A stretch of 64,000 bases of DNA from Mugil cephalus (taxonomy: Eukaryota; Chordata; Actinopteri; Mugiliformes; Mugilidae). Position 1 is the first letter of the stretch; every line of letters starts with the position of its first letter. Under the pieces are notes generated by a model. That model saw nothing but the letters and a program-made list of their open reading frames with translations. It did not search any database and was not told the origin of the DNA. Location of the stretch: contig NC_061783.1 in assembly GCF_022458985.1 (NCBI RefSeq), forward strand, positions 17,579,913-17,643,912, read 5' to 3'. A program made the translations under genes and the position numbers. Shown here piece after piece: positions 1 through 64,000 of this stretch.

Positions 1-2579
1 ACTTTAAATAAATTGGATTTGTTTTTTTTTTTTTGTTTGCATGGATTTAAGGCACATACAGTGGTGCTTTTTTTTTTTTTTTTTTGTTTTTTTGTTTTTT
101 TGGATCTACCACTTCAGTTTGATTGTTTCTGGGCAATAAAATAGCCAGAGAGTGTTGCAACATGTAGTTTACAGCCTTGTAACCAAAGCGTGCGTCTGCG
201 CTCTGATTACTCCCAAGTCCTTAGAAAAAGTACGAAAACAAAACACAACAACAGAAAAAGTTATTTCCTGCAAATGGGCAATTTCCACGGCTGCTACAAA
301 GAACTGAAAAGCCGCATTCGGTGTTTACACACAAATATACAACAGAAAGGCCTTTTCTTCTAAACTGTAACTCTGCACTTCTGTGAGTGCTGATCATTGT
401 AATCCCTCTTGTATTCGTGGCCTAAATAAACACCCATGGGAGTTTCTTTGAGGAAATATATCTGCTGTCTTCGGAGCATGAAGAATTAGTGTTTTAAATC
501 CAAACAGCTAGGAGCGGCGCAAAGAAAACAACACCCGGGATGGAAAATAAATAAATAAATAAATGAATAAAAAATACATGGTCGCCTGACGCTGAGGTTC
601 TTACGTAGATTACTTGAGTATTTTAAGGATTTAATCAGGGACAATGCTGCGGAGTCTCTTTTTTTCTAATCTGTAAAATCTCAGCGTGCACTGCATCGCT
701 CGCTAGACCGGGAGGACGTACAGGTTGAGACGAACAAGCGAGAGCTGGCGCACAAACTCGGGCGCACGCACACACAAGTATGCAGATGTCGGCCATCTCC
801 TCGCCCACACACACGCCCGTGTTCATGTGCGAACCCCCGCCCCCCCCCGGGGTGGTGTCAGGGCCCCTGACTGATGAAAACACAGCGGCGGTGCTGGTGT
901 CAACGCCATAAAACAAAGGCTGCAGTGTAGATGAGCTGCCAGCCGTACCTCCAGTGATGGATTTCACCTCCAGCGCATTCGCCGCTGAAAACAGACCATT
1001 TAGTTTCCTCTGCTGCTCTTTCTTCTCCCCCCCCACCCCCACCCCCCTCCCTGCTCTCTTAATTCTCCCACTTCCACCCCGCTCTCTTGCATCCTCCATC
1101 ACCGGGCGTATTTTATTTGTCCCCCGTTATTTGTCCTGTGATTTTTTCCCGTCTTTTATTTACAGTGCTCGGCGCCCTTCAGCCAGTTTCAAAGCCGAAT
1201 GCTTACGAGCCTTACAGAGGAACACATCTGTTCCCTGCCTATCCCGCGCTGTCTGTTTCGCTGTTGTTGGTCCTCTTTCTTCTCACTTGTCTGCACACGT
1301 CCGCGGCGAAGCCTTTTCAGACCGCCTTTTGTCCGTTCAATATCCTTCACAGGTGAAAGGGGTCAACGCCGGCTCCAATATCCTCTAAGCCCTCTCCAAA
1401 ATAAGGGCCGCGTGCATTTAGCCAATATCGTCCACAGATGAAAACTGTCAGGCAGAAAATTGGAAGATTCTAGCTTTATCACAATGGAAATATGTTATCG
1501 CTTCAGCCGGGGGAAGGTCATCTGAAGTTTCAACTATTCGCGAAATGGTTATTGTTATTTTCTGCTTTCATAGTCAAGACTCATATCCTGCGCTTCAGAC
1601 GGGCAGATTGGTGAATAATAACAGTCGACGAGGACAGATCCGCGTTAAGCCGCGCTCCGTCGTGACTCAGAGTTTTTTTTGCAACGTTACTGGGTGCAGA
1701 ACGGCGCTCGCTGAAATATGCAAAACCCCTTAAAACCGTGCAACTATTAATAGAGGATGAAGTATCACAGAGACAGATTATGTGCACGCCAGGGAGTCTC
1801 AGCACAGACTTTTTGATATTTAGCAGTCACACTCAACAATGCATAACAACCCCCCCCCACCCGTACCCCCAGCCCCTCACCAACAAGCGCCTGGGTTATT
1901 ATCATGCAATTAAAGAGCATGTTTTTCTTTTTGGTGTTTTGCAACGAGTGAATCACGGAGGATGATTATAAAAGAAGAGATGTGAGGTAGTTATGGTAAA
2001 TGCAAAACATTCCTTAATGAAAATAATTGTTACTGTTCCACTGATTAATGGCTGGCGCGGTTTTAAATAATAATGATTAAAAAAAAATTAGAGCGTAATC
2101 AATGTTTTCATATTAGCACTTGGATGCATCGCTACTTGAATGCGAAAGGTTCCGCTCATCCGACTTTTACGGGTCAGCTCAGATTTACAGATTTAAGTGT
2201 CAACTCTTGTTGACTTTTTCAGGTGTCAGAAACTGCAGTTCCTCTAATGCATAGGTCTTCAACAGGGAATCTGCGACCCCTAGGGGGTCTGCGGAGGTAC
2301 TGCAGGGGGGGTGGCAATATCTTTGGTTGATTAGATATTTTTTATATATATATATTTTTTTAAATTTAAATTTCTTTAAACACACATTAACATGACTCCA
2401 ACATATTTTAGTATGTTGCTCTAATGGCTATTGAGGCTTGCTCCATAAGCGAGTCAAAACCCACAGGCTGGTTATTTTCAAACATAATGGTACGCCGAAA
2501 CGACTCGTGAGTCCCATTTCGCCGATTGGAAATTCTCCTGAACAGACGGACTCTAACTTGACGTTGAAATCAACTTAAA

Positions 2580-2840
2580 TGGTAAATGGTCTTGCTCTTA
2601 TATAGCGTTTTTCTACCTACTCAAAGGTACTCAAAGCGCTTTTACAGTCAGAGACACATCCACCCATTCACTCACACAAGCACACACACATTCACACACC
2701 AGCGCCAGTTGCACTGGGAGCAATTGGGGGTTCAGTGTCTTGCTCAAGGACACTTCGGCATATGGCACACTCGGGGGATCGAACCGCTAACCCTTCGGTT
2801 TATGGACAATCCGCTCTACCTACTGAGCCATAGCCGCCCC
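2580..2840 (-). repeat. tRNA-headed SINE-like dispersed repeat
   Basis: Read on the minus strand from 2840, the sequence starts like a tRNA. It has an A-box-like TGGCTCAGTAGG at 2830-2819 and a perfect B-box GGTTCGATCCC at 2785-2775, the two internal RNA polymerase III promoter elements. The body carries CA-rich and CACCCATTCA-type sequence and ends at an ATGGTAAATGG motif. I recognise this as a common teleost interspersed repeat. It is too diverged and lacks a foldable tRNA 3' half, so it is not a tRNA gene. Confidence 0.7.
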
Positions 2841-3184
2841 TTAACCGATATTTAATATTGGCTCATTTTCTACAATAAACAAATGCAAAAGCCTATTTTT
2901 GTTTCATTAGCTCGAGTGGCTTTTCTTTGGCTACTTACAGGACTTCTGTAACAGTTTGCTGAAGTTTTGAGTTTTTTCCAAGACCAAGACTTAAGCACCA
3001 TTGTACAGTGGTCAAACGAGAAAAAAAAAAAAAAAACGCACTTCCTACTAGTGAACAGATAGCACAAACTCCAAGCTGTTAACTAGCTTGAACATAGTGC
3101 AGGATTTATCAGCTAACACTTTTTTTTTTTTTTTTACAAGGATATATAAAACGATAAACCAATTTTCACCTTGCAAAAGACGTA

Positions 3185-3213
3185 CACAACAACAACAACA
3201 ACAACAACAACAA
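3185..3213. repeat. (AAC)n microsatellite
   Basis: About nine to ten uninterrupted AAC units, followed by poly-A, with a 15-base poly-T tract about 50 bases upstream. Confidence 0.9.
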
Positions 3214-3537
3214 AAAAACACCATTTTAAAGACGCTCAATCATAAGTTCAGCGAAGCCGGCAAGAAGACTCAACCCCACTGATCCGACCGTGAAGGTTTA
3301 CAATAAACGGGACTTTATGGACGGATGCTCTGTTTAGAGACGGCTCCATAAAACACGCAGCCGTCCAGTGGTTTATGTCTCATCATAAAAACGTTAAGGT
3401 CATCGCCGTTTGAAGCCTAGATTCATTCTCTGCTTTTGCTCGGCGGCAGTGGATCAAGGTAGACAGGGGGTCGACCTAATTTTGGAAACTTTGGGTTAAG
3501 TTTGCACAGAGAGAACATAAACTGAACAAAGTGTCAA

Positions 3538-3562
3538 TAAAGGGCATTCTATTCTATTCTAT
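3538..3562. repeat. (ATTCT)n satellite after a LINE-like 3' tail
   Basis: A TGTCAATAAAGG motif is followed by three to four ATTCT units. This resembles the 3' end and terminal repeat of a fish non-LTR element, but the upstream sequence is too degraded to classify. Confidence 0.4.
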
Positions 3563-5689
3563 TACTCAACAGATGAGCTATTTGCGAGGGCAGGAAAGGA
3601 GCGGCTAAGTATATATATATTTATATATATATATATTTACACTAATGATCCAATAGTCAAGTGCAAACTTTCCCTCTGGCTTCAGAAGGAGCCGCCACAT
3701 GACAGCCATACCTATTGTTGCACCACCTGTGTATGGGCGTTTCAACCACTGCTATTAGTACAGCTGCTCGCCTATAAGCGGTGGTATTTGTTCAGAGCTA
3801 AAATAGCTTTAATGACAGTGTCTTTGACACTGTGATCTCAAAAGCTCCGCTCCATTGTCTCTGATGTAATGTCTGTCGGGCTTAAAGGCCCATAGGTGGT
3901 CCAGCAACGGCGGCTGATGGCGTTCGTCTGCCTCCGTGTCTGGGTGTGTTTTAATGTCAGTTGGACTAACCCGAAACGCGGAATGCGAGGCTCCAGAATC
4001 TGGCTACTCCCTGGTGAGCAGCAAACAAACAAAACATTTGTTGGATCTTTCCTACAGCGAACAATGAAAAATCTGAAGGTGACACGTGAACATTTACCGC
4101 CTCTCTCCGTCACACACGTATACGTATTCACGCGCACAGCATTTCCCGCCATCCCACACGAGGTCCTAACACGTTTTATTTTCAGCGTGCAGCAGGGAAA
4201 TCATAAGGGGGAGAAAACTGTCATTGATGTGTAAATTCACTATAAATAATTCCTCTCTCGTCTCACCCAAAAGACCGCCTTGACGCACGTTCGCTGCTCT
4301 GGCTTCCAGCTTGCGCCTAGCCCTCTCTAGCCGCCCCCCCCCATCCCACCACCTCCTCCTCCGTATCCATCTCCACCAACATCATTACTTATGAGGCGCC
4401 GTAATGAAAGACTCTCATTTTCAGTGTTTTCTGAGGCCCTCCGTCGTCGTCCTCCGTCCGTCACTCCGGGAAGGGCAGACCGGATGAAGCATCCAGCGGT
4501 AATGGAAAACGAAAGCGGGGTTGTGGCCTACGCACTCACGCGGTGTGAAAAACAGGGGAAGTGGAGGAGTCCTCGCCTTGCTCCGCTCTATATTTATAGG
4601 CAGAAAACCTGATTTCAGATCAGTCACGCATGACTTGCAGCAGACACCTACTGGAGGTGGGCAGGCAGGCAGAGGCAGACAGCGAGCTTTTCCTCCTCCT
4701 TTTTTTGTCTTTCTTGAAAAGTGTATGTGCTGCATTTTATTTTCTGCCCATGTTTACCCCTGCTTTTTCTCTTTCTTCTCACTCCATTTGATGTCTCCCA
4801 TCAGCAACAGATAGACTTTTTCCTCCATTTATATCAAGTATATTTTTATAAGCAAATCGTCCGGGTGAGTCAACTCATTTGTGAGGAAAATCCGTACTGA
4901 CGCTCGTTCATATAAAATTCTCATAGATTTTTATTGTAAATCCGCTCCTGCAGATTTGTTTTTAGAAAGTAAGACTTTCAGAGTTCATTAATAGAAGAAA
5001 TTCAGCTCTGTAAGCCCCCGTTGAACCCTTGGCTAACTAAAGAAAAGTTCATAAAGCTAAGATAGAAATAGTTTCACATTTTGGAAAGCTTTACTTTTTG
5101 TCAAGTTACATCCCCACCACTCTCTGTCTCTCTCTGCCCTTTAAATCAAAAGGAGTTTTTGTTAGGTTAGCATTAATACTAGGGCTGGGGAAGGAACTGC
5201 AATACATTTCTAGTACAGACCGAAATGCTCCGTTCCTGTCGAATATCTATCTTTCGCTGCCAAATTCTGATATCCAAAAAAGTAAATCTCAGCCATTGGG
5301 AGCCAGTAATCACTTTTCATTTGTGTGTCAAGATCTAAAGTCTTAAGTGTAACATGGATTTGGAGGGAAGCTTAGCCACAGATGCTAGTAGCATAGCATC
5401 AAGAAACAAATGGAAAATCGCGCTTGTTAAACTGTTTGGTGAAAACAAGCGAGGCACCACCCCGTGTCATAAACCGGTAACTGATCTATGTAATACTCTG
5501 ACTCTGGTATTTTCGTTGTTGTATAAAAAACTTAATTGGTTTTCAAACATCTGGTTTTAGAAAAAGTATCATTCTGGAACCAAGGTTTCGAAACTGGCAT
5601 CGCATCAAAACAATTTGAGTGATAACCAGCCCTAGTTAGCACTGACGAGCAGCTAGCCTTAATTTTTCCAACTACAATGTCTAGTAGGA

Positions 5690-6346
5690 GCCACCGACTA
5701 TGAAACAGCCATCAACCACATCAGTTTTCTTATCAAAGCCTATAAAAGAAAACATATCAAATGTGAAAATTTTCCTTTAAAACAAGACTTAGACACAGGT
5801 CACACTACAACACATGGTACTCCAGAAATGAAATAATCATTCAAGTTGCAGTTCCTCAAATGGCTACCTGAGGCTGACCTTGAAAGCGAGTAAATCCTCA
5901 TAAACCTCGATGTTAATACGCTCAACCACACGGCAGAATTAATCATGTTTGCAACCCTGGGCATATAAACTGTTAGTTCCCCAAACATGACAACTCTATC
6001 TGGGTGAAGTTGAATCAATCAGATTTCATGAAGGTGTGAATTTGTGCACAATGAAACAGCTGTGTTTTCCCAGCTCCACTCAGGGTTCCGGTCTTTGTCT
6101 AATTTTGAATTAGCTGGGTGTTTTGCAGACTCTTCCATGATGGCAACTGCTGGAGACACCAACACAACCGGCCTTCAGAGAGTCAGTGGCTTACATCTAT
6201 ATATAGAGTTAATGCCACCGACCATCAAGCAGCCGTCAACCACATCAGTCTTCTTATCCAAGTCTCCATAACGCAACAAATCAAATGTGAAGCTTTTCCT
6301 TTAAAACTACATTTAGACACAAGGCACACTACAAAACAGGGACTCC
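5690..6346 (+). repeat. Pair of diverged direct repeats (5690-5824 and 6214-6346)
   Basis: Two stretches of about 134 bases, 524 bases apart, align along their whole length. Both begin GCCACCGAC and share ACCACATCAG, TCAAATGTGAA, TTTTCCTTTAAAAC and CACACTACAA, and both end ACTCCA. Differences are mostly substitutions with small indels, so the copies are old. No coding frame is conserved between them. They may be a local tandem duplication or two copies of an unrecognised mobile element. Confidence 0.75.
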
Positions 6347-7729
6347 ATTGGCTCAAGTCAGTCCCACAACACTGCCTTGGCACACACCGTAGGATCATTT
6401 ACCAAGTCGATCAAGAATCAAAGTTGTATTTCATGCTTTTCCTTTGATCCTTTAGTTCCACTCTAATCTGCGCACCGCTACGCAGACACCTAAACGTCTT
6501 TAAATCAAATTTAACCTAATCTCCTTTCAAGTCCTCGCTTAACCCAGCTGGGGGGCTGGGAGATATCTTTTTCCGTCCTTCATCTCGGTTTTGTCATACG
6601 GCCGAAAGCAGGCCACTGACTTCATGGTCATGTTCCTGGGCTGCTGTGCTTTTAGCCTAATGGACAGACAGCTGTGCTCCCATTTCTATATTTAACTAAC
6701 ACATGATGAAGTTTGTCACACCTCATCTGTGGCCGACCACATAGTTAATGCCCAAAGAATACCGCATGCGCGCCCGCTGATTATAAGCTGCCGTCACTTC
6801 TGCTTTTGTACTTTTTTCGCGCAGACCTGCTCTCTTCGCTGCTTTTCATTTAATAATTCCCTAGCTAAAAATGAAAAAGCACGGGTTTACGTAAACTCCG
6901 AGGCCGCATTTAAAGCGGAAAAGCATTTTGATAAGCGGGAACGACTTAAAGTGCTGTATTTAATGTAGCTTTAATCTGCATAAACCCACAATTCTGTGAT
7001 TAAATGGATGCAGGATGTAAAAATAAAATCGTTTTTTTTTTTTTTTTTTTCTCTATCCGAGATGTTCAGTCTTAGCAGACGGCCTGCCGATCAAGGGGAA
7101 AATAGTAGAAAATCTCCTCTGCCGCATTCATGGCATCCTTGAATTCAGTCTTTTTGCAAGACTTAAAGAAAGAAAGCAAAATATAAATCATTAACATGGC
7201 TGTATATCTGTGGATCTGTACATCTGTATAATTGCATGGGTGAGCTCAGGATTGAGGCATAAGTAACAGCCTTAAGGGATCAGCTTCTGGTGGGGTCGTG
7301 GCCATTCAGATTACAGAGCTTAGTCCTCCCGTCTAAGTGTAATTAATGAGAGGGGAGGGCTGGGGTTGGGGACAGATAAAGACAAGGAACCGAAGGACAG
7401 TGGAAGTGCCCATGAGGAGTTGAACTGGAAGGTATTGGAAGCGGTACGAACGTACAGGCATGCAACTGAGCAGGCGAGGGATAGTTCATAATGACAGGGT
7501 GCTCGGTGGTCAGTGTATTTGCGTACACAGGGTTCTGGAGTCCAGAACCAACAGCAGATAGGGCTGGACTGGATATGCGGCCAGTCTAGCAGAGTTCAGG
7601 ACCTCGGCAACGTCAACAGGGATAATAACGAGAGGAATGCAGCGGTACGAAGCCACATCTGGAACATTTACACTGTCAGATGTTTATTTATTCCCTTGTC
7701 TCAAAAACACGAAAACACAGAGGAATTGT

Positions 7730-8075
7730 ACACCGATCGAGCAAAACATTATGACTGCCTTCCGTCTCATTTGAGTCTTCAAAATACTGGCGCAAGACTC
7801 GTCATAGGATGGACACAGGCTTTCTGAGGGTGTACTATTGTGTCTGGTAACAGAATGTTCTTGGGGGCCTTTAGGTCCTATGGGTTTAGGGGATGGGCCT
7901 CTGTGGATCAGGCTTGTTCCAGTGCGTCCCACAGATACTTGACCAATTTGGGATCTGGTAAATTTAGAGGCCGGGTCAACAACTTGTGCTGTTCTACGGG
8001 GTACGGGTGCCAGGTCTGGTCTAGGAGCGTGGTACAACATCAACCAGGAATACCAGGTCCAAACATTTCCCACAT
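7730..8075. mobile_element. Degraded copy of a TIR-bearing Tc1/mariner-like element
   Basis: It starts with a diverged form of the terminal motif ACACCGATCAGGCATAACAT. It then contains the family's internal sequence: a GAGGGTG..TGTGTCTGG segment, a GGGGCCT..GGTCCTATGGGTT segment, a GACCAATTTGGGATCTGGTAAATTT segment and a CACATGAATA segment. The same order recurs in the copies at 24780, 57245 and 60353. No intact transposase remains. Confidence 0.7.
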
Positions 8076-9251
8076 GAATATGATCAAAAATCTCACCAAA
8101 GTATGTATCTCAACTGTCCCAAATCCAACTGGATGAAAGGCAGTGGCATCAGAAAATCCTTAATTATAAAGCATCCTTAATAATAACAAAAAGTTGGCAT
8201 CATGAAATAAAGATGCAACAAGAATTGATTTCATTCTAGTTTTGAGTTTTTTCCAAAACAATAAAAAGAAAAAAATATTTTTACCAAAATATTCGATATC
8301 AAATGTTAAGGCCACCATCTGTGAGCAGAGGATGTAAGACTATGTATCAGGCGACAATCCTCACCCCAGCTAGCAGGTGTGTATCATGCGATGCTGGTGT
8401 TGTTTGTGCTGTGAACGGTGTTGACATAATTAGCGTTAATTTAAAAGCTGAAAATGTGGCTTGATGCCTGTGTAAACGATGCAGTTACCTCATTAATAGC
8501 GGGGGTTTCTGCTAATTCGCACAGAAAACCGTTCGTCGCTGGGGAGTAATGCATGTTCTCTCTAAACCACATGAATTGAGCATGAGATATTTTTAGCATG
8601 TCTGCAAAAAAAAAATGAGCAGGTTTATTGTTATAACTGAAGAGTTTGATGGTTGGGGAGGCAGAGACAATCCAAATTCAAAATCGCTCCTTCTTAGCCT
8701 AGCTTTTATAATGACTCTCTGTAAGTGGGGATGACAAAGCTGCATGGCAGAAAATCCATTAGCGAGTCTGCTGCTAGAAAGCGAAGAGACACAGAGGAGT
8801 GGTGGCTTTTGATACCGCGACTGAGGCTGACTGCACTGGAGGCCCTTAGAATAAACTGCCCGCTGTTTATTTGGTGAGAGTCTCCAGAAAGCTGGCAGTT
8901 AGCCCGCATGTCAAGAGTGCATTGGATGACTAATATCTGAAACACTCCTGTATCACTGAGGTGTTGGTGTTTGGTTCAGCGATGGTGCAGAACTAAGGGG
9001 TGGAGTACGGAGAAACCAAAAGAGGTAAACATCTGAGGAATTGCTGCAACAGTAACGGAGCGCTGACAGAAATGCCGTTAAGGAACACAAAAAAAAAAAA
9101 AAAAAAATTGCATAGCATTACCGATATAGTAATGTTGACCTGATAGTTTCCCATCAGGGGTTGGTGGAGACCAAAAAGGAGTTTGAATATTGGAGCTCAA
9201 ATGGAACAGAAACATAAATTAAAACTAAACTAATGCTAATGTTGCCACGAT

Positions 9252-9445
9252 ACACAGATCAGGCACAACATTATGACCACTGACAAGTGCAGTAAATAAC
9301 ATTGACCATCTGGTGACAATACAATGTTCTGCTGGGAAACTTTTGGACCTGGATGTTACTTAGACATGTATCAACCACCTAGACCAGACCAGGCACCCCC
9401 ACAGCACAGCAATGACATTCCTTGATGGAAGCAGCCATCCCCAAA
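9252..9445. mobile_element. 5' fragment of the same TIR element family
   Basis: It begins ACACAGATCAGGCACAACAT, followed by TATGACCACTGACA and then ACAATGTTCTGCTGGGAAAC and GACCAGGCACCCCCACAGCA. These segments are shared with the copies at 11713 and 57245. The far terminus is missing. Confidence 0.75.
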
Positions 9446-10710
9446 AACTATTTAAGAATGACACAAAAAACAAGTAAAAAGTAACTTAAAGTAAAAAAGA
9501 AACTTTGATTGGGGAAATAAATACATAAACTAGTACGTGACCAGTTGAACCAAACCATAAATTAAATGGTCAAATAAGGTTAAATACAGAAGCAAATTAA
9601 AACAGAAATATCTGTCTATGTTCTGTTTTTTTTATATAAATTATTAAATGCCTACATTTATCTTTAATACTGTTTTTGGCGAATGTAATGGCATAATAAT
9701 TTATGTATTGAATCATTTATTAGTTTTTTACTTGGGCACTTTTGGTCCTCCGTAGCTCTGAATTTACAATCGTATCATTACCGATAAAAATCTGATAAGC
9801 TGCTATTAACTTTTAATTCAGATCAGTAAACCTTTCTGACCGCTAACGCCCTGGATATCTTACTTTTTCTTATATAGAGCAGAATCAGGGTTAATTATCG
9901 TAGACAGAAATCATGTTAAAATCAAACTTGGTGTACACATCTTTGTTTAATCTCAGTCATCCGGGTTAAAAGGAGCTAGCTGGACTTATTGAGCTTTGGG
10001 AAGACGTTACATTAACATTAATGGAAATTAGTTGCACCAGTTTCTGGTTGTTATAGAAAGAAGTCAAGCAAATTTCTGATGTTTTTTTTTTACCACAGTT
10101 TCCTATTTAAACTTCCCACTAGTCCCTTAGAACTGAAGAAGCTACCCGGATGAGTCCAGTTGCCTTTTTTAAACGCCTTTTTGATCTTTGTTGAATTGCC
10201 ACCAGGAACCTCGATTGGCGCCAAGTTGCAGCCGCCTCGTACGGAGCGGGGCGGTAGAAATGTGGACTGGCAGTGATATACGTATCACTTCACACTTCAC
10301 ACTGATACACTTATCAGCCTCACTCCACCAGCGGGCAAAAGAGTTCCAGTGGGAAGGATAGGCTTCAAAATCCGATACCATTATAATTTCACTGGGCTGC
10401 TCAGCAGTTTCTTGTGTTACTTCTTCTACAACTTCGGAGTCTTTGCTGGATCTATGAGCAGAACAGCTCCGTGTTTCCCCCTAAATGTTCCTGTGAATAC
10501 CAAAAAGTAAAAGCGGCGTCTGCTTTTTTTTTTTTTTTTTTTTAGAGGAGGAGAAAATAGAGGAGGATCGAGGGGAGATTGAAGGAGATGGCTTATCCGT
10601 TCATGTGCTGTTAAGACAGGCAGGGAGCCCGGGAGGTGGAAGTGTGTCAGTTTCTTCCATGCAAACACAACAGCTGCAGGGGAAGGATTTAACATCACCT
10701 TCTCTTTCTG

Positions 10711-10946
10711 TCTGTCTCTCTCTCTCTCTCACACACACACACAAATGCATGCAAACGCCGGCCTGTTTCTTCTTCTTGAGATTATCGGAACGAGAGGAAA
10801 GATAAAGACAGAAGGGATGATGAGGATGAAAAATAAAGATTACGGGCATCACTTCCTGCAGTGAGACATCATCCGCACAAAGACGAGCATGAACACTCGT
10901 CTCCCTCTCTCTTTTGGTTTCTGTGTGTGTGTGTGTGTGTGTGTGT
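10711..10946. repeat. (TC)n(CA)n and (GT)n microsatellites
   Basis: A TCTC tract running into an ACAC tract lies at about 10711-10743, and a (GT)n tract of about 12 units at 10922-10946. Confidence 0.85.
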
Positions 10947-11712
10947 TTAATGTAAGTGGATACTAGAAGACCTCATTCCTCTGCACACTGAAACCTGAAC
11001 TCTCTATTTAGCCTCCTGCTTTTCACTCTCTCTTCTCTATCTCCATACACCGCTCGTCTTTTTCCCACATCCATCTCATCTTTTCACTTTACTCTTCACA
11101 TTTCTAGCTCGACTCGTTGCCCTGATTCAGTTTTGATTCTGCAAATGATGCTTTTCTTGCTACACGGTGCAGCAGTGACATGTCTGCCGCTGCTTCTGCC
11201 TGATGGCTTGTCTGGAGGAGGTTGCAGCCCAGCCTCTGACCTACTGCCTGCAGCTGTAGTTTTGTGACTTACCCTCCTCTTCTGAACCTCCCATCCTCTC
11301 GGGTCCCAGAGGCTGCAGCAGCTGGCTGCATACATATTTCTGAATGAATGAGCAGGCGGGCAGGCAGGCAGACAGCCGAGGTCTGGATACATGCTAACGA
11401 CTTTATTTTCATTTTAAGGAAGCATACCATATCGCTGCATTAGATCACAACATCAGGAGCAGATGCTGATAGTGGGTGGCTTTGTTCCAGCTTGTTTATG
11501 GAATTTGTTAAGGAACAAAGCATCGGTGGTGCTGCGGTTGCAGTTTTATTCGTTACTGTTAAATGAGAGGGTTTGCTTAAATGCAGGGCTGCTGCAGACC
11601 ATTATTTTTTTTTTCACTGGCCAGTTTATCCTTTGGTTAACTCACCACTAAATAGTAATCATAACATCGAAATCCTTAAATTTCTATTTGGAGGTTTTCT
11701 CATAATAAATAT

Positions 11713-12021
11713 ACACCGATCAGGCATAACATTACGACCACTGACAGGAGAAGTAAATAACATTGGCCATCGTGTGCCAATGCAATGTTCTGTTGGGAAA
11801 CACGCCCACCCAGGCCGAACCAGGCACCCCCACCACACAGCGATGGCGCTCCTTGATGGCAGCAGACGTCCTCAGCAGGATGCAGCCCGAGGCACAAACA
11901 CGCACACACAAAGGTCCCCGCTAACAACATCCTGTTGCCACCAAAGACACCCTCAGAAGGACCGTGCCCATTCTCCGACGAGTAGGTGGAAGGTGGTCAT
12001 AATGTTATGGCTGGTAGGTGT
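11713..12021. mobile_element. Short TIR element, both termini present
   Basis: The left end is ACACCGATCAGGCATAACAT and the right end is its diverged reverse complement, GTGGTCATAATGTTATGGC followed by GGTAGGTGT. TA dinucleotides flank both sides, as expected for Tc1/mariner insertion. The interior of about 250 bases matches the 9252 and 57245 copies and encodes nothing, so this is a non-autonomous derivative. Confidence 0.8.
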
Positions 12022-13703
12022 TATCAGTACTTACGTGCAAAATGTTTCTTACACCGCCTTTGAGCTCATCGTAAAGGGAATCTGTGGTAGTTTAGTTCTA
12101 CAAGTCTACAAGACAGTTTGCAAATGCACTGAAAAGCAGCGTTGCTATGCTAGTCGGAGCCATTAGCATCTGCTCCGGAGAGTCTTCGTTGAGTTCTTGT
12201 CTGAAAAACTGCAGACGAGGACACAACGACCAAGAATCAGACAAAACTCTCGAAAGTCTCTGTAAGAGCGTGAATCTTGACGTTGCCCGTCCTGGTTGGA
12301 AAGCTGGCAGACCTCTCTGCCTCTCTCTCTCGAGATGCTCGTGCGTAGCGGTTATGCTGCTGCGGTAGTCCGTTTCATTTTCACAAAGCGTCTCTGTTTG
12401 AAGAATTTCCACACTTCTGACAATCTGGACCAAGCCTCTTTTCCACCGTAATTAGGGATGAACGCAGCGCATTGATGTGTTCCACGCAAATCAACGCAAT
12501 CATGTTACTCATGACGTTGATGCAGGACCTGCTCGTGTGCAAATATGTTGCTGTAGCTTTTTTTTCATTATTATTATTTGGATGTGGGCAGTGAAGAAGT
12601 GAGTGGAAATGTGGGGAGAGAAAAAGGGGGATGACATGTGACAAGGTCCCCAGCCAGAATGAAACTAATCGGTGGCCACCAAGAGCCCTGTAATTTTCCA
12701 AATCTTTAAACGCTCATGCTAGCCGTCATTCATCCTGATGTAAAATGCCAATCTGTCCTTTCATGCTTCTCATGCATCTTAAAATCTAGTTCAGCTCGTA
12801 AATCAAGTCATCGTCGATGACGGTTGTTTAGGCTCCAGGTTTTGGGCCATAATTTCTAGTTTGGGCGCTGACATTACCGAGACGGCATCCTCCGCCTATT
12901 CAGGTCTCATTGGGCTCGATGATGGATGAAAACTATCGACAGTGGCCAGTTAGCGCTGTGACAGCTAATCCATAACCTTTGTCAAGCGGCGCACACTCGC
13001 GTACACGCGTGCAAACACACAAATACCGGAACACGCTCGCCCCCTCCTCACCTGACCTTTACAGGAAGCAGAGTGGAAGTCAACTGACCAGAAGCTGCTG
13101 TCAATCAAGGAGAAACCCCCCCCCACACACACACTTCCCTCGCTCCTCTGCTTTCACTCAGTCAATATCCTGTAAGTGTTCACCATGAGGATGAGCGTAT
13201 GTAATAAAGAGAAGGGAGAATGTATAGTAGTAGTTATTGTGGAATAAACACAAAACACACAACGTAACAAGTCGGGGAGGTGGGAAGCTCAGGGAAGCTG
13301 AAACGTGAGAGGAAGGGGATCAGGAGATGACGCAGATCCGCTTATCAGACGCCTTAAAATACAAATAAATGCGCAGGCTGCGACTCAGAGCGCTGCCGTC
13401 TTAGTAAACACAGCTTTGACGATATGGGTATCGCACTGAGCCCAATGCTTTGGCTTGAAGAGGGGAGACCGAAAGACCGGATAGGCAGGGGAAACTCAGC
13501 ATGAGAAAAATGATAGCAATATGGAGACATCAGGCCCAAATGTATGTGTGCGTTTTCCAGAGCGTGTTTCTTGGCTGCACAATCAGCCCGCGCTTATCCC
13601 TCTACATATCCTGATCCTTTCGCACATAGATCGGCCCCCGATATTGGATGTTTAATATTTAACTATATCTGTCCTCCTGAGAGATGGGCAGACTGCAAAA
13701 TGA

Positions 13704-13739
13704 ATGGAGGGAGGGAGGGAGGGAGGGAGGGAGGGAGGC
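13704..13739. repeat. (GGGA)n microsatellite
   Basis: Eight to nine GAGG/GGGA units in a purine-only run. Apparent Gly-Arg-Glu open frames across it are artefacts of the repeat. Confidence 0.9.
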
Positions 13740-14167
13740 GGTGAGCAAACACGGAGCAGTGGTGCTGACTTCCACAAATCTAAGTGTACACACAATCAGA
13801 ATCTTTCATCAAAACCCACAAACACTCGAGCTGCGCGCAATCAACGGCGTGCCGATGAGATGGAAATGTATTCAGGCAACACCTATCGTCAACATTTTTA
13901 AGAGCAGAAACTTTACGTTGGCTGCGCACATCACATACAACTGGTTTATCCTGAAATAACAGCTGAAATAAGCATGAGTTACTGGTCTAACGTCACTTTG
14001 TTGACCAGAAATACCGGTTTCATACACTGGAAATCAGCAAAAACAGGCTGTGAATGTAATACTGGTAAACAGTCGCCTTTTCATAAGGAACGGTTCAGGA
14101 TATGGAGCAACATTTGTGGCCATCTGATCAATCTGAGTCCAATATTCACTTGTCAGGGTTACGATTG

Positions 14168-14217
14168 ACCCTAACCCTAATGCGTTAACCCTAACCCTAA
14201 CCCTAACCCTAACCCTA
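14168..14217. repeat. Interstitial telomeric repeat, CCCTAA orientation
   Basis: Two CCCTAA units, a short interruption (TGCGTT), then five further perfect AACCCT units. This is the vertebrate telomere hexamer lying inside an intron. A shorter tract in the opposite orientation lies at 21913. Confidence 0.9.
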
Positions 14218-16016
14218 GGTCCATGCAGGCATCTACCAACTCTTTTTTACCATCTTTGCTGAAAATAATGCAGACAGTGAACCCAAATATTAAAAAGGCT
14301 TTTACAGATAAATAAGTGGCTGAAATTGCTAAAAAAATAATTATTTGTGGTTTCAGCCACTAGGACCTACCTCTTTAAAAAATGCTAATCGATTGAATCT
14401 ACTGCAAATATCACAATATTGAGAAAAGCCACTTCAGTGTAAGGATTTGTTAAATTTTTATAGCTGTAATGGAACATCTTAAGTCAAATATTAGCAACTG
14501 CATTTTTTCTGTTTTGTGTTGTCTTTTAATAACAGTAATTGTGCACTTATTAGATTTCAGGCGCAGTTGCTCTGCCTCATTAACATGCAGGGAGTCTCGT
14601 GCGACACACTTCTCGCTACTCACGATATGAAACACACAGGAATGCACCGCGAGTCGTTGTTATTTAGCTGCAGTTTACCTAGCAGCCACAGACACACTGA
14701 CTCAGTCATTCACTCATACATATGCAAATCCTCATTTGGTTTTTTTTGTTTTTTAAATATTCTTTTTTGATGTTCCAACGACCCGTACAGATTCACAAAA
14801 ACGCATATTTTCTCACTTGGCTCCTCAAGGTTGTTGGCTGATAGGGTGCCGGCGTACAATCTGAGATATTAACCTGATTCCACGAGGCTAAAATGGATCA
14901 TGCTGAGAATGAACGAGCAGAACTCTTTTTTCGCTCTATTGGGGTTTTTTTTTCTTTTACATGAATTTTCACTAATGTAACGAAGGTCCTTGATTCGTCG
15001 AGTATCTAAATCTATTTTTATCGGCCAAACAGCCATTTCTCTTTAGCTGCTGCATCTATGAAGTGTTCCTCAATAGATTTGATTGTACGTGGCAGTGGTT
15101 GTATGTAACTTCGGACAAAATCTTCTGCAAAGAAATTAAAATATCTATGTGATATGAAAATTCTAATATCACTAGAAAATATTAGATTAGAATGTGTGTG
15201 GCTATTCCAAGGGCTCAAGCAAATTCAGAAAAGCAGACAATAGCCAGATACTAGAGGCTGAAACCAGGAAGAGTTTTCTTTTCATTGATTTTTCTTTTTC
15301 ATTGATTATCGTGATTTTAGCGGCTTTTAGTTTTCTGTTAAATTACTAATTGGTTAAGTGACCAAATTTTCAGCTCTAATGAGGCTGCACCAACCCTGAA
15401 ATATATCAAGACAGACATTTGGTGTTGCGAAATACATGCGATACAAACCTACACTGCGGCTTGGCATGTTTGCCTTTGGAATCTATATGAGAGAGGGCAG
15501 CGCGCTCAAAGGAACACTGCAGAGCAAGAGCAGAGAGGAAGTAGAAGAGAGCGAAGGAGACACAGCAGGCCCCGCTGTTTGTTGTTGGAGACAAAGTGCT
15601 TTTAAATGATTTACTTGTTCCCTCATTAAAGAACAGCAGCCGGGTTCTCAGACGGACCAAAAACCTGCGTGTAGACGGGCACGTGAGCCCGGTTCCTGAT
15701 GCACGGGCCCGAGTTGCGGTCGTGCATTATCAAGCGCACACGAATGCGCAAACAGCAGACACGGAGACGGAAGTGGGTCAGACCAACCGGCTCGGTCTCA
15801 CTACGTCTGAAACATGCAAAAGGTCCTGCTGTTTTACATTAGATACACTGGATGGACATGGACACACACACACAACCCTGAGAATAGTGAAAAAAACAAT
15901 AGATCTACGCTACAAGTGAATATATTTACTCTAAAGCGCAACACGCGCTCTGTTGAACATGTTATTTATTTTCTTGGTTAAAAAAACATGAAAACTCTAT
16001 TTTATAATTGTATCAT

Positions 16017-16135
16017 ACACAGATCCGGCATATCATTATGACCACCTTGCTGTTATTGTGCCTCCAAAACAAGTGTGACTCATCAGAGAGTGGACCTGGG
16101 CCTTCTGAGGGTGTCCTGTGGTGTCTGGTATTTAA
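16017..16135. mobile_element. Truncated copy of the TIR element family
   Basis: It starts ACACAGATCCGGCATATCAT followed by TATGACCACC and continues into the TTCTGAGGGTGTCCTGTGGT segment typical of the family, then stops. The second terminus is absent. Confidence 0.75.
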
Positions 16136-16439
16136 TGTCGGGACTAATTGACGTACATCTTCACAGACAGTCTCTTAAGATTTAAGATTTTCATGCGAAG
16201 CGAATCTGGACGCAAGGTCCCTGAGAAATACATTTTTCACGTATTTGGCTGCACATCCATCCTCAGCATGTATGCGCGTACAGGGGAGGCTGCACCAAAG
16301 CTCTGTCAGCAAGGGGAGGAATATCAGAGGCAGACAAGGCCGTCTTTTAGCCCCGACGACAATGTTTGCGCACGTACGTGTGCGTCCGTTAGCTGCGTTT
16401 TGATTCATACTACGCTGGATCTACAGCACGCTCTGAGCT

Positions 16440-16900
16440 CTAACAGTGACGTCCATTCACATCTTGGCGTCCGGGTCTGAGAGTACCACTGTTAGCGGAC
16501 GCCAACATCAGCAAATGGAGCCCCGGTGGATTCGAACGGCGAGCGAAGGAGGTCTGGGTCTTGTCACTCACGGGGGGGGGGGGGGGGGGCTAAATAAACG
16601 AGCGAGAAGATTAACCGCAGGCGCATTTTACGCCGTGCAAATAAACAAGCAGAGAGAGCTGGATGCGGGAACGGGGGGGAGGGCCGAGGAGGACGGCGGG
16701 ATGAAACGTCGGGAGGCGGAGAGACGAGGCGGGGAGGAAGAGCAGGACGGGAGGTTGAACTCTCCCTTAAGTGGCCGTTTGTTCCCCCATCTGTTTACAG
16801 ACACCATTCGGCCGTTGCCCGCTCGACTTAAAGGAAGAAGGAGAGCATTGATGCGGAGGTTTCCATTTGGTTTCTTGTAAAACGCAGTATGAAATATGAG
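16440..16900. promoter_or_regulatory. CpG-rich, G-rich stretch upstream of the first visible exostosin exon
   Basis: The region is visibly richer in G, C and CpG than its surroundings, including a run of about 18 G at 16571-16589 and GGCGGG/GGGCGG-like boxes around 16690-16740. Open frames crossing it are of low complexity and do not resemble a protein family. It could be a CpG island or alternative promoter about 0.8-1.2 kb upstream of the exon at 17640. No core promoter motif is decisive. Confidence 0.3.
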
Positions 16901-17639
16901 CACGAAGCAGGCGGACCTCATCCGGCCCGGCAATGAGGGCCACGCGCCACATTTCGTACTTGGCACCAGTTCAGACCATCCGCAGCACAAATCAGTGCCG
17001 AGCAGAGATTAGGGCATATTTACTCATGAGCTCAGTGATGGATACGTTTTTTTCCAACGTACAGTAGCTATCTGAGCCGGTGCCAACGTGTCTGCGCGGG
17101 GAAGATTTATGACTGCACATAATCTGAGTCATTATGACTAAATATCAAAAATGAAAAGCCACAGAAATCCTGGTTTATTTTACGGGTGGCAGATATTAAA
17201 TATGATGCATTAGTGGGAGCGTTAGTCCCCACGCCGGCAGACTGTTTATTAGATTTGTTTGCTGCCGTTTGGTTGTTCCAGGAGATAAGGGCTTCACACT
17301 GTGAGCATCTTTCGCTCTGCACCATTTTGATCTTTGTATCAATATTAATCTTCCCATTAGCATATTAACATCAGACTCTCTGCTGACTTCTCTTCACATT
17401 GTAATCTTTTGCAGAGACATAACTCTGCAAGACGCGTGCAGAATAGGGGAATTACCACAGCTCCAGAGCTGCTCTTAATAATAGAGATGGGTCAAAGGTC
17501 ATCCTACAGCTAACAATTAACAAATCTCGTCCCCCGTGTATATCGTCTGCACACATAATTTTGCCATACCAGTTTTATTCGTACTCCGTACACATGAAAT
17601 CATGATTAATGTATTTAATTCGCTCTTTCCCTGTCTTAG

Positions 17640-20600
17640 GTTTGACTACCAGGAGCTCCTCCACAACTCCACCTTCTGTTTGGTGCCTCGGGGCCGACGC
17701 TTGGGATCTTTCCGCTTCCTAGAATCACTGCAGGTAAATATTTATAATATTCTCCCTAATACACACCGTCGGCTGCACTTTCTCATAAATTATCAGAGCT
17801 TTACACCTGATTCCTCGATGTGAGAAGACCAATTAGTCCAATTTGTGTTTGTACTGTGAGCTACGGGGTTCAGACACAGATTTCACGAGAGATTAGCTGT
17901 ACTTGTTGTTTTTGTTCATGCTTTTCTCGCTGATTTTAATTGGGTTTACACAGCTGGGTTACTTTATTTATTATTTATTTAAGTCAGATTTAGCAATATC
18001 TGAATCACGGTCTGACAGTTGATGCACAGTTCACTAATGGCTGTAATGTTCAAATCTGTAGCTTTGCTTTTTTTAGTCAATTGGTTTTCAGACTCCATAC
18101 AAAGTCTGCACTCTTTTTTTATTCTATTTTATTTTATTTATTTATTTTTATCTTTTATACTCTTGATATTTGTCTTCCACTCTGTATGCTGTTGCAAACT
18201 GCAGTTTCCCTGTTGCTAATTCTAATTTTAATCCTTCACGGATAATTTTCCGTCCAATTAGCTCTTCAGCTTAGCGAAACGGTGCACGACACAAGAAACT
18301 AAAATACATCTTTACCTAATCTGAACATTCAAATACACAAGTGTTTCCACAGCAGCACAATAACGAATGTAGTGTAGACCCACCGATCATCACGGGATTC
18401 AGGAAAGGCTAGCGCTGGAGGAAGGCTCGTAGCCCTCCCTAGCTTCCTAGCCTTCCAGCTAATTTTAGCTCTTCCGGTTTCCTCCTGTGAGTGATGAATA
18501 AAGTTCCTAGTCGTGCCAGTGTCTGGCTGTTACCAGACATGTCAAGTGAGTTCCTGATGGGCTGCCGGCTGATGAACTACATGTCTGCATGTAGTACAAC
18601 TTTTAGGCCCAGACAGAGGAGATCTGAAGCAGTGTCCTTGGTGGTTTCTGCTTCTATGATCTACAGTATGTTGTAGTTACTCATCAATGTTATGAAACGC
18701 TGCGTGCACTCTCAAGCATAAATTATTCGCCGGGCAAATATAGCAACATACCACTGACTGAGAGTTATGTTCTTCGTGGAATCCTGTGCAAGTACTTCAG
18801 GACTCTCCCGTTGCTCAAAAGGCCCACATGCGCAAACAGCTTTGTGCTAACACAGCAATTATAAAAACATTAGCTGCTGTATTTCCCTCCGCATTGTTTG
18901 AGCGGCCAAATTGCGCTTTTACAGGAAACAGACGAGCCTGAATGCGATCCAGCTCGCATACAGTTCAATCAACACCGAAGTGCACAGGATGCAGAGTGTT
19001 TACGTTCCAGAGCCGCGGTTTACGCAGTCTTTTTGGTTATTGACACCTTAATGGTCACATCTGCAAGTTGTTTTCTCCCGGACCATTGTGTTGCCTTGAA
19101 TCCAGATCTCGCCGTTAAAGGCTTTATTTGCCATTTGCTGGGGCCTTTAAAATGAAAATGGGTCCATTAACGCACACGGACGCAATCGCGCACTTATGCA
19201 AACACTGGAATCATTCGCCCCATCAGTGAGACGTGCACAATGGAGGAAAACCGCATGCAGTCGAGCGAGGGGAGATTTCAGAGCTGCCGCAGATCCCTCT
19301 CTGCCACCCAAGTCGATGGTCTCACACCAGCAGCGCAGGAAGCAGCAGTAGTGGCTGTTTTTAGACTCGCCCAACGCTGAACTCTCTGGCTGCCACAATG
19401 TTCCCTGGCTGCGCAGCTCTCCGGCGTTGTGTGTTCGCGTTGCAGAGTGTGTGCGTGTGTGAATGGCCCCGGAAGCATCCATAGGAGTGGCAGCCTGCCC
19501 TACCGCTGATGTCTGCTGAACGGACAAATCCACACACAACCCACTTGGCTTGGCAGCAGTCAGCGGTCATGGTCCCTTTCTCTTCCTGCCTTCCCTCTTT
19601 GTCTTCCCATTCTCTTGTTCTCTCCTCCCTGCCATCCTCTTCTCTTTTCCATTCAAGCCACTTTTTTTTTTTTTAAAGATTGTTCGGTTGTGTGCTCCTC
19701 TTTTTTTGTTTTTAAATATATTTCGGTGCCAGACGAGCCCACAAAAGAACTGGCAATTACCACTGTGGTAGGAAACTTGCTGCCAGCTTTCCAGCGTACG
19801 CACATACACACACACTCACGGAGACACATATTTGCACACTCCTCCACCTACACAATCGCTCCAAGGCCTCCCCTTCTTCATCTCCCAATGCAAACAAACC
19901 AAAAACAACTACACGCACAAGCACGGAGACTTTTATATTACCCCACCTCCGGGCAGAAGGGGCTTCAAAATGTTAGAAACTCGCCCTCAAAGAGCCTCAT
20001 CTCTCGGGGGCGCGGACTCGGGCTGCATTTCAAATCTAGAGGCCTTGGATTATCACTGTGGGAGCCTTTTTTTTTTTTTTTGACCTTGTCCTAACCTGTG
20101 GCAAATTCCAACACCTAGACGCACGAACAAGTCCTCCTATTTGCTCGAGTGTCCTTCAGCTGGTTTATTCTCAGATGAAATGCATGAGCCTTGTAACCCC
20201 AGTGGGCTGGAGAGTGTGTTTGATCTGCAGCGTTTCAGCTGCCGATGCCGTTCTCTTGTGGTTTAATTAGGGAAAAAAAAAAAAAAAAAAAAAAATGAAA
20301 AAAATAAAAAAAAGCCAGACCTATCAACACCCCAGACCACGGTGGGTATAAAGAAAGAAAGAAAGGCTAGGATGTGAGTTGCAGCTATTGGAAAATGGGG
20401 TAAAAAGAGGGAGAAGATGATAGATTTACAGAGGAGGTGGAGACCAAAGGGGGCTAGTGAAGGAGGGGAAAAAAAAAAGTGGAACAACATCAAAAGCCTG
20501 TCAGGGAATGAGGGGAATGAGGGGATAGGGAGAACATCAAAAATCAGCTTCAATAAAGCGTTACGCCTTGACGTGTCAACTGGTTCCTTCGTATTCTCCT

Positions 20601-23600
20601 CCCATCTCTTCATCCCCTTCAGTCTACCTTTTTCCACTTTCCCTCCGTGGTTGTACCTAATTAGTGCACAAAAGAGTCAGCCCTGTCAGCCACATCTGTG
20701 TTTGCATGTATGTGAATGGCAGTCTTTAACAAGCCTCCGGGGCTTCCTGGGAAAGGAAAGATAGAAGTTATTACTCATCCCAGCCACCCTATAGGGGTCG
20801 TGCACGCACACGCACGCGCACTCTTACACATGCGTTTACAAAGGAGCATTGATCACATTATCTGCTCGGCCTGGGACATCTCAGTGCCAAGCAGCTGGAG
20901 CCCAACTCACACAGATTGCATTGTAGCCATGCAGCTGTAGTGCGTTATATTATGTTGTTTACTGGCAGTAGTAAGGGAATCTGTGAAAGGATCGAGTTAA
21001 AGTGCAGCTGATAGCGGCATATATATTCATTTGAGTTGTCATTTGAGTCGAGCCTCCCTAAAGATCGTCTTATTTCTGTGGGTCACCAGGCGGCGTGCAT
21101 CCCGGTGCTGCTGAGTAATGGCTGGGAGTTGCCATTTTCTGACGTCATACAGTGGAACCAGGCGGTCATTGAGGGAGACGAGAGATTACTACTCCAGGTA
21201 AGGCTCACGAGATTCATACGGTAGGACATCCTGACGGTCATCAGTGGGCGCCCAAGGCCTTAGCGTACCTGTGGACTCCCACTCACCAGTCTATACGTTC
21301 AACAAGTCGGTGATCGATGTTTGCATATAAAGATGGATAAAGAACTCAATGCAAAGTCATCCAAAAGAATTTATGAACAGTGGATTTTAAGCTGCTGGCT
21401 CCGGCCATTGCCAACTTGGCAGTCCCTGACTTCAAGCCCCAGTTAATTTAAGAGCAAAGAGCAAGGAGTTAGTGTCTGAGCGAAGTGGGCGCCTAGCCAG
21501 GCATCTAGCAACTGAACATCCTTCTATTATATGGAACTGTTAGCCCAGTTATAATTTAAATCATCCATTCTACTTAATTGTCATGAATACACAATGAATA
21601 CAAACTGTAAATATGACTTATTTCTGCTGTAAACATGGACGTGTACAGTGACTTTGGAATCAGGCTTAAGAGACCATTTGAGAAACTGCGTTTCTTTCTT
21701 GACAAAAAACGTTGCTTCATGGTGTGGACACAAATTTTTACCCAGCCAAACAATCTGGATAAATTGAAGCTATGTGTTTACACCTATGGTCTACCATCTT
21801 GCTCTCTGACACTTTCTTTTTTGGATTTCAATACTTCCTTCTAATACTAAGTTCCTTTTTTATCCAGAGCATCAGAAACTTTTCTTAGATGCTTTCTAGG
21901 TTCCGTTTTGCCAGGGTAAGGGTTAGGGTTAGGGTTAGGGTTTGAATTTACAGAAGCATAGTTATATTTCCACCACAAGCAATGGGTTGTAGGTTACCAC
22001 ATCACTGGCACTATGGTTGCTTCACTCTGCTCGACTTAAATCCCATCACTACTGATGCGCTGGTCTACTGTGTAATACATCGACGTGCCGCTGATCAACT
22101 GAATCATCCTTGTGTGAGGCTTGACTGTTATTGATTTTCATTTATGTGAAAGTCACGCTCTCCAGGGTTAAAGAAGAAAGCACATATTTCTGTGATTGGT
22201 TTATTGATGGCTGAAAGACAGTATATGTCTGAGTTTAATCAGTTAGCTTCTTAAACTTTAGACTTAGACTCAACTTTATTGATCGCTTTAGGACGACTCC
22301 CTCAGGGAAATTGTATTTCCAGCAGATATATACAATAAAAAAAAAGAAATAAGAGAAATAAACTATGTTCAATGAATGATAAACCCTTAACAGATTCAAT
22401 TGTAAATTAAATTTAATGTCCAGAATTAATTCTCCACATAAATGTCACCCACTTTTGGCATTGTGCCATTATGTGAGAGTGACAAACAGAACATATGAGG
22501 CCAAAGAAATAACCAATACAGCGTAGGGAAACTCCCTGCGTTTTCCTGTACATCTCTGTGATACCAGTAAACGGGTTCACTCGGTTTAAATATAATCACG
22601 GACATTGGAAAACATCCACTATGTCGGGCTTCAAAGCTGGCATTACCTGTATCAAACGGTGTACTTACAGCTCGGAGCCCCTGTGAGATTAAACACCCAT
22701 AAAAGCCTTAATCCAGCTCCATTTCAAAAGCACTCACGGCCTCGTCATCACACAGACACGCAAATAAACACAATGAGCGAGCAAAGCCGGCTCTCTCCCA
22801 GCTACAACCTTTATCTCTCCCCCTCACACAAATTACATCATGTCTCCTCCGCATTGATCCGCTTCGATCCTGACCGCTGGATTGGCATTCAGCTAATGAA
22901 CAGGAACAAAACCCCGCGAGCTGAGCGTTTTCAAATGAGGGCAGCATCGGATTGAATGAGGTGTCCGCATCAGTGCCGTTTCTGCACACGTGGAGCGACA
23001 CACGGTATATTACGCGGATACACCGGTTGTTTATGATCTCAGGGCAAGGCTGAGCGAGCACTCCAGACATAAAGGACAAGGCTGTAGCGACGCTATCCTT
23101 CAGATGTACTGAAAGAAAAGGAGTAAACATGGCAGAGAGTAAAAGGTGGGTGAAGAGAAGCCGAGGGTGAAATAACGAGGTGATTAATTAACAAAAGGAA
23201 GATGGAGATAAAGAGATTCATGGCCTCGTAGCCTCTTTAATTGGTGTTCATTAGAATGTGTGCAGGCTTTAAAGGAGTCAACCACTCCAGCGTTTCTCGG
23301 CTCAATGTAGGTTTCTTCTGCTTTGACAGAGTTCAACAGCTTAACATTCTCTAAGTGATTAAATCAATTTCAGAGATTCATTTGAAACCCACAGTTTAGC
23401 CCTGACTAATACATATTCTAATTATCTGAAAAACAGGCCCCTAAAATAAGCTCCGTGCCAAATGTTTTTGGGTGGCCGGATTAAGCCAATTTTAAGAGAG
23501 AAAAGGGAAGATTTGCTTTTTCCAGTGTTCCATTTAACTGAACCTGTTCTCATCTTTTCATTTCAGGTGCCATCTACGGTGAGAGCAGTAGGAAATGAGA

Positions 23601-26600
23601 GAGTCCTGGCCCTCAGACAAAGGACCCAGATGTTGTGGGACGCCTACTTTTCCTCTGTGGACAAGATAGTCCTCACCACGCTGGAGGTCAGCCCGAAAAC
23701 CTCAACTCACCCAGCATAATAAGGCCCAGTCGCAGAAACAAAATTCATCTCCGAGTTTCTTTTTTGGTTCGAGGAGCTCGGTGCGGCTGTGACCAGACCA
23801 GCCGATAGACTACTTTATATTTCAGCGACACCATTCCCTGTGGCATTTTATCCACAGCATTGCACATTATTCATATATTGGCATTTCCAGAAGAAGCAAA
23901 ATCCTTGCATTAATGTGGTTTTCTGTTTCAGTTTGCTGCTTCTAGTTCCAAGCAGCTTAGGTGCGCTACGTTCAAAATTACGAGAGTTTTGGGGCTGATT
24001 TATCCCTGAATTCACCCCGATTGACAATCAGTGGAAAAATCCCACCCGGACCTCGCTCAATTCGAGGTTTGACGCGGTTCATTTGGCAATGTGATATTTG
24101 GGATTTAACATGTGGATGGTTACATCAGCACGTTGACAATAACCAATGAGAGAATTTAGTCCACGAAGACACGGAGAGGCCAAGCAATGTAAACGTCCCA
24201 GCCCTCGAGACAGCCCATGCTGACTGAGTCTCCCCAACCATTTTCTCATCCACACCCAATCCGCCTTTTTTTTTTTTTTTTTTCCCTCCCTCTCACAGCG
24301 CAGTGTTACAGAGCCACTGTGATATTCTATCGGTTAGTTTGGCAGATGGCGCGCCGGCTTGCACGAGTACGAACCAGTAGAAACACAGCAAGTTGTTGCA
24401 CTGCGGTGTCACTTTAGGTCACATCCACTTCCCTGTGAGATCATGGAGGCGCTACATTCAATGCCCCGCCGCGCGATGACCGCACATGTTGGGCATTACA
24501 GTGTGTGATGCAAGCCGAGTAAACAAGCGCGATTTAAAACTTATGCAGTCTGAGCCCAGCTTTAGTTAAGGTTAGTAATGCAAGACCAGGGGTAGGAGCG
24601 TGGCAGACGTTTCTAGTCATTTGACACTGGAAATATGCTATGTTCTGGGCTTTTTCAAAGTTAAACACCCACTCGCCCAAGCTTCTCTCAGCAACGAACA
24701 AGTGTGTTTCTACTCTAACAACTTCATTGTGAGACGACACATCAGTTATCGGTTACGACGTGGGAGAACGGTTCTAGAAAGCATTGTTCCTCCAAAACAG
24801 TTGTGACTCATGAGGGTGTCCTGTGGTGTCTGGCAGCAGAACGTTGTTAGTGGGGGCCTTCCGGGTCCTATGGGTTGAGGGGTGGGGAATCTGTGGCCCA
24901 TCCCAAAGATACTTAATCAGTTTGAGATCTAGTGAATTTGGAGGCCAGGTCAACACCTTGTGCTGTTTTTCATGGTTTTTGAGTAGTTTCTGCATCCTGC
25001 TGGAGATGGCTGCTGCCATCAACAAGTGTCATTGCTATGGGGTTGAGGTGCAAGGTCTGGTCGTGGTGGGTGCTACATGACTAAGTAACATCCACATGAA
25101 TGCCAGGTCTAGATGTTTCCCAGTAGAACATTGCGTTGTCACAAGACGGTTAATGTTTTTCACATCGCCTGCGAGTGGTCATAATGTTACGGCGTGTCAG
25201 TTCACCAAATCTGAACCGAGTGCAAAACAATCCACTGAATTCCGATTAGATGCTGCTGCAAACCTTCAAGGTTATATATCCTGAACTCTAGTTACAATTC
25301 AAGTTGCGTCGTGTCAGGATTTTATCTTCTAGTTCATGTGACGCTGCTGCACACCTAACAAATGTTTTGAAACTCTAAATACTCTGTGTTTTCGCTACCA
25401 TTCAGATCTATTCAAAGAAGCGCAGCCCGTAACCTTTCCAATGAAAACATCTACAAAAAGAAGCCACGGCCATAAACACAGGTTTTATGTTGAACACAGG
25501 GCTGGAGTCGCTGCCTGTCCGCGTTTTACTGCCAGCGCGCTATCATCAGTCCTCTTTCAGAAAGCCTCTGCAAACGTTTTCACATTTGAATCAAACTACT
25601 CTTGTATCATTATGATTATAGGGTTGGATCCCGGTTCATGCTAGAGCATTTCCACTCTTTCACTATCTCTGCTTTGTGCTGGTCTAAGGAACATTTCAAA
25701 GCAGTCCACAGCCGACCACCTTAAGTCTCAGAGAAATCCCCTAATGTATAGAAATGATATATTATTACACTGCAAACATCAGTCTGAACCTGTCAGTCTC
25801 TGCCTCGCTGCATACCATGATCAGACTTAGAAACGTCTTTTTTAAATGCTAAGTCAAGTCAAGAAAAAGAATGAAGAAAAGTTTCATAAACGATTGAAAT
25901 GGAGAGCCACTCTCGTTATTTTTTCCCTGATAGTCACAGTTCTCTTCATCCGTCTTTCTCACACAGCATTTTTCTCAGCTCATCTTTTGTTTTGAGCTTT
26001 CTGCCTTTGAACACGCCGCAAAATAATGTACTTCAAAAGTAGCTGCTCCAGCTAAGAGAAAGTCGTTTGAAGGTTGGCCCAAGGGTTAGGTGGTGCATGA
26101 AAAAGAAATAACAACCCCCTTATATGAGCTGGATTTGCAGGCGCTGCCAATGTCAGTTTTAGCACTTCAAAATGTAGGCGAATAGCAGATTTAGATTTTA
26201 GAAATCACACAGCGAGCGGTGGACGTTGCAATCTGATGTTCATAAAGGCCAGCTTGGCATCCCCTCGTGTATTCCTGTTGGGATTTGTGCCAGTGATAGT
26301 AAGGGAGAGGGTCTGGAGGTTGTTGATAAGCTGCTTATGTACAGTACATACAGCATACAGAGGGGAACCTCTCCCCAAGAGAGACAGCTGCACAGTCAAG
26401 CTGAGGTCAGTGACACTGAGTGTTGGCCGCTGCATGGACACCCCCTGTTGGCGCACCGTGGGAAGTGCAGGAACCATGTCATTAGGATATGCATTACAAA
26501 TGCATAAAAAAGTGTGTCAAGCCTTGAACTGCAGTGCAGTTTATATTAAGCTCCAAAACTCCCATCCACCGACTTAGAAAATAATAAGAAAAAAAAATAA

Positions 26601-29600
26601 TGTGGTGCAGGCGTATACACGACGAGCACAGCAGCCGCTTTACTGCATAAAGCAATCATGTTCTACTTCTCACTCTGCAACCCACATCTAACCTCGTCCC
26701 TTTTTTACTTTCTCTCTTCAGATCATTAAGGACCGAGTGTTTTCTCACATATCAAGGAACAAGTACATGTGGAACTCCTTGCCGGGAGGTCTGCTCGTCC
26801 TACCGGAGTACTCCACTCACCTTGCACATTTCCCTTTCTACTACCTTGGGCTAGGTAAACACACGCTTCATTTGAACATGCCAATTACGATCTCACATTT
26901 ATCAAAACTAAGATGAACAATCAAATAGTCCTTTTGCTACACTACTGAAATATATCAATAACAACTTCTGGAAAGTGGTGCAGCCTGAGCTGCTTTAACA
27001 AGCAGAGTAGAATTTCTGATACCCTAGTTGGGAATGTTCAAATTCTGTCTGTAAAACTGTATCTGATGATCACACATGCCGTCTTCTCTTCATGTCTTTG
27101 TTTTGGGATCTTTCTCAGGGGTCAGTCCGGGTCAAGAATTCACCGCTGTCATCCATGCCGTCTCTCCGTTGGTTTCACAGTCTCAGCCGATCATGAAGCT
27201 ACTTCAGGTGGTCTCCAAGTCAAAGTACTGCTCACAGGTAAGACGAGCAAAACTGTGAGATAACGGTCAAAAACTGTTTTGTACATTTGCATTTCAAGGT
27301 TCTCTGTACATCTTCACGATAAAATGGTAGTGAAGCAACAATCAGGGCAAGTTCCCAGAAACACACTGTGGAATGGGTCTTCCTGGACTTGACTAAGCAG
27401 AAGGGCTTCGTTCAGGGAGGTTACCATGGATCTAGAGAAGTCGTCTGCAGTGATGGAAGAAAGATCGATGGAGTGCTGCCGAGATCACGGCTAGACAGAA
27501 GACACTCAACGCCTTGTTATGAAGAAAATGGATTCAAAGGACTATTTCAGCAGAAGTGCAAGCATTGTGTCCGTTGGAGCACTGCTCATCTTTTACAAAT
27601 ACTATCCCTGCAGTGAAGCATGGCGGTGGCAGCATCATGCATCATATAAGGGTGCTTCACAGCAGCAGGGACAGGGAGATTTGTCAGAATGAGAAGGAGG
27701 AAGAATTCGGTCGAATACATATGGGTCCTTTGCAGATTTAAGGTAGCTGTACAACAAACCAAAGAATTAAGGTTAGGTGGTGTATCGGTTCATTCCAAAC
27801 ACTGGTATTCCTTTTCGTTACGATAATTTTTAATATACCGGTGTATTTGTTTACACAGAGTTTGGAATGCTGTGCTGCAAGACACTGTTTCAGACCTGAT
27901 CATGTTCAATGTAGCGGTTGTCAACACGCATGGTGAATGTGTCACTGCAAGGCATGGTGAAGATGGAAAGGTCTGAAAATTAGCGGCAAAACGAGAGGAC
28001 ACTGAAGACACGGACGAAGCCAAAAAAGATTGTGTTTGATTATTCTACAATATTTACTCATCATCACAGTAACATAGTCCATCCTTTGTCAGTCTACGGC
28101 ATTAATTCCCCTCTCAACCAGCAGAAAATGTTGTGAACACCTGAGTATGCATGAAAAAAAAAAAATACAGAGACAAACCGCCCAGCCCTACAAAGAATAT
28201 ACTGCCTTAGGCCACAAGTCTCTGTCAGCCCTTTAGTGGCCCAGCCTAAATACTAACATAAACCCCAGAGAACATCAACAGCAAATCTTGTATATGGCAG
28301 TTCAGATAATGGTGAGATTGTAAGACTTGGATCTCAAGTCCAGCAGTCTTTGTGACACTTACCCACAAAGGCTGTTGCAATTGCTGAATAGTAAATATGA
28401 GATTTCAGTTTTGAATTTTTAATGTTTTCAGTTTGTGAATTATTGAACATTGATTGATGAGCAAAAGTTTAAATTAAGTCTACAACGGAAAGCGCACGAG
28501 AAGTGAAGCACGTTATGAATCTGCTGTATTACGAGAAGGGAGCACATCTCTGCCAGCAGCCATTTCCAGTAAATCAACTGCGCCCACATGTGTATTGTGT
28601 TATATGAACTTCATTCCTTCCGCTATCCTAGATCATCATTCTGTGGAACAGCGAGAAGGCGCCACCCAATCGGAGCAAGTGGCCTCCCATGCCCGTCCCC
28701 CTCACTGTGACAGACGGCAGGAGGAAGGTGAGGCCCGACGCCACTCACAACTCTCGCAGAGAAGCTGGCTCTGACGTCTGAGTGTCAGGATGACAGACTG
28801 TCAGCCGCTCCGTCTGTTTATGTAGCCCTCGCTCTTTGTCTGCATAAATCCATCTTTCAGCCTGATGTCTATTTTTCTCTTTCTTTCTTTCTACCCGCGC
28901 GCATCCGACGTGTTCACCGATATGTGTGGGGTTCACTTTCCTAAACGACGCTCAGTCTTTACGTATCGTCCGTCTTCCTTTCAAGCAAAATAAAAAAAAT
29001 CTGCAGTGAGAGCACTCATTCCCACTTAACTTGAATTAGTGTTAACGTGATCATGTCTAATCTCTCAAAGCACACCCCGGACTACAAACAGGACCAGAGT
29101 TAGACTGGATTTAACGACATTGTTTCTCTCACAGACCACCAGTCGGTTTCTACCTCACGTTGCCATAGAGACAGAAGCAGTGCTGAGCCTGGACGAGGAT
29201 ACGGTCCTGCTGACCAGTGAGGTGTGTGTACATGCATTTGTAATATACACAAAGCAACAGTGCACAAGCGTAAGAAACAGTTGTTATTACCGCTAATAAT
29301 TATACAGTATCTTGAGTTTTCCACGTCTCTACTTGCAGGTCAACTTTGCCTTCTTGGTGTGGCGGAGCTTCCCTGAGCGGATTGTAGGCTACCCTCCCAG
29401 GAGCCATTTCTGGGATCCCCTAAAGCGTGCCTGGGGCTACACCTCTAAGTGGACCAACGACTACTCTATCGTCCTGACTGGAGCTGCCTTTTACCACAGG
29501 TGGATAAAAACACATGGAAAAAAAATTAAAAATAAAGATGTGAAACTTCATTAAGAGATATATGAGATACTTGTAGTGGAAGTCTGTATCCAGGACAAAG

Positions 29601-31061
29601 AGAGATTTGAAAACAACAATATTGTGCTGATAGTTTTCATTTAATACATTAGAAACTAATAAGAGACAACCTGGTGAGGGGACATTCTGAAAGAAAAAGG
29701 CATTGAGAACAATTGTGTGGGTGAGCCAGAGGAAAGAAAGAACGCGGGCGAATTAGTCTGGGATTATTTTGAGCACTTTGATTAATAAAAAAGGCCTAAA
29801 GTCGGTTTTTGCGCAATGGTCGTGACTTCTTCCTCAATATGCATGTAATTACTCCGCAGACAACACACTCCGAAAGCCGCTCAAGCCTCGTGACATTTTC
29901 AGACAATGCCGTCATTTTTCGTCAGCGGTTTGAATGAAAATTTAAATCCTTACAGAAAATAGACGCATGAGCATTCACCTCAAATGCCCTCTTTTCACTT
30001 CCCGAACAATGAAATAAGAATGAGTAGTGAAGTCTATAAAAGATGCATTGTTCAGCCTGGGAACAGACGAGTGTAGTCTGTCACTATTGATATCTTTACT
30101 TTATACTAATAAAGCAATCTTTTTCTTTTATATAAATAAATGTGGTTGAGCCTAAATAGCGGAAGTCTGACTCAGTCTAACTCACACACTGAATTGAAAG
30201 CACGGCACTGCGATCGCCAGTCTTGAAGGAGTAGGGGACATATGCATGCAGCAGTGGGGTCTAGCCTGACGTATACAATCTTAAATCCCACTGGTGGTGA
30301 AATGGTTAACTTGTCCCAGATACATATCATTGACATACATGGACAGATTCCTCTGTATGACCATCACCATCCACTTCACGGTTTCTCGGCCTCCTGTTGT
30401 GATCAGTTACATAAATATCTCTTTTTGGGTTGAGTTTTTAGACGCCAGTGCAGGTATGATGCTAAAATTAAATAACAGTGATACAGAAGATCACGTAGAG
30501 CACACCAAGGTGTTCTTTCTTTTCTAGTCATGTCTCCTCTTCTTGACACTAAGATGCCCCAGATGTTCCTTCACCTGCCTGCTTTAATCAAGAATCCGCT
30601 TATCTGCACCACAGGTACTACCACTACCTGTTCTCCCACTACCTGCCCCAGTCTCTGAGGGCTCTGGTGGACCGCACGTCCAACTGCGAGGACATCCTGA
30701 TGAACTTCCTGGTCTCTGCCGTGACTCACCTGCCGCCGATCAAAGTGGCTCAAAGGAAGCAGTACAAGGAGCTGCCCGGTCCACAGGTAGGTCGCCGCTC
30801 GCGTTCAGCCGCGCGGGACTCAAATGTCGGGATGGGTCTGGATGGCGAATGACGAGTTCTTGCTTTACTCCCCAGGGCACCAAGAGCGTCCCCTGGGCCA
30901 ACCCGGAGCACTTCAATCAGAGGCAGGAGTGTGTCAACACTTTCGCCAACTGGTTTGGCTACATGCCTCTAGTCCACTCCCAGTTTCGCCTGGACCCCGT
31001 GCTCTTCAAAGATCAAGTGTCCGTCCTCCGAAAGAAGTACAAAGACCTGGAGAGGGCATAA
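17640..31061 (+). CDS. ext1c: EXT1-family exostosin glycosyltransferase, exons 2-11 (5' exon outside window)
   Basis: Golgi type II membrane glycosyltransferase that polymerises the GlcA-GlcNAc backbone of heparan sulfate. Exons: 17640-17733, 21090-21197, 23567-23686, 26722-26854, 27119-27237, 28632-28727, 29135-29221, 29339-29499, 30615-30786, 30876-31061. All have AG/GT borders and compatible phases; the first three lengths (94, 108, 120) equal those of human EXT1 as I remember them. About 424 residues are encoded: the end of the GT47 domain ([34 protein letters not shown]) and the whole GT64 domain with a DXD-type [33 protein letters not shown] and the C-terminus [18 protein letters not shown]. 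The transmembrane anchor is off-window. It is more diverged than ext1a/ext1b would be and shares residues with EXTL1 (VPLTV, FLVW, FPFYYL, AAFYHRYYH), so the symbol is tentative. The family call is secure. Confidence 0.93.
21913..21943. repeat. Interstitial telomeric repeat, GGGTTA orientation
   Basis: GGGTAA followed by four GGGTTA units, inside an exostosin intron. Confidence 0.9.
22256..22345 (-). repeat. 3' tail of a fish LINE-type element
   Basis: On the minus strand it reads TTTCCCTGAGGGAGTCG..GATCAATAAAGTTGAGTCTAAGTC. This is the characteristic untranslated end of teleost non-LTR retrotransposons (a 'dry' TTCCCTxxGGGATCAATAAAG motif). No coding part remains. Confidence 0.6.
24780..25201 (-). 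mobile_element. TIR element copy with a transposase relic
   Basis: The right end, GTGGTCATAATGTTACGGC, is a family terminus at about 25176-25195. On the minus strand a short frame around 24840-24990 reads [18 protein letters not shown]. This is a damaged form of the WPPNSPDLNPIEYLWD motif holding the second catalytic acidic residue region of Tc1/mariner transposases. It ties the whole TIR family in this window to that superfamily. The left terminus is missing. Confidence 0.75.
27540..27745 (+). pseudogene. Relic of a Tc1-type transposase
   Basis: The plus strand around 27612-27690 reads VKHGGGSIM.. and ..[10 protein letters not shown], resembling the conserved HGGGSxMxWGCF block of Tc1-like transposases. 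Frameshifts and stops occur on both sides. It lies in the exostosin intron between 27237 and 28632. Confidence 0.5.
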
Positions 31062-31558
31062 GGAGTACGGGCATCTCGTCTAGTGGCCTTTCGGACACAC
31101 AAGTGAACCAATGAGTTGAGGACTGACTGTGTCCACGGTGGCAGCGGGGTCCATTTGTGACATGGACAAAGTACAATCATCAAACGGACCCTGGTGGTCT
31201 GTCCTGGACTATCTCCATATGAATATGAAGACATATAAGGGGGTCTGTAAAGGTTTGAAAAGAGCTTCAAATGATTCTCATGGACCTCCATGAGTCTGGT
31301 AAGACAGCAGAGGAGGAAATGCCTCGAACCGGCCTCTCACTGAGAAAGGACAATCTCTGTTGGACGGCATAATGAAAAGATGTCACTTCTACCGCAGTGA
31401 CAATGAGGAGGGACAGACTATCTCCTGCCAGGAGCACCCATGGGACTGGCACTGGTGCCATGCACTCTGGCTGTCGATGAGAGTCTCAGCATTACTGTGT
31501 GGGGACCGTTGCCAAGGAAACAGATCATTTCACCCCCAAAAACGCTAACTGTAAAACC

Positions 31559-31564
31559 AATAAA
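31559..31564 (+). terminator. Candidate polyadenylation signal of the exostosin gene
   Basis: A canonical AATAAA about 500 bases after the stop codon at 31059-31061. It is the first such signal downstream on this strand, giving a 3' UTR of about 0.5 kb. Confidence 0.5.
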
Positions 31565-32603
31565 ATGATTTCTAAATGCAAGCTCCACTGTGGTGGCTCT
31601 GCAGAAATGGTCCAAATGGTTTCTGTTTTCCTAGCAGCTCCGGCCAAACAAAGCAAAAAAAACAGACGCTTTCGACCCCCGAGTCACATTTTAAGATACA
31701 GGAAACGTATCAGTGTCAGCGAAAGGCACGTGATGCTGAAAGCAACTGACCGCAATTGTATTCTTTATCTCTAAATGCTCTGGGAAGTCAACAAGGAATA
31801 ATCTCATCCTCATTCCTGAGAAAAGGAGTGTCTCATCTCGATTACATGCTCTTGGAAAACTGGAAAAAAAAAGAAAAAAAGTGTAGATTTAGTGGTTCAA
31901 AAAGAGACCAGACTTGAGACCTGTACGTGAATGTGGTGTACAATGAACACACTTTGTCTAGAACATCCAGTGCCGCACGCAACGGTCATTTGACGATGTC
32001 ATCAATGGCTCTGAATGTCAGAAAAAGGTCTGTCACCAAGGTGACTAATAGCCTAATAGCTCCAAATCCAGCATTCAGCCAAATGGTCACATTTGGAATT
32101 TCAATAATCATTACAATATCAGCCGTCTAATTTGTCTGCCAGTTGACTTATTCCAATTTTACTCTCAACAAAAGCATACCACTATAGTTTGGAGACACAT
32201 TCTCATTCAATTCAATGAGAACGTGCGTCCCAACTTTTTACTGGTACTGTAATTCTAATTATCCAACCGTATGTCAACGACTGATGACAAGCAGAATGAA
32301 ATCCTGCGTTTTTTTTGAAGGAGGAACGAAATCAGCGAGTACTACAACTGTGCTGCGATTCTGATGCTTTGTTGTTGTAGCGTAAGGAAAGAGTCCGAAT
32401 GTGCCTCATCGTGCGTAGGTGGATGCGCTTTGATGGTCTTATATATCGTCTCAGTTGTAAAACAAACCGTCCATTCCCACATCAGCCCGCAGGCTATGGA
32501 GTCACAGAACGGAGCGCATATTTCAACGTCAGAGTGGGCCAGTCTTCTGTTTGGGAACAGGACATATATAAAATAGATGTTAGGAAATTTTGTTAACAAA
32601 AAG

Positions 32604-32609
32604 TTTATT
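32604..32609 (-). terminator. Candidate polyadenylation signal of med30
   Basis: TTTATT on the plus strand (AATAAA on minus), about 830 bases after the med30 stop. The intervening 32610-33436 would be the 3' UTR. It faces the exostosin signal at 31559 across about 1 kb with no other gene. Confidence 0.4.
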
Positions 32610-33436
32610 TCGTACAAAAACAGAATCGGCCCAGCAGGCCCAGCTTTTTTGTCCCACCGTTTACAAAAATAAATTCACAGGCAAGCAAGTCTGTACACCC
32701 TCGGGGTAAACAGGTGCGGTGTCTAGCACTCAGGAAGCTAATCTCATTAAGCATGTGCACACACACACACACTTATGTACAAAGCACCTGAGATACATAG
32801 CTGCCAAGGGGCTACTTTGAATTCTGAACCCATAGTGTTTTACAACCGACATAGCATATTATGGGTAATTGTTCCTATTGTAAACACAGTCATCAGATCA
32901 ACTTCTGTGCTTTCTGGAAGAATTAAGAGGAGTGAATTCAAGCCCGTCTGGTGTCAAGTCAGTGCCTGGAGGCAGAACACCGTGAATACGGTGTTTTTAA
33001 AACGCTTCTGTTGTTATTCTTACCTGAGGCAAAACAGGTTTCAACTCATTATTTAAACAGTATGAAACAGGAGTTGATAACTTATTTGAATAAGCATAAT
33101 TTCACAAACAGCTGCCGAGCACTTGGCAAACGTACGTCTGTCGTCAGCTGCCTTGAATAAACAGAGCTTCTCGGAACTGGAGTGCGTTAAGCAGACACAA
33201 GCTAATCCTCGTTTCGGCTTCAAGTCTTTTCTCATCGATAGTTTGTCTCTCGAAAACTTCTGGATTGAGAGTTTCAGTGATGCAGTGACAGCACGAGAGA
33301 AAAAAAGAAAAAAAAAAAAAGACGGATGTGGATGGTCCCATATCCAAAATCCAACAGAAATTCCCTTATTTCACCCGCCGTTATTCAGTCTGTACACGTG
33401 CGGAGGAATGCACGGAGAGGACCTCACAGGGAGCCG

Positions 33437-35081
33437 TCATTTCCTCAGCGTCAGCATGGCATTGACGTCCCACAGCAGGTTCCTCATTTGATCCATCAGA
33501 ACCTTCATCTCCTGGTTCTTCTGACGTACCTTCTGCAGGTGAACCCCAAGATATGTGGCAATTAGTCAAACTCGTTTTTTTACACCCACAGACTGGGACA
33601 TCAATAACGATGTCAGCAGCAAAAACACGCGAGCTAACGACCCTCGGGGCGACCGTTTCTATTTTGTCCAATCCCCCGGTGACAATTTTGTAACCTAACC
33701 GAAAGTACTTAGTGGCTTCCTGCTGCTCCCAACCCACCGCCCCCAGAAAACAACCCAATTTTGAAGATGCAAATGATGCACGGTTCCTGCATTCTCTCTA
33801 TCACGTCCAGAGAAAAGCTCAACTTGTGTCGGCACTGCCACCTAGAGGAATCTGCAGGGGATTTGTACTCAGCTTCACTCAGTACAATGCAGTGAAGTAT
33901 CACTGCTCCCATTTAGTAAAATATAGACTAAAATGCGCACTTTATGTTTTAAAGGTTATTTTGTCGAAGAAAAATAATAAAAGACAGTGAAATAGCCAAC
34001 TATAATAATAACAATATGAGTAATATTAAAGCAAAAATGCCAAATTTCTGTTTATTGCTGCTCATGAGTAAATATTTTTGAACCGTTCAGCCTAATAAAG
34101 TAATCGGCACGTTAATATATGAGCTAGAGCTCTAAACTTGCATAAAGGTGTGGTTTTTACACTATTTATCTCTTCACATTGCTTATTACAATTAGCCAGT
34201 AAAGTTAAATCATACTTAATACCATTTTCGCTTATTAATGACAGCCTATAATGAAGAACATCTTTCCTAATTAGGTCAACACATCACCGTTTTTTTTTTT
34301 TTTTGATAGATCATATCAAATAAAAAAGAAATCCTTTGTAGCAGCCCGACCTGAATTACAAAGAGTATGATAATAATTTTCTGTCACTGCTGATTTTTAC
34401 TTTAGAGAAAAAGAAAAGAACACAAACCCACCTCCAGAACCTCTTTCCTTTCTTGATTGACAGCGGGACTACAAGGCTCCACTCTGGCAGAAACCAGCTC
34501 CTCTCCAACATATGGCACAAGCTAAATATACACAGCAAATGCAAAGAGCATAAAAAAGGGTGCAAATTATGCAGGGAGACAAGTCTGCAAATGCACTGTT
34601 ATTCTGGATGGAACGACAGAAGGAGAATCAATTTTCAGGATTACTGGTTATAAAACGGCAAACAAGGTTTTTACAGAAATCGGAGCGTGATCCTTACCTC
34701 TGTTGGTCCCTCTTGGAGGTCAGAGGTCATCTCCACGCAGCGTTCATACAGGAGCCGGAGCTTTCGGAAGAGCAGGGCGAGCTGCCGGAGGTGTTCCTGG
34801 AGCTTACTAAAGCGGTCCTGATACATGGCCTGGCTCTGAGTTACGCCGTTAGGAAGCTGGTCAAAGGCACAAAGCGTCACCTCATGAGCATATGTTCATA
34901 TTCGATTCCAGTGCATTTATACACAGAATTTCATCATTTTTCTGTACGTTTGATCCCAGTTTTAGTTTAATTCACTCTGCTTTTAACATATGTTCAATAC
35001 AAGCGTACCCAGCCTGGGTAAAAAGGAGTGCCAACACAACTCATATTTCGAGTTTCCAGAGGTTAAAGCATAGGCAAAGAA

Positions 35082-35124
<43 letters not shown>

Positions 35125-36203
35125 CTCAGCATGATGAGCAAGAACAAGCTGGAGAAAGTCAGTGATTCACTGGAAAACACAGACACACACAATTAGAGAC
35201 GCGGATCAGGTGGAGACGGGAGGGTGAGCAAGACGGATGCTGACAAGCACGCCAAGCAGATACGCCAGAAAGGATGACAGGGCAAATTTAAAGTGACAGG
35301 GAACACAGGAACCCTTTAAGCCAGAAAAAAAAAAAACACACAAAAAAACCCCCCATCACCCATTCCGATAAGATATACACACACTTGACAAGAGACAGCG
35401 AAGGACGGACTGCAGTGCTCTTAGAGAAGTTTCAGGGTTTCTGCAGGTTTGAAAGTAAGACTTAAGACTTTGTTAAGACCATTAACAAAGTCTCAAGTCT
35501 TCAATTTAACACCTACACTGTACGAAAAATGAGGAAAATCAGAGACCCACAATTACTTTCAAAATAACAAAATGAACTATCACTCAACAATCAACTCAGG
35601 ACATCCCCGAGGGTGGGCTCCACTAATGAGTAACAAAAACATAATAGGCCAGGGATCATACTGCAAATTAAGTGGCAAATGGATGTAAAGATTTAAGACT
35701 TGACTAAATGTAATTTAAGAACTACAGTGCAAAAAATTGCTTGTATGTAAGATTTGATAAGGCCTTCAATTGGGATTATCAAATTTTAGACTCCACAGAA
35801 ACCCTGAGTTATCTCAAAAAAAAGAAGATATGTCATAGTGGTGATAAAAAATTCTCTGCTGCCCTTCCCTTTAAATATATCAATAGACAGAACTAGTGTA
35901 GATTATTGATTTGATTACTAAAAAGGCTGGTGTAGAGACAAAATGACTAACAATATGTCCCATTACCTGCGTGGCTCGTGTAATCTGGAAGATCTCCATG
36001 GTGCGTGTGACTATATCCTGTACCGTCTCCTGTCCGATCCTGCAGAGGAACACTGGAGAGATCTCTCTCAGGGCTCCCTGGGGGGGCATGGGCTGTTGAC
36101 CTGGAGCTCCTGCACCACCGGGGGGCAGGTGAGGTGGCTGTTGCTGCTGCTGCTGCTGTGGCATCCCTGCCATCCCCGGCTTCTGGGGTAAAGAAGCTGC
36201 CAT
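33437..36203 (-). CDS. med30: Mediator complex subunit 30 (complete coding sequence)
   Basis: A metazoan subunit of the Mediator coactivator that bridges transcription factors and RNA polymerase II in the nucleus. Coding exons in order: 36203-35967, 34856-34698, 34521-34432, 33532-33437. All have consensus borders and are in phase 0, giving 193 residues against 178 in human. The N-terminus is Pro/Gln-rich with a run of seven Gln. The conserved core follows: CRIGQETVQDIVTRTMEIFQ, LPNGVTQ, MYQDRFSKLQEHLRQL, FRKLRLLYERC, LVPYVGEEL, QKNQEMKVLMDQMRNLLWD and a C-terminal MLTLRK. The latter half is predicted to be helical or coiled coil. The ATG at 36203 lies two bases inside its exon, after the acceptor TTTGTAG. 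A non-coding first exon ends at 37511. The gene is convergent with the exostosin gene, as in human 8q24 (MED30-EXT1). A retroelement occupies its first intron. Confidence 0.96.
35085..35123. repeat. (AT)n microsatellite in med30 intron
   Basis: About 19 uninterrupted AT units. Confidence 0.95.
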
Positions 36204-36208
36204 ATCTA

Positions 36209-37005
36209 CAAATCTGTGGCAAACATAAAGATGGTGGTTTGGTTCTCTGGAATGTGGACAAGAAGACCAAGGAGCTGGTCGCTGACTTCAGGAGGAAGAG
36301 GACATCAGTGGAGACCATCACCATCTAGGGCCTGGAGGTGGACTGCTACAAGTGCCTGGGAGTCTGCATGAACAACAGGCTGGACTTACGGGACAACAGC
36401 GATGCTGTTTACAGGAAGGGCCTGAGCAGACTCAGCTCAGGTCTTTTAATGTGTGTATTGAGGTACTAGAGTCATTCTACCAGTCTGCTGTTTTGAGTAT
36501 CCTCTACTTTGCTGCCACTGGACAAACTGCTCTCCACTGCAGACAAACATTAGAGGGACAGAGGAGCTCATTTTCCAGCGGAGTGATTCAGTTCTGCTTC
36601 CATAGTGAACGCTACAGGACTTCTCTTATACCTTACTCCATCCAGCTGCATAACAGCTTATGTTTTTTGTAAACGTTTCACTCTTAACTGCACATCTCAT
36701 GTCTCATGTTCTCCAATCCCTTGTCCATCATATAGCCTATTTCTGTTATTATGTTATTTATTAGTTTAGTTTTTTTTTTTGTACCGTATTTTATGTTTCA
36801 GGTTGACTTTTAACATCTGGCCAGGGACAGCAGATGAAAACTAGCCTCTTGGCTAATTCTGGCTCATTTATGATTTATTATACCTACAATTCATCGTTTA
36901 TTAATGTGCACTCTCCCTGACAAATAAATCAATAAAATAAATAAAACAACTAAGCTACTATGACCAAACAATTTCCCCTGTGGATCATTAAAGTCTGTCT
37001 AAGTC
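36209..37005 (+). mobile_element. LINE (non-LTR retrotransposon) 3' fragment in med30 intron 1
   Basis: The plus strand, opposite to med30, reads TKELVADFRRKRTSVETITI, a stop, then YKCLGVCMNNRLDLRDNSDA and YRKGLSRL. After a frame change it reads ESFYQSAVLSILYFAA. These are the hallmark C-terminal blocks of fish L2/Rex1-type reverse transcriptase ORFs (TKELxxDFR, YKYLGVxxxxKLDW, FYQSVVxSVLxY). A CCCTGTGGATCATTAAAGTC tail at about 36976-36995 marks the 3' end. The copy is 5'-truncated and broken by stops and frameshifts, so it is inactive. Its 5' edge abuts the splice acceptor of the first med30 coding exon. Confidence 0.8.
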
Positions 37006-37311
37006 TATTAACTGTCCTTTATTGTTATAGTACCAATCTAACCACCAACACACTGAGGATGAAATCACTTGCTCCATCACCCTGACAGATGTACGTGGCT
37101 GAAAGCAACACTTTACCCTTCCACTCTGGACTTTCTCCCTTTGCGCCATCAGCTACAGTTTTCAGAGAGGTTGCCATATTATGCATCTCACCGCTCTAGT
37201 TTAAATGAATTTAGCAAACCTTATTTCTGGTGTGTCACACTTCGTGGAGTATAAAGCTAACGTTAGCTTATTCGAATAGCTAAAGGGAACTACATCGCAC
37301 TGTATAGCAGT

Positions 37312-37389
37312 GCCTTGTCAGTCTGGTGTAGTTTTGTGGGTATAGTGCATACACCATACCCACAAAACTTTACGAGACTGTCAAAGAAA
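37312..37389. other. Long imperfect inverted repeat (hairpin) in med30 intron 1
   Basis: The arms at about 37312-37344 and 37356-37387 are reverse complements with only a few mismatches and contain the shared block GTTTTGTGGGTAT/ATACCCACAAAAC. A loop of roughly 12 bases separates them. The size and near-perfect stem resemble a microRNA precursor or a small palindromic transposon. I do not recognise it as a named microRNA. Confidence 0.7.
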
Positions 37390-37510
37390 CGCCGTAATTC
37401 AGTGACGAAGCTAACCATGCTGGCCCAAACAACTCAGTAACGTTACTAGAGCAAGCTAGTTAGCATGTAGCCCGCTAACTTGCTAGCAACACGTTCAAAA
37501 AGCCGCTTAC

Positions 37511-37720
37511 CTGAATTCACAGCGTCCTTTGGCTGTATGCTGTCCGGATACGCCGGTCTAATCGAGTTGTTCCTAAAAAGAATAAGCTTGTTTATTTATT
37601 ATTTGAAATAAAACATGGTAAAGAGAGCTTTCCCCCTTTCAGAAAGCGCAGCGCGTTGTTATTTGTCATGGCGTCATTTCCGGTAAGAAAACGGCATATT
37701 TCCCGCCACTAGATGGAGAC
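37511..37720 (-). promoter_or_regulatory. med30 non-coding first exon and proximal promoter
   Basis: On minus, a splice donor CAG|GTAAGC at 37511/37510 defines the end of a 5' UTR exon, which splices to 36205. Upstream, at 37675-37683, lies CATTTCCGG (minus CCGGAAATG), an ETS-type site common in housekeeping promoters. TTTCCCGCC at 37699-37707 fits E2F, and CCACTAGATGGAG at 37706-37718 is close to the CTCF core. There is no TATA box. The exact transcription start is not determinable. Confidence 0.6.
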
Positions 37721-40700
37721 AGTCGACGCCACAAAGGTTCTACATCACAGTATAAAAGTACAAAGGTAGTGTAAGACAGGTGCGACTCTAGGTCAGAGCT
37801 TCATGGTGATAAAAAAATAAAAAGAAATTGAATTTAAATGAGAAGATGAAGTAGGAATAATAAATGCATAACAAATATATGTGGGTCAATAAAGATAGGA
37901 AACCTTGCCTAAGGGACAACATCATTCTGTCCTTTGTCTCTCCTTTTTCCCTTTTCACATACTTTATACTATTGTGCTGTTTTGTTTTTGTCACCTTATC
38001 ATGGACAAATCTTTTAAATGAAAAATACCACCAAAAGAAATTCTTTTCAACTCTTATTTTTAGAGGTGCAGGGACAGATCTTAGGGGTCCCTAAAAATGG
38101 GCTAGACAAGCGAGGTAGTTAAAAGTGTAAACTGTGTAAAATATTACTATTTTTACAGGTAAACAGTTTCTTAATATTGTGGCTTTGTGTGCGTTTTCGT
38201 ACATTGTGTTTTGTTTGTCCATGTAAATTAATGCTGGGTAAAAGAAACACAAAATGGTAATCCTCATGTTAAAGTACAGCTGCTTCAAGCACAGTTATTC
38301 AGTAGCTAACCTTAATTAAACACTTATTTTTGTAACTCTGTCATGCGTCTCCAGTTTATGTTACGGCCCTTGAGCCGGTTCGCAACAAATGAAACTGAAA
38401 CTGTTTTGCAAATATTACATTTTACTATATGTCACTATGAAAGGTTACACTGAATATGTAGTAGATTACAGTGAACAAATAGGATAAAAAACATAAAAAA
38501 TCCTCTATGCAATAATACACGTTTGGATGTTAAAAGCAAGTCACATCACCAGTACTTTTGTTTTCCTTGCGACCCAGCCAAGCCAATAACATTCAGGAAT
38601 GGCAAATCACGCGTCACTCATTGCAAAACTGCTTTTTTTGTTTCAGGGCAGACGATTTCATCTGTGGTTTATGCGAGAGCAAAGGTTGCAAAGTTGGGGA
38701 AAGAGGTTTTAAGGAAGTACCTTTTGTTTATTTTCTGGTAGTGTGGTTAAAGTTGAAAAGTTCCTACCTTGGCCACAGTAAAAATGTCGAAGAGTACAAT
38801 TATTGACAAACATACCTGAATTTTAAAATATCTTGCAGGGTGATTTGCTTGAAGCATGCGATGATTGGTCGAAACCACCTGTGTGTCAGGTGAATGCTGC
38901 GTCAGTGGAAAGACTCAAGGAAATGTGACCTTGTTTACAAATGAGTTAACAAGATACATGGCTCTGATTTGTTTACATTTGATTGCTGACCTACGGGAGT
39001 AGTCTTTTTTTTCCACTTGACATCGTAACTTCATCTGTTTTTAAGGGTTTTTTTTGTTTTGTTTTGTTTTAAATCTGATCAGATTATTTCTGTGCTTACA
39101 CAAAACCAGCAATATGTTTTGATATCACCCTGGGTTCATTTGCGTCTCTCCACTTGATGTCACGGTCAAAGAGAGGTCTACCAAGTAACGAACAGCACTG
39201 CGGGGGGTGGGGGGGGTTAATTAGGTTAGCAGGCAAACATGGCAAACCATGTAACCACTGTAAGAAAACAAACAATCAGTAAACGGTAGCTTGTTAGCAT
39301 TGTATTGTGAGCATGTAAATTAGCTAATGACAGCATTTGGCTCAAGCCAAACTGTGTTTAGACAGACTTTAATGATCCACAAGGGAAATTGCTTGGTCAT
39401 AGTAGCTTAATACAAGCTTTTTGCTTAGTTACAAAAAGATGAGCTGTTATACAGCTGGAAAGATTCCTCTCAACTTTTAGTGTTTGGTGTACTGGACGGG
39501 GTGGATTGTCCATAATGTCGAGCAGTTTGTCCAGTCTCCTCCTGTCCCTTACTGAGACTCCAACTCCCTACTAAGCACATGTCCAGCCTTTCGGATCAAT
39601 TTGTTGATCCTTCTGATGTCTTTTTTCCTAGTACTTCTCCCTCAACAAACCACAGCAAAGTACAGGACACTCGCTACAACAGACTGGCAGTTTCTCTGAA
39701 ATTACCGCAATCATGAGGAACATGGCTTGTAAGTAGCCTCCTCCTTCATTTTATAATTCCGCTAAGTATCCCCTTTGCCGTTGTTCCTTGTCATAACACT
39801 TAAACGTTTTGCAATTTTAAGGTTACATGAACGTGATTCTACCAAGTGACGCATTTTACAAGGCTCCGCTTCAGTTTCATAGCTGTTTCTCCTCTTTAAG
39901 GCTCAACTCAGTAAATTTCCAGACAATAAACCATCCCTTGACATAAGGTAACTCCCATCTGATAAAACATCTCAATGATTAGCAAGGCAATGCTTAGAAT
40001 TTCAGCTTTTTTTTTCTTTTCTTTTCTTTTTTTTTTTTTAAAGAACCCTTACAAAAGCACTCTTGTATTCACCACTTAGCACTGACTACCCAGATGCATT
40101 GCGTTATCTGAAAGAGACATTTAAATAACAACATCCATAAGGAAACAGGCTGAACGGTGATAACAGCTGATAACTCGCTACAAAGGACTGGTTGTGATTG
40201 CCTTGCTCCCAGAACAATGCGTTACAGGAACTAGTCTGTTTCCGCCTCAGTTTCTGTGGGTTGTGCGGTGATGATGAGAACATGTGATTTAAAGATTTTA
40301 GATTTCAATTCACTCTCGGGACCTTCAATAGTTTTGAAGTCACACCTGAATTTACAGTACGACGTATGTCACACAGAGGCCTGGGTAGAACTGTGCAGTT
40401 TACCTCATAAAGTGTTTCTGTCATAGCTCTGTCTGTTATCTCGAGCCTAATAAAAATTCAAACGAGAGGACACTGTATACTTTCCTTTAAAAATGGTCTT
40501 ATCAAAGTTTTATGGGAAGACAAATAGGCCTTAACAGAGGTAAAAAATAGTATTGCCTTCAAAAGTAAAACAGTGCCACAGTTAAAATGAGCAGCACAAC
40601 AATGGAAACTACATAGTGAAATAATGTTACCCCATTCACATGCGAACTCCCAGTGCTGTCACGTCACTATTTTCAAAAGTGATAAGGTTGCCACATTTAC

Positions 40701-42840
40701 CTCATGTGTTTGCAGAAACTCGGTATCAAAAACAAAACATCACAAGTACAAATTCCTCTGTGTTATTCGACAGCTCCTTGAGCGGCAAGTCAACATGAAG
40801 GGTAAAAACTGACGTGAGTTATTCACCAAATCTTCATCAAAATAAAGTTCACTGGAGAAGAAAAATGTGTGGCAAAAGTAAGTGAAGTGGAATTCTTGTG
40901 TTAACCCTGGAAGTGTTGTTTGGGTTTCGGTGGCTACATTCCATTTTTGCGAATTAACTTATCATACGACATCAATTTTTCTTTACCCGACTTTCCTGAG
41001 GTTTCATATCTGACCTTGGTCGTAAGTGAAAAGTTAAACATGAGGAGGAAAACTGTTTCCAAGAAAATGCACCAGACAAACGACCTCACATGACCGTGGA
41101 GTAACATGTTTAGTCTAAATTCGATTAAAATCATCACACCAGATCTTAAATTGACCAAAAGACGCGTTTAGTTTGAGGTAAAAGCTGAAGATAAACCTAA
41201 TGCCTGATGACAATTTAAAAGCTAAAAATACTTTTTGGAGTAAGAATGCTGACCTGATACTAGGACACTTCAAACCTGTATTCTGTATCATGTCTGATTA
41301 TAAATGCTTATATATCTAATGTAAATTGGACTGTACATTTTTGTAATTCTTCAGTACCTCATTCTTATTCTTATTCTTATTTTATTTTAGACTATTTTAT
41401 TTTATTTTTATTCTTACGTCTATGTCTGGTTCTGGGACTCTTTGACAAAATAACTTCCCTGCAGGGATCAGTAAAGTGATCTTCAATCTTGTGAAATCAG
41501 ATATTAGCTCAAAGTTGGAATGTTAAAGATTTTTTCTTTCAACGTTTGTAAAGTCACCATTTCTGACTAAATTACATAACACCATGGCCTCTGAGTTTAT
41601 AAGTAGTGCAGTGTCATGAACCGGATGGCCTAGGTTGGAGTTACGTTCCCCAGGAAAATGCTGTATGAAGTTACTACAGATGTAATCTCCATGAACAGAT
41701 ACCTGGATACCAATGGCAGAATGTCAAAGCTGATGGTTTTCTAGATTGCTATAAAACATTTAACTGACTGAACACAAGTATGGAGGTGACAGGCTGCAGT
41801 CTCCAGTCTCTCAGCAAAGTAGGTCAGACCCTACGCAGTATCACAATGGTGTAGCCTGGGATGTACTTCCCGAAACTACGTTTCATGGCGACACAGTGAT
41901 TGGTCCGCTTGGTGATAGCACGTTTGCAATTTACTATTTGTAGCTGCTTCTCCATCTCCATCAATTTTTGAATTGATTGTTTTGAATCAATGAAGATGGA
42001 CCATATATTTATTGGAAAGGTTTCCTGAGGAGGGTACGGAACATTCGCATAACTTGTCTTCGGCAGAATTTTGGCAAAAGTTTCAGTCAACACTGCTGAA
42101 ACGCAGGAAGTAGAAACAAAAATACTTTACAGCCAAACTGATGAGCTGACAAGTATAAATGGCTCTCACCGGCGTAGCCTACATGCATCGGTTACTGTGA
42201 GCAGATTCATGTCATGTGTGATCAGCATTAAACCAAATTGTACGAAATATTTGAAAAATGGCTTTTTTTTTGCTTTTTTTTTTTTTGCATGGTTTCTTCA
42301 TTAAATCAATCATTAAGTTGACAATCAAAGTCGCCTTTCCTATTATTTTTCATTTGTACAGCCAGAGACAAAAGATAATTTGTGACCTTCCCTGCAAAAC
42401 TTTTTATAAAAAATTCCGGAAGACCACTAAAGGAAAGTGAACACCCAGCTCTGTTAACACAAGTTTGACCCAACTCAATCTGGGATAAAAAGTGGTAATA
42501 CAATACCCCCTGTAATCTGGCACCACTGTACAATGTGGGGCAGGTCCTGGTCTCCAACTCCCTCAAGCATAATTTCAGCAGCCGGCTTTAATCTCCCGAG
42601 ACGTGAACCGGGAAGCTGTTGGCAGTGTACCCCTTGTGAAGGCGCACAATATGATCCATTTTTAACAATTAAGTTAACATTGCAGTGGAAGGGGAGGGTT
42701 TTTTATAGGCATTTCCTCATGCTATAATAATAATTTACATAGCAGCAACGTTTAACTTATCTAGCATTAAGGTCGAGCTGAACGTGCTCCAGTGTACGGT
42801 GCATAATTTTTTTTCCCCTGCCCGTTATCAGCATCTATGT
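37721..42840. other. Intergenic region between med30 and the small mucin genes
   Basis: No coding exon could be supported on either strand. Contents are AT-rich unique DNA, a LINE fragment at 39355-39720, poly-T and pyrimidine runs (about 40009-40040), and a short LINE-like tail near 41440-41490 (CTGCAGGGATCAGTAAAGTG). It may carry regulatory DNA for the downstream genes, but nothing specific is visible. Confidence 0.6.
39355..39720 (-). mobile_element. LINE 3' fragment (Rex1/L2-like)
   Basis: On the minus strand 39715-39540 reads NCQSVVASVLYFAVV, a stop, then STRKKDIRRINKLIRKAG and HVLSREL. This is the C-terminal end of a non-LTR reverse transcriptase ORF, followed after a frameshift by a TTTCCCTTGTGGATCATTAAAG tail at about 39390-39370. 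Inactive. Confidence 0.8.
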
Positions 42841-42857
42841 TAAGCGGACCTGGCAGG

Positions 42858-42864
42858 TATAAAA
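42858..42864 (+). promoter_or_regulatory. TATA box of mini-mucin gene A
   Basis: TATAAAA in the context GGCAGGTATAAAAGGAG, 62 bases before the ATG at 42926. It predicts a start near 42888. Confidence 0.75.
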
Positions 42865-42925
42865 GGAGAGACGGGAAGGTGGAGGCAGCCATTAAGTACA
42901 AAGAAAAGTGACCAAGAGGACAAAG

Positions 42926-44923
42926 ATGAAGATAGCAGGGATGATCATCCTCCCTGTCTGTTTGACCTTTATGCTTCTGGGCAGCACTAAGGTAAGGGTC
43001 ACTTTGAATTCACATTGTGAGACCAGGGACAAGAGTTTTAATTCCAAAGGCTGTAATGGACCACCGAAGGCCCAACTGTTGGACAGGTCTACTCTGAGGG
43101 TTTTGAACGAATGCACCTGTCATTTGTTTTTCTAGCTTTAGTGCGGATACATTCAAATTAAGTACAGGTAAATGAACATTTAAATTGGTCTCAAGCTAGG
43201 CAAATGGAGTTAAACAAGAAAAAACAAAATGTATTTCTCACAGCACATTTATATGCATTTATACCGTTTTGCATTTTTTACGTATCACATTATGATAATT
43301 ATATTTGTGTCTGCTTCTGTTTTAAACTTGAGAATGAAAGCTCACTGTTTTAATCTTTTGTTTCTTTTGCGTTTAATAAGTGGTAAAAACGATAAAAACA
43401 TTGGTTACTTCTCAAAATTTGTCTTTACTAAACCTTTTCAGGGGAAAAAAAAATAACTGATCATTATGAAAGACCAATAAATGTTTTTCTTCATGTGAAT
43501 GAAAAAGTAAACTCAATTATCTTAGAACTACTTTACTTTATTTCTGTGCCAGAGGATCTCAGGGAGCATTTAGACTTCCAGGTAAACCACACATAATCTA
43601 TCAAACAAGAATGAATCAGATCTGGACTGGTGGGGAAACTAAATACAACAAAGAATCTTTTTTTTTTTCTTCTCCAATTAGGGACCAATTATATAACATG
43701 AAAAGTGCATGGAAGTCATGAGCTGCCGGTCTGCAGACCACAGCGATATGCAAAGTCCAGCTAATGACTTCACGCACTCATGCACACAGCCGGTGCTTGA
43801 CCTTTGCATGACTGTACTTCTGACGCATTTGTCACTGACACACTTTAGTCCCTGAAGGTATCATTTATGGCCGAACGCGATGACACAGGCAAGAAGCAGA
43901 TCATGTAAAATTTGTGTTTTGAATTTAGTGCCACAAACAATACCCTTATCAGGATGTTCCAATGCCACAAAATCTTGCTTACTTCCGCATAACCCTCTAG
44001 ACTGCTCTAGTTTTTATTTGTCATGGTTTAAATACGGCTGACATTTGCGTTGCTTTATATTTTCACTGACAGACTTAAACCATCTGAGAGGTTTCCTATT
44101 TTAAAATGATTAGAGAAAAATAGTATGCAACATTTGTCTGCTGTTTCGTTAAAATGGAACTTGTGAGCTTGTGATCACCGTGGAAGGTCGTGCGTATGAG
44201 ACACAGTTGCGTCCAAGTGGTAAAATTAGTCATGAGTCACGAGATCACAAAGGAAATGCAAAGACGTATAAACATATTCTTGCTGTCTTTGCAAAGGAAA
44301 TTCACCCATAGGAGCACGCAGCTGGAAACTTGATTGTCACATGATCTTGTGAATCTTGCGACTGTTTAATGTAGTTTTGAAAAATTCAAAGCTCACTAAT
44401 ATTCTGTCTTATTTATTTCAGTATCTCTCATTTGTTCTGAACATTCAAACCAAATAAATGAGGGACATTCTTGCAGATAAGGCACCCTGTTGTTCAAAGT
44501 TGTCTTTTTCTTTGACAGGCACAAAATACCACAAATGCATCCACCACCGCAAACGACACTGAGACAACTGGTACCGCACTGACTTCGGCGTCCACTGTGT
44601 TCCTGAGCCAAACCACCGCCCCAACAACCTCAGAGAACAACACCAGCGGTGCCGTAACCACCAGTCCACCGAGCGGCTCCACCACGTCACACTCCCCGGC
44701 CGCCACTACGTCATCCCTGAAGACCACAATGTCCCCTGGAACCACTCAGAGCACTCCAACCAATTATACGTCCATCACTCCAACGAATTTCACCAGTGGG
44801 CGCGTTGATAGTAACGCCCCAGGAGCTTCGGCGACGACGCTAAAAGGCCGATCTGCCTCTTTGTTCGGGTGCTACAGCCCGTTTCTGATTCCTGCCCTCT
44901 CCATTCTGATCTCGTGTGCATAA
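42926..44923 (+). CDS. Mini-mucin gene A: secreted Ser/Thr-rich, probably GPI-anchored peptide, CD52-like
   Basis: Two coding exons, 42926-42991 and 44519-44923, phase 0, with GTAAGG donor and TTTGACAG acceptor: 156 residues. Exon 1 is a signal peptide (MKIAGMIILP then VCLTFMLLGST), with cleavage likely just after the exon junction. Exon 2 starts AQNTTNAST and is dominated by Thr, Ser, Ala and Pro, with about seven N-x-S/T sequons (NTT, NAS, NDT, NNT/NTS, NYT, NFT). It ends in a hydrophobic stretch (SLFGCYSPFLIP then ALSILISCA) with no cytoplasmic tail, the pattern of a GPI-attachment signal. It has its own TATA box and AATAAA (45055-45060). It is first of three same-strand copies with identical architecture. 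This is the layout of mammalian CD52. Primary sequence similarity is low, so orthology is inference from structure and synteny. Confidence 0.82.
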
Positions 44924-45054
44924 GGGCCGGGAGAGTGAAACCACGGGACACTGCAGTGTAACAATTGGCGTTTATGAAGTGCTTTATTGGAACTGAGCTC
45001 TTTTTCCACGAATCCTAAAGTTGTGTGTAACCTTCACATGTTAAAGACATGATA

Positions 45055-45060
45055 AATAAA
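45055..45060 (+). terminator. Polyadenylation signal of gene A
   Basis: AATAAA 132 bases after the stop codon. Confidence 0.7.
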
Positions 45061-45695
45061 ACGTAAAACATTTGGTTGTATTCTTAAATCTTAAAACGTG
45101 ACGCTGACATTAATTATACCAGCTCAGTCCGACTCTACTGTAGTGCAACAGCTGATGGAAATGGCAGACTTCCAGCCACCGAAACGATTTGCATTTGCAT
45201 TTGCATTTTGATATTAAAAAAAGATTCCCTGTGTCATTCAAACGACGTCACATTCAAATACAGGCTATTTGTTATGCACCGCCTTATGTGTTTTGCCTCT
45301 GTCTTCGCTCCCTATAAGCACTCATAACCATATTAAGATTATATATGGAGATATATATATGGAGATTTATATATATGTATATAGACAGCCTGGGTTGAAA
45401 TCAGGCAAATCCTCTTGGGAAAATATAGCTTTTAGGGTGTCATACTATTCTCTTTGAGGGATTTAAAACCAATTAATTCAACATAAAACAATAACGGTGA
45501 AAATAATCTTTTGAAACTGACTGATTCTTTCTGATCTACATTTCTGCAGAATAACACTATCATTTAAGGTAACTGAAAATAAGCAGCTGGAGGCTCAGCA
45601 GAGACGGGTTATCTCCCGATCTCCCTCCGTTTCAACTGGCCCGGTGAGACGTTTTGCATTTGTGGTCCATTGCTAGGGTGGAGACTGAGGCAGGT

Positions 45696-45772
45696 GCTTC
45701 CTGGATGGAAACAAAAAAAAAAAAAAAAGAAAAAGAGGGTATCAGGTGAATAATCTGAATGCCTTATAAAAA
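45696..45772 (+). promoter_or_regulatory. Promoter of mini-mucin gene B (ETS-like site and TATA box)
   Basis: TATAAAAA at 45765-45772, 158 bases before the ATG, with GCTTCCTGG at 45696-45704 about 61 bases upstream of the TATA. Gene C has ACTTCCTGG at nearly the same distance from its TATA box. Confidence 0.6.
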
Positions 45773-45930
45773 GGTCAGCTCCTGAAGAAACCATTTTGTT
45801 CCGCTAACACTGTCAAGGAGGGGCGCACAAGCATCTAAGCAGCAACGATCTGCTACACCAAAAAAAGGAAAACAACAGATGAAAGAAATATATATTCAGC
45901 TGTTTGTCTTCAAGCAGAAATAATCTCAGC

Positions 45931-46672
45931 ATGAAGTACTTTGTCCTGGGACTGTTGCTACTGGCTCTGCTGGGATGTGTCTACGCACAGGTAAGAAAGA
46001 CTATGAAGTGGGCAGAGAGGTAAATGTACATGAAGTCGGAAAAAAAAATAAAAGTTAAAAGAATAATAATACAGTTTAAATCACTTTAATCCTAAAGCTA
46101 TACTCTCAGTTTCACAGCTGTGATTAGATGGAAATTAAATTCAAGACAAGAAGGTTATTTGCTGTGGACATTTTTTAATATCCCAGCCTTGTATCCATCC
46201 TTTAGTCATTTCCCAAACAACCACCACACTCACTTTGTAGAAGCTATTCTGTTATACGAATCAGATAAATGATGACAGCGATGCAGATGCAGAATCAGAC
46301 CCAAAAAAAAGCCATGTTATGTCATAAATCTCTCTTTCTGTCTTTTTCCAGACCAGTCCGGCACTAAAAACGGAGAACAACAACAACAGCAACAACACTT
46401 CCAAGCCCAACAACAATAACAATGACAATAACACCACCTCAACCACCGGCACCAGCTCCAGCACCAACTCCACCTCCGGCTCCACCACCGGCTCCAGTAC
46501 CAACTCCAGCACAACCACCACCGACCACAACAGCTCCACCGGAACCAGCAGCCAGACTTCCACCGGCACCACAGGGACGGGCACTGGGAGTACAATGAAC
46601 GGACAAATCCGCCTCTTCGCCTCCATCAATCTGCTGTTTGGAACTTTCGTTCTTCAGGCCCTTTGCCAGTGA
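45931..46672 (+). CDS. Mini-mucin gene B: Asn/Ser/Thr-rich, probably GPI-anchored peptide, CD52-like
   Basis: Exons 45931-45990 and 46352-46672 (CAG|GTAAGA donor, TTTTTCCAG acceptor), phase 0, 126 residues. Exon 1 encodes a textbook signal peptide, MKYFVLGLLL then LALLGCVYAQ, ending exactly at the junction like genes A and C. Exon 2 begins TSPALKTENNNN and contains two poly-Asn runs, then Ser/Thr/Gly repeats, with eight or so N-glycosylation sequons. It closes with a hydrophobic tail (LFASINLLFGTFVLQALCQ) and no cytoplasmic extension, consistent with GPI addition near TMNG. The intron is only 361 bases. The extreme low complexity would make this gene easy to miss in homology-based annotation. 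Long Val/Leu and Trp/Cys/Ser-rich frames on the opposite strand are shadows. Confidence 0.82.
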
Positions 46673-46995
46673 GTGTCAGACATGGAGTTCCACGTTACAA
46701 CACCGTTTACTGCAAACCTGAGCTCATTTTTTTTATTTATTTATTTATTTTTTTTGTAGATGTTTGCTAGAGATAAATGCACTATGAGTTCTGCATGCTG
46801 CACAAATGGCTGACTTAGTGATGGGCGAAAGATCCGGAATTAAACTACAACTTGTGCGATATGTGAACCGGATCTAGTTGCTATATGAAGGGAAAGATGG
46901 ATTATTTTAAATCATAGTGTGTCCATTTGCATTTTAAAAAGTTACTGCTACAAGATCACTGATTGTATATACTGTAGACTTATTTATTCTCTTGC

Positions 46996-47032
<37 letters not shown>

Positions 47033-47036
47033 TATA
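46996..47036. repeat. (TA)n microsatellite
   Basis: Two TATA-rich runs separated by a few bases; a similar (AT)n run lies at 47648-47668. Confidence 0.9.
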
Positions 47037-47216
47037 AAACATGTTACATTGCAGTAGTTGTGTTGAGTTTTAAAGTTTCATTTATAGTTTAATTCCTGTA
47101 ATAACTTTAACTGTATAATAACTAATATAACTAATAACTGTAATAATTTGCAAATATGCAGAACAAGCAGTAGAATGAGCGTTTGTGTTGACGTGTCCAA
47201 AACATATGAAACATGA

Positions 47217-47222
47217 AATAAA
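47217..47222 (+). terminator. Candidate polyadenylation signal of gene B
   Basis: AATAAA about 545 bases after the stop codon; no closer canonical signal was seen. Confidence 0.4.
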
Positions 47223-47956
47223 GAGTGAAATATGGTACTAATAAGAGGTGTCTGACAGATGTTTGTTGCCATAACTACAGATATAATAGTCATTTAAAGT
47301 AGTGCACTGTGTATCCCTTAAAATATTCCCTATAGTAAAGGGGGAAAAGAAGGAGTTTATTTAAGAGACTCACTAAGCGCTTCTGTTGTGCTGCAGCGTG
47401 ATCCAGATTTGACATCAATATGCCGAGCCGAGGCCCAAATGTTGGACAACAGCTATTCTTTAACTTGACACTCTTTATTGTGGAACGATTTCACTTTGTC
47501 AAGTAAACAGTTATGGAGGCAGTGATGGTGTAATTAAATCACGTAAGCATGAGTCATGCTTTTGTGCCGCTGTTACCAGTGGATGCTCCACCTAGATGAT
47601 CTTCTGTGTCATAAGCTTTATAAAAAATAGAAAAAAAGCCAGTATATAACATATATATATATATATATTAACACTCTGTGACTGATCACAAGAAATATAA
47701 AGTAATATAAACCCAAGCATTAACAGTCCAGTAATGAAAGAGTGAAACGACGATGGAAGTCACTACGTGATAATAACTGGACATCGTTGCCCTCTGCAGC
47801 CTCTGAACGTCCACTGCAACGACGGCCCTGTTGTTCTCATGCGGGCCTGTCCAGTACCTTAATAGCTTTATCACAAAGAAGAACAAGTAAAATAGATTCA
47901 CATTTATTGAACTATCCTTTCACTAAACACTTTTTGAACCAAATGAAGTTCAGTCA

Positions 47957-48080
47957 TTCATTAGTTTTCTGTAACCGCTTGTCCTGTGGAGGGCTGGAGC
48001 CTATCCCAGCTGTCATTGGACGAGAGGCGGGACAGGCCACCAGTCCATCGCAGGGCCACACAGAGAGACAAACAACTATC
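47957..48080. repeat. Common teleost dispersed repeat
   Basis: It contains GTAACCGCTTGTCCTGTGGA, GGGCTGGAGCCTATCCCAGC, a TGTCATTGGACGAGAGGCGG block and CCAGTCCATCGCAGGGCCAC. I recognise this as a very widespread fish interspersed repeat. It is non-coding and partial. Confidence 0.75.
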
Positions 48081-48994
48081 TACATGCAAATTTAGAACAA
48101 CCCAAAGCTTCTTTATTTCAACACTTCACTGCATCTGGTGTTTTGTTCTGGTTCTCTAGTTATAGAAGCAACTAAAACAAAAAATAAAAAATAAAAAATA
48201 AAAATAAAAATTGAATAATTTTCTCTATTACCCTATTACCCTCCAAGCCTGAAAAGCCATAATACAGTGAAAAATGTACCATTTGCAAAGTTTAGAGTTT
48301 AGTTTACTCAAAGGTAGTAAAAACAAAAAACGAGTATAAAGAAATAAAGAAAACAGGTGTAAAATGAAAAAAATACTTAAAATTAAAATGAAATAAAAAA
48401 TAAATAAAATAAACATGATATCAGATAAACCGAGTAAAATCTTAAGAGTGACCTTCATCTAGTTCCAATCATGTCATTTGAGGAAATAATATTGTAAACC
48501 ATTTGTTTATTAAGGTTGTCAATTATCCACCAAGGCAGGTTTACTAGTATTGTCTTTATGACAGGCTACATACAGTGCTTCTATGAGAGCATATATGTTA
48601 TTCACAGTAAAAATTAACAGTGGCAGCATCTGTGACAGGTAAATATTGTCTATCGTTGTATTTCAAACAGGTCATTAATGGCAGAAGTATGGTAAAAATT
48701 AACAGTGCGATCAGAAGAGAATATGTCTATCTTGCGTCATTTCAAAAAAAAAAGAAAGAAAAACAGTTTTAACAAGCGATGAATGTTGTAAACATAACAG
48801 AATTATATTCTTGAAGTGATTATAACATGTCTAGTCAGGATTGTCTGCTTTCATCAATTCCATATGTATTTTTTATTACCTTTAAATACTTTGAGAGTGT
48901 CATTTTGAATTATTGGCGTAAATAATTAATTTGCGCAGATTCTAGGACAGTGACCTCTTTCTTCACAACACATGCAATCAGTAAATCCCAAACA

Positions 48995-49064
48995 ACTTCC
49001 TGGTTCCAGGGCCAAGTCACACCTCACTTCAACCCCGCCTGAAATGTGATATTTTTGTATAAAA
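48995..49064 (+). promoter_or_regulatory. Promoter of mini-mucin gene C (ETS-like site and TATA box)
   Basis: TATAAAA at 49058-49064 in the context TTTGTATAAAAGCAG, 135 bases before the ATG. ACTTCCTGG lies at 48995-49003. Confidence 0.65.
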
Positions 49065-49198
49065 GCAGAAGGTTTCCTGCCCCAGAAGCACAAAACACCC
49101 AAGCCGCAGTAGGAGACTTTTCACAGCACCATCGCACTTTTCTTCCCGTGAATTTGGACAATTCCAGTGACATCTCCGCCACCTCTTGCATCTCCATC

Positions 49199-50113
49199 AT
49201 GATGATTTTGGCTCTGGCATTCATTGCTGTGGTTCAGCTGGCAGCTGCACAGGTACCTTTAAAATCTAAAAATCGAAAAATGATCACACCAGAGATTCTG
49301 TGCGATTTTGGCTTACTGTACAGCGTCATTATTTGTCACTACAACTCCCATATGCATATTTAATGATAACTCATGTATACAGCAAATAATGACTGTCTTC
49401 TGAATGAGTGAACAAAATGCCTTTTGACCTTTTCTTTAAATATCAGTGCATTGCAGTGATGGGAAAATTTTAGAGCTATTTTACAGTTTTGATGGATTAA
49501 AAAAAAATCTTTAATCAATATGACAAACGTGCAACTAGACTGGAGTTACAAGACGAGACCGCCTTTTATTATTCAGTATGAGTCACTAATTGTATGTATT
49601 ATTTATTTATTTTGCTCTATTCCCAATTACAACCAGAATGAAAACGCCACTATCTCAACCCCAGCGAACACTACGACAGCACTGCCAATGACCTCTACAG
49701 CCACAGCAAACGCCACTGAAGCTACAACCACTACGGTAGTACCAAACACCACTGCAGCTGCAACTACAACCACTACGGTAGTATCAAACACCACTGCAGC
49801 TGCAACTACAACCACTACGGTAGTATCAAACACCACTGCAGCTGAAACTACAACCACAACGGTAGTATCGAACACCACTGGAACTACAACCACTCCAGAA
49901 GTATTAAACACCACTGCAACTGCGACCAATGTGACAACACCACCAGGCACCACTACGCTAGCCACCACAGTCGCCACCTCAACCGACACCAGTGCCTCCA
50001 CAGTCACCGGAACAACTGTCTCAACCACCACTGTAATGGGTGGAGGCGCAGAGGTCAAAGCTTCGGTGTTACTCTCCGTTGTGCCCCTCCTTCTCTGCAC
50101 AATCCGCTTGTGA
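49199..50113 (+). CDS. Mini-mucin gene C: Thr-rich tandem-repeat, probably GPI-anchored peptide, CD52-like
   Basis: Exons 49199-49252 and 49637-50113 (CAG|GTACCT donor, ACAACCAG acceptor), phase 0, 176 residues. Exon 1 is the signal peptide MMILALAFIAVVQLAAAQ, ending with the exon as in gene B. Exon 2 begins NENATIST and carries about four tandem 14-residue units of the type TTTVVSNTTAAATT, encoded by 42-base repeats at about 49727-49894, each with one NTT sequon. About nine sequons are present in total. The hydrophobic C-terminus, VLLSVVPLLLCTIRL after GGGAEVKAS, fits a GPI signal. TATA box at 49058 and AATAAA at 50649. The plus-strand frame extending upstream from 49520 is intron read-through. 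The 166-codon minus-strand frame over exon 2 is an antisense shadow of the repeats. Confidence 0.84.
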
Positions 50114-50648
50114 GGGTCAAAACCCACCTAAAGGACTGAAAGACTCTTGCACTCCCAAGATATCAGTGTTCTTGAGTGTAAATTAGGCTTAAACTTAGTC
50201 ACTGGTTCTCACTGTCTCATGCTTTGTCAATTCTTTTCCGAAGAATCCGAGTGTTGGTGGATGAAGGCGAGCATTATGGTAGCAATAACATGTTGGTATT
50301 TAGTGGTCTTGCAAAAATCACCAACTTAGTTTCACTCTATATTTTTGTTTTTTACCGTCACTCTCCCTCTGCCTGACTGCACTGCAATAGAAGGAATGAA
50401 TGGCTGAGTTAGACACTTTACTATGCAGAACCACGTAAAACGCTGCGCACACACAAACTTGCTTAACACATTTGTATTTTTTTAACAAAGCACACAGAAA
50501 CGAGCACTGTAATTGATCTGAACTATAGAAAATTAAGAAAGTGATATGATTAAAATGTAATCAGTAATCAAAAGTCGGAAAAATGCATTATTTGAAATGT
50601 GATTGTTTTGCTGTATGTGAATGTTGATGGATCCAAAGATGTGTCAGA

Positions 50649-50654
50649 AATAAA
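50649..50654 (+). terminator. Candidate polyadenylation signal of gene C
   Basis: AATAAA about 535 bases after the stop codon, followed by A-rich sequence. Confidence 0.5.
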
Positions 50655-50892
50655 AAATAGACTTCATTGAAAACGACAGCATTGTGGAAAAATTATTAGG
50701 AAAAAGGATACAGTTGTTTATGGGAAAGGGATACGGCAAATACACGCTCAACATTGGGAGAAGAGGAAATTGCAGTTGGTATTTAGCAAAGTGAATAAAA
50801 ACATATAAGTTCATGCACGCTCATTCAAAGCGTGCTGTTAATATGACGACATTAAAGTGACAAAATAGCACGGGAACATTGTATTGTAGCAC

Positions 50893-50898
50893 TTTATT
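50893..50898 (-). terminator. Candidate polyadenylation signal of the annexin gene
   Basis: TTTATT on plus (AATAAA on minus), about 53 bases after the annexin stop. It gives tail-to-tail ends with gene C only about 240 bases apart. Confidence 0.55.
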
Positions 50899-50950
50899 AT
50901 TGTTTATTTTTGTATTACAACAAATCGACTGCGATGAAAAATGAGTTTGC

Positions 50951-53900
50951 TTAATCCTCAGATCGACAAATGGCCAAAAGAGCCTGTAGGTGTTCTCCTT
51001 TAAAATGTTTCTGTTGGAAAAACAAAGACATAACCATGTCAGTACTTGATATGCTTTTGCACGCATTTCAAGGAACAAATCTGAGAGTGTGTGTCTGTGT
51101 GTATATGCACGCAACCAACCTTCAGTGTAGTGTAGAGAGAAGTGCCTGTTAACTTAAGGAAGGCAGCTCGGATACACAGGAGATCTTCCTCACTGTGAGA
51201 CACCATGATTCCCTGTACTAATGGAGTCTGCAAGAGTGAAATCGTTTGTGTATTTATTAGTGTCATACACTGGAAGTTGTCCTTTCTGTTTGTAGAGATG
51301 TATACTGTTGTGGCACTACATTAGATCCTTTACTTATGCATTCGAAACCCTACACGTACCAAAGTATTTGCATTCAAACATATTTGAATTATCTAGTAAA
51401 AACATAGTACACAGTGTAAGTCTGTTTAATGAGACAGTTCAACCTTAGTTTAGGCACTTTATATACTGCTGGTAGCTAAACCTGCAAACTAATGAGAAAA
51501 TAAAGCTTATCGATAAATGTTGTGGAGTGCCAAGTGCAATATTTGCCTCTATAGAGACAGAGCATAACTTAAAAGTAAAGCATTTTTCTTTTTCTTTATT
51601 GTTTATGTTTTTATGGGTATACCATTGATATACCATGACCTGGATGACTCTACAGGCATAAAGTACAGCTTCAACAAAAGTACAATACTCAGCTTAATGA
51701 CCTTACTTACGTTAACCATTTTAACCACTCTGTATCATAGAAATTTGCTTTCCAGTGGACATTAAATGAGGAAAAAAAACAAGTAAACTTCACGAAGGAA
51801 AAACAGAGCTTTATTAAAAGGCAGTTCAAGATCTTGGTTCTCCTTCTTTAATTAACAACACGACCACATTTTACTACATTCACGCAACGGCTGCATGTAA
51901 CCATGTCATAAAAAAAGAAAAAAGAATAAGATCTATTGCTCTTAAAATGCATGAACTGTCTCTTGACAGTGGGTAAAAACCTCAAAATATTAAAATTTTG
52001 TCTTTACTTCTACCTCATGGACAATAGCAAAATTACTTATACAATGACTTAACAACTTATATGTGCTGATAATTAAGGATGTTAAAGCAAGGAAGGGTTA
52101 CTTTTATTGAAACTGTTTCAAGACGTCTTCCACTGCTGCATCATTAGAAACTTCTTGCCCTTGTTCAAAGATATTTTTATGGCTGTGACTGAACAAAGGA
52201 ATCCCATAAACATGAGATGCCTTTTCCCTAAATCAGGACATTTATTGGGCTTTAACGTGGCTTGAGTGCAGGAACATTGTAAATTATTTTATGATTTACT
52301 GCCAGTCATCAGCTGAAGAGAGGAAAATCTTACCTTCATGGTAGACAGTCTCTTGGCGAGGTAGACATCACGGTTTTGAATGCACTGAACTGCCGTAGCA
52401 AAGATATCAAAGAAAAAAAAAAGAAATCAGAGGCTGACACATGAATACGAATGCTCAGACGGCAGCTCAGACTATATTTACCTAAAACCTTCAAACCCAG
52501 CCGAAAGTCTCCGGTGAAACGTTTCTCCACGGTCTGCTCCACCATCTGTCCAGTCTGGAGCTCCAGGCCAGTCAGCACTGTCAGGGATATAAAGCAAAAT
52601 GAATAGACTGATATTTGTGTGTCTGTGTGTGTTCTTGTACAGCTATCATTCCAAGGACCAGTTTGAGTTTTACACCATCAGATTGAGGACATTTGTGCAA
52701 ACTGAGGACATTTTGGCCGGTACTCACTTCTTTACGAGGCTGTTTGAGGGTTAAGACACGGTTTTAGGGTAAACCTTACAGTTATGGTAATGACTAGGGT
52801 AAGGGTTAGGCAGGTTAGGTATAGGTTTTAGGCTCGGGAATGCATCATGCCAATGAGTATCCTCACAAGGATAGCCATAAAAATGTGTGTGTGTGTGTGC
52901 ATATATTGGAGCTTCACCTTTGTTGAGATAATCTGAGTCTCTAGAGGTCAATATGTCGATCCATGGTCCTGCATCAGCTTTTTTCCCATTGAGAGATGCA
53001 GTGAGAGACTGGTTGAAAAAAAATAAAGCAGTGAGGAAGCGTGTTGCCAGACTTCGTGCAAGTCCTTCAAGTGCATGTAAATACCCTGCGAGAGTGTTTT
53101 AAATATAGTTTTACTGAATATTTTCCATGTGAAAATGAAAAGTAATACCTCAATATCTCGTTGAAGCACACCAGTCCTGTTTTGCTTCTGTTGCGAGAGA
53201 GTAGTAGAAAAAAAAAAACTTTTAAGTGCTATTTAAAGGCCATGTGTTGCTTTATTAATTCCACACAAAGCAGAAATTATGCTCAACATTTTCTACTGTT
53301 TCCAACGAAGCCTGGAAAGACTGTTCATTTACATTCGAGGTGACCTGTTTTCATATCAGGTCAATTGCTTCCATTGGGACGAAGCTGAAGGTGAGAATAA
53401 ATTAAAAACTTAAATTACATTTAGCAAAGCCACAACCAGCTTAGCGAAGTCTCCACTGGTTTCTCCTTTCAGTTCCTTCTCCAGGTCTTTATTGTAGACT
53501 AAAGAAGAGGCAAAAAGAAGTGAATGTATTACAAGAGACTATGGATCAGAGGTTCACGCATCCACAGCAGTCTTCTTCCTTTTACTGCGACTTACCCTGT
53601 TTGAACATAGCATTGATTTCTTGAAGCTGCTCGCTAGATTGTGTACACAGAATCTCCATTAGTGTTTCCTCATCTGTGCCGAGACCCTACACGCGCACAC
53701 AGACGTACTGTGTTAATATTTTGCAGATAATGCGGATAATGCTCTTGCACTCCCACTGAACACACATGCACCAACACTCACCACCATGGCCTGTTGCAGA
53801 CGGTACGCTTCATACTGCACAGGAGGCATCAGTATTTCCAGCAGTAGAGCCTCCAGGTCTCCAGACAATGCTTTCTTCAGAGCAGATGGCAGGTCCTGGA

Positions 53901-55484
53901 AAACACACAACGAGAAACTCACAGGACACCCTCAGAAGGCCCATGTCCATTCTCTGATGACTCACAAGGGAGACCTACACGATATATAACGCCTGATCAC
54001 TGTAAATAATCTTGCAGCAGGTATCTGCAGTTTAGCTACTGTGAAAAAACCTGCAGTTAGTCCATGGACCACTTTAGGCTGGCTCCAGACGTCAGTTTCC
54101 ATAGTCAACAAAACACAACATAAAGTCTTTATAGCCAGTTTCTACATTCATGACAACTGTACAACAGCTCACCCACTAGATCAAGGCTTAATGTAAAATT
54201 AAGGGTGTGGCTGTTTTCTTTGAGTGACAGGTGGGTGTTTTCACAAGTTAGGGTGGAGTAGGGTTGGGGTGGACAGTGGACCTGCATGGTGTTTGATCTG
54301 TTTCGGCTCTGTGGATGATAAGATACAATGACACACTGCTGTTGTGTGTAGATTCGTAGCCTTCTGACCTCAAAGTACATCTGAAATCCATATCTAAACA
54401 AAGGCGTGTTCAAACCTTTAAAGCCAGTTTCATATTTGATCAGCAAACACTGAAGTTACAGATGAGCAAACTCATTTTTGACATACGCTATTATAACTCC
54501 ATGTCCACATTCTGTTGCATTGCATAACAGGCTGTAGAGTTAGTTTTTTTTCTTTTTCCCCCGTTGGAAGGGATCCTTAAATGTTGCAGATGCTTCTCTG
54601 AGCATTAAATCTTCAGTGTATTTTCCTCTATTGCCCCAGGAGGAGATCTCTCTCTTTTCCTAACCTTTTTGGTCGTCTCTTCAAAGGTCTTGGCAATCGC
54701 TTGTCTCTGGGCGTTGCTCCGATTCGTTAGGATCCTCACCAGATTCACCGCATCTGAGGAGACACATAACGTTCGAACGCTACCGAGCATTTGAGAACCG
54801 GGTAGAGAAAACTTTGAGAGAAAGAAAGAAAGAAAAAAAAAAAACGCAGGGATGTTTTCTGTTTCAACAGAATCTCTCAAAAGAAGTACCTTTCTTCTCC
54901 AGAGCCGCCTGGATCTCCGTGACGTCACCCTCTGGGTAGAAATTGGAGAAGGGGCGCACAGTTCCGAGGGTACCCCAGAACATGTCCTGTTTGATAAATA
55001 TTGATTCGACATTAATTGTAACGCTGAAGCTGACACTGATCCTCTTTGTGAAAGTGTGATAACAAGGGGAATGTACAGATAGCTACACGATAACAGACGT
55101 CAGAGGGTGTCATCCAGGGATGAGTGATGACACGTGTCTGCTTAGCTTGAATTTAAAGAATGCCAAACATTCTTGTATACTTCCGCTGTGGCTGCTCGAG
55201 TGATGATTGGTAAATGAGCAAAACTATTTGGGTTAGTATTACTATAGCTAATTCCAAACATGAGAAAGATGAGGCAATGCAAATGCAAGTGGACTTTGGT
55301 TTGTAATTGAGTTAATATGCTTGAGTAGACAGAATAAGACAGACGCTCAGAAAACACAAGACAGCAAATAGCATTATCCTCAAATCTGGTGTCACGATGC
55401 AGCAGCAGACAGAGAGGGGAAAAGGGTAGAGGTGTACTGGTACAAAAGTGCACTTACATGAGACTTAAAGTACTCAAGGTCCAT
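50951..55484 (-). CDS. Annexin, A1/A2-type, with degenerate calcium sites (complete, 12 coding exons)
   Basis: A cytosolic phospholipid-binding annexin fold. Exons: 55484-55458, 54986-54890, 54753-54665, 53895-53782, 53686-53596, 53498-53419, 53187-53149, 53008-52918, 52577-52482, 52389-52334, 51227-51120, 51010-50951. All splice in frame to 315 residues. Family marks are ILTNRSNAQRQ and ALKKALSGDLE (repeat 1), GLGTDEETLMEILC and SGDFAKLVVAL (repeat 2), WIDILTSRDSDYL and FTGDFRLGLKVL (repeat 3), and GIMVSHSEEDL and a KGEHLQALLAIC tail (repeat 4). Closest by memory to ANXA2/ANXA1, but the 31-residue head (MDLEYFKSHDMFWG start) lacks the ANXA2 S100A10-binding motif. Only repeat 2 keeps the GxGTDE loop. 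It is deleted in repeats 1 and 4 and degenerate (NGKKADAG) in repeat 3. A non-coding exon ends at 55700. The exact annexin number is uncertain. Confidence 0.92.
52640..52895. repeat. Dispersed GAGGACATTTTGGCC-type repeat with (GT)n
   Basis: It contains GAGGACATTTTGGCCGGTAC, GTTTGAGGGTTAAGAC, GGGTAAGGGTTAGGC and AATGAGTATCCTCACAAGGA, ending in a TGTG run. It is a common vertebrate/teleost interspersed repeat lying between annexin exons 8 and 9. The GGGTAAGGG motifs belong to it and are not telomeric. Confidence 0.7.
53916..54004. mobile_element. Fragment of the TIR element family in an annexin intron
   Basis: It shares AGGACACCCTCAGAAGG, CCATGTCCATTCT and ATGACTCACAAGGGAGACCT with the 57245 copy, and ends near ACGCCTGATCACTGTA, a worn terminus. 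Confidence 0.6.
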
Positions 55485-55699
55485 GGCTTTGTTTTATCCG
55501 AGAATGTGAATGCAGATCCAGATAAAGGAGATACTACGGCAGAAACACATGACAACAACGCATGACACACAAACAGTAACCCTAACCTAACGTTAACCCA
55601 GGTATAGATGGATTCACTTTAACATTTAGATTCTGGAGACGCAAGACTAAAAATGCCATAAAACAACAAAATCTTTAAATGAATAGTGCTTGTTCTTAC

Positions 55700-55745
55700 C
55701 TGTAACAGAATACTGCGTCAACTGTTGAAAGGTGTGGCGGTACTT
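55700..55745 (-). other. Annexin non-coding first exon (3' border) and promoter side
   Basis: On minus, TGTTACAG|GTAAGAAC gives a strong donor at 55700/55699, about 215 bases upstream of the ATG exon. The acceptor before the ATG was not resolved, and the transcription start is unknown. Confidence 0.4.
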
Positions 55746-57240
55746 TTTTTTTTTTTGTTTTACAACCTTTAATCAGTCCTGTATCTCAGTCCCACCCACA
55801 ACAATTCCCAGTGCACACTCACCTCACCGTCAGTCTAACATGTGACCAATCAGAGCTCACCGTCTTCACAGCTTTGTCCACACTATTGGTCTGAATGAGC
55901 ACGCTGACAGCCCACTTGTGAGATACTCACATTCCTTGCAGAGTAGGAATCCAAGCAGTCCAGCTTGTTTACAGGTGACATTCCCAGTTAAAAAGAGGGG
56001 TCTATGGGGGCTATCGTTTAGTCTTTGAAGCTGGTGGTCTTTAAAAGGAATCATCAGTGAGGAATTGTTAATGTGCCAGGCTGAAAAAAAAAATCATCAC
56101 CCTCCCCAAAGAATAAGCTTTTCACTGACAGTGAGAGGAAATCTGATAAACAGAGTCACTGTGCAACATGCCTGTCATCACCGAAAGTAATGGAAGGGTA
56201 GAAGTTCGGTTTCAGGTTGCGCTCATGCATAACCAGACTGTCTTTTGTCTCCAACTAAATTGTGTCACGTGGGGGGAGGAGGGTGGGTAACAAAAGGGCT
56301 TTTCAGTACCAGCATCTTAGGCTGCCACTGATAGCCATCAAATGTTCTCATCCGCCCTTTTCCCACATCGCAACAGAGAGATCACATTTACTCACTCGCT
56401 CAAATAATTCACGTCACATAAAATATTTCAGCCCGAGTCCAGCAGAGTTGCCTGATAAAACAACTGTACAAATACATTTTTATTTATTTTTCTTGTCACT
56501 TTTAGTCCGTCCAGTCCTCTGTGCTGCTAATGTCCACCTGCAGGGCACGGAGAAATATGAAACCTGTGTGGTTACTGCAAACAAAGTTGATCGGCAGCGT
56601 TCTCTGTTGTTGTTGTTTTTCTTCCTTTGACAGGAATTGCTATGCTGAACAAAGACCTTTTTTGTCACAAGTAAAAGAAGACAATTTGTTTATGTTCACT
56701 AATGAAGTTTCATTTGAAACGGATGAAATATTGAAGTACTGAGGGTAGAATGCTGCTTTTGTCTGGTAGCACTGAAGAGGGCATAGATCGGTATAGTAGG
56801 TGGTTCCCTGTAGCTAAAGTTTCATCTCGTGGCGCCGTACAATGACACGATTCTAAATATAGCGTAAACTGGTTTTATTTGGATGGGCAACATCAAAGAA
56901 TGGCCAGCAAAGAAGGTCAACTTTGACAAGTCATAAAGTTGTGTCTGGACCAAGAAGTTGCACTTGAACAATAAAGATTACAGCCAATAGTGAGGAGATA
57001 ACTGCTCATTCTGGTGGGTGGGGGTAGTCTTTATTGGTAATTTAAATGCAGAAAATGGAAGAGGTACTATTAGCTGAGAGGCTAGGAAGAGATACAAACC
57101 ACCGTACAGAGCCGGCCTCTCCTGAATTATGCAGATCTGCTGGTCTACTATCTTGCCATTCAAGATGTTCATGCTGTTGTGAAATATTGCATATTTGAAC
57201 ATTCGAATAAGATGATAGAAGAGATAAAACGGGAAAACCT
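55746..57240. other. Intergenic region upstream of the annexin gene
   Basis: A poly-T run is at 55746-55757. No coding exon, RNA gene or clear repeat could be supported. Regulatory DNA for the annexin is expected here but not identifiable. Confidence 0.5.
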
Positions 57241-57244
57241 CCTA

Positions 57245-57730
57245 CACTGACAGCCACAACATTATGGCCACTGACATGGGAGAACATCTTGTGACAATGC
57301 AGTATTCTGCTTGGAAACTTCTGGACCTGACATTCATGTGGATGTTACTTAGTCATGTGCCACCCACCTAGACCAGACCAGGCACCCCCACCCCATAGCA
57401 ATGACACTCCTTGATGGCAGTAGCCATCCCTAGCAGGATGAAGCCTGACCCCACACAAAAATGCTTTCGGGAACAACTCAAAAAGAAAAAAAAAACACAA
57501 AAAACAGCGCAAGGTGTTGTACCTGTCCTCCAAATTCACTAGTTCCCAAACTGATCAAGTATCTGTGGGATGATCCACAACTCATAGGACCCAAAGGCCC
57601 TCCACAAACAACATTCTTTTGCCAGACACAATAGGACACCCTGAGGAGACCCATGTCCATTCTTTGATGAGTCACAAACAAGGGAGACCTGCACAATATT
57701 AGGGGGGTGGTTTTACTTCCATTTCTTTTC
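57245..57730 (-). mobile_element. Long but degraded copy of the TIR element family
   Basis: It begins CACTGACAGCCACAACATTA, a worn terminus followed by the family's TATGGCCACTGACA. It then runs through CAATGCAGTATTCTGC, the GACCAGACCAGGCACCCCCA block, TCCTTGATGGCAGTAGCCAT, CTGATCAAGTATCTGTGGGA and CCATGTCCATTCTTTGATGA. No intact frame remains. It lies about 250 bases from the Tc1 element below. Confidence 0.7.
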
Positions 57731-57989
57731 TGAGAAATGGTAGCGAGACTAACCAACAAAACTATAGAGCCACTGCCACTTACCATGATGTGTCACAGCC
57801 TTAAAATACATTTTGTTGCTGCCTCTGTCCACAGAAGTTAATTGCTTTGCTTCAGTACCAACACCTTATATCTACTGCAGGGAATACATTTACTACGGAT
57901 GAGTCATACTACATACCTACCTACCTACCTACTTACCTAACTGTCCCTTTAATGAGGGGGGTGGAACTCCAACAACCTAAAAACCTGAC

Positions 57990-59240
57990 ACCATCGGGAC
58001 ACACCCTCTCATTTAATGATCTTTCTTTATTTTCATGACTATTTACACTGTAGATTTTCACGGAAGACATCAAAACTATGAATGAACAAATATTTGTTTT
58101 ATATTTTAGATTCTTCAAAACGTCTTTGATCACTGCTTTGTACATTCTCTCAATGAGCTTCATGAGGTAGTTCCCTGAAATGGTTTTCCAACAGTCTTGA
58201 ATGAGTTCCCAGAGATGCTGAGCACTTGTTGACCCGTTTGCCTTCACTCTGAGGTCCATCTCATTCTGAAACCACCTTGAGTGGGTTAAGGTCAGGTGAC
58301 TTTGGAGGCCAGGGCATCTGGCACAGCACTCCGTCACTCTCCTTACGAAGCCTGAAGGTGTGTTTGGGGCCATTCTCCTGTTGAAGACTAAATAATGGTC
58401 CAACTAAACGCAAAGAAGATGGGATGACATGGAGCTCCAGGATGCTGTGGTAGCCATTCTGGCTCAGGGCACCTTCAGTTTTGAATAAATCGCCAACAGT
58501 GTCTCGAGCAAAGCAACCCCACACCACCACACCTGCTCCTCCTCCATGCTTCATGGTGGAAACCATGCATGTGCAGACCATCTAACATCCATTCCGTCTG
58601 TTTCTTGGCCCAAACAAATCTCTTCTGCCTGTTGTTTGTCTTTAGTAGTGGTTTCTTAGCAGCTATTCAACCAAAAAGGCCTGATTCTGAAACGCTGATG
58701 TAGAGATGTGTCTGCTGCTAGAACTGTGTAGCGTTTATATGGGCTCTAATCTGAGGTGCTGTCAACTTCGATTAACTGCGATTTCTGAGGCTGTTGACTC
58801 GGATGAACTTATCCTCAGCAGCGGAGGTTTGCAATTTTCCAGACTGACAGACCTTTAGTCCTTAGTGATGATTGGCTGTCATTTCTGTTTACTTAGCTGG
58901 CTGGTTCTTGCCATAATATGAATTATATCTGCTGTCAAATAGGACAGTCAAGCTTCATACCCACCTGACTTCTGCACAACACAACTGACAGTTCTAACCT
59001 CATATCGATGGCAAGATATTCAACAAATGAACTCTGACAAGGCATACCTGTGAAGTGAAAACCATTTCAGGTGAGTACATCACGAAGCTCATTGAGTGGT
59101 AACAACAAAGGGTGACTATTTTGAGGAATCTAAAATATAAAACATATTTGTGATTAAATTTTTTTTTCTTCTACGTAATTCCATATATCTTGCTTCATAT
59201 ATTTGATGTCTTCAGTATGTATCTAAAATGTGTCATAGAC
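57990..59240 (-). pseudogene. Nearly full-length, inactivated Tc1-like transposon
   Basis: Left (58055-58110) and right (59110-59220) ends are inverted copies sharing AGACATCAAA/TTTGATGTCTTC and the AATCTAAAATATAAAACA / TTTTATATTTTAGATTC blocks. Between them the minus strand encodes Tc1 transposase pieces: MKHGGGAGVVVWGCFARDTV at about 58551-58490, QNGYHSILELHVIPS, QQENGPKHTF, WPPKSPDLNPL, and, after a frame change, SAQHLWELIQDCWKTISG. The normal DNxPKHT motif has Glu in place of the catalytic Asp, and frameshifts and stops separate the pieces, so the element cannot encode active transposase. Confidence 0.85.
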
Positions 59241-59344
59241 ATACCATGAAAGAGAAAATTAAATAAAACAGAAATGAAGAACAAAAGTGAAAAAAAGTCC
59301 AAATATAGAATATAGAAATGCTCTTTTTGTTTCGTTCCACTGTG

Positions 59345-59350
59345 TTTATT
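59345..59350 (-). terminator. Candidate polyadenylation signal of the crystallin-like gene
   Basis: TTTATT on plus (AATAAA on minus), about 800 bases after the stop. The interval 59351-60152 would be 3' UTR and shows no other feature. Other signals are possible. Confidence 0.3.
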
Positions 59351-60152
59351 TAGATTTTTTGAATATTTTAAAACCTCTCCCTCATACATAGCATCTGACT
59401 TTATACACCTTTAGTATCAAATATTAACATATAGCTGATGACGTAAAGACATACCAAGAAATAAAAGGAACCTGACAGAAACTGGACTCACGCAACCCAG
59501 CTCATTGCACTACACCATGCAACGACATATACTGCATAACTGGAACAATTCCCACAGAGCGTAACAGTGATATATAAACAACATAGTATTAAAAAAAAGC
59601 ATCAATTTCTTAGATGCCACATATTCTTTTGGCTTCATTTATCCAGTGTCAGAATAAAGTACAGGTAAGGAACTTGGTGTTCTCTCCAGGAAATCAGCGT
59701 CAAAAAGCAATTCAATCGTGGTTTGGGTTTTGAGTAAACAGAGTTAGATGAGTGTGGATTTCATAAGCTCGTGCAGGTGGAAAATAAGCATGGGCTCAGA
59801 ATCCAATGAAAGTAATGAGGTTCTAGTTTGAATACTCAAATTCTTGCCGAGTGGTGCGATAAAGCGCAAAGTCCTCAATAAAACCACAACCTCCATATTA
59901 TCCCTATACAGTAGTGTCGTCACGTACACACTTGCCTTTTAACGGATGAACCCTCGGCTCTACGGCTCTTTACGGCATCACAGGAAAACTGAACGACATT
60001 ACATACAAACTTGACAAAACTTGCAGCTTTTCAGGGCTTGTATTGCTTCATTTAATTGTTAATTTCCAGACGCTGGACTATATTACATCGCGGGGCAGCG
60101 TTAGCCGGGCAGATACTTAGGAAAAGTTCTTGGGTTGAAAAGGCAAGTGCTG

Positions 60153-62726
60153 TTACAGCAGCTCTATCTCCCACTGTTGGCTCGGCCTCTCGTCGTTCTC
60201 TGACATCACCACCACATGGTCCTTGTCATACGTTTTGCCACCTGATGAGAAAAAAAGAGTAATAATTAAAAACACGGTGCGGTGATAAAAGTTATCTCTC
60301 TGCAAGGAGAGATAAATTCTCTTTTTTTTATTGGTTGAATAACTAAATTTTTACACAGATCAGGCATAACATTATGACCACCTTCCTGTGGTGTCTGGCA
60401 ACAGGATGTTGTTAGTGGGGGCCATTAAGTCCTATGAAGGATACTAGCATAGATACTTGATCAGGTTGGGATCTAGTGAATTTTTTCATGTTTTTTAATT
60501 TTTTTAAAAAAATTTTTTTTAAGTTGCTCCTTAAGTGTATTTGTGTGTGTCAGGCTGCATCGTGTTGGGGACGTCTGCTGCTATCAACAATCATTGCTAT
60601 GGGGTGGGGGGTGTCTGGTCTGGTTTGGTCTGGTCTAGGTAGGTGCTACATGTCTAAGTAACATCCGCACAAATACCACGTCCAAAAGTTTCCCAGTAGA
60701 ACACTGTGTTGTCACAAGATGGTTAATGTGACTTACTTCTCCTGTCAGTGGTCATAATGTTATGCCCGATCGGTGTATAGTTTAGTGAATCTTTTTTTTA
60801 TTTTTTTTTTATTTAGGGTCTCTGTAAACTCTCCATTGGAATCTCTGACTAAACTGGTTTCAGTCAAGTTAAAGAAATACTTGTCTTGTAAAAGTAACTA
60901 GCTAGCATAAATTACATAAAAATCTGAGATTCTACAATTTAAGTTAGACTATTTAAGAGAGAAACACATATTTTCAAAAAAAAAAATGTAATGCCATCAA
61001 ATATAAAATACAGTTTCACACATTTCATTTTTAGCATCTTTAATGGAAGCATTCAGTCAAATAAACGTTTACATGCCAAAGGCCCTAATCTCATACCTTT
61101 AACATCCAGGACCATGCCAGGGAAAGTAAGGTTAGTGATGCGGCCTCTCATGTGGGCTGTCCAGGTTTGGACTGGCTGTCTGTTCTCTGTCCACAAAACC
61201 ACCTTCGATCCCGGCTCTACGTTACCCATCACCTGAAGGCTCATGGTCGGGGACATCTGTGGCAGATACACGCACACGCCAGCTCAGTAAAGACTACGTT
61301 CATGCTGGTTAGGATAAATATTTGCAGCAGAGTTTAGGATTTAGTTTGACATAGATGTTACCTTGCTTTTTATCAGTCCTTCCTGGTAGAACCAGATGTC
61401 ACTCATCGGCTCCGCCTCTGGCGTCACCACCACTCGTCCAGATTTCATTTCCTCCACTCCCCCCTGAACGGACATGAAGTGGCCGCTGTCTTTGTTCTTG
61501 ACACGGAAGAATTGCCGCTTCTGTAGAAGGTAAAACACCACACGTGACAAAAGACAGTGAATCACATGTCACTACGGGAATGACGTGAGATTGGTTTTGC
61601 ATTTTAAATCATGGCTGTTTTACATTATTTCCACACTGACAATCCTCTTTTTACTTTACTTTGACTCTTATGTAGTGTGCAAATACATATTTTCTGCTGC
61701 TAGACATACATATCCAACTTCTATAAACTCAGGTTTCTAAAACTTTACTTGTCAAAAGATTTTTGCCTTTTTAAATGTGTATTTAATGTCTGTGTTGTTG
61801 AGAGGACAAATTGCTAACTAACCTGTCTGACTGGGTACATGGAGCCAATGGTGTGCATTGAGCTAAACTTTGGCCAGTTGGTGATTTCAATGGGTTCCAA
61901 GAGGATCTGGCGCCCCCTGTAGTTGCTGTGCTCACATATCACCCAGCTACAAAATGAAGAACAAGAGAGGCGAGTTTAAAGGATGCAAAACATGCAACTT
62001 TGTTGGAATTCTACAGCAACTTTAGATCATGCAAATAAAAAGAACCATGAGGGGACACAAACACTCACCAGCCGCTGTTGACTCTGACGGAGAGGATGTG
62101 GTTGTTGAAGCCCTCCTCGACCAAACTGAGGATCTCGGTGTCGGTGGTGATCTCCCTGCCCTCCAGACACTCGAGGCCAAACAGGGAGATGGAGGGAACC
62201 GAGAACATCTGCACAGAGGGATAACGGAGGCTCAAAGAAAGAAAGAAAGAAAAAAACTGAATACAAAGGTCTTTCACAGCCGAGTGCTAACTCACCGTCG
62301 GCACAACCTTGAGGGAGCGGATGGTGGAGCCGGGGGGGCAGCCCATGCTGGTTAAAGTTGGGTAGTCCCCATCTGATAGGACATACATGTTCCCAGAGTA
62401 CTGTTTGTCCTCGTAAAGCACCCAGCTGAAACACAGAGGAACACCGTTAATAATAAAAATGTCTCCTATCACATCATACATCATTTATTTAATGTATAAT
62501 AAGCCAGTCTTTGTCGACCCATTTTTTCTCCACATACTGTTTACATGCTCCTTTGTGTACTGGCTTTTTTTATGTCATTATTATTCTAGATACTTCATTT
62601 CCCACTTCCTCACCTTCCACCTGAAACTCGGCACGACTTGCACAGCAGTTTCTCTGGGACTGCTTCCTCGTTGCGGTCAAAGACGTGACACTGGCCCTGG
62701 AAGTCTGGCTCAGAGTAGAGTATTAC
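60153..62726 (-). CDS. crybg2: Beta/gamma-crystallin domain protein with C-terminal ricin-type lectin domain (CRYBG2-like), 3' exons only
   Basis: Seven exons: 62726-62614, 62425-62296, 62208-62069, 61946-61823, 61520-61362, 61256-61097, 60241-60153. They join in frame to the last 304 residues; the 5' part lies beyond the window. Four Greek-key motifs are seen: VILYSEPDFQGQCHVF, SWVLYEDKQYSGNMYVL, ISLFGLECLEGREITT and CWVICEHSNYRGRQILL, making two beta/gamma-crystallin domains, with CRVSGG and MGCPPGSTIRSL linkers. A beta-trefoil lectin domain (QFFRVKNKDSGHFMSV, DIWFYQEGLIKS, GNVEPGSKVVLW, GMVLDVKGG) follows with QxW-type QTW and QQW and ends EIELL. This is the AIM1/CRYBG architecture. EEGFNNHILSVRV, EITNWPKFS, and PTMSLQVMG fit CRYBG2 best from memory, though CRYBG1 or CRYBG3 is not excluded. 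The role is poorly known. Confidence 0.88.
60353..60776. mobile_element. Complete non-autonomous TIR element in the last crybg2 intron
   Basis: Best-preserved copy of the family, about 424 bases. The left end ACACAGATCAGGCATAACAT continues into TATGACCACC. The right end is the near-perfect reverse complement (GTGGTCATAATGTTATGCCC then GATCGGTGT), and TA flanks both sides. It has no coding capacity. Confidence 0.88.
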
Positions 62727-64000
62727 CTGGCACAGAGGGGTAAAACAACAAATCAGATAAACACAAAAAGATAAACACAATAAATGAATTACTTATCTTA
62801 ATTTTGTCAATTTGAGGTCAGTGTTAGGAGGCTAGTGTTTTGACTAATGCCTTCTGTTTATGATGTGCTATGTTTTACACACTTTCAACCTTTGGGCCGA
62901 ACCTAACAGTTGACACCACTAAATACTCTTTTTATGTGTATGTGTGATAAAGTTCAGATGAAGCACATGATCCAGCTCATGCAAAAACAAAGTCAAGCTA
63001 ACGTCAGCGCTGAGTGACGTGACCGACACGAGGCAGTGGTAAGACATGAATTATTGCAGCTATCAAAGCGAACACGTGCGCGCCTACTGCCACTTTCCCC
63101 CAGATATGTAAAGTCACGTTTTATCTGAACTCAGGTTAGTAGGTCAGACACATCTGATTACAAATGATAGTTATGATAATTATGAGTTTCAGACTCATAA
63201 TTGTAGATGATTTGTTTTTCTTGTTTTTAATTATAGTCTAATGTTTTCAGAGTCAGCTCGGTTTGGTGTGGTAGCTGGACTCAGCTCTTACCACATACAA
63301 TATGGACCATTTTCCATACAAAGAAAAGAACTCCTCTGTAGATAACTGGACACGCCATACCGATTCCCTAGTCCACCTGCACTCTATAGAAAGATCTGCA
63401 GTACTATACATACATTTGCATTGTAAATTTTATTGATATTTCTTTCTTTATCGTTTTTCAGTGCTGCTGTGACGGAGCAGTTTTCTCTTTGGTATCAATT
63501 TCAGTTTAAGTCACCACTATTAATAATTACATTCATGTGTCCGCTGTGTAAATCTTCTTGTGCGCTGCTGCTTTAGGTTTTGTCTTTACGCTGCTGTAGC
63601 TTTCAGTTTTATTTCCGCTAAACCAGAGAGCTGAACTTTATTCTGTTTATCGTTATGGATTTATTTTTTTACTGGACAATGACAATAAAAACTTCAATTC
63701 TCTTCCTTCTGTCAACATGTAAAGCCCAAAACAAACTATTTGATTGGTCTGGCAGGTCTCTGCTGGGACATGATCAGTCGCCAATGATCGACTTCAGACC
63801 AACTCTCCCCTTCAAATATTTTATGGGCAGAGGGAGTTTGGGCTGGCTTCCAGCTTAGAAAATACCGTGCGTTCCATTAAAACCAACTAGTAATCACAGG
63901 GGTTTAAAAAAAAATAAATAAGAATTGCTTATTTTTTTGAATTTGGCAGATTTAGGCACAGTCAACATGGCGACATTGAGCTTCCATATGTGCCGTCATG
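62727..64000 (-). other. Intron (partial) of the crybg2-like gene
   Basis: Upstream of the exon starting at 62726 no further crystallin exon is visible up to the window end, so the intron is longer than 1.27 kb. No repeat was identified. Confidence 0.55.

Follow-up and report, generated by a model that had tools for sequence, protein, structure and literature searches.

Three tandem two-exon genes, here termed A, B, and C, were found on the forward strand of a 64,000-nucleotide stretch of the Mugil cephalus genome (NC_061783.1, positions 17,579,913 to 17,643,912; hereafter, the window). Our leading interpretation, to which we assign a probability of roughly 0.43, is that A, B, and C encode functional GPI-anchored mini-mucins, small glycan carriers descended from a CRYBG-linked ancestor common to CD24 and mammalian CD52. 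They cluster beyond chance expectation next to a CRYBG gene, and a CD24-like gene of the same plan occurs beside crybg1 elsewhere in the genome. The trio may represent the fish counterparts of CD52, though neither position nor sequence proves this.

Translation of the window gave stop-free frames for all three genes across their predicted splice junctions, confirming the common plan proposed in the initial annotation, namely a TATA box, a phase 0 signal exon of 18 to 22 codons, and a sequon-dense second exon. In gene A (156 aa), a TATAAA box (42858 to 42863) lies 68 bp 5' of the ATG, exon 1 (42926 to 42991) encodes the predicted signal peptide in 22 codons ending in phase 0, and a donor matching 8/9 consensus positions (AAG|GTAAGG) opens an intron of 1527 nt. 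Exon 2 of A (44519 to 44923) encodes an S/T-rich body with 7 sequons and a hydrophobic C terminus followed by a stop codon, and a polyA-type hexamer (AATAAA) lies at 45055. Gene B (126 aa) comprises a TATAAA box (45765 to 45770) 166 bp 5' of its ATG, a 20-codon phase 0 signal exon (45931 to 45990) with an 8/9 consensus donor (CAG|GTAAGA), an intron of 361 nt, and exon 2 (46352 to 46672) encoding an S/T/N-rich body with 8 sequons and a moderately hydrophobic C terminus; the earliest polyA-type hexamers are ATTAAA at 46839 and AATAAA at 47217. Gene C (176 aa) has its TATAAA box (49058 to 49063) 141 bp 5' of the ATG, an 18-codon phase 0 signal exon (49199 to 49252) with a 7/9 consensus donor (CAG|GTACCT), an intron of 384 nt, and exon 2 (49637 to 50113), which encodes a T-rich body of approximately 14-residue repeats with 9 sequons and a hydrophobic C terminus, ahead of hexamers at 50549 (ATTAAA) and 50649 (AATAAA). 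Sequon counts for all three include overlapping sequons. The peptide bodies are expected to be disordered.

The hydrophobic segment (scores of 1.88, 1.68, and 2.43 in A, B, and C, respectively) forms the very end of each protein, and the absence of a tail beyond it ruled out a transmembrane mucin with a cytoplasmic domain. The tail of B, the least hydrophobic, is the weak point of the trio's architecture. The second exons of B and C are repetitive, and long antisense frames run over both (46261 to 46653 and 49627 to 50127). An Rfam scan of the window returned nothing at gathering thresholds.

The rarity of this plan was assessed with a scanner seeking a signal exon, a phase 0 intron, and an S/T-rich, sequon-dense second exon with a hydrophobic end; a stricter first version missed B, and the scanner was then loosened with B in view. 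In this form, it flagged three second exons in the window, those of A, B, and C, and none besides. The scanner table, which reports one best pairing per second exon, joined exon 2 of A to its own exon 1, exon 2 of B to exon 1 of A, and exon 2 of C to exon 1 of B (acceptor at 49577). Hence, the exon pairings of B and C rest on our reading of the sequence, as the scanner matched own exons for A only. Across 55 other loci of the genome (201,456 b) the loosened scanner found no match, nor did it in either of loci L064 and L065, while loci L052 to L063 (120 kb) contained one and 20 Markov-1 simulated windows (1.28 Mb) contained two weak ones. In total, the 65 scanned loci outside the window (299,456 b), a nonrandom and partly overlapping sample, yielded a single match, located at the CD24 position.

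This match (C17:2871046-2870495, 67 aa) follows CRYBG1, RTN4IP1, and QRSL1 (Amidase match, E 1.9e-21) on C17, and in humans CD24 likewise lies in the immediate vicinity of RTN4IP1 and QRSL1 (6q21). Alignment to the human CD24 sequence scored 71, against 38.7 ± 6.6 for shuffled copies, with 1 and 0 per 1000 shuffles as good. As with all 15 protein pairs compared in this way, the two figures come from 1000 shuffles each. Because the C17 protein resembles human CD24, we infer that the gene plan marks real genes of the GPI mini-mucin kind. The scanner found this one gene in 50 kb around the C17 copy of CRYBG1 and nothing in 40 kb around the C21 copy. CD24 (heat-stable antigen) is a GPI-anchored glycan carrier with an S/T-rich body, and its C17 relative shares the plan of A, B, and C; however, the trio sits beside a different CRYBG gene, not at the CD24 position, the place on C17 being held by another gene, and shows no convincing sequence similarity to CD24. 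The Pfam CD24 model (PF14984) had no match in A, B, or C and five sub-threshold matches in the whole genome, but it appears insensitive here, since the C17 candidate was also without a match. Only A came near the C17 protein (55 vs. 39.4 ± 6.0; 18 and 13 per 1000 shuffles as good, or 1 in 300 under another division into regions).

The initial annotation attributed the shared architecture to simple duplication of an ancestor, an explanation that lacks sequence support; the protein pairs A-B, A-C, and B-C aligned no better than region-shuffled copies, and comparison of the three genes at the DNA level gave a single 26-nt match between A and C. These two results ruled out recent tandem duplication. 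When A, B, C, and the CD24-like protein were searched against the whole genome, no clear paralog emerged, the best matches elsewhere having E values of 0.007, 0.084, 0.84, and 0.17, respectively.

The trio had also been proposed to have exactly the gene structure of mammalian CD52, the CAMPATH-1 antigen of lymphocytes and the male tract, and the gene plan supports this. As in A, B, and C, the two exons of human CD52 are separated by an intron placed late in the signal peptide, and exon 2 encodes the mature peptide; according to PMC9684181, signal-peptide residues 22 to 25 already lie in exon 2. Each has a CRYBG gene as neighbor, CRYBG2 in a cattle gene list (PMC12587522) and CRYBG2 or CRYBG3 here. 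A sequon stands near the mature N terminus, which is predicted to begin QNTT in A and contains NDT in human CD52. Mature human CD52 begins GQNDT and is a 12-residue peptide with one sequon, whereas the trio's bodies of approximately 85 to 138 residues are about 7 to 12 times longer, and their precursors of 126 to 176 aa carry 7 to 9 sequons. CD52 is, moreover, a single gene, in contrast to three here. In humans, it is oriented tail-to-tail with CRYBG2 and flanked on the far side by UBXN11 and SH3BGRL3. That pair was not found on the other flank of the trio, where MED30 and EXT1 lie instead; the chromosome does carry an SH3BGR-type gene, but at a distance of 13 Mb.

Sequence did not prove kinship with CD52. 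The Pfam CD52 model (PF15116) matched nothing in proteins A, B, and C at E values up to 10 and nothing above cut-off in the whole genome, where 15 sub-threshold matches were recorded. The surroundings of 13 of the 20 sub-threshold CD52 and CD24 matches, those with a locus, were read and scanned, and none had the gene plan; a 28-residue frame at C1:46092757 with a STASLF-like end was rejected, as it is without an S/T-rich body. Against the human CD52 sequence, shuffles were as good in 344 and 431 cases per 1000 for A, 16 and 57 for B, and 26 and 135 for C, a similarity that is marginal at best. An expanded CD52-like family in fish is retained as a hypothesis.

The predicted CRYBG2-like gene downstream proved to be a lectin-bearing CRYBG gene, although its identity as CRYBG2 did not stand unambiguously. 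Its 3' part, comprising lectin and beta/gamma-crystallin exons, occupies 61095 to 64000 on the reverse strand of the window (PF00030 on C14; PF00652 at the lectin end), tail-to-tail with A, B, and C, and the gene extends at least 24 kb past the window, with its N-terminal exons read by eye. It is not CRYBG1, because both CRYBG1 copies adjoin RTN4IP1, on C17 and C21. A 370-aa query from this gene matched several spread exons on each of C14, C17, and C21. One exon matched C18 at 48%, which is no pointer to the location of CRYBG3, as ordinary crystallins elsewhere score similarly. Against pieces of the human proteins, used as a lead only, one exon scored higher with CRYBG1 (146; 22/42) than with CRYBG2 (114; 17/42). 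A second scored highest with a putative CRYBG3 piece (173), then CRYBG2 (137) and CRYBG1 (114), with 30, 22, and 21 identities over 41 residues, respectively. For the exons on C17 and C21, CRYBG1 was the closest piece in both comparisons. These comparisons gave a mixed answer, and the neighbor may be either CRYBG2 or CRYBG3. PDB matches of its lectin exons were to repeat proteins and, being uninformative, were set aside. No additional gene was named in the 38 kb past the window on this side, including 8 kb further out. On the other flank, the first coding exon of MED30 lies on the reverse strand (ORF bounds 35883 to 36287; PF11315, E 8.2e-11) and EXT1 exons on the forward strand (17647 to 30849; PF03016, PF09258; exostosin-1 in PDB, E 1.1e-25), with further EXT1 exons preceding the window and others recognized by eye as far as about 31.06 kb. 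A second EXT1-like gene, on C11, is accompanied by RAD21, but no mini-mucin was seen in the 10 kb read, part of that interval.

Descent from a CD24/CD52-type ancestor is plausible and about even with independent origin. In favor of the shared ancestor, the CRYBG-linked plan recurs, in A, B, and C by one CRYBG gene and in the CD24-like gene by CRYBG1, and the intron of human CD52 also falls late in the signal peptide, against the excess of phase 1 introns near signal cleavage sites described in PMC1626468. The same reading is weakened by the lack of Pfam CD52 or CD24 matches, the far longer bodies, the possible CRYBG3 neighbor, the MED30-EXT1 flank, and the failure of the three proteins to align with each other. 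Body length apart, these points suit a ray-finned-fish novelty, in which real GPI mini-mucins arose in, or moved into, the MED30-CRYBG interval and their plan is convergent, since a signal exon joined to a single low-complexity exon that ends in a hydrophobic stretch evolves easily. We regard such a novelty as about as likely as the shared ancestor; the plan's rarity, with its one match in 65 loci falling at the CD24 position, and the CRYBG gene adjoining both the trio and the CD24-like gene argue against it.

The alignment of A with the C17 protein would also fit additional CD24 genes copied out of the CD24 locus. This we consider improbable: the alignment of A is a single case among the 15 tested pairs, nothing comparable is seen for B or C, PF14984 is unmatched, and the CD24 position belongs to a different chromosome and is already occupied. 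Similarly improbable is that at least one of the three is a chance frame in S/T-coding, microsatellite-like DNA. The repetitive second exons of B and C, their antisense frames, and the scanner's failure to pair them with their own first exons point that way, but the TATA box, the signal exon, the splice sites, and the hydrophobic end are all present three times over inside 7.2 kb, against two weak matches in 1.28 Mb of simulated DNA.

If A, B, and C are CRYBG-linked GPI mini-mucins, their precursors would lose the signal peptide, probably after an Ala and leaving Gln first, and the hydrophobic tail would be removed as a GPI anchor is added. The peptides would bear many N- and O-glycans, forming a near-pure glycan brush on the outer membrane of leukocytes or epithelia, where, by analogy with CD52 and CD24, it may be antiadhesive and a ligand for sialic acid lectins. 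One CRYBG-linked mini-mucin ancestor would have given rise to CD24 by CRYBG1, the trio by the fish CRYBG gene, and mammalian CD52 by CRYBG2.

The human blocks LIN28B-PRDM1-CRYBG1-CD24 (6q21) and LIN28A-ZNF683-CRYBG2-CD52 (1p36.11) raise the bolder and rather doubtful idea that CD24 and CD52 are sister genes of the early vertebrate genome duplications, their ancestral block having held a GPI mini-mucin beside a CRYBG gene. Among the matches listed in the open-access literature, no paper concerned a fish CD52 gene and none treated CD24 and CD52 as duplicates. Were this idea true, M. cephalus would retain a lone CD24 next to crybg1 and three clustered genes next to another CRYBG gene; the cluster would be the CD52 locus or, with a CRYBG3 neighbor, a third family branch lost in mammals, and fast-changing, low-complexity bodies would have wiped out the sequence link. 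CD24 and CD52 both bind the lectin receptor Siglec-10, and sisterhood would account for this common receptor. Both serve as drug targets and as "don't eat me" signals; we know of no explanation so far for their origin. A mini-mucin cluster by one CRYBG gene and CD24 by another would allow that origin to be tested, despite the failure of sequence similarity, through synteny and gene plan.

Splicing and translation of three predicted two-exon genes on the plus strand, A (42926-42991 and 44519-44923), B (45931-45990 and 46352-46672), and C (49199-49252 and 49637-50113), gave clean frames of 156, 126, and 176 amino acids, respectively. TATAAA lies 68 bp (A), 166 bp (B), and 141 bp (C) upstream of the ATG, a phase-0 intron closes each signal peptide, and the bodies carry 7, 8, and 9 sequons, overlapping ones included, before a hydrophobic C terminus with no tail after it. 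The plan described in the initial annotation, namely a TATA box, a phase-0 signal exon, a sequon-rich body, and a tail-less hydrophobic end, was therefore borne out. By the small-residue rule, applied by eye, signal cleavage is predicted after Ala in all three (TKA/QNTT, VYA/QTSP, and AAA/QNEN for A, B, and C), with Gln becoming the first residue. The predicted 5' leader of B contains, at 45879, an upstream frame of 14 codons that may damp translation of this gene. Open frames antisense to B (46261-46653, minus strand, 130 aa) and C (49627-50127, minus strand, 166 aa) are most likely a by-product of low-complexity coding sequence.

The window (C14:17579913-17643912 of the 634.8-Mb, 24-contig genome) and selected loci elsewhere were scanned for this plan using a script that required a signal exon ending in a phase-0 donor, phase 0 being the only intron phase considered, an acceptor, a body rich in S and T carrying one or more sequons, and a hydrophobic terminus. 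The initial version of the script flagged A and C; after it had been loosened, with B in view, to let B pass, it flagged all three second exons and none besides within the window. The loosened script found no match in the first 55 other loci (201,456 b) and two weak matches in 1.28 Mb of first-order Markov sequence (20 windows), a contrast that is strong and yet not a clean probability, because the loci were nonrandom, some overlapped, and B itself had guided the loosening. One gene, the C17 gene described below, was found in stretches L052-L063 (120 kb), none in L064 (contig C11) or L065 (beyond the window on the CRYBG side), and no mini-mucin in the 30 kb past the window. As only the single best pairing per second exon is reported, A was paired with its own exon 1, B with exon 1 of A, and C with exon 1 of B and another acceptor; for B and C, the exon pairings given above were instead made by inspecting the sequence.

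Descent of A, B, and C from one ancestor by simple duplication, as initially proposed, is possible, the common plan being its sole support, for shuffled sequences aligned as well as the real ones. Equally good scores were reached by 225 and 156 of 1000 shuffles for A-B, 353 and 334 for A-C, and 324 and 234 for B-C, and DNA comparison of the three gene units gave a single 26-nt match, between A and C. Exon-by-exon matching across the genome, blunted by low-complexity sequence, found no clear paralog of any of the three.

Upstream of the trio lie EXT1 (plus strand; exostosin-1 in PDB, E 1.1e-25; PF09258) and MED30 (minus strand; PF11315), and downstream a large CRYBG gene (61095-64000, minus strand) with crystallin domains and a ricin-type lectin end, which continues for 24 kb or more outside the window. 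Two further EXT1-like genes occur on the minus strand, at C14:17018599-17103405, ~0.5 Mb from the window's EXT1, and at C11:16454056-16477535, near RAD21. Fragments at 24777-25028 and 57936-58581 (both minus strand), the latter between C and the CRYBG gene, resemble by eye broken Tc1-type transposases. A similar short translated stretch at ~47960-48090 and C11:16440029-16440340 (LEPIPAV...HTERQTT or NTERQTT) suggests an interspersed repeat. A lysine/serine-rich frame ~38 kb past the window (L065 7620-7998, minus strand), with the sequence EEGNRLEMAKKTLSRKSLKSLFSKSDASLDQ..., may belong to a gene of its own or represent the first coding exon of CRYBG.

Elsewhere in the genome, a CRYBG copy at C17:2839-2843 kb is followed by RTN4IP1 (PDB RTN4IP1, E 1e-18) and QRSL1 (Amidase, E 1.9e-21; name assigned by eye), and another at C21:6751-6761 kb adjoins a second RTN4IP1-like gene (C21:6741666-6745791, E 1.5e-13). 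CRYBG1-RTN4IP1-QRSL1 is the gene order of human 6q21, and these neighbors therefore identify the C17 and C21 copies as CRYBG1, a second CRYBG1 and RTN4IP1 set being expected from the fish genome duplication. No mini-mucin was found in the 40 kb scanned around the C21 copy. Since both copies are CRYBG1, to which the window's gene showed a 37-56% exon-by-exon match, the latter is CRYBG2 or CRYBG3; a protein query from it found no clear fourth CRYBG in the genome. Against pieces of the human proteins, one of its exons matched CRYBG1 at 22/42 and CRYBG2 at 17/42, and another matched a piece assigned to CRYBG3 at 30/41, CRYBG2 at 22, and CRYBG1 at 21. The exons of the C17 and C21 copies were nearest to CRYBG1. 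Hence, the CRYBG2-like gene reported downstream is indeed a CRYBG gene, with crystallin and lectin domains, and is not CRYBG1, but given the mixed human comparisons it may be either CRYBG2 or CRYBG3.

Past QRSL1 on C17, the script found a 67-aa CD24-like gene on the minus strand (exon 1 C17:2871046-2870984, exon 2 C17:2870635-2870495), its single match in the next 20 kb, with TATAAA 92 bp upstream of the ATG and AATAAA 65 bp downstream of the stop. Its protein scored 71 against human CD24 versus 38.7±6.6 for region-wise shuffles, 1 and 0 per 1000 being equally good. Human CD24 is very near ATG5, C6orf203, QRSL1, PREP, RTN4IP1, and AMD1 (PMC6581687). Located at the CD24 position after CRYBG1-RTN4IP1-QRSL1, this gene is very probably fish CD24 and serves as a positive control, the plan of A-C thus being found in a real GPI mini-mucin of the same genome as well. 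The Pfam CD24 model did not match it, so Pfam silence on A-C carries little weight.

Whether A-C are CD52 relatives, as first proposed, was weighed against this background. A CRYBG gene adjoins them, as CRYBG2 adjoins CD52, tail-to-tail in humans, and their two-exon structure, in which the intron falls toward the end of the signal peptide, resembles that of human CD52. The latter encodes signal residues 22-25 in exon 2 (PMC9684181), and CD52 and CRYBG2 are neighbors in a cattle gene list (PMC12587522) and share a goat association window (PMC11813914). Phase 1 introns are overabundant around signal cleavage sites (PMC1626468), so phase 0 in A-C is not the default, although the script sought phase 0 alone. 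In contrast, PF15116 matched neither A, B, and C nor anything in the genome above cut-off, the bodies are long with many sequons, unlike CD52, and the far side is occupied by MED30 and EXT1. Against human CD52, 344 and 431 per 1000 shuffles were equally good for A, 16 and 57 for B, and 26 and 135 for C, the similarity of B being suggestive at most because 15 pairs were tested. Doubt between CRYBG2 and CRYBG3 weakens the argument further, as CRYBG2 alone adjoins CD52. On C14, 1p36.11 content may be represented by an SH3BGR-type gene (4.43 Mb) and a weak match to a cold-shock domain (5.80 Mb), both far from A-C. The two-exon plan and CRYBG neighbor thus stand, but A-C are not classed as CD52 and are referred to here as CRYBG-adjacent mini-mucins.

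By analogy with CD52 and CD24, the signal peptide and C-terminal tail of A-C would be removed, a GPI anchor attached, and dense N- and O-glycans would form a glycan brush at the cell surface. Human CD52, and CD24 when properly glycosylated, have been described as Siglec-10 ligands (PMC7379889; PMC11299574).

On a bolder reading, the segments 6q21 (LIN28B, PRDM1, CRYBG1, CD24) and 1p36.11 (LIN28A, ZNF683, CRYBG2, CD52) look like duplicated blocks. LIN28B and PRDM1 are located on 6q21, and PRDM1 and ZNF683 are related. LIN28A, ZNF683, CRYBG2, and CD52 are also grouped in the cattle gene list (PMC12587522). Alignment of human CD24 with human CD52 was weak (50 versus 39.5±6.4 for shuffles; 71 and 40 per 1000 equally good). 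Among the matches listed in the open-access literature, most subscription journals lying outside it, none proposed CD24 and CD52 as duplicates and none concerned CD52 in fish. In this genome, a mini-mucin lies near CRYBG1 on C17 and three lie beside the other CRYBG gene on C14; if the latter is CRYBG3, A-C would form a third branch.
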